A DNA stretch of 64,000 bases from Deltaproteobacteria bacterium RBG_16_49_23 (GTDB lineage Bacteria; Desulfobacterota; BSN033; UBA1163), in NCBI GenBank assembly GCA_001798855.1, contig MGQQ01000106.1:1-64000 (forward strand). The letters run 5' to 3'. The notes beneath the pieces are model-generated. The model ran no database searches. It had not been told where the DNA came from and saw only the letters and a program-made list of their open reading frames with translations. Positions 1 through 64,000 of this stretch are shown here, in pieces. Each line of letters opens with the position of its first letter. Positions within the stretch are counted from its first letter, which is position 1. Both the position numbers and the translations under genes were made by a program.

Positions 1-3
1 GGA

Positions 4-225
4 GTGCCTGATCCAAAGTTTGGTGAGGGGATCAAGGCTGTTTGTGTCTTAAAGCCGAATGTGAGATTGTCGGAACAGGAATTGATCGATTTTGTCGCCG
101 AAAGGATCGCCCGCTATAAAAAGCCACGGTATGTCTCTTTTATCGATACTCTTCCGAGAAGGGAAGATGGCTCCATCGATCGAGAAAAGTTGAAGGCCGA
201 GCACGGCAGCCTCGGAGAAGGTTAG
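4..225 (+). CDS. C-terminal fragment of an AMP-dependent acyl-CoA synthetase (gene truncated by window start)
   Basis: Translation GEGIKAVCVLKPNVRLSEQELIDFVAERIARYKKPRYVSFIDTLPRREDGSIDREKL matches the AMP-binding C-terminal domain pattern (YKKPRYVxFIDxLPR...GSIDREKL). Confidence 0.85.
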   Translation: MPDPKFGEGIKAVCVLKPNVRLSEQELIDFVAERIARYKKPRYVSFIDTLPRREDGSIDREKLKAEHGSLGEG

Positions 226-412
226 GTGGATCAAGCGTTACACTCAACCCAAATCCCGACATAGAAATTTACCGTCCACCGTAAATCCCCGCCCCTTGCG
301 GGAGGGGACTAAGGGGAGGGGTAACCATTAGAGTGATTTATCACCCTCACCCTCTCCTTCTCCCGTTAAGGGAGAGGGGAATGATGGAGAATTCCTATCT
401 CTGTTTTTGGGC

Positions 413-1645
413 TCAATCCTTCCCTTTTATAATCTCCAGAAACATCAGGATCTGCTTTTCGACCTGTTGGGGCGCATAGCTTCTTGAATCCGTATGATCC
501 GCCTCAATGATCAGCCCGGGTCTCCCTGTCAGCCGGGTCACTTCCCGCCTCATATCGTATTGTCCCAGAGAGTAGGGTTTACAGCTTCGGTTCGAGTGCA
601 TGATAAAACCATGGGCTCCGTATCGCTCGGTCAAGTTGACCATCTTCTTGATCTTGTAATTCAAACCCTGATTGAGGTGAATGACGGCATAAGCTCTGGC
701 CAGACCCTCCAGAGGCTTTGTGAGGTCGAGGTCATCGAGCACCCAGGCCGAGGTGTAGGTATCGGCAACCAGGACGGCGCCATGAGAAGCGAGAAGCCTG
801 GAGAGATTGCGGATGTCGTACCAGATCGGGATATTATCCCAGATCAACCGGATCTCCTCACGGGCGAAGGCTCCTGTTTTTGTCTTTATCCTTTCTTCCA
901 GCTCTTTTTTGAGTTTTTTGTAATAATGGACCGCCCACCGGGTTCCCCGGAGCGTCACAATGGGAGCCATATGGATGAAGGCGTCAAAGGCGGCAATCGG
1001 AGCGGGATGGTGGCGGGAAAGATCCAGGATCTCTTTCCACAGGGAGATGGTCTCGAATGACCGGGCGGACACTTCTTCAAAACGGCGCTCTGAAAAAGGC
1101 CGTTTCAATTCTCTCTCCAGAAAGGAGATATAATCTTTCATCTGACCCTGAATGTATCTCAGGGTATGTTCGTGAATCTCATCATGGATGAAGGGAGTAT
1201 CCAGGAAGAAGAGGGGCACATGAAATGCCCGGGCTTGAATCTCATACCATTTGATCACCGTGCCGCAGATATTGTTTCCGCAAACTAAAAAGTCAGGCTT
1301 CGGAAGGCGGCCGATGGGTCCTTTTCCCGTCAAATAGGATCCGAGGTCCGTGAGAGCGTAGGAACAGAGATCATGGGAGTATCCTTTATGCTCTGCCGCT
1401 TCGCAGAGAGAAGCGGACATCCTTGAGGCTCCGCACATGGCCCCATAGTTTTCCGGATAGAAGGGAAGGGCTCCCATCGCATAGAGAGGCTCAACCGGGC
1501 CGCCACTGGTGATCCATGCCACCTTTTTACCGAACCAGGAGGGATGCTTCACCATAAAATAATAGGCCGTCATCAAACGACGGTATGCCCCTGTCGATTG
1601 AATCGGCCGGTAAGGGTTGGTATCAAACTTCTGCTCTGCCATCAT
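413..1645 (-). CDS. 2-hydroxyacyl-CoA dehydratase family subunit (HgdB / benzoyl-CoA reductase BcrB-like)
   Basis: 410 aa; AMGALPFYPENYGAMCGASRMS, DFLVCGNNICGTVIKWYE and IEADHTDSR-type motifs of the HGD-D family. Confidence 0.85.
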   Translation of the reverse strand: MMAEQKFDTNPYRPIQSTGAYRRLMTAYYFMVKHPSWFGKKVAWITSGGPVEPLYAMGALPFYPENYGAMCGASRMSASLCEAAEHKGYSHDLCSYALTDLGSYLTGKGPIGRLPKPDFLVCGNNICGTVIKWYEIQARAFHVPLFFLDTPFIHDEIHEHTLRYIQGQMKDYISFLERELKRPFSERRFEEVSARSFETISLWKEILDLSRHHPAPIAAFDAFIHMAPIVTLRGTRWAVHYYKKLKKELEERIKTKTGAFAREEIRLIWDNIPIWYDIRNLSRLLASHGAVLVADTYTSAWVLDDLDLTKPLEGLARAYAVIHLNQGLNYKIKKMVNLTERYGAHGFIMHSNRSCKPYSLGQYDMRREVTRLTGRPGLIIEADHTDSRSYAPQQVEKQILMFLEIIKGKD

Positions 1646-1751
1646 TCTCTTCCAATATCATTGCGGAATGCGGATTGTGGATTGCGGAATAAAGATACAG
1701 CAAAAAAGATATTGTTTTTAAAAATCTAATCCGCATTCCGAAATCCGAAAT

Positions 1752-2891
1752 CTAAATTGGAGAAAGCATTTCTACAAACGCCTGAATCCTGATCTTCAGT
1801 TGCCCGATCGAATAGGATGGATCTTCCACCTCCAGAAGCAATGTTGGAAACCCCTTTGATTCGAGGGAAGATTTCAGGTCCGGGTAGTCAAAGAAGTGAG
1901 TCTCACAGTATTTATAAAGGAGGAAAATGACGCCTTTCGCTCCGGATTTCTCCACCTCCGTTAAAAGAGTCTCAATATGGGCCTGGGCTCCTTTATGTTT
2001 GGTGGGACATAAAAAGTTGGTGAGGTAACGTTCAGCGAGCGCTTCTATTGGATCGATATCTTCCCGTGTCATGAGCCGAAGGAATCGAGCGCCGCTGCAT
2101 AGATCGTCAGAGACCATCTGTGCGCCTGCCTCTTCGATCATAGAAAAATAAGCGGGAGAATGGAGCATATTGCCTATAAGGTAAACAGGGACATGACCGC
2201 TTTTTCCCTCTTTATCCCGGGGTAATTCATCCAGGTATTTCGTTAAGAGTTCAACATACCGGCCACGATCCAACAGGTATCCGGCCCGGATGATACGGGC
2301 AAAGTCACTGCCGGATATCCGTCCGGGCCATTCCATCCTGAGATGATAAAGCCTTTGAACTTTTTCTCTCATTTGATTGAAGATCCGGATAGAAGCCCTC
2401 AGACCCTGCGGCGTTATCTCCCCGACATTGGCTTCAAGGAAGGTTTTGAGTCGCACGATTTCCTCTTTCAAAAAAGGAAGGGAGCGTTCCGAATTCAAAT
2501 GGGCGGGCATCATGAAGTTGAACTGGAGGGGGATCCGTTTCTGAAAAGCAAATGCCTCCGAAAGACCCTTCATTGCGTCGCAGGTGTGGGTGAAGATGAC
2601 CCCTTTCAGGAAATCGAGTTCCCCCTGGAGCAGGCTTTCCAGCGAGGATTTTACAAGATGGCAGCAACCCGGGGGGAGATGGGCGGGAGCATGAGACATC
2701 TTCACCGGGAAGCCCATCAGGCGGAAAGGTAAAGCCCCTGCTGCATGAAGGAGCTCTTCCGGAACGTAGGGGCAGAAATAACCGATGGGAACGCGATCTC
2801 CGGGAAGTTGGGAGGCCATCTCCCTGAACTCCAGAGAGGTGATGGCCTTGAATTCTTTATCCACTTCCAATAAGGATATTTCTTTACGCAT
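1752..2891 (-). CDS. 2-hydroxyacyl-CoA dehydratase family subunit (HgdB / BcrC-like)
   Basis: 379 aa; IGYFCPYVPEELLHAAGALPFRLMG, FTHTCDAMKGL, KGVIFLLYKYCETHFFDYPDLK; same family and strand as the preceding CDS. Confidence 0.85.
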   Translation of the reverse strand: MRKEISLLEVDKEFKAITSLEFREMASQLPGDRVPIGYFCPYVPEELLHAAGALPFRLMGFPVKMSHAPAHLPPGCCHLVKSSLESLLQGELDFLKGVIFTHTCDAMKGLSEAFAFQKRIPLQFNFMMPAHLNSERSLPFLKEEIVRLKTFLEANVGEITPQGLRASIRIFNQMREKVQRLYHLRMEWPGRISGSDFARIIRAGYLLDRGRYVELLTKYLDELPRDKEGKSGHVPVYLIGNMLHSPAYFSMIEEAGAQMVSDDLCSGARFLRLMTREDIDPIEALAERYLTNFLCPTKHKGAQAHIETLLTEVEKSGAKGVIFLLYKYCETHFFDYPDLKSSLESKGFPTLLLEVEDPSYSIGQLKIRIQAFVEMLSPI

Positions 2892-2969
2892 AACCGATGT
2901 TTATATTTAACTCAGATGTGAGGTTATTTCAATGTTGAAATATGATTACGGATGTAATAAGTTGTAAAC

Positions 2970-3464
2970 ATGAGAATAGTCTTTGATGCCTCAACCCTCA
3001 TCCTGCTTGCCAAGACAGGAATTCTAAGGGAAATTACAAAGGAGGTTGAGATTGTTATTCCTGATAGAGTAAAATCAGAGTGTCTTTCGAAAGAAGGGAC
3101 GGATGCTTTGTTGATTTCGATCCTTATCAAAGATAAGAGAATCGAGATAAAGAAGGTCGAAAATGTGGATGCGATTAAGAAGATTCAGAGGGACTTTAAA
3201 ATAGGGGCCGGAGAGGCGGAGGCACTTTGGCTGGCGAGAAGATTTGATTGTCCATTAGCTGTTGATAATGGTCCTACAATAAAGGCGTGCAAGGTGATCG
3301 GCCAAGAATTTACAACGGCGCTCCATTTTCTCATGAACCTTGTTTCGAAAAATAGATTAGATCTCCCGATGGCTATGGCCAAGCTTGAAAAACTGTCCGG
3401 TTATGGCAGGTATAGCAAGAGGATTATCGAGGATGCTGTGAGACGTCTGAAAGGAGGAAACTGA
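2970..3464 (+). CDS. PIN-like nuclease toxin (DUF3368-type)
   Basis: MRIVFDASTLILLAKTGILREI N-terminus with PIN acidic residues (FDAST, GAGEAEALWLA, AVDNG); stop overlaps next start (TGATG). Confidence 0.75.
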   Translation: MRIVFDASTLILLAKTGILREITKEVEIVIPDRVKSECLSKEGTDALLISILIKDKRIEIKKVENVDAIKKIQRDFKIGAGEAEALWLARRFDCPLAVDNGPTIKACKVIGQEFTTALHFLMNLVSKNRLDLPMAMAKLEKLSGYGRYSKRIIEDAVRRLKGGN

Positions 3465-3787
3465 TGGGAGTGGTTAGTTTGCGTTTAAAGGAAAGGGAGT
3501 TGAAGAGGCTTGATGAACTTTCAAAGCTTGAGCGAAAGGATCGATCGGCAATGGCCCGTGAGCTTCTTGAATACGGTTGGGAGTTTCTTATGCTCCGACA
3601 CTACAAAACGGGTAAGCTTTCGCTGGAAAGTTTGGCAAAGAAGCTTGATCTTTCGATAAGTGAGACGATCGACCTTCTTGCAGAGCTCGGTATCGAATCT
3701 CCAATTGAGTTTGAAGACTACCTCAAAGGATTTGAGGCGTTCAAAGAATTGGAAACGGAAATGAGTCCAAGTCTAAAGAAAACGTGA
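3464..3787 (+). CDS. Ribbon-helix-helix/UPF0175-like antitoxin
   Basis: VSLRLKERELKRLDELSKLERKDRSAMARELLEYGW is RHH-like, followed by a UPF0175-like LAKKLDLSISETIDLLAELGI; translationally coupled to the PIN-like gene. Confidence 0.65.
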   Translation: MGVVSLRLKERELKRLDELSKLERKDRSAMARELLEYGWEFLMLRHYKTGKLSLESLAKKLDLSISETIDLLAELGIESPIEFEDYLKGFEAFKELETEMSPSLKKT

Positions 3788-3896
3788 TGATTCCATTACA
3801 ATATTTTGACTCCCCTCATCACTCTTCAATGGATTACAGTTTGCCTTTTGTGAATTGAAAAAAGAGAGGGAATCTGTTATGTACTCCTAAAAAATC

Positions 3897-5216
3897 GTGG
3901 AGGAGAGAATGAAGATTCGGTCTCACAAAAACCTTTCGATAATAACGGTCGCAATGCTTTTTTGCTTCATGATCTTTGTTCCCGAGGGTTTCAGCAAAAC
4001 GGCTAAAAAATCGTCTCAAGCGAAGCCCTCCAGGGCTGAATCGCCTCAGTCAAAGGCTCTGCCCTCTTCGAAAGAGACTCCGGCACCATCATCCTCCAAG
4101 AATCCCCTTCAGTGCGACTCTCAATCTGCTGTCCTAATGGATGGGGTGACGGGTGATACCCTCTTCGAACAGAACCCTGATCTGAAAATCCCGCCTGCCA
4201 GTTTCGTCAAAGTCCTCACGCTCTATGTCGTCTTTGATGCCATCCGTGCCGGACAGTTGAAGATGGAGGATATGGTGACCGTGAGCGAGAAGGCATGGAA
4301 GACCCAGGGCTCGAAGATGTTCATCCATGTGGGGGACAGGGTGAAGGTGGAGGATCTAATCAAGGGGATCGCCATCGCCTCTGGAAATGATGCCTGCATC
4401 GCCATCGCTGAGCATCTGGCAGGCTCCGAGGAGGTCTTCGTCTCAAAAATGAATGAGAAGACGAAAGCTCTGGGAATGAAGAACTCACAATTTAAAAACT
4501 CCCACGGCATGCCTTCGGACGATCAATATACGACAGCCATGGACATGGCCATCCTGTCACGGCGGTATATTGAAGATCATTCGGCGGCTTTAACGATCCA
4601 TTCGACCACTGAATTCGAATACAACGGAATTAAGCAGGGGAACCGGAATATCCTTCTGCAGAAGAATATCGGCGTGGATGGTTTGAAGACAGGGCACATC
4701 GAGGAATCAGGATATCATCTCGTGGCGACCGCAAAGAGGGACGGCCAGAGGATGATCGCAGTCGTGATGGGGTGTGACAAGGTGAAGAAAAGGGCGCCCG
4801 AGGCGCAGAAATTACTGGAATATGGTTTCAAGAATTTTTCTACGGTGGAGGCAGTCAAGAAGGGGGCCCCGTTTGGACCTGTCAAAGTAAAAAGAGGAAA
4901 GTTAGACCAACTGAGCCTCACTGCTTCCGAAGACGGCAGGGTGACCGTGCCAAAAGGGAAAGAAAACCTGGCGTCCGCCATCCCCCAGTTGCCGGCCTTT
5001 GTGTCCGCTCCCATTCAGAAGGGTCAGGTTTTGGCAAAGGTTCTCGTCCAGAAAGAGGGAAAAACGATAAAAGAAGTTAACCTCTTTGCCTCATCCGATG
5101 TGCAGAAGAGCTTGATTCCTCCATGGCCGGTCCTTGTAGGAGGTCTTTTGGGACTTCTCTTCCTCGGCTTAATCGGGTTCTGGTTTTTTCGACGACCTGC
5201 CCGGAGAAAGCTCTAA
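3897..5216 (+). CDS. D-alanyl-D-alanine carboxypeptidase (DacC/DacF-type, S11); true start possibly 3909
   Basis: PASFVKVLTLYVVFDAI (SxxK), SGNDACIAIAEH (SxN), DGLKTGHI (KTG), signal peptide and C-terminal TM helix. Confidence 0.9.
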   Translation: MEERMKIRSHKNLSIITVAMLFCFMIFVPEGFSKTAKKSSQAKPSRAESPQSKALPSSKETPAPSSSKNPLQCDSQSAVLMDGVTGDTLFEQNPDLKIPPASFVKVLTLYVVFDAIRAGQLKMEDMVTVSEKAWKTQGSKMFIHVGDRVKVEDLIKGIAIASGNDACIAIAEHLAGSEEVFVSKMNEKTKALGMKNSQFKNSHGMPSDDQYTTAMDMAILSRRYIEDHSAALTIHSTTEFEYNGIKQGNRNILLQKNIGVDGLKTGHIEESGYHLVATAKRDGQRMIAVVMGCDKVKKRAPEAQKLLEYGFKNFSTVEAVKKGAPFGPVKVKRGKLDQLSLTASEDGRVTVPKGKENLASAIPQLPAFVSAPIQKGQVLAKVLVQKEGKTIKEVNLFASSDVQKSLIPPWPVLVGGLLGLLFLGLIGFWFFRRPARRKL

Positions 5217-5227
5217 AAGATGGCAAT

Positions 5228-5779
5228 ATGCTTTCAAAGCAGATTATCCAAAACGAAGTTGATATCGAGGAGTCCCTGAGCAGGATATGTCACCAGCTGC
5301 TTCAGAAACATCCCCAGTTGAAGGAGATGGTCTTGGTGGGGATCCGGTCCGGAGGAGTCTATTTAGCGCAACGCCTGAAACAGAAGATCTTTCAAAAGAG
5401 CGGAGTTGACCTTCCCGCTGGAGTCATCGACATCACCCTCTACCGCGACGACTGGACGAGATTGACCCAGACCCCCGAGGTGAAGAAGGCCGATATTCTT
5501 TTTTCGATTGAAGACAAGAATGTTCTTTTGGTTGATGATGTCCTTTTTACAGGGAGAACCATCCGGGCTGCCATCGATGCTCTATTAGACCTGGGCAGGC
5601 CTCGTAGGGTGGAATTAGCCATACTCATTGATAGGGGCCACAGGGAGTTGCCCATCCACGCCGACTATGTTGGAAAGGTTCTTGAAACCTCCAGACAGGA
5701 TTCGATCAATGTGGAACTGAAGGAGATGACCGGCGTGGATCAAGTGGTCATCGAGCACGGGAAGTATCCCAATCCCTAA
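5228..5779 (+). CDS. pyrR: Bifunctional pyrimidine operon regulator / uracil phosphoribosyltransferase
   Basis: MLSKQIIQNEVDIEESLSRICHQLL...GIRSGGVYLAQRL...DDVLFTGRTIRAAIDAL PRPP motif, ELAILIDRGHRELPIHADYVGK; ORF-track start (5123) is upstream of the likely start. Confidence 0.92.
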   Translation: MLSKQIIQNEVDIEESLSRICHQLLQKHPQLKEMVLVGIRSGGVYLAQRLKQKIFQKSGVDLPAGVIDITLYRDDWTRLTQTPEVKKADILFSIEDKNVLLVDDVLFTGRTIRAAIDALLDLGRPRRVELAILIDRGHRELPIHADYVGKVLETSRQDSINVELKEMTGVDQVVIEHGKYPNP

Positions 5780-5861
5780 TTCGGATTTCGGAATGCGGAT
5801 TTCGGAATGGAAATCAAAAATCATAAAATTCCGCATTCCGAAATCTGCAATCCGCATTTGA

Positions 5862-6689
5862 TTATTCTTTAATCGAACCATCTTCCTCTAAAATTTCACC
5901 GGAACCCAGCGCTTCCCTGACCATGGAGCAGATTCTCGCAAAGGCTTTTGTCTCTGACATGGACCGTTCGCGAGGTCGATCGAGTGGAATGGAGACAATT
6001 CTGGCGATGCGACCTGGCCGGTGGGATAGAACGACCACGCGATCCGACATGAAGCAGGCTTCGGAGATGGAATGGGTGACCATCAGGATGGTCTTTTTTG
6101 TCTTTGACCAGATGTCGAGCAAAAGCATCTGCATCGATTTACGGGTGAGATCATCGAGGGCGCCAAAGGGTTCGTCCATCAGGAGAAGAGGGGGATCGAG
6201 AGCAAGGGCCCTCACAATGGCTACCCTCTGCTGCATGCCTCCTGACAACTCTCTGGGATAGTAGGACCAGAATTTTTGATCGAGCCCCACCATTTCCAGG
6301 AGCATCTCAATCCGTTTGACCTGTTGCTCGGCAGGAAGCCTGCTTTTGGCAATTCGAAAGGGGAGAAGGCAATTTTCGAAGATGCGATACCATGGGAAGA
6401 GAGTCGATTCCTGGAAAACGATCCCGTAGCCGCGGGTCCTTCTTAACTCTTCGGGAGTCTTTCCTTCAATCGAGATTTCCCCTTCGGTAGGACCTCCTTC
6501 ATCACCGATATCTCCGAGGAGTTCGAGAAGGGTGCTCTTGCCGGAGCCTGATGGTCCGATGAGGCTGACGAATTCACCCCGGAAAACCTCCAGGGAGACT
6601 CCCCCCAGAGCCTCTACATCCCGATCCTTAAAAAACTTCTTCACATTGATCAGGCGGATAGCAATCGGAGGAGGAGTTTCTGAATTCAT
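5862..6689 (-). CDS. ABC transporter ATP-binding protein, NitT/TauT (SsuB/TauB) family
   Basis: Walker [10 protein letters not shown], signature LSGGMQQRVAIVRA, Walker B LLLMDEPFGALDDLTR. Confidence 0.93.
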   Translation of the reverse strand: MNSETPPPIAIRLINVKKFFKDRDVEALGGVSLEVFRGEFVSLIGPSGSGKSTLLELLGDIGDEGGPTEGEISIEGKTPEELRRTRGYGIVFQESTLFPWYRIFENCLLPFRIAKSRLPAEQQVKRIEMLLEMVGLDQKFWSYYPRELSGGMQQRVAIVRALALDPPLLLMDEPFGALDDLTRKSMQMLLLDIWSKTKKTILMVTHSISEACFMSDRVVVLSHRPGRIARIVSIPLDRPRERSMSETKAFARICSMVREALGSGEILEEDGSIKE

Positions 6690-6796
6690 TTCTCTCTTTT
6701 AGATCTTAAATGGATCCTAATCTATAATAAAATATTTTTTGTATCGGTAGATCTTTTTCTAAGGGTTTTATATACAGCGACTAAAATCATAGTAAA

Positions 6797-6863
6797 GGAT
6801 GTCATTCCTGCGAAAACAGGAATCCAGGAAAACACTGGATTCCGGGTCAAGCCCGGAATGACA
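6797..6863. repeat. REP/MITE-like palindrome (TCATTCCTGCGAAAACAGGAATCC...GGATTCCGGGTCAAGCCCGGAATGACA)
   Basis: Direct reading; related palindrome at 53813-53898. Confidence 0.75.
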
Positions 6864-6986
6864 AACTACATAAGACTTATGTCGTCATGCATAGCAATAG
6901 CTGTAGTCTTAAACTTCAACGAATTCTGACCCCCACCCGCACCCTCCCCCGTTAAGAGGGGGAGGGAATGATTTCTAATGTCCTCT

Positions 6987-7970
6987 TCATTTGGGTGAAG
7001 TCGTCCAAAGCGCCTTAAAGTATTCTAACAAGGTGGGATTAAAATCGGAGATTTTTTTTTGAAATTCTTTGCTCCTCACATCCACGGTCCATTGATCCCA
7101 GTCTTCTTTTTTCGGATCCATCCCCAGGACCTGCATCTCCCGGAGGGTGTGGAGAGAATATTGAATGGGATCGTCCAGGCTTTCACCGATATCGCCCACA
7201 CAGCACATCCGGGTTCCCTGGTAGCGACGGAAGGCTTTCTCAAATAATTTTCTTGTCGTGATGGAACCAGGATTGGTCACAGGAAGGTCGGTGAGAGGAA
7301 GGCCCGGGAGGTTTCCCTCCCGGGAGACCTCAAAGATACACTGGGAGAAGACGGGAATCAATTCCACCCCTTTTTCCCGGCATTCCTGATAGATTCGTTG
7401 AATGCCTTCAAGGCTTCCGCAGGCTGTAAAGATATAGACCTTTTGGGGGAGGTGATGAGCAAATCCATTTCTTAAGAAGAAAGCGATGGTTGAACCGGAG
7501 GCAATGGCCGTATCTGGTATGAGCCAGACCTCTCCCTGATGCGTTCCGATGAAGTTCTGCCCCTGGATCTTCCAGTCCTTCTTTTCCTGATCGAGAACCC
7601 TCTGGAGCTTGATAAAACCGGTGGGAAGGAGAATCCGGTCATAGGGAGGAGCGTGTCCGAAGGCTTGCTGAAGGTCGAAGGGATAGGCCCCCCTGAGGAT
7701 GAGATATTGAGCGCAGGCCTTCTTGCTGAGTTGTTCAAAGAAGAGTTCAACGAAGGATGAGGCGATATAGCGTATCCTATTGAATTTTTGCCTGCCGCTG
7801 ATTCCTCTTCCCAGAAGAAACGATTCGCCCATCTCACTCTCCACAACATAGATCAGGGGAGGGATGGCAGGATCGTTTCGGAGGTTCTTGACCTCCCATG
7901 TCCGGGCCTGGCCGATGGGCGTGATGCTGAAAGGTTTTCCTATGTCTTCAAGAAACACCCGTTTGATCAT
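6987..7970 (-). CDS. Uncharacterised protein with phosphoribosyltransferase-like core
   Basis: 327 aa; VWLIPDTAIASGSTIAFFLRNG resembles a PRPP-binding loop (DD/DTxxxSGxT); good SD (aggaga) before ATG; sits inside the ABC transporter gene set. Confidence 0.6.
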   Translation of the reverse strand: MIKRVFLEDIGKPFSITPIGQARTWEVKNLRNDPAIPPLIYVVESEMGESFLLGRGISGRQKFNRIRYIASSFVELFFEQLSKKACAQYLILRGAYPFDLQQAFGHAPPYDRILLPTGFIKLQRVLDQEKKDWKIQGQNFIGTHQGEVWLIPDTAIASGSTIAFFLRNGFAHHLPQKVYIFTACGSLEGIQRIYQECREKGVELIPVFSQCIFEVSREGNLPGLPLTDLPVTNPGSITTRKLFEKAFRRYQGTRMCCVGDIGESLDDPIQYSLHTLREMQVLGMDPKKEDWDQWTVDVRSKEFQKKISDFNPTLLEYFKALWTTSPK

Positions 7971-8072
7971 CCAATGTCTCCTGAAATTAAAATATCAGAT
8001 GCCAAAGTTCAGGTTGAGGTTAAGATTAAAATCAAGTCCTTAACCTTGACCTTAACCTAATCCTGAATTTCC

Positions 8073-9044
8073 CTATTTAGGGATGACTCCGCTTGGGAAC
8101 TTTTCCGAATAGACTTTCTTCACATCGGGCATCTTCTCCAGGAGTCCAGCCTGAAGCATATCCTTTGGGATATTCTCCCATTTTCTGGGATTGATATACC
8201 CCATGCCGTATTTCTTCGTATCTGCAGTGATCATCAGAGCCTTCATGGGGGCCACGGCATCCATTTCATGAGCGAAGTCAAGCCCCTCATTGGTCTTCTT
8301 CAAAATATCGAAGGTCTCTTTGGGGTTTTCGAGGGCCCACTGGAACCCTTTGTACCTTCCCGTCACAACAGCCTGGACCACGTCCGGATGTTTCTTGAGG
8401 ATTTCCTCTGTGGTGAAGAGAACATTGTCCATCCAGTTGATCCCCAGATCCTTGTAGTCGGTGGTATAAAAGGTCTTCCCCATCTTTTTGGTTTCCCGCT
8501 GAGCGGTGATCAATTCATTGTAGGTCATGGCAGAGGCCAGAGGCCAGGTTCCAAGCAGCCAGGGTTTAATATCCCCGCCCTGGTTCTGGATGGTAAACTG
8601 TTTCTCCCAGCCCTTTCCCACGACGCACTTTACCTTGGCATCATACCCGATCCAGATGCCAAAGTCCCCTTTGATATCCTTTGCCGATTTGATGGGATTC
8701 CAGCTGATGATCCTCATGGCGCTGTTCTGGAAATCGACACTCACGGCCACGAGGTCAATTCCTTCCTTCTCGCGCGCACGGATGATATTTTCAGGGTAGT
8801 CATTGCCAAAGGCGATATTTCCAGCCCTAACTGCGGCAACCACCTTCTGGATGGGGGAGATGCCCGGTCCTCCCTGGACCTCTTTCACCTTTGCCTTTCC
8901 ATAGAAGCCCTTGTCCACAGCCACCCAGCCGCCTGCGGACTCCATATGGATGAACCAGGCCTCATGGACGATCACCTCCTGGGCGATCGCCGTCAACGGC
9001 AGCAGAATAACCAACACCACCAGAGCGAATCCTGCGCTTTTCAT
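8073..9044 (-). CDS. ABC transporter substrate-binding protein, NitT/TauT (SsuA/THI5-like) family
   Basis: Signal peptide then EVIVHEAWFIHMESAGGWVAVDKGFYGKAKVKEVQGGPGISPIQKVVAAVRAGNIAFGND; next to ATPase and permease genes. Confidence 0.85.
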   Translation of the reverse strand: MKSAGFALVVLVILLPLTAIAQEVIVHEAWFIHMESAGGWVAVDKGFYGKAKVKEVQGGPGISPIQKVVAAVRAGNIAFGNDYPENIIRAREKEGIDLVAVSVDFQNSAMRIISWNPIKSAKDIKGDFGIWIGYDAKVKCVVGKGWEKQFTIQNQGGDIKPWLLGTWPLASAMTYNELITAQRETKKMGKTFYTTDYKDLGINWMDNVLFTTEEILKKHPDVVQAVVTGRYKGFQWALENPKETFDILKKTNEGLDFAHEMDAVAPMKALMITADTKKYGMGYINPRKWENIPKDMLQAGLLEKMPDVKKVYSEKFPSGVIPK

Positions 9045-9134
9045 ATTTTCCCTCCTCCTTTTTTAAATTGCGGAATTAAGCCCCGAAATCCATATTTTCA
9101 TTCCGCATTCCAAAATCCGAAATCCGAAATCGAA

Positions 9135-9881
9135 TCACCTCCTTTCCGAAGAGATGTGCCAGGCGATCACCCGTTTCTCGATGAGGGCGATCACTCCGAC
9201 AAAAGAGAGACCCAGCAGGGAGCAGGCGATAATGCCTGCAAAGACACGGGGAGTGTCCATGATATAGATCGCATCCACAATTAAAAAGCCCAATCCTTTA
9301 TAGGCCCCAAAGACTTCGCCCACGACTGCGCCGATAACCGCCAGGGTCCAGGCGACCTTAAAACTGGCGAATATCTGGGGAAGGGCGAAGGGAAACTGGA
9401 GATACCAGAATTTTTGCCATCGGGAGGAATGGTAGGAATCCATCCATTTCACTTCCGATGCTCCAACAGAGGCAAGGGATTTAAAGGTGGGTCCCAGGAC
9501 CGGGAAAAAGACGCAGATGACGGCCGTGATCACCTTGGACCCCATTCCGCTTCCGAAGATGATGACAATCGGCGCCGCAATCGCCACAATGGGAGTGCTA
9601 TTGAGAATGACCGCATAAGGGTAAAACATTTCCTTCAAGGGCCGGAACCAGAGAAAGAAGATCGCAGCCAGGATGGCTGAAAAAGAGCCGATGATAAACC
9701 CCAATCCTGCCTCCAGAAGGGTCATCGAAGAATGTAAGGCAAGAAGCCCGGACTTAGCAATGATATAGGAGAGGATTGTGGAAGGGGCGGGGAGAAGGAA
9801 TCTCGGGATCTCCAGCCACCTCACCAGAAGTTCCCATAAGATTAAAATACCGACAATGGAGCCAATGGAGTACCGGTTCAT
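9135..9881 (-). CDS. ABC transporter permease, NitT/TauT (SsuC/TauC) family
   Basis: 248 aa, multiple TM helices, FKVAWTLAVIGAVVGEVFGAYKGLGFLIVDA permease EAA-type region. Confidence 0.9.
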   Translation of the reverse strand: MNRYSIGSIVGILILWELLVRWLEIPRFLLPAPSTILSYIIAKSGLLALHSSMTLLEAGLGFIIGSFSAILAAIFFLWFRPLKEMFYPYAVILNSTPIVAIAAPIVIIFGSGMGSKVITAVICVFFPVLGPTFKSLASVGASEVKWMDSYHSSRWQKFWYLQFPFALPQIFASFKVAWTLAVIGAVVGEVFGAYKGLGFLIVDAIYIMDTPRVFAGIIACSLLGLSFVGVIALIEKRVIAWHISSERR

Positions 9882-9988
9882 CTTCTCAATTTCGTATTGC
9901 GGAATTCGGATTGCGGAATTTTAAACCCTAAATTAAAATTTGGAGCTGCAGGTTTGATAATCCGCATTCCGCAATCTGCAATCCGCAT

Positions 9989-10501
9989 TTAGAGACGGTT
10001 CTGGTTCATAAACCTGCCCTGATAGGAGGCTTCTCCCTCGGTGCGTTGCAGGACGAGCTGGCATATCCGGACACCGGGTTTCAAGACAAGCGGGAATGGC
10101 GCAAGGTTTCCGATCTCAAGCACCTGGCGATTATTAATCCCAGGCTGGACAAATCCCGCGGTCATGTGGATCACCAGCCCCATCCGGGCAAAGCGGCTTC
10201 TCCCTTCGAGCCAGCCGCAGATGTTCGAAGGGAGTTTGACTCTTTCGCGGGTAATTCCCAGGACGGTTTCGCCGGGCATCAATGTGAACGAGTCTTCTGT
10301 CGTAATGCGTTCGGTCAGGTCTTCCACCGAAATGTTATCCTCCACGGTCAGGGCATTTCGGAGTTTCTTAAAGACACGAAATTCTTCCCCCAGATGAAGG
10401 TCGATCGAACCCGGGCCAATCTGGTCTTCGATAAACGGCTCAATCTCAATCGTTCCCCGCCGGATTTCCTTCAAAATTTCTTCTCTTGTCAAAACTCCCA
10501 T
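9989..10501 (-). CDS. dcd: dCTP deaminase
   Basis: MGVLTREEILKEIRRGTIEIEPFIEDQIGPGSIDLHLGEEFRVF; GWLEGRSRFARMGLVIHMTAGFVQPG. Confidence 0.9.
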   Translation of the reverse strand: MGVLTREEILKEIRRGTIEIEPFIEDQIGPGSIDLHLGEEFRVFKKLRNALTVEDNISVEDLTERITTEDSFTLMPGETVLGITRERVKLPSNICGWLEGRSRFARMGLVIHMTAGFVQPGINNRQVLEIGNLAPFPLVLKPGVRICQLVLQRTEGEASYQGRFMNQNRL

Positions 10502-10697
10502 AAGTTACCTCGCAAATAAAAGCATTGGGTTAAGGTTAGGGTAAGGATGCCAGTTTCGTTGTTGGGTAAAGGCAAGGGTTTAAATCATTAGCCCTAACCC
10601 ATTGACCTTACACCATCCCGGCTTCTTAGCCCTGACCTCTTCACCTTGCCTAAAAGGTCATTTTCATGGTTCGCGATTGATGCTCCGCCATGAAGGA

Positions 10698-13600
10698 TTA
10701 CCTCATCATTAATATATCCCGATGGTATTCCTGGATTGATTTAACGGAGATACCCTTTTTGAGAAGAGATTCGATGCCATTGACCACTGCTTCAGCGCCG
10801 GAGAGAGTGGTAATGCAGGGGATGTTATGGGCAACCGCCTGGCTTCTGATGGCCCCTTCATCGACCTTGGGCTTCTTCCCGCTCGGGGTATTGATGACGA
10901 GCTGGATCTCTCCATTTTTCATCCGGTCCACGATATCGGGTCTTCCTTCGCCCACCTTGAACACGCTTTGAACCGGAATGCCGTTGTTCGCCAGGACCTT
11001 GGCCGTTCCCTTGGTGGCCACAATTTCGAATCCGAGATCAGCCAGCTTCTTGGCGACAAAAACGATGGATCGCTTGTCCTTATTCATCACGCTGATGAAG
11101 ACCCTCCCCTCCATCGGGATGGAGGCGCCGGCCGAAATTTGGGACTTGGCAAAGGCCACGCCGAAATCGGTATCGATCCCCATAACCTCCCCTGTCGATT
11201 TCATCTCCGGACCCAGAACCGGATCGACCCCGTAGAATCGCTTAAAAGGAAAGACCGACTCCTTGACAGCGATATGATGAATCTCCACTTCCCTCTCGAT
11301 TCCGAGCTCCTGAAGGGTCTTTCCGACCATCGCCTTGGCGGCCACCTTGGCCCATGGAATCCCCGTGGCCTTGCTGATAAAGGGAATGGTTCTCGAGGCC
11401 CTGGGGTTGACCTCCAGAATAAAGATCACATCGTTCTTGATGGCATACTGAATATTCATCAAGCCCACGACCTGGAGTTCCCTGACGAGCGCATAAGTAT
11501 TCTGCTTCAACTGTTCGATCAGGTCATCGCTCAGCGAGTAAGGGGGGGTGACACAGGCGCTGTCACCGGAATGGATCCCCGCGGCTTCGATATGTTCCAT
11601 GATTCCCGCGATGATGCAGGACGATCCATCTGAAACGGCATCGACATCGATCTCGATCGCATCTTCGAGGAATTTATCGATCAGGATGGGATGCATGGAA
11701 GACGCTTCCACGGCCCGGTGAACGAAGCGCTCAAGGGTGGCCTCGTCATAAACGATCTCCATTGCCCTTCCGCCCAGGACATAAGAAGGCCTTACGACCA
11801 CCGGATAACCGATGTCCTCGGCAACCCTCCTCGCCTCGTCAAAGGAGGTCGCCGTGCCATTCGGAGGCTGGATAAGACGGAGTTTATTGATGAGGGCCTG
11901 AAACCGTTTCCGGTCCTCAGCCTTGTCGATATTGTCAGGGCTTGTTCCAATGATCTTCGCCCCTGCCTTCTCCAGGGGAACAGCCAGATTGAGCGGGGTC
12001 TGGCCCCCGAATTGCACGATGATGCCGTCGGGTTTCTCCCCATCGACGATGTGAAGGACATCCTCGAGGGTGAGAGGCTCAAAGTAGAGTTTGTCAGAGG
12101 TGTCGTAGTCCGTCGAAACCGTTTCCGGATTGGAGTTGACCATGATCGCTTCGTAACCCAGCTCCTTGAGGGCAAAGGAGGCGTGGACACAACAGTAATC
12201 GAACTCAACGCCCTGGCCGATCCGGTTGGGACCTCCGCCGAGAATCATGACCTTCTTTCTCGAAGAAATCTTTACCTCATTCTCCACTTCGTAAGTGGAA
12301 TAATAATAGGGAGTGTAGGCTTCGAACTCGGCCCCACAGGTGTCGACCAGTTTATAGGTGGGGAGGATGGATCTTTCTTTTCTCATCCTCCGGATCGTAT
12401 TCTCATCGAAACCCAGGAGGTATCCTAACTGGACATCGGAGAATCCAAACTCCTTTGCCCTTCTTAAAAGTTCATCGGGAAGGCGGAGATGATCAGGTGT
12501 GCGGGTTTTTTGCCAGAGTTCAAGGTCCCTCATCTTTATTCCATAAGGGCGGATCTCTTTCTCAAATTCGACGATCTCCTGAATATTGAAGAGGAACCAG
12601 GGATCGATCCTGGTCAGCTCATAAATTTCTTCTACATTCATTCCCATGAGAAAGGCGTACCGGATGTAGAAGATCCTTTCCGCATCGGGCGTGCGAAGTT
12701 TTTCCTTGATCTGCAGGAGGGTCTGGGAACGGGCGGAATCGCCTGTGATCTCGTCCGGGAAAATCTTATCTTTTCCGTCCGCCCCCAGACCGAATCTTCC
12801 GATCTCCAGAGACCGGAGCCCTTTTTGGAGGGCCTCTTTGAAGGTCCTGCCAATGGCCATGGTCTCGCCAACCGATTTCATAGAGACGGTGAGCGTTGGG
12901 TCCGCATCCGGAAATTTTTCAAACGTAAACCGGGGGATCTTCACGACGCAGTAATCGATCGTCGGCTCAAAAGAGGCGGGCGTCTTCCGGGTGATGTCAT
13001 TCGAAATCTCATCAAGCGTATATCCCACGGCTAATTTTGCGGCAATCTTGGCAATCGGGAATCCCGTTGCTTTGGAGGCCAATGCGGAAGACCGGGAGAC
13101 CCTCGGGTTCATCTCAATGATGACCATCCGGCCATCTTCGGGATTGACCGCAAACTGAATGTTGGAGCCTCCGGTTTCCACGCCGATCTCCCGGATCACG
13201 CGGATCGCGGCATCCCTCATCCTCTGGTACTCTTTGTCTGTCAGGGTCTGAGCCGGGGCTACCGTGATGCTGTCTCCGGTGTGAATACCCATGGGGTCGA
13301 AGTTCTCGATGGAACAGACGATGACGGCATTATCATTGAGGTCCCTCATCACCTCCAGTTCAAACTCCTTCCATCCGAGGACAGCCTCTTCGATCAGAAT
13401 CTCTCCGATCATGCTCCATTCTAGCCCCCGGGCGGCCATCTCTTCAAACTCCTGGATATTATAGGCGACACCGCCTCCGGTGCCGCCCAGCGTGAAACTG
13501 GGCCTGATGATCAACGGGAAGCCGACCTCTTTTGCCGCCTCGATGGCCTCGGACATCGAGGCGGCCAGACCGCTTCTGGGGAGATCGAGGCCGATCTTTT

Positions 13601-14009
13601 TCATCGACTCCTTGAAGAGTTTCCGGTCCTCTCCTTTTTTAATCGCCTCATATTTGGCCCCGATCATCTGAACCTGATATTTTTCAAGGACTCCTGTCTC
13701 ATAGAGGGCCACAGAGACATTCAGGCCGGTCTGGCCGCCCAGGGTGGGGAGCAGGGCATCCGGTCGCTCGCGCTCGATGATCTTTTCCACGATTTCAGGC
13801 GTGATCGGCTCAATATAAATGCGGTCAGCCATCTCAGGGTCGGTCATGATGGTGGCGGGGTTGGAGTTGACCAGCACCACTTGAAAGCCTTCTTCCTTTA
13901 AGGCTTTGCAGGCCTGCGTGCCGGAATAGTCGAATTCGCAAGCCTGGCCGATGATGATGGGGCCGGATCCAATGATCAGGATTTTCTTGATATCCGTCCG
14001 TTTAGGCAT
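10698..14009 (-). CDS. carB: Carbamoyl-phosphate synthase large subunit
   Basis: 1103 aa; [41 protein letters not shown]; duplicated ATP-grasp domains, C-terminal MGS-like domain. Confidence 0.98.
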
Positions 14010-14130
14010 AAAATATAGTTTCGTTTAAGGTTCGCTTCGCTTGAGGATTGAGGTTTGAGGCAAAACAGTTTTTTTCTGCCTCAAGTTCTCCAGAGGAGAA
14101 CGCTCCTCCAACCTCCAACCTCTATCATTT

Positions 14131-15273
14131 TCACTTCGAATCTTCTTCCATCATCTTTACAAATTCACCAAAGAGTTTTTGAGTGTCGTGAGGACCGGGA
14201 GAGGCTTCGGGATGATACTGGATCGAAAAAATCGGCATTTTTTTGTGTTTCATTCCCTCGAGTGTCCTGTCGTTGAGGTTGATCTGGGTCAACTCGATCT
14301 CATCCGTGTTGAGAGAATCCGGATCGACAGCGAACCCGTGGTTCTGGGAGGTGATCGTCACCTTGCCGGTTTTCAGATCTTTGACCGGCTGATTGGCCCC
14401 ATGGTGGCCGAACTTCAGTTTAAAGGTTTTGCCTCCCAAGGCCAGCCCCAGAAGCTGATGTCCGAGGCAGATGCCGAAGATGGGTTTCACTCCGATCAGT
14501 TTCCGGACCGTTTCAATGGCATAGGGCACTCCCTCCGGATCGCCCGGACCGTTGGAGAGGAGAATCCCATCCGGTTGGTAAGAGAGGATCGATTCGGGCT
14601 GAGAAGAGGCGGGCAGGACGGTCACCTCACAGCCCCATTCCCGGAGGGAACGGAGGATGTTGAACTTCACGCCGAAATCCATAACGACCACCCTTGGCCG
14701 AAAGTGGAAAGTGGAGTGTGGCTGGTTGTGAAGAGAGAATTCCGAGTCAATCCTCTCGGTCCATTCATAGGGTTTCTCGCAGGTGACTTCTCTTACCAGG
14801 TCCCGTCCGATCAAGCCCGGAGATGCCTGCACTTTCTCAATGAGACGCCCACGATGAAACTCTTCGGTGGAGAGGATCGCTTTCATGGCTCCCTTTTCAC
14901 GGATATATTTGGTGAGGGCTCTTGTATCCATTCCCTCGATCCCGATGATGCGGTGTGAAATCAGATACTCGGAAAGGGACCGATCTCCACGCCAGTTGCT
15001 GAAGCGGGAGCTGTTCTCTTTGATGATAAAACCTTCCACCTGCGGATCCCGGGATTCGGTATCCGCCTCATTGATGCCATAATTACCGATGAGGGGATAG
15101 GTCATAATGACAATCTGTCCCTTATAAGAAGGATCGGTCAGGATCTCCTGATAACCTGTCATGCTCGTATTGAAGACGAGTTCGCCTGCCTTCTCTCCGG
15201 GAAATCCGAACGACCTTCCCTCGAATATGGTCCCATCTTCCAGGGCGAGGATGGCTTTCTGCGTAGGTTTCAT
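14131..15273 (-). CDS. carA: Carbamoyl-phosphate synthase small subunit
   Basis: 380 aa; LALEDGTIFEGRSFGFPGEKAGELVFNTSMTGYQEILTDPSYKGQIV; GICLGHQLLGLALG glutaminase motif; QYHPEASPGPHD. Confidence 0.98.
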   Translation of the reverse strand: MKPTQKAILALEDGTIFEGRSFGFPGEKAGELVFNTSMTGYQEILTDPSYKGQIVIMTYPLIGNYGINEADTESRDPQVEGFIIKENSSRFSNWRGDRSLSEYLISHRIIGIEGMDTRALTKYIREKGAMKAILSTEEFHRGRLIEKVQASPGLIGRDLVREVTCEKPYEWTERIDSEFSLHNQPHSTFHFRPRVVVMDFGVKFNILRSLREWGCEVTVLPASSQPESILSYQPDGILLSNGPGDPEGVPYAIETVRKLIGVKPIFGICLGHQLLGLALGGKTFKLKFGHHGANQPVKDLKTGKVTITSQNHGFAVDPDSLNTDEIELTQINLNDRTLEGMKHKKMPIFSIQYHPEASPGPHDTQKLFGEFVKMMEEDSK

Positions 15274-15287
15274 AGAATCCTTTTTTT

Positions 15288-15343
15288 ATGTAGCGTCGGC
15301 ATTTACCCGCTGCGACAGCGCGGCGAGTTGCCGACGCTACATA
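15288..15343. repeat. Short palindromic element with near-perfect terminal inverted repeats ATGTAGCGTCGGCA / TGCCGACGCTACAT
   Basis: ATGTAGCGTCGGCA at 15288 and TTGCCGACGCTACAT ending at 15343; partial related sequence ATGTAGCGTCGGCATTGATTGCCGACG near 31198. Confidence 0.8.
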
Positions 15344-15367
15344 TGCCTCCAATCAATGGAGGCGCTA

Positions 15368-15420
15368 CTTAACTCCTCCCTACCTCCCCTTATTTTAAGG
15401 GGAGGTAGGGAGGAGTTAAG
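15368..15420. repeat. Perfect 25-bp inverted repeat with 3-nt loop in the carA leader
   Basis: CTTAACTCCTCCCTACCTCCCCTTA-TTT-TAAGGGGAGGTAGGGAGGAGTTAAG read directly. Confidence 0.9.
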
Positions 15421-15465
15421 GGAGGGGCCAAAAGTGAACAGAGAAGGTAGAAGGTTATCTCCTCA

Positions 15466-15510
15466 TAAAAAAAGACCCCCGATCCCCGTAGGAAGGGATC
15501 GAGGGTCTTT
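15466..15510 (-). terminator. Intrinsic-terminator-like hairpin upstream of carA (possible attenuator)
   Basis: Minus strand AAAGACCCTCGATCCC TTCCTACG GGGATCGGGGGTCTTT followed by a T run. Confidence 0.65.
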
Positions 15511-15759
15511 GATTGAGTTCTTCCCCGTTTGGCCATAGCATCTTTCTTAAAAATTTCTGTTTTATTAACATGCCCGATTTCAGTTGTCAAGATTTGAGAT
15601 TTCTGAAAATGCCCAGAAACCTCTGATTACACCGATTAGCTTTCGATTACCCAGACAAAAAAACGTTGAGAAATGATGGGAATCTGCGTAATCATCTTTT
15701 GAAATCTGTGTAATCGAGAGAGCATATAGTATTTTCGAGAGATCTCATGACAATCTTGA

Positions 15760-16047
15760 TCAGGCATGGACGTAGACTTTTGTCCTGGTCGGTCTGGCCA
15801 TCAGTTTGTCGATCTTAGCCTGAACCTTCTTCCTTTCCGGATTCTTTTCCCATGCCTTCCACTCGTCAACGCTCTCCCACGTAGTGATGACGATATAATT
15901 GGAGTGGTCATTCAGTGAGCGAAGCGTCTCACCCGAGATATAACCTTTGGACGGCACCACCTTTGATCTCAACTCCCTGAGCAGTTTTGCAAACTCCGCT
16001 TCCTTTCCCTTCTTCACCTTCCTGTCAATGATAATTCTCACAGCCAT
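15760..16047 (-). CDS. Antibiotic biosynthesis monooxygenase (ABM) domain protein
   Basis: 95 aa; MAVRIIIDRKVKKGKEAEFAKLLRELRSKVVPSKGYISGETLRS...YIVITTWESVDEWKAWEKNPER. Confidence 0.85.
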   Translation of the reverse strand: MAVRIIIDRKVKKGKEAEFAKLLRELRSKVVPSKGYISGETLRSLNDHSNYIVITTWESVDEWKAWEKNPERKKVQAKIDKLMARPTRTKVYVHA

Positions 16048-16137
16048 AGGCGTCCACCTCCTTTATTTCTTTCATCCTACCAATTGTTTCCGGCCATTTC
16101 AAGTAAAAAATGTTCGAACCGGCCCCATTAAACTATT

Positions 16138-19100
16138 TTAATGATAGCCTTCCAAGCTGCCGGTGGGGACGATCCAGCGGAAATCTTCCGGGGTAACGGT
16201 TTGAAGGCGGCCGTCGATTCTGGCAGTGAGATGGCCATTCTCCCTGGAGAATCCGAGGCCGAAGGCCTTCTCCAGACGGAGGAGACGCTCTCTGATGTCA
16301 TTCCATTTCCTATCATCGACCGGGTTCAGCCTGCATCCCTGATACTGGGCTTTTTCCAGTCTATCCGAGGGATCGAAAAAGAGGACTTCTCCGGCAGAGG
16401 CGCCTGCAAGGATTTTTGCCCCTGTATAAGGGGAGGCCATCCGGCGAAGCTGCCCTTCCTGGTCACGATAAAGCCCCAGGAGGATAACCGATCCTCCCAT
16501 GAGGGCCTGGCAGAGATGCTCATAGGCCGTCCCAACGATGTTCACCTCCAGGCCCGGTCCGCGAGGATCGCTGACAGCACAGACCCATCCGCGGTCCACC
16601 ACATTGCCGAGAATGTTGAAAGTTCCTCCCTTGGCAGCATATCCAGCGACCTTGCCCACGTCACCGTGGATTTCCAGGGTCCCTGAATGCATGACCATTC
16701 CAGTGAAGTTCTGGGCATGATTGTGGACCCTTATCAACGCTCCCATATTGAAGGCGCCGCAGTACTCTCCCGGGCTTCCATAAACATCCACCGTCGTATC
16801 CGGAGTGAAACCAGAACCCATGCCCATGCCTATGCCCCGCTGGCCTTCCACCCTGTAGACAATGAATCTGCGCCATCCCATCCGGTGGGCATGATCGAGG
16901 AAGCAGCCTAAAACTTTTGAAGGATCGACTCCTTCAGGCAGGAATCCTCTGGCATCCACCACAAGCGCCTGCCCATTCTCTTCGGGTCCGTTCAGCTTTC
17001 CGGCATTGGCTAAATGGATACGAATCAACCCATTTTGGCCATTCACGTGATCAAGCATCTCGTTGATGTGGTTCTGTACAATATGGAAAAGGGCTCCCCG
17101 ATCTTTGCCGCCTGTATCCCAGCCGGGCAAATAGTCATAGATGCGGGTCAGCTCTTGGATGGCTCGTTTTTCAGGAAAGTCTCTGCGTACTTTCTCCAGG
17201 ACTGCCTTAAATTCACTGAATCTCCATTGCGAAATCCGATCCCGGAAGAGATCTATAGGATTGAAATCCCCGTTGACATCCATCGTTACCCCTCCGGAGG
17301 GAGAAGTTTCTTCAACAGGAAAGGTTCCGTGAGGAATCTCTATCGGCTGACCGAATTTGTCCAGCGCTTCATGCCCTATGATCTTTCCTGCTTCGTCGTA
17401 GAAGACCCTGCTCACCATGCCTGTTTTAACTGTAAAGTTCAGGGGAGCATAGGCGCTTCGCACCATTCCCAGGCGATGAAGTTCCTGCATTCCCGCATCA
17501 CACCCCTGTTTTTCAGAGCAGATGATACTTACGAAGTTCTCTCCGTCGTCATAAAGCAGGGCGACATTGGGTCTCAACAAGGATGGGTCGATAATGTCGA
17601 GCCGTTCAATCACCCGCCGATAGGGATCGATCCGGCCACAGAGATACTGATAGGGACCATCCGGCGCGCTTTCAAGCTCCGCCTCCTGAATGTGCTCGAA
17701 CCGTTCCCGGACCTCAGGGGGCAATTGAGTGAGATGGAACCCCGTGGTAGGGGAGAAGGATTCGACGAGTCCATCGAAAGGATAGTGAAGGCACTGACTG
17801 AGGAGGTGAAGCTTGAGAGAGGCCACAGCCGTATCGGTCTGAGCAAGGGGGGTCAAATCGAACTGAGAGACTCGATTCAACATGGTTCGATAATTCGTTG
17901 TTTCTCCATTATGCGTCAGGGCTGTGTGGAGCTCTGCAAAGGGGTGGGCATTCATCTGGTCAACCACAGAACCTGTAGCGAGCCTGCGGTGGATGACATT
18001 GACTGGAGCATCTGGCGTTTCCCATGGGATGTGCTGACCGTCTGTCTTCCAGCAGCCGGAATTTTTGCCACAGGAGAGAACAGCGACCTTCTTCTGTTGA
18101 TCTTCCACATAATTTTCTTGCGTGATCCTGCGAGAAAGCCGGTAGATATACTCATCCTCGGCTTCCCGTAAAAAATCCGCATTTGCCCTGTAATCTTCAA
18201 GGGTCAGGTCCGGATAGCGGGTCTGCCGTGGAGGCCAGATTGGGTCATTGAACAGTTCGTTTTCAATAAACCGACAGAGCTCTTCCCGGTGAACCCGCAC
18301 AAAAAGCCGGAACACATCTCCCGGATCTTTCTCGCCGTAAAGCCGGAAGTCTTTCTCCCTTCTCATTTCGTCGCGTTTATAGGGAATGCGGCAATTCTCC
18401 GGTTCCCCATCGAAGTTCTCGATTTGAAGCCCGTTGAAATAGCGTTTCAGCGCCTCGTCCATAATCTTCCGGCGTCTGGCCAGAATTTCCTGTCTGGCCC
18501 TTCGCTGAATTTCTTCCGGATCCATCTCCGGTTCTCTTACCGAATATTCACGCTCCACCTGCGATTGAGACAGGCCTTTGACCAGCACATGAATGGCATA
18601 GTGGTCCAGGTGTTGGGGATAGCATCCTCCCTTCCAGATTCCAACCCCATCCATTCCCCGGTTTGCCATCCGGTCGAGCATGAGATCCATGACACGGGCC
18701 GGGATGAAGTGATTGGAGACAATGGCTGCCACACCGCAATCCGAAGGAGGAGATGGGACTTCGGCGTAGAGAGAGTGGTCCCCAATATACTCTTCGGGTC
18801 TTTCCGGTATGGTGGTGGCCGGTCTTCGAATATTCAATCGGCTGCTGCGGCGACTCTTCACTCTTTCTTCGAACACAGGCCATTCAATCAAGTCATAGCG
18901 GCCCCGGAGCTCCCGAATGTCCATCAGTCCAAGGGCAGCAACCGCCCTTGTGACCTGGGCCTGCAAGGTTGCGCGGAAATTGATCAGCTGCTGGGTATTG
19001 GTTTCAACATCTCTTAACAACTGCATTTTGGGCTCAATGGTGGAAATGCCGCTCCTGCATCCCGATTCGCAGTTCCGATCCCGGACGCAGCCAATGGACA

Positions 19101-22100
19101 CAAGATCGGCTGTTCCAAGGACAACGCCATCGAGTCCCATGGCGATCCCTTTAATGATATCCCCCCATGTGCGAAATCCACCGCTTCCCAGGAAGACGAC
19201 ATCATCCCTCAAGCCGTCCTCTAACAATTTTTCGTGACAGAGAGGAATGGCGTACTCCATGTGCATTCCCATTTGACCTTTGATGATATCCGGGGCTGCG
19301 CCCGTTCCTCCGCGGGGCCCGTCCAACCAGACCTCAATGGTCATCCTGTTATCCCTGGCAATCCGGGCAAGGCCGGAAACGATAAATTCGATATCCGGCG
19401 AGGGTGAGACCTTAATACAGATGGAGGCCCCTGGGTTGATCATGCGCACAGCGTCGATGAAGGCTTTGACGTCTTCAATGGAGTAGCAATTGTGAAAGGG
19501 AAAAGGAGAGATAAGGCTCACCCCCTCAGCCACTCCGCGGAGCTTTGAGACAAGACCGAAAACTTTTCTCCCCAATAAATGGCCGCCCACTCCCTGTTTT
19601 GCTCCCTGGCTGTAAGCGATCACCACACGCCGGGCCTTCCGGATAGTCTCCTTGGTTACCCCGAAGAGCCCGGTCTTAAGCTGGGTGGCGACATAGGGTT
19701 CATCTTCCGGCATGACGATGGGGACGAACTGAACCGTCATGGAAGAAGGATATTTTTTGAGGACATCGAGTATCCCCTGAATTTCAGGAGAGCAATCCAT
19801 TTCCGCCTGGACCTTTTTCATCAGCTCGTCAATCGGAATGAGTTTTCGGGCTTTCATGATTCGGCTGAGCATCAGGATTTGCGATTCGGACAGGTCAATG
19901 GCATTCCATTTTTCATCGAGAATGTAGAAGGTGGGATATCCCCCTTCCCCTGTATCCATCTGAGTTTCAAGGGCCCGGGTTGCTAACACACGGGCACGCC
20001 AGGTCCCGGGGCCGATCGACCCAATGGACATCCCCGCGCCGATTAAAGGCGTCTTCAGCCTCAATTGAGGATTGATCTGGAGCCCGGTGAAGACCTGGTC
20101 GAGGTTCTCTTCCGGAAGGGTATCCGGGTTATGCTGAAAAAGGACATTGATAAAATCAAAGCCATCCCCCAGATTTCCGCGTTCCTCCGTATGACCGAGA
20201 AGAAGCGTCTCGCTATTTCCACTCGCCATGCGACTTACCGAAGCGATCAGAGAGGCTGGCCAGACGTAGTCACGATCGAAGATTTTATAACAGGAAGGCT
20301 TTAAATCACAGTTATAAAATCGATGGGGGGGCTGGGCTGGTTTGATTAAGTTTTTCAATTGACGATATCGCCAGCCGTTGCCATCTCCTTCCCGCCGAAT
20401 ACGCGACCCATTGGTCAGGCGGTTCCGTTCCAGCTTGTCCCGGCTTTTGAAAATGTCGTATACTCTTTCCTCGAGATCATCGAAAATGAGAAGGCGATTT
20501 TCTTCTCCCACGGTCTTCTTAATGTCCTTAAATCCCGAGGCCCCTAAGACCTCAATGATCTGGACATTCCAGACCCGTATGAGATTGGTAATCCGTTTGG
20601 ACAGGGTGGAGGGGTCGTGCAGAAGCGCTAAAGGCTCCCCTTTGAGAAACCTCTGCCGGGCAAGAGGATTTACGGTGAGAAGAACCGGCCAATCGATTTT
20701 GATCCCGTTCGCCCCGCGCTGAATGGTTTTCTGGGAATCCGCAGCGGAGCGAATGCCTCCGGCTGCCAGAATGGAAAAACGGTGCCGGATTTTTCTCTCC
20801 ACAAGGTAGCGATGGACAGCGGGGACGGCATCCGTGGTCAGGTAATATCCTTTTTCCGGATCGTAGTCCGAAGTGAGACAGAGTATGTCGAAAGGAGATT
20901 CGACAAGGGATTCTATTTTTTCCTTCAATACGGAAGCGGGCCGAAGCTCTGAGTCAACATCCCCCTTTTCAATCTTAATCACAGCGCTGAAGAGAGTCGA
21001 TTTTGGAAGACGAGCGGCAACTTTTTCTGTTTCTATTATAGCGACATCCTCAAACTCCATCTCCACCATGTCGGGAGGAAAATCCTCCACTATTTGGGGC
21101 CAGGCTTTTCCATTCTGGAGGTTTTTGATGTCCTGAGAGGTCAATCTCAAGATGACGCTGCCTGGCTTATCTGCAATGATCGAGGCATGACGCTCCATTT
21201 CCTCAAGATGGAGCGTGAGACGGGTACCCGTATGATGAACCGCCTCGAGCATGGCGCCCACCAGATCGTCTCCTCCGTCCATGGGCATGACATCCAGGAT
21301 GAGGGGCGTTTTTAAACTGATCAGCCGGGGAGGAGGGGTTTTCAGATCTTCTCCGATAAAGGTAAGATATTTGGGCCGCTGTCCCAGTAAGACGGCCACG
21401 GCATCGGCAGAGCTTTCATAGAGCAGGTTCTGAGCGGGACCCACAATATGAAAGTGTCCGAACCGGATGCCATCATTACCGGAACCACGATGGGGATCTC
21501 CTTGCCCCGTGCCTGAAACCGGAATCTTTCCTGTGGTGGCTTCGAGGTCGATATGGGTGATGACCTCGCTATCCCAGTAGGGATCATGCATGCTGAGGTA
21601 ATCGGGGTGGAGCTCCACGGTGGTTGCCGGAATTCCCTTGGCCACCTGCGGACACCGCTCAAGGCAGGCGCCACAGCCCCGGCAGAGGGCTTCGTCGGCG
21701 ACGACCACCCGGCGGGGGGCCATCTCATCCCTTTTCCTGACGCTATAAATACAGGCATCCACGCAGGTCCCGCAATGGAAACAAAAATCGTCGTCAATCA
21801 CAACATGGTACCTTGGAAAGGTCTGCCGCTTTTCTCGAATCTTCTGGTCGAAGCCTGTCCGGATAACATCCAGAAAGCGATAAAACTCAGGGCTGTTTTC
21901 CACTTCCCGGATAAAATCGGTTACTTCTTTAATGGGGAAATCGATCAAAGTGGAGAAGTATTTTTCCAGGTGGCCATAGAGCTTTCGATGGTTCAAATTG
22001 ACCTGGCACCCTTCATCACAGCGGCCGCAGTGAAGACAGAAATAGAGAGGCAAGATATTCGATAACTTAAGTTGATTCGTTTCCAAAGCTCTTTTGATGG

Positions 22101-23757
22101 TCAGAAGCTTCCCGCGGGCCGAAAAGGTTTCATCTCCGGTGGCCCGGAAAACCGGACACCGGCCGACACAGCTTCCACATTGTGCGCAGGCGTGGATGTC
22201 GTTCGAAATCTCTTTGAGGCCCTCTGGAATGACCGGGACCTGACGCCGGAGTTTTCTTTCCGGGATGAGGGAAAAGAATTTCAGGAGGAGCCACTGGGTG
22301 GCGGCGAGTTCAAGATTGAAGAGGTCAGCCTGGAAAAGGAGTTTCTGGAGACGACCGAGTTTCCCTGAGACGGAAAAGAATTTTCCCGGATTGAGGATTC
22401 CCTGAGGATCGACTTTCTTCTTATATTGAATGAGCCTTTTCCGCTCTTCTTTCGGATAGAGATGGCGGAGGAAAGGGGTGTTCCAGATTCCCAGGCCATA
22501 AGGCTTCCCTCCATAGAACTGGACAGCCAGCCTGACCATCATGGGAATAAGCAGAAGATCTGCGTAGAAAATGGCCTTCCGGTGGTCTGTGGCGATCATG
22601 GCTAAAAAGAGGGCCTGACCATCTTTTACAACATGAGAGGATGGATAAAGGGTCAATCCCAAACGTTTTCCCCAATCTCTAATCTTTTCGTGATAATCGG
22701 CAACTTGATCCAATGGGAGCAGGACCTCCGTGGCCAGAAGGGAAGGCCCGAGCGTCTTGATAGACATGGGGAGAAACCGTTCCTCCCAGAGGGCGTGAGC
22801 TGATTTTTCATCTCCAGGTTGAATTCTTTTTTCCTCAAGATAGGTTTTGAACTGGTTGGCCTTTTCCTTTTCGGTAAACACAGCCAGCGCGATGTTCTTA
22901 TCGTCGATCGTGATCTTCCCGTTCGACAGGGACTTGAGGGCCTGGATTAATTCGGTATGGTAGACGACGAGATCATCGGGTTTGATCGAGGGAAGAAGGG
23001 AAACCTGGTTAACGAACGTATAAGCGGCTTTTGGCTCCTTAAAGGGGATGATAAAGGGATAGCGCTCGGAAGGCTGCTTCCCAACCCGAAGAACGGCTTC
23101 CACAATGATTCCCATCTGCCCTTCCGTTGAGAGAAAATGGGTTATCTCCGGATCCTCTGCCTTTAGATTTAAAATATTCCCATCGGGAGTGATCACCCGG
23201 ATGGAAATCAACTGTTCCCGGACCGGACCGTGGGAGAAAGTGCCAAATCCCATACCTCCTGTGGCGATCCATCCGATCAGGGTGCCGCCTTTCCCTGAGG
23301 TCATGCTGAGAAGGGTTAAGCCCTGACGTTCCAGGGCCTGATGGATGTCTAAGAAACGAGCTCCGGGCCCTACAGTCAGCCGGGGCGTCCCGGGATCCAC
23401 CTCAATCTTATCCATGAACCCGAGATCGATCACTATCCCGCCATGGGTGGGGACCGATCCGCCATATCCCCATGTCCCTGCGCCGCGGACAGTCACAGGA
23501 ATTTTGTGCAACCGGACAAGCTCAAAGATCTTCAGGAGATGTTCTTCTGCTTTAGGTTGAATCACGAGGTCCGGCAGACTCTTAAGCAGGAGATCACGGA
23601 TCAACGGAGGAAGATCAACATTCAGATCATTTCGGTAATACTCAAGCTTTTCGGGATCTTCGATGGCCTTCAGGTCGGGATTGCGCTGTAAAAAATCTTC
23701 AAGGTATTTTCTCCAGCCTAATTTTTCTTTCTTCTGGTCCACTTTAATTACCCTCAC
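16138..23757 (-). CDS. Giant multidomain glutamate synthase-like fusion: FAD_binding_4 (GlcD-like) + GlcF-like Fe-S + 2x[4Fe-4S] + GltB-type FMN domain + class II glutamine amidotransferase + GXGXG domain
   Basis: Uninterrupted 2539-aa ORF; VTVRGAGTWGYGG (FAD); CAQCGSCVGRCP, CLHCGRCDEGC, CFHCGTCVDAC, CRGCGACLERCP (Fe-S); GAKQGVGGHLLGRKV...SIEDVKAFI...GPRGGTGAAP...GCVRDRNCESGC (GltB FMN/[3Fe-4S]-like); DCGVAAIVSNH...LATGS..NAHPF..THNGETTNY..TDTAV (GATase II); VYGSPGEYCGAFNMGALIRVHNHAQNFTG (GXGXG). Confidence 0.9.
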   Translation of the reverse strand: MRVIKVDQKKEKLGWRKYLEDFLQRNPDLKAIEDPEKLEYYRNDLNVDLPPLIRDLLLKSLPDLVIQPKAEEHLLKIFELVRLHKIPVTVRGAGTWGYGGSVPTHGGIVIDLGFMDKIEVDPGTPRLTVGPGARFLDIHQALERQGLTLLSMTSGKGGTLIGWIATGGMGFGTFSHGPVREQLISIRVITPDGNILNLKAEDPEITHFLSTEGQMGIIVEAVLRVGKQPSERYPFIIPFKEPKAAYTFVNQVSLLPSIKPDDLVVYHTELIQALKSLSNGKITIDDKNIALAVFTEKEKANQFKTYLEEKRIQPGDEKSAHALWEERFLPMSIKTLGPSLLATEVLLPLDQVADYHEKIRDWGKRLGLTLYPSSHVVKDGQALFLAMIATDHRKAIFYADLLLIPMMVRLAVQFYGGKPYGLGIWNTPFLRHLYPKEERKRLIQYKKKVDPQGILNPGKFFSVSGKLGRLQKLLFQADLFNLELAATQWLLLKFFSLIPERKLRRQVPVIPEGLKEISNDIHACAQCGSCVGRCPVFRATGDETFSARGKLLTIKRALETNQLKLSNILPLYFCLHCGRCDEGCQVNLNHRKLYGHLEKYFSTLIDFPIKEVTDFIREVENSPEFYRFLDVIRTGFDQKIREKRQTFPRYHVVIDDDFCFHCGTCVDACIYSVRKRDEMAPRRVVVADEALCRGCGACLERCPQVAKGIPATTVELHPDYLSMHDPYWDSEVITHIDLEATTGKIPVSGTGQGDPHRGSGNDGIRFGHFHIVGPAQNLLYESSADAVAVLLGQRPKYLTFIGEDLKTPPPRLISLKTPLILDVMPMDGGDDLVGAMLEAVHHTGTRLTLHLEEMERHASIIADKPGSVILRLTSQDIKNLQNGKAWPQIVEDFPPDMVEMEFEDVAIIETEKVAARLPKSTLFSAVIKIEKGDVDSELRPASVLKEKIESLVESPFDILCLTSDYDPEKGYYLTTDAVPAVHRYLVERKIRHRFSILAAGGIRSAADSQKTIQRGANGIKIDWPVLLTVNPLARQRFLKGEPLALLHDPSTLSKRITNLIRVWNVQIIEVLGASGFKDIKKTVGEENRLLIFDDLEERVYDIFKSRDKLERNRLTNGSRIRREGDGNGWRYRQLKNLIKPAQPPHRFYNCDLKPSCYKIFDRDYVWPASLIASVSRMASGNSETLLLGHTEERGNLGDGFDFINVLFQHNPDTLPEENLDQVFTGLQINPQLRLKTPLIGAGMSIGSIGPGTWRARVLATRALETQMDTGEGGYPTFYILDEKWNAIDLSESQILMLSRIMKARKLIPIDELMKKVQAEMDCSPEIQGILDVLKKYPSSMTVQFVPIVMPEDEPYVATQLKTGLFGVTKETIRKARRVVIAYSQGAKQGVGGHLLGRKVFGLVSKLRGVAEGVSLISPFPFHNCYSIEDVKAFIDAVRMINPGASICIKVSPSPDIEFIVSGLARIARDNRMTIEVWLDGPRGGTGAAPDIIKGQMGMHMEYAIPLCHEKLLEDGLRDDVVFLGSGGFRTWGDIIKGIAMGLDGVVLGTADLVSIGCVRDRNCESGCRSGISTIEPKMQLLRDVETNTQQLINFRATLQAQVTRAVAALGLMDIRELRGRYDLIEWPVFEERVKSRRSSRLNIRRPATTIPERPEEYIGDHSLYAEVPSPPSDCGVAAIVSNHFIPARVMDLMLDRMANRGMDGVGIWKGGCYPQHLDHYAIHVLVKGLSQSQVEREYSVREPEMDPEEIQRRARQEILARRRKIMDEALKRYFNGLQIENFDGEPENCRIPYKRDEMRREKDFRLYGEKDPGDVFRLFVRVHREELCRFIENELFNDPIWPPRQTRYPDLTLEDYRANADFLREAEDEYIYRLSRRITQENYVEDQQKKVAVLSCGKNSGCWKTDGQHIPWETPDAPVNVIHRRLATGSVVDQMNAHPFAELHTALTHNGETTNYRTMLNRVSQFDLTPLAQTDTAVASLKLHLLSQCLHYPFDGLVESFSPTTGFHLTQLPPEVRERFEHIQEAELESAPDGPYQYLCGRIDPYRRVIERLDIIDPSLLRPNVALLYDDGENFVSIICSEKQGCDAGMQELHRLGMVRSAYAPLNFTVKTGMVSRVFYDEAGKIIGHEALDKFGQPIEIPHGTFPVEETSPSGGVTMDVNGDFNPIDLFRDRISQWRFSEFKAVLEKVRRDFPEKRAIQELTRIYDYLPGWDTGGKDRGALFHIVQNHINEMLDHVNGQNGLIRIHLANAGKLNGPEENGQALVVDARGFLPEGVDPSKVLGCFLDHAHRMGWRRFIVYRVEGQRGIGMGMGSGFTPDTTVDVYGSPGEYCGAFNMGALIRVHNHAQNFTGMVMHSGTLEIHGDVGKVAGYAAKGGTFNILGNVVDRGWVCAVSDPRGPGLEVNIVGTAYEHLCQALMGGSVILLGLYRDQEGQLRRMASPYTGAKILAGASAGEVLFFDPSDRLEKAQYQGCRLNPVDDRKWNDIRERLLRLEKAFGLGFSRENGHLTARIDGRLQTVTPEDFRWIVPTGSLEGYH

Positions 23758-23785
23758 ATTTATTTGTCCATTACTTACCCTTGAA

Positions 23786-23966
23786 CCATGAAATCCCCCT
23801 CAATCCCCCTTTTACAAAGGGGGATAAATAGCCTCCCCTTGGTCTCCGACTCAGAGCGGTCTCTGACCCGGAGGGCAAAGGGAGGAATTCCCCCTCTTTG
23901 GAAAAGAGGGGTCAGGGGAGATTTTCACAACAACATGTCTTTTCAATTATAGACTCCTTAGTAAAG
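23786..23966. repeat. Dispersed palindromic repeat, family B copy 1
   Basis: Ends in AGAGGGGTCAGGGGAGATTTTCACAACAACATGTCTTTTCAATTATAGACTCCTTAGTAAAG; shared with copies near 36012 and 46184. Confidence 0.75.
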
Positions 23967-23988
23967 AATATATTTTCCGAGCAACCTT

Positions 23989-25317
23989 CTACAGAATCGG
24001 TAGATATTTCTCCAGCTCGAATTGGGAAACATGTGTCCGGTATTGATCCCATTCGATCTTTTTATTCTCGATAAATTTTTGGAAGATGTGCTCCCCCAGC
24101 GTTTCCCTGACCAGCTCACTTTTTTCTGTGAGCTGGATGGCCTCCAACAGGTTTCCCGGAAGAGAATCGATCCCGTGTCTCGCTCTTGCCTCCTCATTCA
24201 TCTCAAAGATGTCTTCTTCAACGGGCGGAGGAAGCTCATAACCCTTTTCCATTCCCTTTAAACCGGCAGCCAACATGACGGCGAATGCCAGATAAGGATT
24301 GCATGCCGGGTCAGGGGACCGGAGCTCGATCCGTGTGGCTTTCTCTTTTCCCGGCTTGTACATGGGGACCCGGACAAGGGCAGAGCGATTCCTCCGGGCC
24401 CATGAAATATAGACCGGCGCTTCATAACCCGGGACGAGTCTCTTATAGGAGTTGATCCACTGAGAGGTGATCGATGTGATCTCCTTCGAATGTTTGAGAA
24501 TTCCAGCAATATAGGACTTTGCAATCTTTGAAAGATGGAATTCGTCTTTCGGGTCATGGAAGGCATTCCTATCGCCCTTGAAAAGGGATTGATGGGTATG
24601 CATACCGCTGCCATTCTGCTTGAAAATGGGTTTGGGCATGAAGGTGGCGTAGACGCCATGCTTCAGGGCAATCTCTTTGACGACGAGGCGATAGGTCATG
24701 GCATTGTCCGCCATGGCCAGGGCCTCGGCATAACGGAGGTCAATCTCATGCTGGCTGGGCGCCACCTCGTGATGGCTGTACTCCACATGAATCCCCATGG
24801 CCTCCAGCGTGAGAATCGTCTCACGGCGGAGTTCGGTCGCCATATCAAGGGGGGTCAGGTCAAAATATCCCCCCTTATCAAGGATCTGCGGGACGCCATC
24901 GCTACTTTTAAAATAGAAATATTCCAGTTCAGGCCCAACATAGAATGTATAGCCAAGATCCTGCGCCTTTTTGAGAGTCCTTTTTAAGGCCCACCGGGGG
25001 TCGCCCTTATAGGGGGTTCCATCGGGCTCATAGATATCTGCAAACATCCTGGCCACGGCATTCTCTTTCGGCCTCCATGGCATGATCTGAAAGGTTTTCG
25101 GGTCAGGCTTGGCGATCATGTCGCTCTCATCGATACGGGCATAACCCTGAATCGAGGAGCCATCAAATCCCATGCCTTCTTCAAGAGCCCCCTCCAGTTC
25201 GTCGATCGTGATTGCAAACCCCTTTAAGAACCCCAGAATGTCCGTGAACCAGAGCCGAATAAATTTAACATCATTCTCCTTTGCCATCTTCACAACATTT
25301 TCTTTCTCTTTATCCAT
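23989..25317 (-). CDS. glnA: Glutamine synthetase type I
   Basis: GFDGSSIQGYARIDESDMIAKPDP, NGSGMHTHQSLF, RSPDPACNPYLAFA; start set at MDKEKENV with SD ggaggag (ORF track starts at 25338). Confidence 0.97.
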   Translation of the reverse strand: MDKEKENVVKMAKENDVKFIRLWFTDILGFLKGFAITIDELEGALEEGMGFDGSSIQGYARIDESDMIAKPDPKTFQIMPWRPKENAVARMFADIYEPDGTPYKGDPRWALKRTLKKAQDLGYTFYVGPELEYFYFKSSDGVPQILDKGGYFDLTPLDMATELRRETILTLEAMGIHVEYSHHEVAPSQHEIDLRYAEALAMADNAMTYRLVVKEIALKHGVYATFMPKPIFKQNGSGMHTHQSLFKGDRNAFHDPKDEFHLSKIAKSYIAGILKHSKEITSITSQWINSYKRLVPGYEAPVYISWARRNRSALVRVPMYKPGKEKATRIELRSPDPACNPYLAFAVMLAAGLKGMEKGYELPPPVEEDIFEMNEEARARHGIDSLPGNLLEAIQLTEKSELVRETLGEHIFQKFIENKKIEWDQYRTHVSQFELEKYLPIL

Positions 25318-25387
25318 CTTCTCCTCCTTTTTTCTCACTTTTCCCCTCTCCCTTTGGGGGAGAGGGATAGGGTGAGGGGAAAATATA

Positions 25388-25430
25388 AAAGGCGCCTCTT
25401 ATTCCCGGCCTTTGCAGGAGAGACGCCTTT
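25388..25430 (-). terminator. Terminator-like hairpin in the glnA 5' leader (possible attenuator)
   Basis: Minus strand AAAGGCGTCTCT...AGAGGCGCCTTT followed by TTATATTTT, between the sigma-54 promoter and the glnA start. Confidence 0.6.
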
Positions 25431-25472
25431 GTCAATCCGATACATCATCGTATCTTTAATCGAGATTAAGAG

Positions 25473-25488
25473 AGCAAATACCATGCCA
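25473..25488 (-). promoter_or_regulatory. Sigma-54 (RpoN) promoter of glnA
   Basis: Minus strand TGGCATGGTATTTGCT fits TGGCAYRNNNNTTGCW at every position. Confidence 0.85.
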
Positions 25489-25946
25489 CTGATACGGACC
25501 CGGCAGGATGAATCATCGCTTCATAACTTATTGTAATTTAATAATAATATGATTAAAAAGAATGTAGTGATTTCACGGGAGTGATTTGAAGATTGAAAAT
25601 AGGTGATGACTTTTCATCACCCTGTTTAAAAAAAGACAATTTCCATCGTCCATAGGCATAGATACTTACACCATAAAGTCTAAGAATTTGTCTCTAACTT
25701 TTTTTGGGATGTCTTAAAAAATCATCCCTCCCCTTCAAGGGGAGGGTTAGGGTGGGGATGGGACGATGAGGTTCTTGGGGAAATAGAATCCCATCCCCCT
25801 CCCAACCTCCCCCTTGAAGGGGGAGGGAATTATTTGGGAAGTTTCAAATATTTTTGCTTTGACTTTTTCCATTTTTTTCTTCTTTGCGGTTGACAAATCG
25901 GACCTTTTTCCATAAATTTATAATTGTGGACAGAAAGGGAGGTTTT

Positions 25947-26297
25947 ATGGAGATAGAAAAATTCTTGGAACTGATGAAGGCGTTAGAAAAAAAGAAGAAG
26001 GGAAAGAAAGAGGAGTTGGAAAAGTTCAAAAATTTCTTTGACCGGTTTCATCTGCTGAACCGGGCCTATCTGGATAAAGAAACGTTTGAAAAGGCTCACG
26101 ACTCCATTTCATCCATGGCAGAGGCGATCAGCAACACGATTCGTTATCTCGATGAGGAGATCGCCCGCTTGAGAAACAAAGGAAGGAAACAGCCCTTTGA
26201 GAATGTGGAACTTGCTGAAATGCAAAAAACACAGCACAAGAATGAGATGCTGATCAAGGATTTTTTAGAAAAACACGAACCCCCCACCAATAGGTAA
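25947..26297 (+). CDS. Small coiled-coil hypothetical protein
   Basis: MEIEKFLELMKALEKKKKGKKEELEKFKNFFDRFHLLNRAYLDKETFEKA; SD gggagg upstream of ATG at 25947. Confidence 0.65.
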   Translation: MEIEKFLELMKALEKKKKGKKEELEKFKNFFDRFHLLNRAYLDKETFEKAHDSISSMAEAISNTIRYLDEEIARLRNKGRKQPFENVELAEMQKTQHKNEMLIKDFLEKHEPPTNR

Positions 26298-26309
26298 CCA
26301 ACCGGCGAG

Positions 26310-27476
26310 TTAAGTGGCGCGGAGGGATTCGACGATGTTCATTCGTGCCGCTCTCACCGCCGGCAGCACGCCGCCGACGAAACCCATGATCAAAGAGAAG
26401 GCGAGAGCTTTCCAGGCGATGTCAAAGGAAAGCGCAAAATCGAAGGCCAGTTCCGAAAAGGTCTGAAAATTCATCGTCGAGACACTGAGGAATCGGAGAA
26501 AAGAGGCAAAGAAGAGACCTGCGCAGCCTCCGATCAGTCCGAGAAACAACGCCTCAAATAAAAAGGCGCCCAGGATGCTTAACCTCCGAAAACCAAGAGC
26601 GCGCATCGTGCCGATTTCATTCGTACGGGTTGAGACAGCGGCATACATGGTGATCATGGCGCCGATGATTGCTCCCAGGGAGAAGATGATCGTCAGGGAG
26701 GTCCCGAGGATACGAAGAAAGGTTGCCATCATCTCCGATTGCTCCGCATAGTAGCGGTTCTCCCGTTTTGCCTCGAGCGTCAGGCGCGGGTCGTTTTCAA
26801 TCCGTTTTTTAACGGCGTCAAACTGAGAGGGATCGCGTAATTTGAAGAGGACGGAAGAGTAGGCATTCCTCCGGAAGGTCTGCATCAACTGGTCCGCATC
26901 CCCCCAGATCTCCGAACTGAATCCCGTGTTTCCTGCATCGAATACTCCCACGACCCTCCATTCCCGCAAACCGAAATGGAGGGTTTCCCCCAGGCCGCCC
27001 CCTTTGAATCGCTCCGCCACACTCCGGCCGGCTATGATCTCCGATGATCCCGGTTTCAGGAGATGGCCTTCTATCAACCTTACCTGTGGCCGCAAGGCGA
27101 GGGAGCTCTTTCCAATGCCGCGGATGGTGACATAGGCTTCCTTATCGGTTCCACGCTTTGGAAGGCTGAGAATGATGACAGACTCCTTTGCAAGAAGGGG
27201 TTGCCCGTCTGCCCCCATGGCGATCTCCGGCTGGGTTTCGATGACCGAGGCCTGATAACGGTCCAGGCCACTCTGAACTTCCGTGGCAGCGCTCTTACGA
27301 ATGATCACGACATTCTCACTCGAACCTGTCTCAACCAGTGTCTTCTGCAAGCCTTCGGCCAACATCAGCATGGCCGCAAAAACAAAGACCACAAGGGCCA
27401 TGCCCGATATTGTAAACAGAGTCGTCAGCCTGCGTGTCCAGAGGTTACGAAAACTGTAAGAGAGAGGCACTCCCAA
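26310..27476 (-). CDS. ABC transporter permease, FtsX/MacB family
   Basis: 388 aa; N-terminal TM + periplasmic domain + C-terminal FtsX domain (VSTRTNEIGTMRALGFRRLSILGAFLFEALFLGLIGG). Confidence 0.9.
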   Translation of the reverse strand: MGVPLSYSFRNLWTRRLTTLFTISGMALVVFVFAAMLMLAEGLQKTLVETGSSENVVIIRKSAATEVQSGLDRYQASVIETQPEIAMGADGQPLLAKESVIILSLPKRGTDKEAYVTIRGIGKSSLALRPQVRLIEGHLLKPGSSEIIAGRSVAERFKGGGLGETLHFGLREWRVVGVFDAGNTGFSSEIWGDADQLMQTFRRNAYSSVLFKLRDPSQFDAVKKRIENDPRLTLEAKRENRYYAEQSEMMATFLRILGTSLTIIFSLGAIIGAMITMYAAVSTRTNEIGTMRALGFRRLSILGAFLFEALFLGLIGGCAGLFFASFLRFLSVSTMNFQTFSELAFDFALSFDIAWKALAFSLIMGFVGGVLPAVRAARMNIVESLRAT

Positions 27477-28634
27477 TTAACCGATCCTCCTCAGTCCATC
27501 CGCAATACGAATCTTTACCGCCCGCCGGGTAGGGACAATGGCCGCAAGAAGTCCAATCATGACGGAAGCAAGAATATCCATGTAGATGGCTTCTTCAGCC
27601 ACATTAAACACCGGAAACCAGTTGCTCAACATCCTCCCGGCGATTCTGGCGACCGGAAAGGTCAGGAGGATTCCCAGGAAGCTTCCGAACAGGGTGATGA
27701 ACATCGATTCTCCGACGATCATTGCAGCAATGCGCCAGCCCCGGTAGCCGAGGGTCTTAAAGATGGCATATTCCCCGGTCCGCTCCCGGTAGGTCATGGA
27801 CATGGTGTTCGCAACGACAACGATGATGATGATGATGACCACAAAGGAGACGAGCTCGATGGCCATAATGATCGTCTCGGACATGGAGATAAAAGAGAGC
27901 TGAAAGGCTTTTTCGGTTTCGGTCAATGTCTCCGCCAGTGAATTTTTAAAGGTCTGATCAATGGCGAGAGCAACTTCGGTGGCGCGGTCAGGCCGATTGA
28001 TGCCGATCATATAAAAACCGACCTGATCGCCGCGAGAGGGAGCTGTCTTTTTGAGTGACTCATTAAGATAGTCCCAATGGAAGAAGAACTGGGTCTCATC
28101 GATCGTCTCATCCCTCCCCTGATAGATACCCCGCAGGACGAAATCCCAGTTGCCTGGATAGATTGTTCCTCTCAAAATAACCGTGTCGCCGATCTTCCAA
28201 CCAAATCGTTTTGCAAGCTTTCTCCCCGCGACAAAACCCTTCCGGTCACGGAGAAAATGAGTTGTCTCTTCAGAAGAGAGGATGAATTCAGGATAGAGTT
28301 CGAGATAGCTCTTCGCATCCACGGCAAAGTTGGCAAAGAAGTTTTTCTCATCGATATAGATGCCGCCAAACCAGTTGCCCCAGGAGACCTTTCTAACTCC
28401 ATCGACCTGGCGGATCTTCTCTTTATAAGAGATAGGTAAAGAGAAGATGAGAGAAATAGAACTCCGGGTGACCAGGCGCGAAGCCGAGGAGGCCTCGACC
28501 CCACCGTACCAGGCATTGATAAATGTCCGAAGAAGGCCGAAAGCCAGGATGGCAACGGTGATGCCCAGGATGGTTAAAAAGGTTCGGAGTTTGTGGCGGA
28601 AGGCATTTCTAATGAGGATCTTGAGAATGAACAT
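27477..28634 (-). CDS. ABC transporter permease, FtsX/MacB family
   Basis: 385 aa; [43 protein letters not shown]. Confidence 0.9.
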
Positions 28635-29304
28635 CGTTCAAGAACCCCTTTTCCAGTCTTCTGATGACTCTTGCCTTTTCAGCCGCTCTTGGATCATGAG
28701 TCACCATGATGATCGTTTTACCGGATTCACGATTAAGCCGGTCCATCAATTCAAGGATCTCTCTGGCGGCTACCTTGTCGAGATCGCCCGTAGGTTCGTC
28801 TGCAACGAGGATCGTGGGGTCGGTTATGATGGCACGTGCAATGGCGACCCGCTGCTGTTCACCCCCTGAGAGATGAGCAGGATAATGGTCCATTCTCTCC
28901 TCTAAATTGACGATCCGAAGCGCCATCTCCACATGCTCTTCCCGTTCCTTTCGTGAAAGTCCGGTGAGAAGAAGGGGAAGCTCAACATTTTCAAAAGCCG
29001 TAAGCACCGGAATCAGATTGTAGAACTGAAAGATGAATCCCACATTCACAGCCCGCCACTCTGCCAGTTCATTGTCGGAGAGACCTGTGATATCAACGCC
29101 TCCTACCCGTATGGTTCCGCTGTCGACCTGATCAAGGGCGGCAATCAGATTGAGAAGCGTGCTCTTCCCGGAGCCGGATGGCCCCATCAATGCGAGAAAT
29201 TCTCCCTCTCCGATGTTAAGGTTAATATCGACCAGCACAGGGATCACCCGGTCGCCCCTCCGGTAGGATTTGCTCACATCGATGATTTCAACGATGGGTT
29301 TCAT
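28609..29304 (-). CDS. ABC transporter ATP-binding protein, LolD/MacB-type
   Basis: Walker [36 protein letters not shown]. Confidence 0.95.
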
Positions 29305-29395
29305 GGGAATAAATGATCAGGTTGAGGTTAAGGTTTAGGCTGAGAAAAATGGGAAACTAACTCTAAACCTAAACCTCAACCTTAACCTAATTTTT

Positions 29396-30613
29396 TCACT
29401 TTTCCGCTGCTTTTATCTTCAGCCCATTTCTCAATTTATCGGGGGGATTCAGAACAATCTGCTGCCCGACATTGATTCCATCAAGAACTTCTACCATGTC
29501 ACCCATCTTGGTTCCAAGATCGATTGGAGTCTCAACTGCTCTTTCCTCCTTGACAAGGAATACGATTTTCTTCTCTTTTCTGTTTACAATAGCGGATTGA
29601 TTGATGGCAATCCTGGGCTTCTGCTCCTCAGGAGTCGCCGGCCTGGAGAGAAAAGCGACCTTTGCGCTCATCTCAGGCAGGATGCGACTATCCTTATCAA
29701 CAAAGCGAACCTTGACCATGACCGTTGCCTTGGTGCGGTCAGCCGTTGGAACAATCATATGGATGGCGCCACGAAAGCGTTCTTCGGGCAGGGCATCGAG
29801 CTGGATTTCACAGGGTTGCCCCACTTTGATCTTATTGAGATTTGATTCGGAAACATCGGCTTCCACTTGAAGGGAATTCATATCCGCAATCGTAATCACA
29901 GCCGATTTGGCGTTTGCGGCCGCCCCGATGGGAGTGACGATATCACCGATATCTGCGTTCTTCGTGAGCACCACGGCGTCAAAAGGGGCCCGGATCGAGG
30001 TGTATTCAAGTGAAATATTGGCTCCTTCCAGGCCGGCGAGACTGGCTTTTAAAGTAGCTTCCGCCGCCTCAACGGCCGCTACGGCCTTCTCATAACGGGC
30101 AAGGGCGGAATCATAGGCCGCTTTGGCAATATATCCCTTGGCGAGGAGCGCTTTGTTTCGTTCCAAATTGAGTGTAGCTTCCCGAAGTTCTGCCCTGGCC
30201 AGCTCGATGTTGTGACGGACTGCAGTCACATTTGCCTCCGCCTGATCTTTTGCCGCAGTGACATCCTGACTTTCGAGACGCGCAACGACCTGGTCTTTTT
30301 TAACCCGGTTCCCTTCTTCAACCCCAAGCCAGATAAGGCGGCCGGTCACTTTTGAGGCAAGCGCGGATTTACGCTGGGGAACGACATAACCGCTGGCATT
30401 GAGCACGGTCAGGGTTTGAGAAGGGTGGACCTGGGTAACGGTTGCCACCTGGACCTGGACGGGAGGAGTGAAAATCCCTTTGGAGTAAAGAACTCCTGAT
30501 AGGATGATGGCAAGGGCCAGAAGGGACCAAAAGACGATCTTCTTTCGTCTTTTCGGCCTGGAAATGGCCCTGGTTTTTTCTATCTTCAGCTTTGAAAGGT
30601 CTTCATTGGCCAC
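29396..30613 (-). CDS. Periplasmic adaptor (HlyD/MacA/RND MFP family)
   Basis: N-terminal TM anchor; GRLIWLGVEEGNRVKKDQVVARLESQDV, coiled-coil hairpin, YTSIRAPFDAVVLTKNADIGDIV. Confidence 0.92.
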   Translation of the reverse strand: MANEDLSKLKIEKTRAISRPKRRKKIVFWSLLALAIILSGVLYSKGIFTPPVQVQVATVTQVHPSQTLTVLNASGYVVPQRKSALASKVTGRLIWLGVEEGNRVKKDQVVARLESQDVTAAKDQAEANVTAVRHNIELARAELREATLNLERNKALLAKGYIAKAAYDSALARYEKAVAAVEAAEATLKASLAGLEGANISLEYTSIRAPFDAVVLTKNADIGDIVTPIGAAANAKSAVITIADMNSLQVEADVSESNLNKIKVGQPCEIQLDALPEERFRGAIHMIVPTADRTKATVMVKVRFVDKDSRILPEMSAKVAFLSRPATPEEQKPRIAINQSAIVNRKEKKIVFLVKEERAVETPIDLGTKMGDMVEVLDGINVGQQIVLNPPDKLRNGLKIKAAEK

Positions 30614-30671
30614 AGCGAAAAAATCCTAACATATTCCTGCAGTCAGAACAACGAAGAAAATTGGACAGCGG

Positions 30672-30900
30672 TCATGCCTCACTGAGACGTTAGTGAGCAC
30701 CGAGATCCGGCAGGAATTCCTCCGAAAATCTTATCAAGCGGATGATTTATTCTTAATGGGAAGGGTAATATTGCTCCTTAAAGAATAACCTCTGTCATGC
30801 GGGATCACCCTTTAAGTTCATGAACAAGTTGAGGTTTCCGCTATAAGGTTTTCTCCAGAATCCCCACCGGATCTCGGGAAGGATCAACGGCAGAGTGAGA
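30672..30900. repeat. Long imperfect foldback sequence
   Basis: GCCTCACT...GAGATCCGG...GAAAATCTTAT...AAGCGGA...TTATTCTT pairs with AAAGAATAA...TCCGCT...ATAAGGTTTTC...CCGGATCTC...AGTGAG; ends related to 59785-59880. Confidence 0.7.
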
Positions 30901-31141
30901 AGGTGTGAAAAAATCACATTTATAGAATCGGCATCATTCCGGCCCACAGGGTTGGGGGGATTGGAGAAGCTTTAGGGCGGAACCTCTAATATTAAACTAC
31001 GTTGTCTAAATCTGGGTATGATCGCTATCTTACCGGAAACGAAGGTTACCCATAACATCTAATGATCCGCCTTCTAAAGCTTGGACAAGACGCCCAACCC
31101 TGTGGGCCGAGGCACAGTCCGTCAATTTTTTCACACCTTCT
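30898..31141. repeat. 244-bp foldback element with three nested inverted-repeat arms
   Basis: AGAAGGTGTGAAAAAAT (30898-30914) vs ATTTTTTCACACCTTCT (31125-31141); CGGCCCACAGGGTTGGG (30940-30956) vs CCCAACCCTGTGGGCCG (31093-31109); AAGCTTTAGGGCGGA vs TCCGCCTTCTAAAGCTT. Confidence 0.85.
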
Positions 31142-31242
31142 GAGGGATTACGGGGACCAGATAAACCAATCTGTCATAGGCGGGAATTTCACGCGAATGT
31201 AGCGTCGGCATTGATTGCCGACGAAATGACTCGCCCCCAGTA

Positions 31243-31368
31243 AACCCCGTTAGAAATTCCAGCGGGGCATTAAACCCCGTCGGAATTATTCTAAAACTAA
31301 CCCCGCTGCAGCCGCCGGCCCAAGCTCCGCCCCAGAGGGAGCAGCGGGGAATTATTTCTAACGGGGTA
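31243..31368 (+). mobile_element. MITE-like element, family A copy 1 (TIR ACCCCGTTAGAAAT)
   Basis: TIRs ACCCCGTTAGAAAT/ATTTCTAACGGGGT; inverted homologue at 63312-63478. Confidence 0.75.
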
Positions 31369-31384
31369 AATGGGAGCGCTACTC

Positions 31385-34337
<2,953 letters not shown>

Positions 34338-35705
34338 TCAAAAACTATATCCGCTTTCTCCATGCTGGCTTATATCCAAACCATTCATTTCGTGCTCTTC
34401 ACTCACCCTCAATCCCATGGTCCGGTCGAGGATCTTCAGCAGAAAGAGGGTGACTACGAAAGAATATATCCAAGCCACTAACACTGTCAACGCCTGTATC
34501 CCCAACAGGGATGGGTTGCCGAAGAAGAGACCATCGTTTCCTGCCGAGTTAATGGCCTTTGAGGCAAAGAGTCCCGTAGCCAGGGCTCCCCATGTGCCGC
34601 CCACTCCGTGAACGCCCACGACATCAAGGGAGTCGTCATATCCAAACCTGTTCTTAAGATTGATTGCAATGTAACAGAGAACGCCCGCCGCCAGCCCAAT
34701 GACGATGGCCGGGATGGGCCCGACATAGCCTGATGCAGGTGTAATGGCCACCAGCCCGGCCACTGCGCCGGATGCGCCTCCGAGGGCAGTCGGATTCCCC
34801 CGGTAGGCCCATTCAGCCATCATCCATGAAAGGGCCGCCGATGCAGCCGAGATGTGTGTAACGACAAAGGCCGATGTAGCCAGAGAGCCGGATGCAATTG
34901 CACTTCCTCCGTTAAACCCAAACCATCCGAACCAGAGCAGCGCCGCACCCAGAAGGGTCATGGTCAGATTATGGGGAGGCATGGGCTCCTCTCCATAGCC
35001 TTTTCTTTTTCCGACAACGAGAGCGGCTGCCAATGCAGCGATTCCGGAGCTGATATGGACGACCAGGCCTCCTGCAAAGTCAAGGGCGCCGAGATTCTTG
35101 ATCCAGCCGCCTATTCCCCAGACCCAGTGCGCAAGAGGATCATAGACAAAGGTTGCCCAGAGGATGAGGAATACGAGATAGGTTTTGAACTTAAATCTTT
35201 CGGCAAATGCGCCGGTGATGAGGGCAGGCGTAATGACAGCAAACATCATCTGAAAAATCATGAAGGCCTGATGAGGAACCGTCGCTGAATAATCGGGGAA
35301 GGGATCGAGTCCCACTCCCCTCAGCCCAATCCATTTGAGACTCCCAATAATGCCTCCGATATCCGGACCGAAGGCGAGACTATAACCATAGAGGACCCAC
35401 TGGATGGTAATGACACCCAGAGCGATGAAGCTCTGCATGATCGTTCCAAGGACGTTCTTGCTTCTGACCATGCCCCCATAGAAAAGAGCCAGCCCTGGCG
35501 TCATAAGCATCACCAGAGCCGAAGAGATCAAAAGCCAGGAGGTATCTCCGGAGTCCACTTTGGGAGGTGGCGTAACTGTTTGGCCGGGTGGTGATACAGC
35601 AACAGTAGCCTGCAGAGGGACCGTCGCCCCCTTGGGCTCTTCGGCCAATCCCATTCCAGTCACTAAGATTCCGAACATCAGCAGCAGAATTGAAATCTTT
35701 TTCAT
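34338..35705 (-). CDS. amtB: Ammonium transporter
   Basis: Signal peptide then [40 protein letters not shown]...[24 protein letters not shown]; start set at MKKISILLL. Confidence 0.96.
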
Positions 35706-35721
35706 TTCATCGCTCCTCCTG

Positions 35722-36014
35722 ATCCCCCGGCCTCCCTTTTGCAAAGGGGGCGAGGGGGAATTCTATTGTTATTTGTCAATCCATAATTGTATAGACACTG
35801 AAGATAAATCCCTCCTTCCCTCCCTTTGCCAAAGGGAGGCGCCGCCGTCCAGAGCCGCATTACTCACTCCAAGACCGGTATTGGGACTCTGGCGCCGGAC
35901 AGAATTACCCCTCTTTGGCCGCCGGTCCATAGGGCCTCCGGCCCGGAGGGAAAAGAGGGGCGAGGGGAGATTTTCAGAAGAGTATGTCTTCTCAATTATG
36001 GACTCCTTAGTAAA
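35722..36014. repeat. Dispersed palindromic repeat, family B copy 2, overlapping the 3' end of the adjacent CDS
   Basis: GAGGGGCGAGGGGAGATTTTCAGAAGAGTATGTCTTCTCAATTATGGACTCCTTAGTAA shared with the other copies. Confidence 0.75.
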
Positions 36015-36701
36015 AAAGTTCTCTAAAAATGTCATTCCCCTTCTGGTACAGGTTTCGATCTTTATCTCGGTCTCGGTCAGGATTTTTGCTTTGGAGAAAG
36101 AAAAGGGATGGAGGTTTCCGGAATCCTCCTCAAAAGTTTCCATCCATTCCCGGATCATCGCCTCAGTGACTTCGAGATGGAACTGAAGGCCATAAACGTT
36201 TTCGCCGTACCGGAACGCTTGATGAGAGATAGGGCAGGCGGTGGCTATCAATTTTCCGGCTTTTGGGATATCAAAGGTGTCCTCGTGCCACTGGAAGACA
36301 GGAAATGTTTTTGGAAAGTTTGAAAAGAGGGGATCATTTGAACCAATTTTTGTCAAAGAGACATCATACCATCCGATCTCTTTCGCAGGGGCTTTGAATA
36401 TCTTTGCACCAAGGGCTTTTGCTATTAATTGAGCTCCGAGACATATTCCTAAGATTGTTTTTCCCCTCCGAATCGCCTCCTTAATAAAAAGGTCCTCCTC
36501 TCTGAGAAAGGGATAGGGGTCTTCCTCGTAAACATTCATCAATCCTCCCAGGATGACGACATGGGTGAAATCCTGAGGTTTGGGGAGGCGAATGTCAGGA
36601 TTGAGATCGATGATCTGATAAGGGATTTCTTGCTGCGTGAGGAAGTCTTCAATCAACCCCGGCCCCTCAATATCAACATGCTCGATGATTAAGAAATACA
36701 T
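35769..36701 (-). CDS. Class I glutamine amidotransferase (GMP synthase GuaA-N-like) with a repeat-derived C-terminal tail
   Basis: VVILGGLMNVYEEDPYPFLREEDLFIKEAIRRGKTILGICLGAQLIAKALGAKI...VYGLQFHLEVT; tail SIIEKTYSSENLPSPLFSLRAGGPMDRRP... is translated repeat B. Confidence 0.85.
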   Translation of the reverse strand: MYFLIIEHVDIEGPGLIEDFLTQQEIPYQIIDLNPDIRLPKPQDFTHVVILGGLMNVYEEDPYPFLREEDLFIKEAIRRGKTILGICLGAQLIAKALGAKIFKAPAKEIGWYDVSLTKIGSNDPLFSNFPKTFPVFQWHEDTFDIPKAGKLIATACPISHQAFRYGENVYGLQFHLEVTEAMIREWMETFEEDSGNLHPFSFSKAKILTETEIKIETCTRRGMTFLENFFTKESIIEKTYSSENLPSPLFSLRAGGPMDRRPKRGNSVRRQSPNTGLGVSNAALDGGASLWQREGRRDLSSVSIQLWIDK

Positions 36702-36920
36702 ACTTCATCCGCAGCCGCAGGCTTTAGCCTGCGAAATGAACGTAACCTAAAGGTTGCGGCTACACTTCTGGTCACGATCACCCGTCACCGATAAGGAGCA
36801 ATCCTTGTGCCAGATGGATAAGCAATCAAGTTTATTTGGCTTTTATCAGAATTATTGAATAGTTGGTGGAAATGAGATCCAGGAGAGTTGAATCCTGAGA
36901 ATCGTTTCAGAAGAAATTTC

Positions 36921-36980
36921 TTGTTGAAATTTGGGCAGTCTGTTAGAAATCAACCAGCCGGTATATTGGAAAACTGGAAT
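36921..36980 (+). repeat. 60-bp direct repeat, copy 1
   Basis: TTGTTGAAATTTGGGCAGTCTGTTAGAAATCAACCAGCCGGTATATTGGAAAACTGGAAT; 57/60 match to 41607-41666 by hand alignment. Confidence 0.85.
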
Positions 36981-37068
36981 AATGGAATGTTGGAATTATG
37001 GGAAGACTCTTTACTATTTCTACCCAATATTCCAGTGTTCCACTATTCCATTATTCCCTCTTTCGTGT

Positions 37069-38794
<1,726 letters not shown>

Positions 38795-38834
38795 TTCAAA
38801 CCTCCTTCATTCATGAAAATAAATTGATCGACTT

Positions 38835-39617
38835 TCATCTCTTGAACCACTGAGTTACAGATGGAAGGTTGATATCGAGCTGTATCGTCCACTTCCATTT
38901 GCCGTTGATCTCCTTTTCATTGAACCACACCGGTCCGGTGAGAAGGCTGATGTTGGGTGTAAAGTAATAGTAAAGACCTACACCCCCGCCTCCGATCGAA
39001 TTCTTTCCGGACGCATAATCTGCCGCTAAGATAAGCTTCTTGTACTCATTGCCCTCCTTATCCTTAGCTGGGAAGAATCCACGATCAAACCCGATCATAA
39101 AACCGATGTTCTCCTTCTCCCCATTTTTATCGACCAATGCTTTCCTGTTGCCGATATAAGGACCGGCATGAAATCGCCCTAAAAAGGGAACGGTTTTTCC
39201 CACAAGTGCAAAGACAATGTTCTGGTTCGTCACATCCTTTTCAGTTCCCACATTGAAGATTCCAAGATTAAGAGCGGGCGATCCTGAGAAGAGAGAATTC
39301 TCTGAAGTCCCCAGCTTGGCATTAAACGAAATGGGATGATCCGTGGGCTCAATGTAATCGAGGCCCACTTCCAACTGGAGTTTTTCAAAGGGAAGGACAC
39401 CGATCGTGAGGCCTGCATCCGTTCCAAAAGCGCTCCCCCCATCTCTTGCTTTCTGGAACACCGTGAAATAGTTATCGACCCCGATGTGGAGCACGCCGTA
39501 GGGCTGGATATCTGTTGTCGCAGGCGTCCAATAGGTTGTGGATGGTGTTCCAAAGGCCATGCCATTCAACAAAAGTAAACCGATAAGAGTTAATATTGGC
39601 AGACTTACTTTCTTCAT
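38835..39617 (-). CDS. Predicted outer-membrane/periplasmic beta-barrel protein, conserved hypothetical
   Basis: Signal peptide MKKVSLPILTLIGLLLLNGMAFG and alternating amphipathic beta-rich sequence; linked to amtB-PII. Confidence 0.7.
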   Translation of the reverse strand: MKKVSLPILTLIGLLLLNGMAFGTPSTTYWTPATTDIQPYGVLHIGVDNYFTVFQKARDGGSAFGTDAGLTIGVLPFEKLQLEVGLDYIEPTDHPISFNAKLGTSENSLFSGSPALNLGIFNVGTEKDVTNQNIVFALVGKTVPFLGRFHAGPYIGNRKALVDKNGEKENIGFMIGFDRGFFPAKDKEGNEYKKLILAADYASGKNSIGGGGVGLYYYFTPNISLLTGPVWFNEKEINGKWKWTIQLDINLPSVTQWFKR

Positions 39618-39646
39618 CTTATCCTCCTTTTTTTATTTCTGACTTT

Positions 39647-39662
39647 ATCAAGAAGGATGCCA
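39647..39662 (-). promoter_or_regulatory. Candidate sigma-54 promoter for the OMP-amtB-PII gene set
   Basis: Minus strand TGGCATCCTTCTTGAT: canonical -24 element and spacing; -12 element TTGA instead of TTGC. Confidence 0.5.
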
Positions 39663-39797
39663 AAGAAATTTTATGGTCCATGGATGAACCCTAAGGGTTT
39701 AAAAACAAACCATTTATTGATTGAAGCGAGAAGTTGAAGTGAGGATGGAGACGGAATCGGAGAAGAAATAAAAACAACAATTATGTTTGAAAAAAGA

Positions 39798-39814
39798 AGG
39801 AAACCCACAATTTT
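39798..39814 (-). terminator. Intrinsic terminator of the sigma-54 activator gene
   Basis: Minus strand CCCACAA-AA-TTGTGGG followed by TTTCCTTCTTTTTT just after the stop codon. Confidence 0.6.
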
Positions 39815-39820
39815 GTGGGA

Positions 39821-41470
39821 TTAGGGACGATAAGACTTCGGATTAATTTGAAGTTTCTTAATGCTGTAAGATATTACTCTCTCTGTGGTCTTCAGGAGCC
39901 TTGCGGCTTCGGCCATATTCCCTCTTGAATTTTTAAGCGCATCAATGATCAACTCCCCCTCAAAATTATTAAGGGTGTCTTCAAAGGAGAGAAAAGGAAT
40001 GGTTCCGGACCGTTCTCCGGTCTGAAGGGTAGGGGGAAGGTGGCAGCTGTGGATCACCCTGTCCGTGCAGAAAAGGCCAGCTCTCTCAATGCAGTTCTCA
40101 AGTTCTCTCACATTGCCCGGCCAATGGTATTGCATGAGCATGTCAATGGCTGGCGTTGAAATCCTTCGAACATCCTTTTTATGTTTTTGGTTATATTTTT
40201 CAACAAAATGGTCAGCCAGAAGGAGAATATCCGTCTTCCTCTCCCGGAGAGGAGGCATGAAGATGGGGAATACGTTCAGACGATAATAGAGGTCCTCTCT
40301 GAATGTTCCCTCCTCGATCGATTTTTCCAGATCTTTACTGGTGGCAGCGATGATGCGCACATTCACTCGAAGTGTTCGGTTTCCTCCGACCCTTTCAAAT
40401 TCTCTCTCTTGAAGAACTCTCAGAAGCTTTGCCTGGGCGGTCAGATTTAATGTTCCAATCTCATCAAGAAAAAGCGTTCCGCCATCGGCCCTTTCAAATC
40501 TCCCCATCCTCTGTTCCGTCGCTCCGGTAAAGGCTCCCTTCTCGTGTCCAAAAAGTTCACTCTCGATGAGTGTGTCGGGAAGGGCGGCGCAGTTCAGTTT
40601 TAAGAAAAGCTTCGAGGCTCGAGAGCTATTGAAATGGATAGCGTTTGCTACTAATTCCTTCCCGGTGCCGCTTTCCCCTCGAATGAGAACCGTTACCTCC
40701 GTGTCCGCAACCCTCTCAATCATTTGAAAGACTTCAGCCATCTTATGGCTTGTCCCTACGATATTGTAGAGATTATATCTCTCTCTTAATTTTTCCTTGA
40801 GAGTGATGTTTTCAGACAGAAGCTGGTTCTTCTCATCCTGGACCATCTGCTGGATCTTGAGACCTTGAGCCATCATGGAGGCTACGATCGAGAGAAGACG
40901 AACATCTTCTTCAAAGGCGATCTCTTCCGTGAAAAGACGATCCACGCTTAATGCACCCAGACCGTTGGGGCCCTTCTTGATGGGCACGCAGATAAAAGAA
41001 GTATCGCTCTTCGTCAGATTTGCTCTCGATTGGGTCCGGTTAAGAAAGAGCGGTTCTTTTCCGATTTGAGGGACGACCATCGGCTCGCCTGTCTCGACGA
41101 CTTTTCCGGTGATGCCTTCACCGACTAAATATTTTCCTCTTCCTATCTCCTCTTCGGTCATCCCATGAGCCGCCCGAATTTCCAACTCCCCGGTGACGGG
41201 ATTTAAGAGGGTTATCGTCCCACGATTCATCCCCAGGCGAGAATGGAAAGTTTTGAGGATATTCGGGAAAACTTCCCGGCAATCAAAACTTGAGCCAATG
41301 AGCTGGCTAATCTCATAGAGGACGGTAAGTTCCTTGAGTTTTCTTTCAAGAGAGGCGACGAGTTTATCCGGAGGAGAACTTTGGGTTTTCTGGATGGTCA
41401 TCCCCCGACTGAGTATGATGGGAGCAACTCCGTTCAAATTGATATTAACCTCCAGCTTAAAGTTGGTCAA
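39821..41470 (-). CDS. GAF-domain sigma-54-dependent transcriptional activator, NifA-like
   Basis: GAF domain; GESGTGKELVANAIHFNS, ESELFGHEKGAFTGA (GAFTGA), Fis-type HTH NMAEAARLLKTTERVISYSIKKLQI. Confidence 0.92.
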   Translation of the reverse strand: MTNFKLEVNINLNGVAPIILSRGMTIQKTQSSPPDKLVASLERKLKELTVLYEISQLIGSSFDCREVFPNILKTFHSRLGMNRGTITLLNPVTGELEIRAAHGMTEEEIGRGKYLVGEGITGKVVETGEPMVVPQIGKEPLFLNRTQSRANLTKSDTSFICVPIKKGPNGLGALSVDRLFTEEIAFEEDVRLLSIVASMMAQGLKIQQMVQDEKNQLLSENITLKEKLRERYNLYNIVGTSHKMAEVFQMIERVADTEVTVLIRGESGTGKELVANAIHFNSSRASKLFLKLNCAALPDTLIESELFGHEKGAFTGATEQRMGRFERADGGTLFLDEIGTLNLTAQAKLLRVLQEREFERVGGNRTLRVNVRIIAATSKDLEKSIEEGTFREDLYYRLNVFPIFMPPLRERKTDILLLADHFVEKYNQKHKKDVRRISTPAIDMLMQYHWPGNVRELENCIERAGLFCTDRVIHSCHLPPTLQTGERSGTIPFLSFEDTLNNFEGELIIDALKNSRGNMAEAARLLKTTERVISYSIKKLQINPKSYRP

Positions 41471-41606
41471 AATTTCCTAATGAGCAATCTTTATGCCAAT
41501 TGATGAGGTTTGGACGTTTATCCCGGTTTGCTTAGAATTATCAAATGATTAATAGCGGTAAAATAAGAAAGAATGGACGGCAGCCCCATCATTTCAAAGA
41601 GAAATA

Positions 41607-41666
41607 TTGTTGAAATTTGGGCAGTCTGTTAGAAAGCAAACAGCTGGTATATTGGAAAACTGGAAT
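41607..41666 (+). repeat. 60-bp direct repeat, copy 2
   Basis: TTGTTGAAATTTGGGCAGTCTGTTAGAAAGCAAACAGCTGGTATATTGGAAAACTGGAAT. Confidence 0.85.
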
Positions 41667-41692
41667 TGTGCGGTGTTGGAATCTGAGGCGGA

Positions 41693-41911
41693 TCACAAAC
41701 CCTCCAATGTCTCAACTAATTTTACCTCATTTGGCACAATGAAGATTGCCTGTCTGTCTCTCACCAGAGGACCGAATGTCAACTTAGCCCATTTTAATCC
41801 GGACTCGATCTGTGTGCTTCCTCTCAGGTCTTTTCTTCTCTCGACCAGGACACCAATCAGATTTCCCCTTTTAAGTTCATAATCCTTGGAAAAGACTTTG
41901 TAAGTGACCAT
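41693..41911 (-). CDS. Small hypothetical protein (72 aa)
   Basis: MVTYKVFSKDYELKRGNLIGVLVERRKDLRG...; strong SD AGGAGGTGACGG before ATG. Confidence 0.6.
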   Translation of the reverse strand: MVTYKVFSKDYELKRGNLIGVLVERRKDLRGSTQIESGLKWAKLTFGPLVRDRQAIFIVPNEVKLVETLEGL

Positions 41912-41988
41912 CCGTCACCTCCTGGGTGGTGTGATCCAAGTTTTATTTATGACTTTTCACTTTTTTTGTCAAGGAAAAAATGATTTCG

Positions 41989-42017
41989 TTGACATCTCCG
42001 ACCTATCCTCTTAAAAT
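41989..42017 (+). promoter_or_regulatory. Sigma-70-type promoter of the TRAP operon
   Basis: TTGACA - 17 nt - TAAAAT, about 80 nt upstream of the start codon. Confidence 0.7.
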
Positions 42018-42096
42018 GAAAAAAACTTTAACCTTTCCAATTGAAAATGCTGATTCTAAAGCCAGGTTAGGGAAAAGTCTCGAAAGGAGGATTCCG

Positions 42097-43044
42097 ATGA
42101 AGCGACCTATTTATCCTTTTTTCATCATCCTGATGATATTCTTTGCACTTTTCCTTCCATCCTCGGAAGCCCAACAATTTGTCTCCTTCGGAACGGGAAC
42201 CGAAGGGGGGCTCTACTATATCTGGGGAGGCGGATGGGCTAAAGTCATGAACAAGGCCCTGCAGGGGGTTGAGGTGACAGCCGAATCCACCGGGGGCTCA
42301 ACAGCAAACTGTCAACTGATTGAAAGGGGAAAACTGCAACTGGGTTTCTCTCTTGCCCAGGTGACCTATGATATGTATGCAGACAAGAAGATGAAAAACC
42401 TCAGGGCCCTCTTCCCCGCCTATCCGGGTTATTACTATTTTTATGCACTGAAGAAGAGCGGTCTAAAAACCATTTACGACATCAACGGGAAAGACATTGG
42501 TTATGTCAAAGGACTTCATGATACAACGGTCAGGATTTTTGAAACGATTGGCGTCAAACCGGCAAAATCCCATATTTTGACTCATGCGGCAACGGTGGAG
42601 GGACTTCAAGATGGGATCCTTCACTGCTCGGCGGTTATTGGGCCGGAGAAATGGCCAGGCCTAACAAGCATTGAGGCCACCCACGAAATCCAATTTCTAA
42701 CGATGACAGAGAAGGATATTCAAGCCATTCTCAAGGCCTTCCATGCCTATCGTAAAGGGGTCGTGCCGAAGGGAAGTTATAAGGCCCTGTCAGACAAACC
42801 TTACGAGACCGTTGTCGACTGGAACCTCATCCTGGCCAATAAAAATCTCTCAGAGGAGATTGCTTATAAATTGGTGAAGGCCACCTATGAGAGCAATCCG
42901 GATCTGGTAGCGGTTCACCCGGTCTCCAGCGCGGCAAAGGTGGAGAATGTGATGAACACACCCATTCCTCTTCATCCAGGGACAATCAAATATTTACGGG
43001 AATTAAAGATCTCCATACCTCCCTCTCTGATCTCTACAGAATAG
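42097..43044 (+). CDS. TAXI-family TRAP transporter solute-binding protein
   Basis: FVSFGTGTEGGLYYIWGGGWAKVMNKALQGVEVTAESTGGSTANCQLIERGKLQLGFSLAQVTYDMY; SD aaaggagg before ATG at 42097 (ORF track starts at 41980). Confidence 0.92.
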   Translation: MKRPIYPFFIILMIFFALFLPSSEAQQFVSFGTGTEGGLYYIWGGGWAKVMNKALQGVEVTAESTGGSTANCQLIERGKLQLGFSLAQVTYDMYADKKMKNLRALFPAYPGYYYFYALKKSGLKTIYDINGKDIGYVKGLHDTTVRIFETIGVKPAKSHILTHAATVEGLQDGILHCSAVIGPEKWPGLTSIEATHEIQFLTMTEKDIQAILKAFHAYRKGVVPKGSYKALSDKPYETVVDWNLILANKNLSEEIAYKLVKATYESNPDLVAVHPVSSAAKVENVMNTPIPLHPGTIKYLRELKISIPPSLISTE

Positions 43045-43045
43045 A

Positions 43046-44974
43046 ATGGATGAAAAGAACCCGAAATTCGCAGAGGGATTAAGCCCTCTCGAGGATGAGG
43101 GCGGCAAGAAGACAAAAGGGTTTCATTCATGGTTCATCCTTATTCTGGCTGTAGCCATGTCTCTTTACCACCTTTACGCCCTCAGCGGCCTCACCATCGT
43201 CACCTCCGTCAAACTCTATGCCATCCATCTCGGGTTCAGCATCTTCTTAATATTTCTCGTCTATCCCTTTACTTCAAAATCGAGAGAAATCAAGACCCGA
43301 TTCCCTGTCTACGACTTTATGCTCGGCATCATCGGGGCGCTGAGCAGTGTCTATATCATTGTCTTCTACCAGGATTTTATCTTTCGAATTGATAATGCTC
43401 CCACGATCCCTGACTTGATCCTGGGAGCGATCACCATTCTCCTTGTTCTTGAGGTTTCACGCCGCACCATCGGCCTTTCCATGCCTGCGGTTGCTCTGGT
43501 CTTTCTTGTCTATGCTTTTGTGGGATATTATCTCCCTCCCTTCATACGACACCGGGGATACGATCTGGAGAGGGTAATCAGCCATCTCTTCAGTGAACAA
43601 GGAATCTTCAATATCCCGATCGGCATCTCTGTCCGCTATGTCTTTCTCTTTATCCTCTTCGGCTCTTTTCTTGAATCGTGCGGAGGAGGAAAGTTCTTAA
43701 TCGATCTTGCTACGGCCATGTTCGGCGGGACGCGGGGAGGCCCGGCCAAAGCCGAGACCGTCTCGAGCGCTTTCTTCGGGACCATCTCCGGAAGTGCGGT
43801 GGCCAACGTGATCGGGACGGGAACCTTTACCATTCCAATGATGAAGAGCATCGGATATAAGAGCCATTTTGCTGCTGCTGTGGAATGTGTGTCATCCACC
43901 GGGGGACAGATCATGCCTCCGGTCATGGGAGCAGGGGCTTTTATTCTGGCAGAGCTGGTGGGAATCTCTTACCTCGATGTCTGCAAGGCAGCCGCCATTC
44001 CAGCCGTCCTCTATTTCCTCTCCATCTATATCATGATCGATCTGGAAGCAGCCAAGACCGGATTGAAAGGGCTTCCCTGGGCTGACCTCCCGAAGCTCGG
44101 TCCTCTTCTCAGGAAGGATTTTCTCTTCATCCTTCCTATCTTTGCACTGATCTTCTTTTTAGTCGGATTGAAGACGACGGCAACCCTGGCTGGTTTCTGG
44201 GCAACGGTTGTCACTTTCGTCATCACCTTCTTCAAACGAGAGACCCGGATGGGCTGGAGGAAGTTTCTGGACACCCTCGCGGATGGTGCGATCAAGGCGA
44301 CACAGGTGGCAGCGGTCTGTGCCTGTGCCGGAATCATCATTGGCATCGTTGCCCTGACAGGGGTGGGCCTTAAAATCAGCTCGATAATGATTGACCTTGG
44401 AGGGGTTAGCGTCCTGCTCTCTCTTTTTATCGCGATGTGTATCAGTCTGATTCTGGGAATGGGACTTCCTACCACGGCGGCCTATATCATCTGTGCGGCT
44501 ATTGTCGCGCCATCCCTGATCAAACTGGGCCTGCCTCCTTTAGGGGCCCATCTCTTCATCTTCTATTTCAGTTGTCTTTCAGCGATCACGCCTCCGGTCG
44601 CAGTGGCCGCCTATGTGGCTGCAGGGATTGCAAGGGCAAATCCCGTCAAGGTGGGATTTACAGCGGTCAGGCTTGGGATCGTTGCCTTCATCGTTCCTTA
44701 TATGTTTGTCTATGGCCCTGCGTTGCTTCTGAAGGGTGATCTTTTTTCTATCTTCTGGGCCAGCCTCACAGCCATCATCGGGGTCAGCGCTCTCGCAGGG
44801 GCGATGGAGCGATGGTTCATGGGGAAGGTTGCTTCGTGGTTTCAAACAGGGTTTCTTTTCGCCTCAGCCCTTCTTCTCATCAAACCAGGGTTGACCACGG
44901 ATATGATTGGGTTTGGTTTACTTGCCATCGCCTTCATCCCCTGGGCCTGGGCGAAGAAGAGAAGGGGGCTTTGA
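43046..44974 (+). CDS. TRAP transporter fused 4TM/12TM permease (TAXI-type)
   Basis: 642 aa multi-TM; GGTRGGPAKAETVSSAFFGTISGSAVANVIGTGTFTIPMMKSIGY...STGGQIMPPVMGAGAFI. Confidence 0.95.
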   Translation: MDEKNPKFAEGLSPLEDEGGKKTKGFHSWFILILAVAMSLYHLYALSGLTIVTSVKLYAIHLGFSIFLIFLVYPFTSKSREIKTRFPVYDFMLGIIGALSSVYIIVFYQDFIFRIDNAPTIPDLILGAITILLVLEVSRRTIGLSMPAVALVFLVYAFVGYYLPPFIRHRGYDLERVISHLFSEQGIFNIPIGISVRYVFLFILFGSFLESCGGGKFLIDLATAMFGGTRGGPAKAETVSSAFFGTISGSAVANVIGTGTFTIPMMKSIGYKSHFAAAVECVSSTGGQIMPPVMGAGAFILAELVGISYLDVCKAAAIPAVLYFLSIYIMIDLEAAKTGLKGLPWADLPKLGPLLRKDFLFILPIFALIFFLVGLKTTATLAGFWATVVTFVITFFKRETRMGWRKFLDTLADGAIKATQVAAVCACAGIIIGIVALTGVGLKISSIMIDLGGVSVLLSLFIAMCISLILGMGLPTTAAYIICAAIVAPSLIKLGLPPLGAHLFIFYFSCLSAITPPVAVAAYVAAGIARANPVKVGFTAVRLGIVAFIVPYMFVYGPALLLKGDLFSIFWASLTAIIGVSALAGAMERWFMGKVASWFQTGFLFASALLLIKPGLTTDMIGFGLLAIAFIPWAWAKKRRGL

Positions 44975-44998
44975 TTTCGGGAATGGGCTATCGTATAA

Positions 44999-45961
44999 AT
45001 GGTTGAGGAAGGAGAAAGTTTAGAGATGGTTAGAGATCTTATTCGTCCCGAAGGTTCATGGGTGGCTCTCATCACACCCTTTGATACGAAGGGAAGGGTG
45101 GACATGGAGGGTTTCAAACGATTAGTCGATTTTCAGGCTCACCATAAAACAGGGGGGCTTCTCCTGATGGGTTCGACAGGGGAACCCACCTCTCTTTCTC
45201 ACGGAGAGAGGAGAGAGATCATTTCAGAAATGGCCCCCTACTGCAGGGGAAAGATACCTGTCTTTTTTGGGGTCGCCTGTGGTTCCACTGAAGCGACGAT
45301 TGAGCTCGCTCAATTCGCCGAGGAGAAGGGAGCAGACGGTATTATGCTGGTCGTTCCTCCCTATATCGCTCCACCCCAGCCTGCTGTCTACAGTTATTTA
45401 AAGACGATCTGCCAGTCTGTGAATATCGCTGTGGCGGTTTACAATAATCCTGCACGGGTCATCGTCAACATTGATCCTCCGACCATTATTAAGCTATTTG
45501 AGGAATGTTCCAATCTGGTGGCTGACAAAGAGGCTGTCCCGAGCGTGGTTCAACTCGCTTCAGTCATGGAAGGCACTGGAAACCGTATCCGGCTTCTCTG
45601 TTGTGATGCTCCCAACTATGCATTGACGATTCCCACACTCGGAATGGGAGGCCATGGAACAGCCAATGTGACTGGAAATGCGGCTCCAAGGGAGATGGCC
45701 GAGCTTTCAAAACCCTGGAAATCCTGGGAGGATGTCGTGAGGGGAAGGAGTCTCTATTTTGAGTATCTTCCCCTGATGGAGGCGGCTTATTCAGCCACCA
45801 ATCCGGTCGCGATCAAAGCCATGGTCAAACTGATGGGACTCCCATCAGGGGATCCGAGACCACCCTTGCCAAAAATCGAAGGGGAGAAATTGAAACCTCT
45901 GGAAGAGGTGATTCGCCGCTTCAAGTTGAAAGAGAAATATGGTCTAATTGTAACACCTTAA
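44999..45961 (+). CDS. DapA-family aldolase (dihydrodipicolinate synthase/N-acetylneuraminate lyase superfamily)
   Basis: GSWVALITPFDTKGRVDMEGFKRLVDFQAHHKTGGLLLMGSTGEPTSLSHGERREI...VAVYNNPARVIVNIDP; likely start 45026. Confidence 0.88.
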   Translation: MVEEGESLEMVRDLIRPEGSWVALITPFDTKGRVDMEGFKRLVDFQAHHKTGGLLLMGSTGEPTSLSHGERREIISEMAPYCRGKIPVFFGVACGSTEATIELAQFAEEKGADGIMLVVPPYIAPPQPAVYSYLKTICQSVNIAVAVYNNPARVIVNIDPPTIIKLFEECSNLVADKEAVPSVVQLASVMEGTGNRIRLLCCDAPNYALTIPTLGMGGHGTANVTGNAAPREMAELSKPWKSWEDVVRGRSLYFEYLPLMEAAYSATNPVAIKAMVKLMGLPSGDPRPPLPKIEGEKLKPLEEVIRRFKLKEKYGLIVTP

Positions 45962-45979
45962 CGCTTAGAGAAAACTGAT

Positions 45980-46184
45980 CTAATCCCCCTTCATCCCCCT
46001 TTGTCAAAAGGGGGAAATATTTTCTTCTCACCTGACTTCGCCGGAGCGGCTTCGCGCAGGCGGGTTTTGGCAAAGGGAGGAATAACCCCTCTTTGGTAAT
46101 CCTTTTCCTGTCCTTAGACAGGCAAAGAGGGGCGAGGGGAGATTTTCAGAAGAGTATGTTTTCTCAATTATAGACTCCTTAGCA
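45980..46184. repeat. Dispersed palindromic repeat, family B copy 3
   Basis: GAGGGGCGAGGGGAGATTTTCAGAAGAGTATGTTTTCTCAATTATAGACTCCTTAGCAA. Confidence 0.75.
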
Positions 46185-46199
46185 ATATCATTAAAGTTA

Positions 46200-46598
46200 A
46201 TGGATACATCGATGGATATCGGCCAAATTCCAAGTCCGATCTGGTATAGGGTGACCTTAGAAGCAGGAGAAGATCTGTTTCAGGCTTTAAGAGGTTTTTT
46301 CCAGAAGGAGAATCTTAAGGAGGCCTATGTTCTTTCATGCATTGGTTCTCTGGAAAGGGTCGTCCTTGCCTATCCAAAGACGAAACAGATACCGCCCGAG
46401 ATTGAGCGTGTCTCTCTCGAAGGGCTCTTTGAGATCAATGGAATTTCAGGAAACATCAAGAAAGGGGCCGGTGAGATAAAGGTTCACCTTCATGGCTCCG
46501 TAAGTGAAGCTGGACGAGAGGTAAGCGGTGGAGCCATTAACGAAGGGACCAAGGTCTTTAAAATTGCAGAGATGGTGATTATCGGAATAAGAAAATGA
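46200..46598 (+). CDS. PPC/DUF296 domain protein
   Basis: 132 aa; YRVTLEAGEDLFQALRGFFQKENLKEAYVLSCIGSLERVVLAYP...EINGISGNIKKGAGEIKVHLHGSVSEAGREVSGG. Confidence 0.85.
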   Translation: MDTSMDIGQIPSPIWYRVTLEAGEDLFQALRGFFQKENLKEAYVLSCIGSLERVVLAYPKTKQIPPEIERVSLEGLFEINGISGNIKKGAGEIKVHLHGSVSEAGREVSGGAINEGTKVFKIAEMVIIGIRK

Positions 46599-46616
46599 TA
46601 TAAACAGAGGTTTTCC

Positions 46617-46799
46617 ATGCCCCTTTACCCATTTTACTGCAAGAAATGTGATAAGACTTTTGAAGTCTTTCTTCGCCCCAGTGAAGCCAATCAAGAAATG
46701 ACCTGCCCTTATTGCCAGGGAGATGATGTTGAAAGGTTATCTGATAAGGAGCAAGATGATTTAACGCCGGGCGTCTGCGGAGTTAAAGAAGATACTTGA
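46617..46799 (+). CDS. FmdB-family zinc ribbon protein
   Basis: MPLYPFYCKKCDKTFEVFLRPSEANQEMTCPYCQGDDVERLSD, CxxC...CxxC. Confidence 0.85.
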   Translation: MPLYPFYCKKCDKTFEVFLRPSEANQEMTCPYCQGDDVERLSDKEQDDLTPGVCGVKEDT

Positions 46800-47063
46800 C
46801 TCAAGTCTTGAGACGGCGGTTGCCATCCTCCTTTTATTATCCATGTCAAGTTCTTTCTACAAGTCCCCGTTTCCTTATCCTATTCTTGATTTCTAAAACC
46901 CAGTTGAAAATCCGATCCGCAAGTTTCTTTCTGTAATCTTGATTTTTGAAGATTACCGCACCCTTCAACATTAGGATTTGAAAAACACAAATACATTGAT
47001 TCTTAAGGTGAAATACAGGATTCACCCTATTTTCCTTTCTGCTGATTCGAATATTATAAAAAA

Positions 47064-50000
47064 ATGCTCATAGTCAGGACCTTAAAGAGGGCCCTTAACA
47101 AATCAGGGGAATCCATGGAAGGGAAAAAAGAAACCAGGGAAAGGGTCCTTTCCGTTTATTCGCGTTACGGTCTGGCTGTGGCGGCGGTACTGGCGGCTGT
47201 GTTGGTTCGCTGGGCGCTCAACCCGTTGCTCGGGGCAAAGATCCCCTACCTGACGATCTATCCTGCCATGATGGTCGTGGCCGTGACGCTCGGCTCAGGG
47301 CCGGCGCTGGCCACCACGCTCCTCGGTGTGCTCCTGGCCGAGCTTTTCTTTGTCGAACCGGTCGTGTCTCTCACGCTGACGACCTCGCTGGGCGTGCGGG
47401 CCTTGATCCTGGTCCTGGCCAGCCTCTACGTCGGGCGGGTAGGCGAAAGGCTGCGCGCGGCGCGCGCCCGGGCAGAGACTGAAGCAGCGGCTTCGCGCCA
47501 GGCCGACATGGCCCTGAGAAAAACACATGACGAATTGGAGACACGAGTAAGGGAACGAACCACCAAGTTGACAACTGAGATTGAGGAGCGGAAACGGGCA
47601 GAGGAGGCATTACAGGAGTCGGAGAAAGAGCTTCGGCATCTTTCCTCCCAACTCCTCGTTGTTCAGGAAAGGGAGAGAAGAAAGATAGCTCAGGACCTCC
47701 ATGACGATATCTGGCAAATCCTGAATACGGTAACGTTTGACATGGATGGTTTTTTGTCCCAGCAGGTTACGGATAATCCCGTTGCTGCCCGTCAGAGCGC
47801 TCAGAGAATCATTTCGAATATCCGAAATGCCATCGAAAGAATCCGCACGATGCAAGGAGACCTCTGGCCTCCCCTTCTGGACGACATCGGAATTCTGGCA
47901 ACGATCAACTGGTACTGCCGGGAATTCGAGAAAAACCACACCGGAATCTCCATTGAAAAGCAGATCGGTGTGACTGAAGAAGATGTGCCCGTTAACGTCA
48001 AGATTGTGGTCTACCGGGTGATGCAGGGGGCCCTGGAAAATGTGGCGCATCACAGCGGCGCCAGCCGCGCGTTGATCTCCTTAAGAAAAAAAGAGGAGAC
48101 GATTGAATTCTCGATCAACGACAACGGAGGAGGTTTCGATATCGAACGAATCCTGTTCCGGACAAGACCATGGATAGGTTTCGGGCTTGTGGGCATGAGG
48201 GAGAGGATCGAGCATTCGGGAGGAACGTTTGATGTCAGGTCCGGAGATGGAAAAGGAACGACCATTCGAGCGTCGTGGCCTCTGGCAGATACGGGTAAGG
48301 AAAGCCCAGACCGCAGCCCAATCAGGAAAGTCTCCGAAGGACCGGAAGAACAGTTCCGAATGGTAACGGAAGCCATTTCTGACTGGGTCTACGCATTCAG
48401 GGTGGCGCCGGAGGAAAAGTATATCTGGGAGTGGATCACCCCCGGGTTTACCATGGTGACCGGCTATCCGAATGATGCTGACTTAGCGGAGATAGTCCAT
48501 CCCGAAGACAGGCATGTCATCGAAGAGCGTTTCCGGTACATCAGGGCATTGCAACCTCACGTCAGCGAATACCGAATTGTCACGAAGAACGGGGAGATCT
48601 GCTGGGTCCGGGATTCGATTAACCCCGCCGCCGATCCGTTGCATCCCGGGACGATCAGAGTCATCGGAGCCGCGCAGAACATCACCGAGCGCAAGCGGGC
48701 GGAGGCGGCGCTGCGGGAGAGTGAGGAGCGTTTTAGAGTGGCCATTACGGGTTCTCCAGTCACTGTTTATCAGCATGACAGAGAACTTCGTTTTACATGG
48801 GTTTACAATCCACCTCGTGGTTTTTCGGCTGAAGGACTCTTAGGAAGAAAAATTGACGAGGTTCACCCGCCTGAGGAAGCCGCTTACTTGACCAGGATCA
48901 AACGCCAAGTCATGGAGAGCGGAGTAGGAATGCGGGGAGAAACCTGGCTAACTGTCAATGGAGAGCGTCGCTTCGTTGACTTCTCTATAGAACCCCTGCG
49001 CGACGGGTCTGGTCAGATTTCCGGTGTCACCTGTGCCACGGTTGACATCACCGAGCACAAACGTGTGGACGAGGCGCTTCGGGAGAGCGAGGAACGCTTC
49101 CGCGGCGCCGTGGAGACTTATCCTTACGGGTTCGGCATCTACGATGGTCAACGCCGTTACCTATTTGCCAACCCGTGGACACAACAGGTCGCAGGTCTGC
49201 CGCTCGACCGAATGGTGGGGAGAACCGATGAGGAAATTTTCGGGCCGGAGGTGGCCCAGGTGCTCGTTCCGCACTTGCGTCGGGCCTATGAGACCGGAAA
49301 GATGCAGTCCTTCGAATGGGCTATGCCGCAGGAAAGCGGCGGACGTGTGGCCATCGTCAACTACGTCCCGCTCCTCGACCCAGCTGGCAAGGTGCGCCGG
49401 GTCATCAAGACCATTCAGGACATCACCGCTCAGAAAAAGGCTGAGGAGGCATTGAAAAAGGCTCATGACGAATTGGAAGTGCGGGTCCAGGAGCGAACTT
49501 CTGAACTGTCAGAGACTGTTGAACTGCTTCGGGCTGAAAATACCGAGCGCAAACGACTGGAAGATGCACTTCGCGAATCGGAGAAGCAGGTTCGATTTTT
49601 TGCCTCTGAATGCCTGACAGCCCAGGAAGCCGAGAGGAAAAGAATCGCTGGAGAGCTTCACGATAGTATTGCGGCGTCTCTCACCGCGATCAAATTCAGA
49701 ATTGAGAAAGCGGCGGACGAGATAAAACAGGGCACAGGAAAACCAGAATCCTTGAGAGACCTCATATCAAAAGTTGTGCAGGTTGTTGAAGAAACCCGCA
49801 GGATCATGTCTGATTTGCGCCCCGCCATACTGGATGATTTAGGAATCACAGCAGCTCTCAGCTGGTACTGCCGGGAGTTCCAAAAAACCTATTCCTACAT
49901 CTGCGTCGAAAAAGAGATTGCCATATCGGAAGGTGAAGTGCCTGATTCCCTGAAAACGCAGATCTTCCGCATATCGCAGGAAGCGATGAACAATATCGCC

Positions 50001-50234
50001 AAACACAGCAAGGCAACCCTTGTCAATCTCTCCATTCATAAGGTTGAAGGCAGGATAGAACTGACCATTCAGGACAACGGCCAGGGGTTTAACCTGCATA
50101 GTGCAGCCAAAGGACGGGGTCTTTCCACCATGAGGGAACGGGCGCAACTTTCGGGCGCGAGTTATATGATCGAATCCTCCGAGGGGAAGGGAACGGTTAT
50201 CCGCGCCTTTTGGCCGCTGGACGAAACCGGATGA
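47064..50234 (+). CDS. Membrane (DUF4118-like) multi-PAS sensor histidine kinase with two HisKA_3 + HATPase_c cores
   Basis: 1056 aa; ERERRKIAQDLHDDIWQILN and AERKRIAGELHDSIAASLTAIK H-boxes, each followed by N and G boxes; PAS repeats ESEERFR... between. Confidence 0.92.
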   Translation: MLIVRTLKRALNKSGESMEGKKETRERVLSVYSRYGLAVAAVLAAVLVRWALNPLLGAKIPYLTIYPAMMVVAVTLGSGPALATTLLGVLLAELFFVEPVVSLTLTTSLGVRALILVLASLYVGRVGERLRAARARAETEAAASRQADMALRKTHDELETRVRERTTKLTTEIEERKRAEEALQESEKELRHLSSQLLVVQERERRKIAQDLHDDIWQILNTVTFDMDGFLSQQVTDNPVAARQSAQRIISNIRNAIERIRTMQGDLWPPLLDDIGILATINWYCREFEKNHTGISIEKQIGVTEEDVPVNVKIVVYRVMQGALENVAHHSGASRALISLRKKEETIEFSINDNGGGFDIERILFRTRPWIGFGLVGMRERIEHSGGTFDVRSGDGKGTTIRASWPLADTGKESPDRSPIRKVSEGPEEQFRMVTEAISDWVYAFRVAPEEKYIWEWITPGFTMVTGYPNDADLAEIVHPEDRHVIEERFRYIRALQPHVSEYRIVTKNGEICWVRDSINPAADPLHPGTIRVIGAAQNITERKRAEAALRESEERFRVAITGSPVTVYQHDRELRFTWVYNPPRGFSAEGLLGRKIDEVHPPEEAAYLTRIKRQVMESGVGMRGETWLTVNGERRFVDFSIEPLRDGSGQISGVTCATVDITEHKRVDEALRESEERFRGAVETYPYGFGIYDGQRRYLFANPWTQQVAGLPLDRMVGRTDEEIFGPEVAQVLVPHLRRAYETGKMQSFEWAMPQESGGRVAIVNYVPLLDPAGKVRRVIKTIQDITAQKKAEEALKKAHDELEVRVQERTSELSETVELLRAENTERKRLEDALRESEKQVRFFASECLTAQEAERKRIAGELHDSIAASLTAIKFRIEKAADEIKQGTGKPESLRDLISKVVQVVEETRRIMSDLRPAILDDLGITAALSWYCREFQKTYSYICVEKEIAISEGEVPDSLKTQIFRISQEAMNNIAKHSKATLVNLSIHKVEGRIELTIQDNGQGFNLHSAAKGRGLSTMRERAQLSGASYMIESSEGKGTVIRAFWPLDETG

Positions 50235-50599
50235 ATCGCCAGTGTCTCCCTGGTCTGATAACATGTCACGTTATCAATATTTCATTGCGTAATTATCAAC
50301 TCTCCAGAATATATCGAAACGAATCGTTGTAGGGGCTATACGCTTCCCCTACCTCCTCTCTTCCTTCCTTCCTTCAGATTCAAGAATTAATATTGAGATG
50401 AGGATTACAAATCGATATGAATGAAACATAATCGCATTGGCAAGGCTTCGTAAAAGAAAATAATTTTATCTTGCTTCTTTTGGTTTTCCCTTTAATCATT
50501 TCAACTCGATGACAAAAAATGTGTTTTTCTTTATTTTAGCAAGATTCTGCCATTCAACAAATCTTTAGAAATCAACTAGTTTCACTGTCCAACCTCCCT

Positions 50600-50615
50600 T
50601 GGCATTATAATTGCC
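50600..50615 (+). promoter_or_regulatory. Candidate sigma-54 promoter in a CDS-poor intergenic region
   Basis: TGGCATTATAATTGCC matches TGGCA-N6-TTGC with correct spacing. Confidence 0.5.
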
Positions 50616-50872
50616 CTTTAACAAATCAGATTCATCGATAAACAAGCACCGATTTGAAGCGGGTTTTTTATTTTTTAAGCGATTCCTTAATTGTGAGAAA
50701 TTACATCATTAATAAGATCATTTGCTTACAGTACCACCTCAGGAAAGTCATCGGAAAGAAGATGGCAAGATGGATTTGTATATTGATTGAGAAGACCTTT
50801 ACAACTCTATTTGGAAGAGAGGTTTACCGTGATGGGTTGTGAAGAGCTATTAACCAAAAGGAGGGTTGAGAG

Positions 50873-51166
50873 ATGTGTACAGAATTGCTTTTTGGTTTGC
50901 CTTGTACGAATTTCAAATGCCCCAACAACCTATTCTGGAAAGATTTAAAACTCAACAGAGAAAAAATCCGAATGACGGACAGGGCTCTTGAGATAAGAAA
51001 CTGCTGCTGTTTGATCCTGAGCCCATGGACTCCGGAGGAAATTAGTAATGCATGGGGCCTAACAAGAGAGGAGATAAAGCGGTCCGAAGAAGAGGCATTT
51101 AAGAAACTGGAGAGGGGAGTCCGGATCAGCAGGCAAAGATCGCTGTCCACAGCCGCCACGAACTGA
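50873..51166 (+). CDS. Small sigma-70 region 4-like HTH protein
   Basis: 97 aa; WTPEEISNAWGLTREEIKRSEEEAFKKLERGVR resembles sigma-70 region 4; preceded by SD ggagggttgagag. Confidence 0.55.
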   Translation: MCTELLFGLPCTNFKCPNNLFWKDLKLNREKIRMTDRALEIRNCCCLILSPWTPEEISNAWGLTREEIKRSEEEAFKKLERGVRISRQRSLSTAATN

Positions 51167-51394
51167 AGGGTTGTGGTCTGAAAAATACTTGGTCGTTCCA
51201 TCTTTTCCCCATCCTGTCTGTCTCAACCAGCCTTTTTGAGTTCATTTTGTTACAACTCCATTAACCTCGTTTTCTAATGGGCAGGCCGAAAATCATCTTC
51301 ATCATTAACCCTGTTCAGATATTATTTTCTTTCTGCAATTTTCCACCTTTGTCTTATCTTGATCTGTACAGACAAATGATGTACAATAATTTCG

Positions 51395-51673
51395 ATGAAA
51401 TTTGAATGGGATCCAGAAAAGAATGAGTGGCTGAAAAAAGAAAGAAATATCTCATTCGAAAAAATAATTTTTCATCTATCGCAAGGTGACATATGGAAAA
51501 TTGCAGATCATCCTGACCAGGGAAATTATCCTGATCAAAAAATATATTTTGTTGTTGTAGATGATTATATTTATCTTATTCCTCATGTTGTTGGAAAAGA
51601 TTATATTTTTTTAAAAACAATTATTCCAAGCAGAAAAGCGACCAAGATGTATCAAAACGAACAGGAGGGTTAA
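51395..51673 (+). CDS. BrnT-family-like toxin
   Basis: MKFEWDPEKNEWLKKERNISFEKIIF...FLKTIIPSRKATKMY. Confidence 0.7.
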   Translation: MKFEWDPEKNEWLKKERNISFEKIIFHLSQGDIWKIADHPDQGNYPDQKIYFVVVDDYIYLIPHVVGKDYIFLKTIIPSRKATKMYQNEQEG

Positions 51674-51676
51674 CAT

Positions 51677-51949
51677 ATGAAATATGATAAAGAAGAAAAA
51701 GCCATTCTTGACGCATACAAAAAAGGAAAAATGACACTTTCTACTCCATCTAAAAAAGAGATTGAAGCAATCAAAGCAACGGCAAAAAGTACATTGGTAA
51801 AGGACAAACGGATTACCATACGTCTTTATGGTCACGATTATAAAGGTATTCAAAAAAAAGCGTTAGAAATGGGTATCCCCTACCAAACGCTTATTTCCGG
51901 GATCATTCACCGATATATTGAAGGAGAATTAATTTCAAAAACAGGATAA
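51677..51949 (+). CDS. BrnA/CopG-like antitoxin
   Basis: DKRITIRLYGHDYKGIQKKALEMGIPYQTLISGIIHRYIEGEL is an RHH-type DNA-binding C-terminus; 3 nt after the toxin gene. Confidence 0.75.
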   Translation: MKYDKEEKAILDAYKKGKMTLSTPSKKEIEAIKATAKSTLVKDKRITIRLYGHDYKGIQKKALEMGIPYQTLISGIIHRYIEGELISKTG

Positions 51950-51975
51950 CCACTCATTCCGGCGGGATAAGGGAC

Positions 51976-53712
51976 CTAAAAATTCCGGTATTTGTTGGTT
52001 ACCGGGAGCCTCCGGTCCTTTCCAAGGGCCCGGTGGGTGATCTTAACGCCCGGCGGGCTCTGCCTTCGCTTGTATTCATTTCGATCGACCATCCGGATCA
52101 CTTCTTTGATCATGGCTTCCTTAAAACCCATCTTTGCAATCTCTTCAACTCCTTTGTCGTCTTCCACATAGGCCTGGAGAATGGGATCGAGAACGGGGTA
52201 GGGGGGGAGGGAATCCTCATCCTTTTGATTTGGCCTCAATTCTGCAGAAGGGGCTTTCGCAAGGACATTTTTGGGGATCAGGGCCTTCCCTTCTTTTCTA
52301 TTTTTGTATTTCGATAATTCATAGACCAAAGTTTTTGGGACGTCTTTCAGGACGGCATACCCCCCTGCCATATCCCCATAGAGTGTACAGTAACCTACAC
52401 TCATTTCGCTCTTGTTCCCGGTGGTCAGGACAAGCCAGCCAAATTTATTGGAGAGGGCCATCAGGATATTCCCCCGAATCCTGGCCTGAATATTTTCCTC
52501 CGTCACATCGGATTTAAGCCCCTTAAAAGATGGGGAGATAGTTTTTAGATAAGCCTTAAATATGTCGGCAATCGGTATGGTCAGAAATTTGATGCCAAGA
52601 TTCTTTGCCAGAGCTTTTGCATCCTCCAGAGATTCCTTTGAGGAGTACTGGGAGGGCATGGCCACTCCCACCACTCCTTTTTTCCCCAATGCATCCACAG
52701 CGACGGCAGCGGTCAGGGCAGAATCGATGCCCCCGCTCAGACCGATCAGAACGGTATGAAATCCGTTTTTTCGAATATAATCTCCTGTGCCGAGAACAAG
52801 AGCGGAATAGATTTCTGGAAGCCGGTCGAGAAGTTTCATCTCCCTCTCAGGAAGGGAAGGTTTTTTCCTGACAGAGCGAATGGAATCGGGAAGATCGATC
52901 TTTTTTACTCTTTTTTCTTCATCGGCGAGTCTCTCCCTCCTGATCCGGGGATCATGAAGGCGCATGCGAAAAACACCCTCCATGTCGAGATCGGCCAGAA
53001 TCAGATCCTCCTGAAACTGTCTTCCTCTGACAATCAAATCCCCTCTCTGATCGAAGACCAGGCTTCCGCCATCAAAGATCAGCTCGTCCTGACCTCCGAC
53101 CAGATTGCAGTAGGCCACGATTGCTAAATTATCCGAAGCCCGGGTGGAAATCATTTTCTCCCGGAAGGCAACCTTTCCGGTATGGTAAGGGGAAGAGGAG
53201 ATGTTCACGATGAGCTCCGCCCCCCCATAAAGGGCCTGTGTCCGGATGGGGTCTCCGGGATACCAGAGATCTTCACAGATGCTCACGCCGATCGGAGTTG
53301 ATTTAAGGGTAAAGATAAAGTTTTCTTTTCCGACCTGGAAATATCGATCCTCATCAAAGACTCCGTAGTTGGGAAGAAAGCTCTTGGAATAGGCATCGAC
53401 CATTTTGCCGTTGTGGAGGAGGGCAGCGGCATTGAAAATGTCTCCTTCTTTATTGACGAAACCCACAACGGCAGTAATGGAGGAGGTGGCCCTGGCAATC
53501 GTTTCGATGGCCTTGAGATTGGTCTCGATGAAATTCGGCATCAGCAAAAGGTCTTCAGGAGGGTAACCGGTAACCGCCATCTCCGGAAAGGCGAGCAGGT
53601 CCGCCCCCATCTTTTTGCCTTTTCCAATATAATCCAGGATCTTTTTCGTATTCCCTTCGATGTCCCCGACGGTGGTATTGATCTGGCAGAGCCCGATTCT
53701 AAGTGTCCGCAT
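51976..53712 (-). CDS. nadE: Glutamine-dependent NAD+ synthetase
   Basis: 578 aa; N-terminal nitrilase-type amidase (GVSICEDLWYPGDP), C-terminal GLSGGIDSALTAAVAVDALG and TTGNKSEMSVGYCTLYGDMAGG. Confidence 0.97.
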   Translation of the reverse strand: MRTLRIGLCQINTTVGDIEGNTKKILDYIGKGKKMGADLLAFPEMAVTGYPPEDLLLMPNFIETNLKAIETIARATSSITAVVGFVNKEGDIFNAAALLHNGKMVDAYSKSFLPNYGVFDEDRYFQVGKENFIFTLKSTPIGVSICEDLWYPGDPIRTQALYGGAELIVNISSSPYHTGKVAFREKMISTRASDNLAIVAYCNLVGGQDELIFDGGSLVFDQRGDLIVRGRQFQEDLILADLDMEGVFRMRLHDPRIRRERLADEEKRVKKIDLPDSIRSVRKKPSLPEREMKLLDRLPEIYSALVLGTGDYIRKNGFHTVLIGLSGGIDSALTAAVAVDALGKKGVVGVAMPSQYSSKESLEDAKALAKNLGIKFLTIPIADIFKAYLKTISPSFKGLKSDVTEENIQARIRGNILMALSNKFGWLVLTTGNKSEMSVGYCTLYGDMAGGYAVLKDVPKTLVYELSKYKNRKEGKALIPKNVLAKAPSAELRPNQKDEDSLPPYPVLDPILQAYVEDDKGVEEIAKMGFKEAMIKEVIRMVDRNEYKRRQSPPGVKITHRALGKDRRLPVTNKYRNF

Positions 53713-53812
53713 GATTCACCCCTTTAAAATTGTAAAGTGTGAAGCGTGAAGCGTAAGCTGTTATGTTCATAACTCATAACTCATAACTTATAATTTGATA
53801 TCGTAATAAGTT

Positions 53813-53898
53813 GTCATTCCCGTGAAAACGGGAATCCAGAGAATTCTAACTACCTTAAAATATCCCGCTAAGAGCGGGACTTGCGCAGGAATGACAGA
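53813..53898. repeat. REP/MITE-like palindrome (TGTCATTCCCGTGAAAACGGGAATCC...GCAGGAATGACA)
   Basis: Direct reading; related to 6797-6863. Confidence 0.7.
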
Positions 53899-53949
53899 AG
53901 ATCGTCTTTTCAGACTTTTTACGATATCATTACTTATAACTTATAACTC

Positions 53950-55386
53950 TTAACCCTCTTCCTCCGATACCAGGACATCCTTTTTGATATGGTATCGATC
54001 CATCTTGCCCCGGAGGGTGCTCCGGTTGATCCCCAGAAGTTGGGCGGCCTGGACCTGATTCCCCCTGGTCTTTTGGAGGGCACGAAGGATCAGGCCTTTT
54101 CCTACACTTGAAATCATATCCAGATCGGGTGTGACCCTGGGGGGATTCGATAGTTCTTCAAAGAGGGTGTCGAGAAGGCCCTCAATATTTTTATCCCGGT
54201 CCTCCCTCACCGCCCACTTCTCCTCTCCTTTTTCAAGAAGGATCTGGTCTTCGAGAATCCATTCTCCCTGACATAGCACGATGGCTCTTTTCAGGACATT
54301 CTCAAGCTGCCGGACGTTCCCTGGCCATCCATAGGAGGTGATCTTTTCTATGGCTTCGGGGGTGATCCCAACAATCGCTTTCTTCAGCTCCCGATTGAAC
54401 TTTTTTAAGAAATAGGAGACGAGCTCAGGAATGTCCTCCTTCCGTTCCCTCAGGGGAGGAATGTGGATGGAAACGACATTGAGCCGGTAATAGAAGTCTT
54501 CCCGAAATTTCCGGTTGGCGATGGCTTCTTCCAGATCTTTATTGGTGGCAACGATAAACCGGATATCGACCCGGATTGTTTCCATTCCCCCCAGTCTTTC
54601 AAAACTCCTGTCCTGCAGGACTCTTAATAGTTTTGCCTGGGTTGAGAGAGACATATCCCCGATCTCATCGAGAAAGATCGTTCCCCTGTGACACTGTTCC
54701 AGTTTCCCAACGCGGCGGAACGAGGCCCCTGTGAAGGCCCCTTTCTCATGGCCGAAGAGCTCACTCTCGAGAAGGGTATCCGGTATCGCGGCACAATTGA
54801 CCGGAAGGAAGAGCTGGTTTGAACGGAGGCTATGCTGGTAGATCGCCCGGGCAAATAACTCTTTCCCTGTCCCGCTTTCACCCCTGAGAAGAACCGTCAC
54901 ATCGCTGGGAGCCACCTGGCCGATCATTTTATAGATCTCCTGCATCCTGGGGGAGAATCCGATGATCCTTTCCTCCACTCCCTCCTGACCTGGCGTAGGA
55001 GAGTAGGTGACCTCCTCTTTCATCAGTTTTCGCAATGAGATGGCCTTTTCAACCAGAGATTTCATTTGCGGGATGGGAAAGGGTTTCAGAATGTAGTCGA
55101 AAGCCCCGTACTTCATCGCTTCGATAGCCGTCTCGGTGGTGCCAAAAGCGGTCATGAGGATGACCAGGGATTTTGGATCGGCCAATTTGATTTCCTTGAG
55201 CACCTCAATCCCGCTCCGGCCCGGCATCTTGATATCCATGATGATCAGGTCGGGAGAGTCTTCTCTCAGCCGTTTCAAGGCTTCCTCTCCATTCTGGGCG
55301 GTGAGGATAGAAAAGTCTTCTTCCAGCATCCTTTTCAGGGAGTAGCGGATCGATTTGTCATCATCAACGATCAGGATGGTCTGCAT
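53950..55386 (-). CDS. NtrC-family sigma-54-dependent response regulator
   Basis: Receiver (LIIMDIKMPGRSGIEVL), AAA+ with GESGTGKELFARAIY and GAFTGA, Fis HTH. Confidence 0.95.
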   Translation of the reverse strand: MQTILIVDDDKSIRYSLKRMLEEDFSILTAQNGEEALKRLREDSPDLIIMDIKMPGRSGIEVLKEIKLADPKSLVILMTAFGTTETAIEAMKYGAFDYILKPFPIPQMKSLVEKAISLRKLMKEEVTYSPTPGQEGVEERIIGFSPRMQEIYKMIGQVAPSDVTVLLRGESGTGKELFARAIYQHSLRSNQLFLPVNCAAIPDTLLESELFGHEKGAFTGASFRRVGKLEQCHRGTIFLDEIGDMSLSTQAKLLRVLQDRSFERLGGMETIRVDIRFIVATNKDLEEAIANRKFREDFYYRLNVVSIHIPPLRERKEDIPELVSYFLKKFNRELKKAIVGITPEAIEKITSYGWPGNVRQLENVLKRAIVLCQGEWILEDQILLEKGEEKWAVREDRDKNIEGLLDTLFEELSNPPRVTPDLDMISSVGKGLILRALQKTRGNQVQAAQLLGINRSTLRGKMDRYHIKKDVLVSEEEG

Positions 55387-55532
55387 GTTACCTCTTTAAA
55401 AATACGATGAACAGAGAAATTCTGGAATAATGGAAGATTGGAATAATGGAATATTGGACAAAACCAAAAAAAGCTTTTTTCTAACCCATTATTCCACTAT
55501 TCCATCATTCCATCGTTCCAGTGGGTTTTAGT

Positions 55533-57317
55533 TCATTGTTCATGGTGGATTGGAAGCCAGATGGTGAAATGGGTTCCATGCCCCGGGTCGCTTCTTACTT
55601 CGATCTTGCCATGGTGCTGGTCAATGATCCGGTGGGTAATGGAGAGGCCGAGACCGATTCCTCCCTCCTTCGTCGAGAAAAAAGGGTCAAACAGTTTATT
55701 CATATCTTCTGCAAGGACACCCATGCCGGAATCCTGGATGGAAAGGCAGATCCATTGACCCTCTTCTGAATTCCAGCCCGATAAAGTGAGCCTCCCCCCG
55801 TCGGGCATGGCCTGAATCGCATTGAGCAAAAGGTTAAGAATCGCCTGTTTGATCTGCTCACGATCCATGAGGACCATGGGCAAGGCTTGAAACTCCTTTT
55901 CAATGACGATGTGCTGCTTTTCTATCTGCGGCCTGAGCAATTGCAGGGTCTCCTCAAAAAGGGAAAGAATCTCTGTTTTTTCGAGAAAGGGAGAGGCGGG
56001 CTTGGCGAACCGGAGGAACTGGTCGACAATCTCATTCATGCGATGAATTTCCTCTTCGATGACTTTGAGGTCATCCTGCTGGGAATTTTCAGAGGGTAAT
56101 CTCTCCCTCAGTGAATGGATGAGGATATTGATGCTGGTCAGTGGATTTCGAATCTCATGGGCAATGCCGGCAGCCAACTGCCCAAGGGCCGCCAATTTTT
56201 CAGACCGGATCAGCTGAGCCTCGGTTCTGCGGAGATCGGCCGTTGTCTTTCGAATCTTCTCCTCCATCTGCCGGCTAAAGGTTCTGAGTTCCTCATACAT
56301 GACGGCATTGTGAATCGCCAATCCTGCCTGTTGTGCGAAAGTCATGACCGATCCAAGAATCTCGCTGGTGATGTTCTTCCCGGGCTCGAGGTGATCTGCG
56401 GCAATGGCTCCCAGAGCTTTATCCTTGGCAAGAAGGGGGACGACGACAAGGGAATGAAGATTGAATTTTTCTTTCAGGACAGGGTTGACCCTTGGATCCT
56501 GGCCGGCGTCCGGGATGATGAAGGGTTGTTTCTCAAAGACCGACCGGGCGACGATGCTCCCCCCGGGATCCAAGGGGAGGGTGATCCCTTCGATTTTTCC
56601 ACCATCGATCCCCACTGCCATCTTACATTCAAGCGTATTCTCCTTCTCATTCACCAGGTAGAGGCGGGCGCGGTCGAACCCGAGATTTTTCGTTACCCCT
56701 TCCAGAACGAGCTTGAGAATCTCATCGATATCCAGTGTCTCCATCAGACCCGAATTTTCAATGCAGATCGCCGCCTGGTTCGCTACGGCCGTGAGCATCT
56801 CTTCTTCGCTCTTCGAAAAGACATGGGGAAAAGAGGTATAACAGTTGATGACACCGATGACCCTCTCTTTAATGCACATGGGCACACTGAGCATGGAGAT
56901 GAGGCCTTCCTTCTTGGCCAACTCCTTCTCTTTATAGAGGGGTTCTTTGAGCACGTCGAGAATCGCCATGGGCCGATTCCTGAGAGCCACCTGGCCGACC
57001 ACCCCTTCTCCCATGGCCAGGCTCCTCTCTTTCAGATATTCTTCACTGATGCTCTGCGTGGCCTTTAATTTCAACTTCTGATCCTTCTCATCGAGAATCC
57101 AGAGGGAGCAGATCTTTGAATCCATCACATTGGCGGTGACCGTTACGATCAGCCGGAGGACATCTTCGAGATAGAGGCCAGAGGCAATGGCCTTGCTGAT
57201 TTCCAGAAGCGCATTTATTTCCCTGGCATCGAAACGGCGTTTTCTCTTTCCCAAAGTGTGCTGTTTCCTCTCTGATTCTTTCTCCCGGGAACGGTTTTTT
57301 TTAAGATTTCTTATCAT
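55533..57317 (-). CDS. GAF-domain sensor histidine kinase
   Basis: Two GAF domains; LGQLAAGIAHEIRNPLTSINILIHSL HisKA; LNAIQAMPDGG...GGIGLGLSITHRIIDQHHG. Confidence 0.95.
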   Translation of the reverse strand: MIRNLKKNRSREKESERKQHTLGKRKRRFDAREINALLEISKAIASGLYLEDVLRLIVTVTANVMDSKICSLWILDEKDQKLKLKATQSISEEYLKERSLAMGEGVVGQVALRNRPMAILDVLKEPLYKEKELAKKEGLISMLSVPMCIKERVIGVINCYTSFPHVFSKSEEEMLTAVANQAAICIENSGLMETLDIDEILKLVLEGVTKNLGFDRARLYLVNEKENTLECKMAVGIDGGKIEGITLPLDPGGSIVARSVFEKQPFIIPDAGQDPRVNPVLKEKFNLHSLVVVPLLAKDKALGAIAADHLEPGKNITSEILGSVMTFAQQAGLAIHNAVMYEELRTFSRQMEEKIRKTTADLRRTEAQLIRSEKLAALGQLAAGIAHEIRNPLTSINILIHSLRERLPSENSQQDDLKVIEEEIHRMNEIVDQFLRFAKPASPFLEKTEILSLFEETLQLLRPQIEKQHIVIEKEFQALPMVLMDREQIKQAILNLLLNAIQAMPDGGRLTLSGWNSEEGQWICLSIQDSGMGVLAEDMNKLFDPFFSTKEGGIGLGLSITHRIIDQHHGKIEVRSDPGHGTHFTIWLPIHHEQ

Positions 57318-57347
57318 AAGCTAAATCAAATGATGACTCTCTTTTTC

Positions 57348-59633
57348 TCACAGATGGTCGTTTTCTCCATGTTTGGGTCCAAAGCATCCCATGCCTTTCT
57401 GGTTCAAACCATCCATATAAACATGCAAAAACTGGCCGTTTCGAGTGGAGGGGATATCGACCACCCGAACGACATCTTTGCAATCTTTAAACTCAGGAGC
57501 CATATCGCCAAGGACGTTTTGAGAATCTAATAAAAGGGCCTCATTGAAAAAAGCGTTCGGGTCATCCGGAAACAGGGGAATCATCAGAATGTCAGCCTCA
57601 ACGAGATCCTGAAAAAAATGGGTGCCATAAGAGACTTCAGGCGTATATCCCTCCTTTGCAAATGAAATCTCTGCGAGAAGCTTTGTCTTATTGATATTCG
57701 CATAGGTCACCTTGACACCCAGGTTAATATCGTTGCTTCCCCAGCGACCAGGCCCCATCAGGGCATAGCGTTTTGAGGCTAAGTGTTTGTTCAATGCGTT
57801 CACGACGAGAGCGATCTTCCACTTTTCTTCATAGGTCTGCAAGGTGTCATAAGCCCTGGGATTGACATAGACAACATATTCAAGGTTATGAATCACGCTA
57901 TTGGACACCCCTGCGTTGGTGACGAAGAGAATCTGCTCCTTTGGGATCTGCTCCGGGATAGGAACTTTATCCAATTCTTTTCTTATGGAGAGGGATCGGC
58001 ATTGCAACAGATAGAATTTATTACCATCCCAGGCAAATTCGATATCCACCGGACGCCCGTAGGCCGCTTCAACCTTTGAGAGGATTTTCTTTGCAATGGG
58101 CACGAAGGCTGATTTGGTTAAAAAATTGTCAAAGGTGAGGCAAAGCTCTTCACCTTTGAGATTCTGGGTTTTAAACATAGGCGGAGCTAAATGCCCCTCT
58201 TTTTGAACCGATACGGCGGAGAAAAGATCGGGGTGATCGATGGCAGAACTTAATGTGCGAAAATCCACCGTTTCCATGATCCCCTTTTTCAGATTGAGCA
58301 CATCCACCTGTTTCTGGGAGTACTTCATTATTTGCTGTGCAGTCACTTCCGGCCGCAGTTGGGGATGGCTTAAGGGAATCATCCGGGGATAGTCAGAACC
58401 GACACGGTCTACGGCCCGGGTCCCCAGGCCAAAAACCAGCCTCACCAGCCCCTCCTCTGTCTTGATCTTTGGGTTCCAGGCATAGACATTGCGAGAAAAC
58501 ATGACCCCCGAGACAAAAGGGAAAAAATAATCTCCAAAGCGTTGCCCTACCACCTTCTGCACAACCATGGCCATCCGTTCATCGTAATCCAATAATCCAT
58601 GGTCCATCCGGTAGAGGATTGGATCTGACCCGAAGGTGCTGGCGAAGACCCCCTTCAGGCCCATGATAAAATGGGTCAGTCGCGTTTCAATGTCCCCTTG
58701 GTTGGTCAGAAAGACGGAGAGATATTTTCCTGAAAAGGCCAGGCCAAAGCTGTCCTCCAACATGCTCGAAGATCGAATGATAATGGGGTGTTCGCCGATC
58801 TCTTCCAGGATCTTTCGGAAATCTTCGACCACTTCCGGAGCAAACGTAGCAAACCTGAATTTCTCTTCAATCCGTTCGAACTCCTTTTCAATGGTCTCCC
58901 TGTCTTTGTACTTGAAGGTATGGAAAAGGTAGAGGTTGTTTCGGTCTAAGAACTCAGAAAAAACCCCGGAATTTAAATACCAGGTATCCGGAACCCTGAT
59001 GACTTCCTCCAACTCGGGCTCTCTTTTTTCAAGAATAGGGAGGAGGATCCTGAGGGCCAGGATCATCCCGGATGCCTTTCCCCCTAACTTTCCGGGTCGC
59101 TTTCGGCTCCAGAGGGTTCGCTGAAGGATACTGTCAATATCACGGATGGTGATGTAATTCTTGGCAAGGCTGATAAATGGAAGGTGACTGGAGATAAACC
59201 GGGTGATCAGGGCGACACGGATACCCTCGGCCTCCTCCCTGGAAATATAGACTTCACCTTTTGGAATATCACAGAATTCCCGAAGGGCTTTAAACACCTC
59301 CATGGAGGTTGCCTGGTCCCGGTTAGCGACCATGCTCAACGTTTGACATTTATCCTTTTTCCGCGCCAGGTTGATGTAATCTTCTATTTCATTGGGTTTT
59401 AAATGCTTCACTAAATAAGTGTCAATGAGCGCTTCGATATAATCCTGACGGTTGGCCTCGGTGTCAGGGAGCCCATCGGCCTTCAGTTCTTCCTGGGCCT
59501 GACGATATAGTTTCTCCCGGGTAATAATACCCCTTTGATCCAAAACATCCATGAAGATGCTTCGGATCAGACCGATCAGGCTCGGGTATTGATTAATCTT
59601 TTTAAATAATCGATAGGTTCTAAGGACATCCAT
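57348..59633 (-). CDS. PEP/pyruvate-binding (PPDK_N) domain protein
   Basis: 761 aa; IIIRSSSMLEDSFGLAFSGKYLSVFLTNQG...GVMFSRNVYAWNPKIKTEEGLVRLVFGLGTRAVDRV; no TSHAAI swivelling-His motif seen. Confidence 0.8.
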   Translation of the reverse strand: MDVLRTYRLFKKINQYPSLIGLIRSIFMDVLDQRGIITREKLYRQAQEELKADGLPDTEANRQDYIEALIDTYLVKHLKPNEIEDYINLARKKDKCQTLSMVANRDQATSMEVFKALREFCDIPKGEVYISREEAEGIRVALITRFISSHLPFISLAKNYITIRDIDSILQRTLWSRKRPGKLGGKASGMILALRILLPILEKREPELEEVIRVPDTWYLNSGVFSEFLDRNNLYLFHTFKYKDRETIEKEFERIEEKFRFATFAPEVVEDFRKILEEIGEHPIIIRSSSMLEDSFGLAFSGKYLSVFLTNQGDIETRLTHFIMGLKGVFASTFGSDPILYRMDHGLLDYDERMAMVVQKVVGQRFGDYFFPFVSGVMFSRNVYAWNPKIKTEEGLVRLVFGLGTRAVDRVGSDYPRMIPLSHPQLRPEVTAQQIMKYSQKQVDVLNLKKGIMETVDFRTLSSAIDHPDLFSAVSVQKEGHLAPPMFKTQNLKGEELCLTFDNFLTKSAFVPIAKKILSKVEAAYGRPVDIEFAWDGNKFYLLQCRSLSIRKELDKVPIPEQIPKEQILFVTNAGVSNSVIHNLEYVVYVNPRAYDTLQTYEEKWKIALVVNALNKHLASKRYALMGPGRWGSNDINLGVKVTYANINKTKLLAEISFAKEGYTPEVSYGTHFFQDLVEADILMIPLFPDDPNAFFNEALLLDSQNVLGDMAPEFKDCKDVVRVVDIPSTRNGQFLHVYMDGLNQKGMGCFGPKHGENDHL

Positions 59634-59784
59634 GATTGATCTTATACCCCTCCCCAGTATTTACCTGCTTCTGCTGCCCTCGCCATAGAAACGAAACATC
59701 CGCCAGCCTCAGGTTCACCTTCGTTTCCAATGTACCTTTATAACAAAAAAATTACTTTTAATAAAATTAATTTTCAAGAAAAGT

Positions 59785-59880
59785 GTAATGCCTCACTAAG
59801 GCGTGGGTAGGGTCCAATGATCCGGCAGGCAGGCCCACCGGATCTTGGGAAAAATCCACGGGAGAGTGAGTCATTACAGA
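59785..59880. repeat. Palindromic element with TIR TGTAATGCCTCACT / AGTGAGTCATTACA
   Basis: Terminal inverted repeat 13/14; internal GATCCGGCAGG and CACCGGATCTTGGGA also seen at 30672-30900. Confidence 0.7.
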
Positions 59881-59990
59881 AAAATTAAAGACACGGACTC
59901 CCGGATTGGATGGATTGATAAGGGATGGGAGGAAGGCTTTCCTTACCCTTCCCCTAAGATGAGGGAAGGGCAGGGAAAGAGTCACACTCC

Positions 59991-60662
59991 TCAGAGTGGG
60001 TTCTGTTCGCAGAAGCAGCCAAACGTCGTCATGGAACAACAGGCGGGGGTCTCTTCAATCCGGACGCATCTCCCGCAGAGCTCACCCGGTTCTGTAACAC
60101 CCCGGCAAGGAATAATGACACCCGGACAGACATAATCACATCCCCGGCAGAGTCGGCAGGTCTCAGGCCTGACTTCAAAGGGCATACTTATCTTTCGTCC
60201 CATTCCCCTTCCCACAAACCCGAGCGCCTTTCCGTCCATCTGCTCGTAGCACATACGGATACAGAGACCGCAGAGGACACACCGGTTGTCCTCCATCGGA
60301 AATCTCACTTTGAGTAATCCCATCCGTGCGGCAATATCCTGGGCTATCTTCACATTGGGAGCGCCGGCAACCAAAAGCTCGGCCAGCATCTTTCTTGCGC
60401 GGATGATTTTTGGAGTTTGCGTCTGGATATCCAGACCCTCCCTGATTTCGTGCGTGCAGGAAGTATCCATAAAGGGCTTGCTGCCGTTATGACTGATCTC
60501 GACGATACAGAGCCGGCATCCCCCATAAGGCGTGAGATGTTCCATATAACACATGGTTGGGATGTGAATGCCGAATTCACGGGCTGCCTGAAGAATGGTT
60601 ATCCCCTTTTCCGCATCGAGTGACCTTCCATCTATCGTGATATTAAATGTTTTTCTTTCCAT
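59991..60662 (-). CDS. NuoG/HoxU-like [2Fe-2S]/[4Fe-4S] subunit
   Basis: CYMEHLTPYGGCRLCIVEI [2Fe-2S]; CVLCGLCIRMC and CRLCRGCDYVCP [4Fe-4S]; start set at MERKTFNITIDG (ORF track starts at 60851). Confidence 0.85.
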   Translation of the reverse strand: MERKTFNITIDGRSLDAEKGITILQAAREFGIHIPTMCYMEHLTPYGGCRLCIVEISHNGSKPFMDTSCTHEIREGLDIQTQTPKIIRARKMLAELLVAGAPNVKIAQDIAARMGLLKVRFPMEDNRCVLCGLCIRMCYEQMDGKALGFVGRGMGRKISMPFEVRPETCRLCRGCDYVCPGVIIPCRGVTEPGELCGRCVRIEETPACCSMTTFGCFCEQNPL

Positions 60663-60739
60663 TTTTTTCTCCTTTACGCATTTTTCCTCTCCCCAGGCGG
60701 GAGAGGATTCACCCCCACCCTTTCCCTCCCCAATCAGAG

Positions 60740-60870
60740 ACTGTGTCGTAATGTCATTCTGAGGCGATAGCCGAAGAATCTCTATGATCGATTCAGTTGA
60801 AATCATTAGATTCTTCACTTCGTTCAGAATGACAAACATCCCAATTCCCACATTGCGACACAGCCTCTCA
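60740..60870. repeat. RIP/MITE-like palindromic element
   Basis: GACTGTGTCGTAATGTCATTCTGA...AGATTCTTCACTTCGTTCAGAATGACA...ACATTGCGACACAGCC inverted repeat. Confidence 0.7.
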
Positions 60871-60894
60871 AGGGGGAGGGTGTTAGTTTTGGGA

Positions 60895-62748
60895 TTACTG
60901 GAGCATCACCGCATTTGCTTTACACACATCCTTACAGGAGCCGCATTTTGAACATAGGTCTGATAGGATATGGTGAATATTTTTCTTCTCTCCCTCGATT
61001 GCCTTTGCCGGACAGACCTTTGCACATGCGCCGCACCCTGTGCAATCCGCCTCCGAGATTGAATATTGGATGAGAGGAGTGCAAACACCAGCGGGGCATC
61101 TCTTTTGATGAATGTGGGCCTCAAATTCAGACCGAAAATATCTCAGAGCTGAAAGGACTGGATTGGGAGCGGTCTTCCCCAGCCCGCAAAGGGAGGTATC
61201 CACCACGACTTCGGCCAGTTCCTCGAGAAGGGATAGGCTCTCCTGATTCCCCCTTCCTTCTGTGATGCTATCCAGAATCTCACCCATCCTTTTTAATCCT
61301 TCACGGCAGGGAAGGCACTTACCACAGGATTCTTCCTGCAGGAAATGGACGAAGTATTTTGCCACATCGACCATGCAGGTTCCCTCATCCATCACGATCA
61401 TTCCACCGGAACCCATCATCGATCCGGCCTGTGCGAGGCTGTCGAAATCGACGGGCAGATTAAATAGAGAAGCAGGAATACAACCTCCTGAAGGGCCGCC
61501 TGTTTGAACCGCCTTAATCTTCTTCCCGTTCTGTTGACCCCCTCCGATGTCGAAGATGATCTCTTTAAGGGTGATACCCATCGGCACCTCGACCAGTCCG
61601 GTATTTTTTACCTTTCCAACGAGAGAAAAGATCTTTGTCCCCTTGCTCTTTTCAGTGCCAATGGAAGCAAACCACTTGCTCCCCCGGTTGATGATCAACG
61701 GAACATTGGCCCAGGTCTCCACATTGTTGAGGTTCGTTGGTTTTCCCCAGAGGCCCTGTTCAACGGTATGGATCTGTTTGCTTCTGGGTTCCCCGACCCT
61801 TCCTTCAATCGAGGCAATCAATGCCGTCGATTCTCCACAGACAAAGGCTCCTCCTCCTTGAGCGACCTCCACATCGAAATCGAATCCTGAACCTAAAATA
61901 TTTTTACCCAACAGGCCTGCCTTTCTTGCCTGCTTGATGGCAGTCTCTGCATTCTTACAGGCTAAAGGATATTCATGCCTGACATAAATGAATCCCTGAT
62001 TCGCTCCAATGGCAAAAGCGCCGATGATCATCCCTTCCAAGACAGAGTGTGGATTCCCTTCCATCAGGCTTCGGTCCATATAAGCGCCAGGGTCTCCCTC
62101 ATCGCAGTTAACGATGACATATTTGACATCTCCAGGAGCTCTACGGCACTCTTCCCATTTTTTACCTGTCGAAAAACCTGCTCCCCCTCTTCCCCTCAAA
62201 CCAGAGGCTTTAATCTCATCGATAATCTGATCGGGCTCCATTTTGAAGAGGGCCTTTGCCAACGCCTGATATCCACCGATTCCAACATAATCCTCAATCT
62301 CCTCGGGATCGATGAGACCATTATTCCCGAAAACTAATCGATGTTGGTCCTTATAAAAAGGAATATCTTTCTCGGAAGCCATCTTTTGTTTTGTCGTTGA
62401 ATCTTCATAGAGGAGGCGCTCAATGATTCCACCTTTTTCGATCGTCTCTGAAAGAATAAAAGGAACATCCTTCTCCTGGACTCTCTGGTAGAAAATGGAC
62501 TGTGGCTGAATGGTAACAATGGGACCCCTTTCACAGAATCCCCTGCATCCGGTGAATCTCAACCTGATCTTTTGCCCAGTCCCATTTTTCTTAATTTCCT
62601 TGGCAAACTGATCCCTCACCTTTTTACAGCCATAGGCGTGGCAACCCGTCCCCCCACAAACAGAGACAATCACTTCATCCTGGCTCTGTTTTGATAAGAT
62701 CGTCTCCCTCCACTTTTCTAAATCAGACACGGATTTTATTTTTCTCAT
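60895..62748 (-). CDS. NuoF/HndC-like NADH-binding flavoprotein with N-terminal thioredoxin-like [2Fe-2S] and C-terminal 2x[4Fe-4S] domains
   Basis: 617 aa; [74 protein letters not shown]. Confidence 0.95.
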
Positions 62749-63233
62749 GATTTCACCCCGCTTCTTTTCTTATTTAACTTCTCAATAACTCGCTTGGCCT
62801 TGATCGAATTCATCTCTCCATAGAATTTTCTATCCACCATCATCACCGGTCCAATGGCACATACCCCCAAACAGTTGACCACATTCAAGGAGAACTGTTT
62901 GTCCTGGGTTGTCTGTCCGGGTTCGATGTTTAACATTTTTTTCAACTCCCTCAATATTTTTGGGCCTCCCCTTACATGACAGGCTGTCCCCAGACAGAGG
63001 GTGATGGAATGTTTTCCTTTTGGAAGGAGGCTAAAGGATTTATAAAAAACGGCAACGCCATAGATCTCATTGAGATCCATCTGTAATCTTAAAGCCACGC
63101 CTCTTAATGCCTCTTCAGGGAGGAAGTTATAATGGTCCTGAATATCGTGCAGAATACTGATGAGAGCCATTCTCTTTTCCTGGTGTTTGTTAAGAATTTT
63201 ATCAACATATTCGTGGCTCATATTAACCTCCAA
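62745..63233 (-). CDS. NuoE-like [2Fe-2S] subunit
   Basis: 162 aa; [23 protein letters not shown]...[16 protein letters not shown]. Confidence 0.95.
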
Positions 63234-63273
63234 AGTTAAATTTAATTAAATTATTTATCATAAATTTTACTTA

Positions 63274-63291
63274 TACTTAATTTATTAAGTA
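63274..63291. promoter_or_regulatory. Candidate operator palindrome upstream of nuoE-like gene
   Basis: TACTTAATTTATTAAGTA, perfect 8-bp arms, in the leader of the NuoEFG-like operon. Confidence 0.4.
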
Positions 63292-63311
63292 AAAAAAAAT
63301 TTCCTCCATTT

Positions 63312-63478
63312 TTACCCCGTTAGAAATAATGCCCCGATGCTCCCTCCGGGCCAGAGGCCCTCGTGGGCCGGCGGCTGCAGCGGGGTTAGATTTTAGAATA
63401 ATTCCGGGTTCCGCCCCGTAGGGGGTTCCACCCCGGAGGGCGGGGTTTAATGCTCCACTGGAATTTCTAACGGGGTTA
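63312..63478 (-). mobile_element. MITE-like element, family A copy 2 (inverted relative to copy 1)
   Basis: TACCCCGTTAGAAATAAT...GGGCCGGCGGCTGCAGCGGGGTTAGATTTTAGAATAATTCC...GGAATTTCTAACGGGGTTAA. Confidence 0.75.
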
Positions 63479-63490
63479 ACTTAATTTTTA

Positions 63491-64000
63491 CTAAATCCCT
63501 CTTGGTGGACTTAGTATCCATAATAACACCGCCTCTCCCTTACCCACATTCGCCCATTTAGAAGGAAATGTTGCTCCTATGTAAAGACTGTCTCCCTTTC
63601 TTATTAAATGTTTTTCATCCTGAATTTCAACCTCCAATTCTCCTTCCATGACATAGGCAAATTCATCCCCTTTATGGGTATAGAAATGACCCTCAATAAT
63701 GGCACCCTCTTTGAGGGTTAATAGATAGGGTTCCATTCTCCGGTTGAGAACATCAGAGACCAGAAGTTGAAGTTTCAGGCCATTACTCTTCAAACCCGGA
63801 AGATGAATCTCCGACCTTTCGCCTGGTTTGATCACCATTTTCTGAAGCGGCCCGCTCTCCCCATTCATCAGAAAGTAGATGGGCTGAGTATTTAATTTCT
63901 CGCTCAATTTGAGAAGAGAGTCAAGGGAAGGGCTGATCAAGTTTTTCTCCAATTGAGAGATAAAACTTGGGGTCAGGCCGACCTGCTCAGCCAATTCCTT
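63491..64000 (-). CDS. XRE-family HTH + cupin transcriptional regulator (5' end outside the window)
   Basis: LAEQVGLTPSFISQLEKNLISPSLDSLLKLSEKL HTH then cupin GHFYTHKGDEFAYVMEGELEVEI; reading frame open to window edge. Confidence 0.85.
   Translation of the reverse strand, partial: KELAEQVGLTPSFISQLEKNLISPSLDSLLKLSEKLNTQPIYFLMNGESGPLQKMVIKPGERSEIHLPGLKSNGLKLQLLVSDVLNRRMEPYLLTLKEGAIIEGHFYTHKGDEFAYVMEGELEVEIQDEKHLIRKGDSLYIGATFPSKWANVGKGEAVLLWILSPPRGI

Follow-up and report, generated by a model that had tools for sequence, protein, structure and literature searches.

For the glutamate synthases (GOGATs) characterised so far, the electron source is NAD(P)H or ferredoxin, and F420 has been proposed as a further one (PMC3448663). 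Glutamate synthases with alternative electron modules have been put forward earlier (PMC3448663, PMC9012536), and FGltS(I) and FGltS(II) of methanogens are putative F420-dependent glutamate synthases (PMC3448663). The protein described here resembles FGltS(I)/(II) in being a predicted glutamate synthase whose flavin/Fe-S electron-entry module is of an alternative type, but in the methanogen systems that module is a separate F420H2 dehydrogenase-type (Fsr-N/FdhB-like) subunit (PMC3448663).

With canonical GltB, whether NADPH- or ferredoxin-dependent, the protein shares an FMN/[3Fe-4S] core, the residue set of class II glutamine amidotransferases (GATases), a GXGXG domain and a degenerate barrel that precedes the FMN barrel. 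In contrast to GltB, its GATase cysteine is internal, a GlcD/GlcF-like and ferredoxin module lies at its N-terminus, and GltD is lacking. The VAO-type FAD proteins LctD, GlcD and D-lactate dehydrogenase have the FAD_binding_4 plus FAD-oxidase_C fold of this module, but in the protein described here their metal-site motifs are replaced by PYGLGIWN and the module is fused to a synthase. GlxBCD and MgsABC carry GATase, GXGXG and FMN parts as separate small subunits without a GlcD module. No report of this architecture was found in the open-access full-text papers searched, and the N-terminal module looks like an electron-entry module of a kind not described for glutamate synthase. The GS/GOGAT route of ammonia assimilation belongs to central metabolism; for it, an uncultured anaerobe lineage here appears to depend on one giant polypeptide that keeps the order of a four-gene operon and contains a flavin module of its own.

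Open reading frame and domain organization

The window analysed is a stretch of 64,000 nucleotides from contig MGQQ01000106.1 of Deltaproteobacteria bacterium RBG_16_49_23. Positions 16138–23757 of the minus strand form a single open reading frame (ORF) of 2539 residues, with a GTG start and no internal stops, encoding a fused glutamate-synthase-like protein that was analysed with Pfam and by alignment with 12 full-length orthologs. All features given below lie on the same strand. A first-pass annotation of the sequence had described an uninterrupted ORF with a rearranged domain order, the GATase following the FMN domain; both the positions and the order of the Pfam matches agree with it.

The N-terminal GlcD-like FAD module (residues 1–476; 22330–23757) is matched by FAD_binding_4 (residues 62–198, E 4.7e-29) and FAD-oxidase_C (residues 312–459, E 1.4e-7). 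It is followed by a GlcF-like Fer4_8 dicluster domain (residues 521–587; 21997–22197; E 8.8e-12) and a 2[4Fe-4S] ferredoxin domain, Fer4_10 (residues 651–703; 21649–21807; E 2.5e-10), both also seen in the alignment. The FMN/[3Fe-4S] synthase barrel (residues ~1185–1630; 18868–20205) is matched by Glu_synthase (residues 1222–1610, E 5.8e-74), in agreement with the comparison with GltB. The class II (Ntn) GATase domain (residues 1674–~2110; 17428–18738), delineated by alignments, gives a GATase_6 match at residues 1906–1978 (E 5.8e-6) that is slightly below the gathering score. The C-terminal GXGXG beta-helix region (residues ~2250–2539; 16141–17010), assigned by profile, contains a Pfam match at residues 2319–2471 (E 2.7e-9). 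Among the best 25 NCBIfam matches listed, none reached its cutoff with the ORF; the GltB model NF008730 scored 144 bits (cutoff 1047) and aligned to the FMN part only. Rfam gave no match over positions 9000–27000.

The degenerate barrel and the FMN barrel

The first-pass domain list was confirmed for every domain that it named, but it had overlooked two features: a second barrel before the FMN barrel and an insertion of ~70 residues within the latter. Residues ~715–1110 (20428–21615) match Pfam models weakly (Glu_synthase, E 1.2e-4; Glu_syn_central, E 0.07), and a profile of this region with its homologs from split operons (see below) aligns to the FMN barrel of GltB with an E-value of 1.1e-6. 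These profile matches identify the region as a second Glu_synthase-like barrel that is degenerate and lies where GltB has its central domain. The order is thus barrel-FMN-GATase-GXGXG, in contrast to GATase-central-FMN-GXGXG in GltB. AlphaFold models of residues 640–1672 and 1645–2539 each had a mean pLDDT of 57, probably as a result of a shallow alignment and too low for judging the GATase fold, an ammonia tunnel or the cleavage site, and fold matches were meaningful for the former model only. GltB chains were its top fold matches (E ~1e-14, ~800 columns, low TM), which gives weak support to a collinear arrangement of the first barrel and FMN barrel with the central and FMN domains of GltB. 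The Fe-S cysteines of the first barrel and a second ferredoxin domain, both present in the split proteins, are gone in the fused form.

The FMN barrel retains core motifs in common with Escherichia coli GltB (MSxG, GEGG, FGV, QGAK, GG-L-G-K, SP-P-H-YSxED and GGTGA) as well as three cysteines, C1557-x5-C1563-x3-C1567 (19057–19089), which align as putative [3Fe-4S] ligands. The insertion (residues ~1277–1348; 19714–19929) separates the GEGGYP motif from FGV and may cover the active site; it occurs only in the fused form and is absent from GltB and from the split relatives. A list of 2-oxoglutarate-binding residues in Azospirillum brasilense numbering did not fit the alignment and was discarded.

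Orthologs and selection

Full-length proteins of the same architecture were found in 12 other species, with sequence identities of 65–75%. When the ORF was compared with 85,462 species genomes, in a scan that matches exact peptide patterns and so detects close relatives only, 13 loci were returned, titled Syntrophaceae, Deltaproteobacteria, Thermodesulfobacteriota or uncultured. In a survey of the window's class, the fused gene was present in 15 of the 17 species of its own family and unbroken in 11. A further copy (about 67–68% identity; G047, loci L039/L059) belongs to a genome in a different family, which may reflect either horizontal transfer or a classification problem; by eye, it adjoins homoserine-dehydrogenase-like genes rather than glnA or carAB. 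The fused form is nearly confined to one family.

Alignment of the 13 full-length sequences revealed 1064 invariant positions, and the catalytic residues do not vary among the fused copies. Codon comparisons gave dN values of 0.07–0.28 for every domain, with dS of ~2 or saturated in most comparisons; by this measure, purifying selection acts on all domains. A few relatives appear broken, one by a 1-nt frameshift and one by an N-filled gap, the others by overlapping frames or contig ends. The single-base frameshift lies within the GATase of the G008 copy (L051, ~11600–11780) and is probably an assembly error; true gene fission in G008 and G016 was rejected in view of the frameshift and the N-filled gap, respectively. 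Such frameshifts and gaps would suit an assembly chimera or a misjoining of genes, which is nevertheless exceedingly improbable given 13 full-length ORFs from separate MAGs with purifying selection throughout. The concern raised at first pass over a hidden frameshift or assembly join was thus found to be groundless, as 12 independent full-length orthologs exclude an artefact.

Split operons and probable origin by fusion

Matches were found in 137 of 297 Thermodesulfobacteriota genomes. In the loci examined, these modules are encoded, with their order unchanged, by adjacent separate genes for a ferredoxin plus barrel protein (~465 residues), a ferredoxin plus FMN synthase (~515 residues) and a GATase plus GXGXG protein (~880 residues). 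In five loci (L041 and L055–L058), these three genes are preceded by a GlcD/GlcF-like gene of ~620 residues. The fused ORF is therefore best read as a fused four-gene operon, and an in-place fusion would be the simplest account of its sequence. The first-pass annotation could not tell how widespread the architecture was; it is not isolated, being apparently a fusion of a gene set that is widespread in Thermodesulfobacteriota.

Across the split loci (L041–L068), the FMN part is 42–49% identical to the fused protein, the GATase/GXGXG part 30–36%, and the GlcD/GlcF module, which shares the PYGLG motif, ~30%. These loci differ from the fused form in their separate genes and in keeping the second ferredoxin and the Fe-S cysteines of the first barrel. 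None of four split components compared with NCBIfam reached a cutoff among the models listed. In three loci (L047, L063 and L066), the ferredoxin plus barrel and FMN synthase genes are already fused (~990 residues), such that separate genes, partial fusion and complete fusion form a natural series for studying enzyme assembly. In a tree of the GATase/GXGXG part, the fused clade has support of 100/100 and the branch that joins it to the split forms is saturated, so divergent is this part; consequently, a specific donor operon cannot be singled out, and the tree does not show direct descent from a sampled operon.

The three-gene split operon is widespread in Thermodesulfobacteriota and apparently uncharacterised. 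Among the loci L042–L047 and L060–L068, it is often found beside genes for FlpD/MvhD, a MetV-like protein and MetF, and sometimes HdrA or glnA, so that folate-type reductase genes adjoin a glutamate-synthase-like operon. In four-gene loci, a PPDK_N-domain protein (~861–867 residues) adjoins the GATase gene (L055, 2954–5557; L056, 12995–15580; L058, 2715–5300), the domain having been assigned by Pfam for L055 only.

A GATase domain in mid-chain

Class II GATases such as PurF, GltB and GlmS work through an N-terminal cysteine. The ORF contains the class II set of Cys, Arg, Asn-Gly and Asp, and these residues (C1674, R1700, N1950, G1951 and D1975) do not vary within the fused clade or among 18 split relatives of ~30% identity; the match of a whole-GltB profile to the domain is weak. 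However, the predicted nucleophile, Cys1674 (18736–18738), is internal, with 1673 residues before it. It is preceded by a hypervariable linker (residues ~1640–1671; 18745–18840), a predicted propeptide-like tether, which varies in both length and sequence among orthologs and has a dN of 0.85–1.4, compared with 0.07–0.28 for the domains. Straight after this linker, SDCGVAA is invariant in the fused clade. In the split relatives, the cysteine follows an N-terminal extension of 30–90 residues that ends in GG|C and resembles the propeptide of GltB and PurF. No conserved in-frame start codon before Cys1674 was found in the orthologs compared, and production of the GATase chain from an internal translation start was judged unlikely for this reason.

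Since a class II GATase needs an N-terminal cysteine and Cys1674 is internal, post-translational cleavage at 1673|1674 (SD|CGVAA) into two chains is predicted from the sequence. The single polypeptide of the first-pass annotation would then hold for the ORF, but probably for a precursor only. On balance, we expect the GATase to be active after this cleavage. The mid-chain placing of an N-terminal-nucleophile enzyme thus leads to a testable prediction of cleavage at a named residue.

The FAD module and its probable role in electron entry

The module retains the FAD_binding_4 plus FAD-oxidase_C fold and the FAD-binding region, and is GlcD-like in fold. However, the metal-site motifs GHxGDGNxH and GEHGIG are replaced in all fused and split copies checked. 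The position of GEHGIG in GlcD, D-lactate dehydrogenase and LctD is occupied by PYG(L/I)G(I/L/V)WN in every one of them, and in the window by K418-PYGLGIWN-426 (22480–22506). GlcD paralogs from the same genome served as controls: one (L002) has both motifs, and another (L003) has GEHGIG and HAGDGNLH. By its motifs, the module is thus not a standard 2-hydroxyacid dehydrogenase, and such likeness should not be taken as an indication of donor chemistry. The first-pass proposal of a fused flavin/Fe-S module as the probable electron input stands, but its likeness to 2-hydroxyacid dehydrogenases is one of fold only.

A role of the FAD module in electron entry is favoured, with fair confidence, by the order of the modules. 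The GlcD-like gene of the four-gene loci takes the upstream position often held elsewhere by the genes for FlpD/MvhD, MetV-like protein and MetF, which suggests that its product serves as an alternative route of electron input. Oxidation of an organic donor (e.g. D-2-hydroxyglutarate or D-lactate) through a remodelled site, such that electrons and possibly 2-oxoglutarate would flow directly into glutamate synthesis, would fit the retained FAD-binding GlcD fold and the conservation of PYGLGIWN in fused and split forms, which suggests a specific ligand; it is nevertheless somewhat unlikely, as none of the copies checked retains the second metal histidine or the Glu-His pair of GEHGIG. The shared upstream position could also mean that the module bifurcates or confurcates electrons, standing in for the MvhD, MetV, MetF and HdrA genes beside the split operons, and the nearest solved structures include LctD, a GlcD-like protein of a lactate dehydrogenase annotated as NAD/ferredoxin-coupled. 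However, no ETF or NAD-binding subunit was found next to the fused ORF, and we regard this reading as quite unlikely.

Genomic context

The gene directly upstream of the fused ORF is glnA (23989–25338), which the first-pass annotation had already noted as its direct neighbour, and this linkage is conserved in most copies. It encodes a type I glutamine synthetase of 449 residues by NCBIfam (544 bits against a cutoff of 429 for model TIGR00653), which falls under the cutoff of the type III model. Downstream of the ORF are the genes for a 95-residue ABM-domain protein (15760–16047), carA (14131–15273) and carB (10698–14009). This order, glnA-fused ORF-ABM protein-carA-carB, is retained in most loci, with a rearrangement in L030 and a different arrangement in L039. 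The ABM-domain protein is kept at the same spot, with 74–92% identity, in most relatives.

The fused ORF is the sole strong GOGAT match in its genome, and each of three other carriers that were checked likewise has one strong match, located in the fused ORF. Two genomes of the same family with at least 90% estimated completeness (G003 and G010) have neither the fused ORF nor a strong GOGAT match; the fused ORF is accordingly not universal in the family, and glutamate dehydrogenase or uptake may serve these two instead. The window's own genome contains one glutamate-dehydrogenase-like gene, so glutamate could also arise there by another route.

Proposed function and alternatives

The Glu_synthase match, the GltB core motifs and the conserved GATase set bear out the first-pass assignment as a glutamate synthase, and GOGAT activity of the product is likely from sequence. 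That the ORF is the organism's glutamate synthase, derived from a fused four-gene operon, is the overall explanation that we consider likely. Its modules are [GlcD/GlcF-like FAD and Fe-S protein]-[ferredoxin and degenerate barrel]-[FMN/[3Fe-4S] synthase]-[GATase and GXGXG]. The 2539-residue precursor would be cut before Cys1674, probably autocatalytically, into a redox chain of ~1673 residues and a GATase/GXGXG chain of 866 residues that would remain together. By its conserved residues and the precedent of GltB, Cys1674 would hydrolyse glutamine supplied by the adjacent glnA product, the ammonia passing to the FMN barrel, where FMNH2 would reduce 2-oxoglutarate and ammonia to glutamate. The module order suggests that electrons pass from the FAD module through the Fe-S clusters to the [3Fe-4S]/FMN site, from a donor presumably other than a 2-hydroxyacid oxidised by the usual metal-dependent chemistry. 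More tentatively, and with somewhat less than an even chance, the mid-polypeptide GATase would self-excise at Asp1673|Cys1674, and the resulting enzyme of two chains would be powered by a PYGLGIWN-type flavoprotein, a new subfamily of the VAO/GlcD fold, whose donor has no known link to ammonia assimilation.

The internal position of Cys1674 would also be expected if the GATase were never released, being inactive or structural, and the protein used free ammonia as an ammonia-dependent glutamate-forming reductase. This is unlikely: all residues of the catalytic set are kept unchanged down to ~30% identity, the sharp edge of linker variability before SDC is hard to explain if the domain is dead, and the linkage to glnA favours use of glutamine. 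MgsABC and GlxBCD are built with GATase, GXGXG and FMN parts homologous to these, and the FMN barrel here bears a unique insertion, as might be found in an N-methylglutamate-synthase-like or other transferase in which the same modules serve an amine donor or keto acid other than glutamine and 2-oxoglutarate. Such a transferase is improbable next to a glutamine synthetase that scores above the type I cutoff and is not of the GmaS (gamma-glutamylmethylamide synthetase) type, in a genome without another GOGAT. The gene pair that follows, carAB, encodes another consumer of glutamine.

Follow-up and report, generated by a model that had tools for sequence, protein, structure and literature searches.

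In class II amidotransferases the free alpha-amine of the nucleophilic Cys is the accepted general base, and these enzymes are described as needing that Cys freed at the N-terminus. In this class (MEROPS C44) a few residues stand in front of the Cys and are removed autocatalytically (PMC9140057). Glutamate synthase (GltS) has its glutaminase at the N-terminal end, where the domain occupies residues 1-422 and begins with Cys1, and an ammonia tunnel leads from it to the FMN site (PMC8097209). The clade of fused glutamate synthases considered here carries the Cys deep inside one long chain and offers a direct natural test of the rule that it must be freed.

The window, a stretch of 64,000 nucleotides from Deltaproteobacteria bacterium RBG_16_49_23, contains an ORF at 16138-23757 on the minus strand that starts with GTG and encodes 2539 aa in a single reading frame. 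Its parts, together with the gene upstream of it, are as follows.

23989..25338, minus strand: glutamine synthetase gene (glnA), PF00120 7.8e-133, directly upstream of the giant ORF on the same strand
16138..23757, minus strand: fused glutamate synthase ORF, 2539 aa, GTG start; 11 further genomes have intact ORFs of 2531-2571 aa
22381..23574, minus strand: FAD-binding domain resembling GlcD/lactate dehydrogenase, residues 62-459 (PF01565 4.7e-29, PF02913 1.4e-7); a gene of its own in split operons L038 and L041
21640..22197, minus strand: Fe-S region, residues 521-706 (PF13183, PF13237), with four CxxCxxCxxxC motifs
20248..21540, minus strand: "mid" region, residues 740-1170, diverged and glutamate-synthase-like; a weak second PF01645 match, 26-31% identical to split-operon ORFs
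18928..20094, minus strand: FMN glutamate synthase domain, residues 1222-1610 (PF01645 5.8e-74)
18739..18876, minus strand: hypervariable linker (about residues 1628-1673), rich first in Arg and then in Pro, with an invariant Ser-Asp as its last two residues
18736..18744, minus strand: Ser1672-Asp1673 / Cys1674, putative cleavage site and Ntn nucleophile, invariant in 16/16; the Cys aligned to Cys1 of GlmS/PurF/AsnB
17428..18738, minus strand: class II glutamine amidotransferase (GATase) domain, about residues 1674-2110; PF13522 5.8e-6, which for the whole protein falls just short of the Pfam cut-off but passes it when the genome is searched; profile-profile comparison with GlmS/PurF/AsnB gives 1.9e-8
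18064..18588, minus strand: GATase insertion of ~170 aa, about residues 1724-1898, modelled by AF2 as an alpha/beta domain with pLDDT mostly >75
17968..17991, minus strand: HRRLATGS, residues 1923-1930, containing the glutamine-site Arg; in the alignment its counterpart in GlmS is HTRWATHG
17905..17913, minus strand: His-Asn1950-Gly1951, oxyanion hole, invariant, aligned with HNG of GlmS
17833..17835, minus strand: Asp1975 of TDTAV, by alignment the residue binding the glutamine amino group, invariant, aligned with TDTEV of GlmS
16345..16803, minus strand: GXGXG beta-helix, residues 2319-2471 (PF01493 2.7e-9)

Downstream of the giant ORF lie carA (14131-15273) and carB (10698-14009). The intergenic flanks of the giant gene (15330-15440 and 23800-23920) are rich in complementary pyrimidine/purine segments and may be repeats. 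Both glutamate synthase domains, PF01645 and PF01493, are present in the ORF, and a Pfam search found no Glu_syn_central match in it. Searching the genome with PF01645 and PF00310 gave no other glutamate synthase with a GATase; the next PF01645 protein lacks one. As the ORF is the genome's only strong PF01645 match, and PF00310 has no match anywhere in the genome, it is the glutamate synthase (GOGAT) candidate of this organism. Glutamate dehydrogenase-family genes (PF00208) are also present, and with them the organism need not strictly depend on a working GOGAT. Just past the end of the window, on the same contig (C106), the genome encodes a 522-aa GATase-less FMN glutamate-synthase-like protein (L050:8899-10467), near which lies a second glutamine-synthetase-like gene (L050:11827-13158).

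The four CxxCxxCxxxC motifs of the Fe-S region start at residues 524, 574, 659 and 692, suggesting four putative [4Fe-4S] clusters, and are kept in all of the long fused homologues listed. Within the FMN synthase domain, C1557-x5-C-x3-C is conserved in the fused homologues and is, by sequence, a candidate [3Fe-4S] Cys triplet. The "mid" region, situated between the Fe-S region and the FMN synthase domain, is a gene of its own in the split operons. Elsewhere in the phylum these operons encode the same parts as separate collinear genes: a FAD/Fe-S protein, a Fe-S/FMN-like protein of ~475 aa (26-31% identical to the "mid" region), an FMN synthase of ~500 aa (43-48% identical to the corresponding domain) and a GATase-GXGXG protein of ~880 aa, whose gene in L038 starts 14-20 bases past the stop codon of the FMN gene. 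This makes an in-frame fusion the best reading of the giant protein, the genes joined being those of a collinear operon (FAD/Fe-S, diverged FMN-like, FMN synthase and GATase+GXGXG), an origin that would account for the internal position of the Cys. In the stretch read, only some split operons (L038 and L041, as against L033 and L035-L037) include the FAD/Fe-S gene, and within the split family the module that supplies electrons may be optional.

In the set searched, 12 genomes (counting that of the window) have the fused ORF intact, at 2531-2571 aa, and it is intact as well in public GTDB MAG contigs, which overlap that set in part. The carriers are a group of uncultured syntroph-like bacteria. 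Within the window's family the fused gene is found in 14 of 17 genomes (one cut by a contig end, two interrupted), and one further genome that carries it is placed in another family. Interruptions within the GATase are seen in L043 (G008), where open frames overlap, and in L044 (G016), where an undetermined residue stands at the break; either could reflect sequencing error or a real disruption. The split form, as GATase-GXGXG ORFs of about 865-1010 aa, occurs in about 88 of 395 surveyed genomes of the phylum. The fused homologues stand at 67-78% identity and the split relatives at about 30%. A tree of the GATase region, a quick one in which some branch lengths are unreliable, places the 14 fused sequences on the same side of a branch that has full support, a grouping consistent with one fusion event behind the fused clade.

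The sequence-only reading had placed the presumed nucleophile at about residue 1674 (codon 18736-18738) with no Met directly before it, and the ORF translation agrees on both counts, reading EVPSPPSD-CGVAAIVSNHF with Asp1673 as the preceding residue. The motifs it had listed as retained downstream (LATGS, NAHPF, THNGETTNY and TDTAV) are all conserved in a 12-row alignment of fused sequences, and NAHPF too aligns with GlmS in the profile alignment. Across fused and split homologues HR/T, HP, HNG..NY and TDT are invariant. The comparison of homologues proposed in that reading shows the Cys itself in every one of 16 fused, 30 split and 6 solo sequences, the fused and split sets having been chosen by motifs that contain this Cys; two alignments (A1 and A2) and a profile search independently recover the same Cys column. 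In hhalign, a profile built from the 62 N-terminal residues places the Cys on Cys1 of GlmS, PurF and AsnB from this genome, in all of which Met immediately precedes the Cys, and scores 25.1 where none of 100 column-shuffled controls went above 17.8. The alignment of the full-length part to the same three proteins stopped short of the Cys because of the ~170-aa insertion. This insertion lies between the first GATase helix and the HRRLAT motif, has a shorter version in the split relatives, and gave weak matches to ferredoxin-like folds in structure comparison (Z 4.5-4.7).

As a single query against PDB sequences the 866-aa part gave no phmmer match, whereas its alignment profile did match PDB sequences. 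AlphaFold models of GATase+GXGXG and of the GATase alone had poor cores (mean pLDDT 60 and 54) on a shallow input alignment of 12 close rows that left out the split homologues. Structure comparison was informative mainly on the beta-helix, which matched the C-terminal part of GltS in 6s6s, 7mfm, 1ofe and 1ea0 (Z 16-17, VIA-align); among the matches listed there was no separate class II GATase structure. The domain has a CG[IV]...RG motif whose Cys opens the first strand, as well as the Arg, Asn-Gly and Asp of the glutamine site. The Cys of an ordinary C44 member stands at residue 1 or after a short leader, whereas 1673 residues precede it here, and we therefore file the domain as class II-type in an unusual place.

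Among the 16 fused sequences the linker is highly variable before position -6, with column entropy mostly 2.5-3.4 bits upstream, and the entropy falls to 0 at Ser(-2) and Asp(-1), which are identical in 16/16. Alignment A2, for which neither Ser nor Asp served as a selection criterion, gives the same invariance (S59, D60). The codons vary at this site (TCG/TCC/TCA, GAT/GAC and TGC/TGT) and do so only synonymously, indicating that it is the residues and not the DNA that are under conservation. Since the leader-side residues of an Ntn Cys are absent from the mature enzyme, conservation of Ser-Asp suggests a function prior to cleavage or in the course of it. All 30 sequences of the split clade have Glu-Gly-Gly before the Cys, closing a leader that runs to about 30-38 aa from the predicted starts. 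The sequence-only reading had asked whether some homologues have the Cys N-terminal; in these distant relatives it is near the N-terminus and not at residue 1. The solo GATases have Ser-Asn or Ser-Gly before a Cys that lies about 12-17 aa after the likely Met. Judged from these predicted leaders in the split and solo forms, this GATase family generally has a leader whose conserved end differs from clade to clade, and the fused clade is the extreme case.

Taken together, these observations suggest, with a probability that we put at roughly 0.6, that the fused GOGAT undergoes cleavage at SD|C, most likely by its own catalysis, to give two chains that remain associated. The lengths previously given for such products, ~1673 and 866 aa, are correct by the ORF coordinates. 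On this reading an ancestral collinear operon would have fused in such a way that the GATase+GXGXG part came to lie at the C-terminal and not the N-terminal end. After folding, Cys1674 would attack the carbonyl of Asp1673 and the peptide bond would be cut, freeing the Cys alpha-amine as propeptide removal does in other class II amidotransferases. The resulting 1673-aa redox/synthase chain and 866-aa glutaminase/beta-helix chain would stay together through contacts of the glutamate synthase domains. Ammonia from glutamine would then pass to the FMN site, where 2-oxoglutarate would be converted to glutamate with electrons supplied through FAD and the Fe-S clusters. An evenly balanced possibility is that the 1673-residue redox/synthase acts as a "propeptide" of the Ntn amidotransferase, the single chain cutting itself at the invariant Ser-Asp|Cys site into two associated chains, so that ammonia release would not switch on until the megaenzyme is complete and folded. 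Set against cleavage is the length of what would be removed, 1673 residues compared to a few in described enzymes (PMC9140057) and about 30-38 in the split relatives.

Cutting at SD|C could also be the work of a separate host protease rather than of the chain itself. Pro-rich, hypervariable linkers are open to proteases and the conserved Ser-Asp might be a protease site, yet maturation in class II amidotransferases is described as autocatalytic (PMC9140057), and we consider a host protease unlikely. It is rather improbable that the chain stays intact with a glutaminase that works without a free N-terminal amine on its Cys, another base or water substituting. All side-chain motifs are retained and a flexible linker could keep the Cys accessible, but an intact chain leaves unexplained why a hypervariable linker keeps just the two residues next to the Cys constant and why the leader-bearing split relatives have a parallel invariant EGG, and it dispenses with the alpha-amine that is taken as general base in this class.

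We are similarly doubtful that the glutaminase is inactive and the enzyme runs on free ammonia. The internal Cys speaks for this reading, as do the glutamate dehydrogenase-family genes of the genome. However, Cys, Arg, His, Asn-Gly and Asp are invariant among fused sequences 67-78% identical and common to split relatives at ~30%, and glnA adjoins the gene. The sequence-only reading had left a choice between cleavage at D|C and a glutaminase that is inactive or mechanistically unusual; the invariant Ser-Asp, the kept catalytic motifs, the adjacent glnA and the standing of this protein as the only GATase-bearing GOGAT found favour cleavage over inactivity. It is very improbable that a separate GATase chain arises from internal translation initiation or that the fusion is an assembly error: the window has GTG/TTG codons 33-51 codons upstream of the Cys and two homologous genes are interrupted in their assemblies, but internal initiation is made unlikely by three homologues (L006, L007 and L013) with no in-frame ATG, GTG or TTG within 60 codons before the Cys, so that no internal start is conserved, a product begun further upstream, for example inside the FMN domain, would keep the Cys internal and still need cleavage, and the intact fused ORFs of 12 genomes in the searched set rule out an assembly artefact.

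If the fused GOGAT does cleave itself, it would be a polyprotein-like metabolic enzyme in which production of the two subunits at 1:1 is guaranteed and activation of the glutaminase is delayed. If it is instead uncleaved and active, it would show that an amidotransferase of class II can function with no free Cys at its N-terminus. The SD motif of the fused form and the EGG motif of the split form before the Cys also provide a natural comparison for what drives the maturation of Ntn amidotransferases.

The closest system for comparison is the split GOGAT operon of the same phylum (L033-L041 and L054-L083; four-gene form in L038 and L041), which has the same domains in the same order, with a GATase-GXGXG protein ~30% identical to the fused one, the same catalytic motifs and a conserved short motif before the Cys. 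It differs in that the genes are separate and the GATase has its own Met and an EGG leader of ~30-38 aa, while the fused form has SD and no start of its own. The alpha subunit of bacterial NADPH-GltS (GltB; 1EA0, 6S6S) and Fd-GOGAT (1OFD, 1LLW) share the glutaminase, FMN synthase and GXGXG beta-helix with the giant ORF, which has in addition N-terminal FAD and Fe-S domains and, unlike them, lacks a Glu_syn_central match; their glutaminase is N-terminal, whereas that of the giant ORF begins at residue 1674, after 1673 residues. The NADH-GOGAT of plants and conifers (a GltB+GltD fusion of about 2200 aa) is likewise a giant single-chain glutamate synthase, with an N-terminal glutaminase that follows a plastid transit peptide (PMC5775586). 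Its Cys is therefore not internal between catalytic domains, unlike that of the giant ORF. Gamma-glutamyl transpeptidase, an example of a self-cleaving Ntn hydrolase, belongs to a different family with a Thr nucleophile, and its upstream chain is part of the hydrolase itself, whereas in the giant ORF the upstream chain would be a separate redox enzyme. What is expected in common is a two-chain product with the Ntn nucleophile exposed by internal cleavage, as described for gamma-glutamyl transpeptidase (PMC9140057). In the open-access literature (subscription journals being outside its scope) we found no report of an internal nucleophile in any class II amidotransferase, nor of a fused GOGAT built in this way. 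Propeptide removal itself is known; what would be new is that the part removed is a 1673-residue enzyme instead of a short propeptide.
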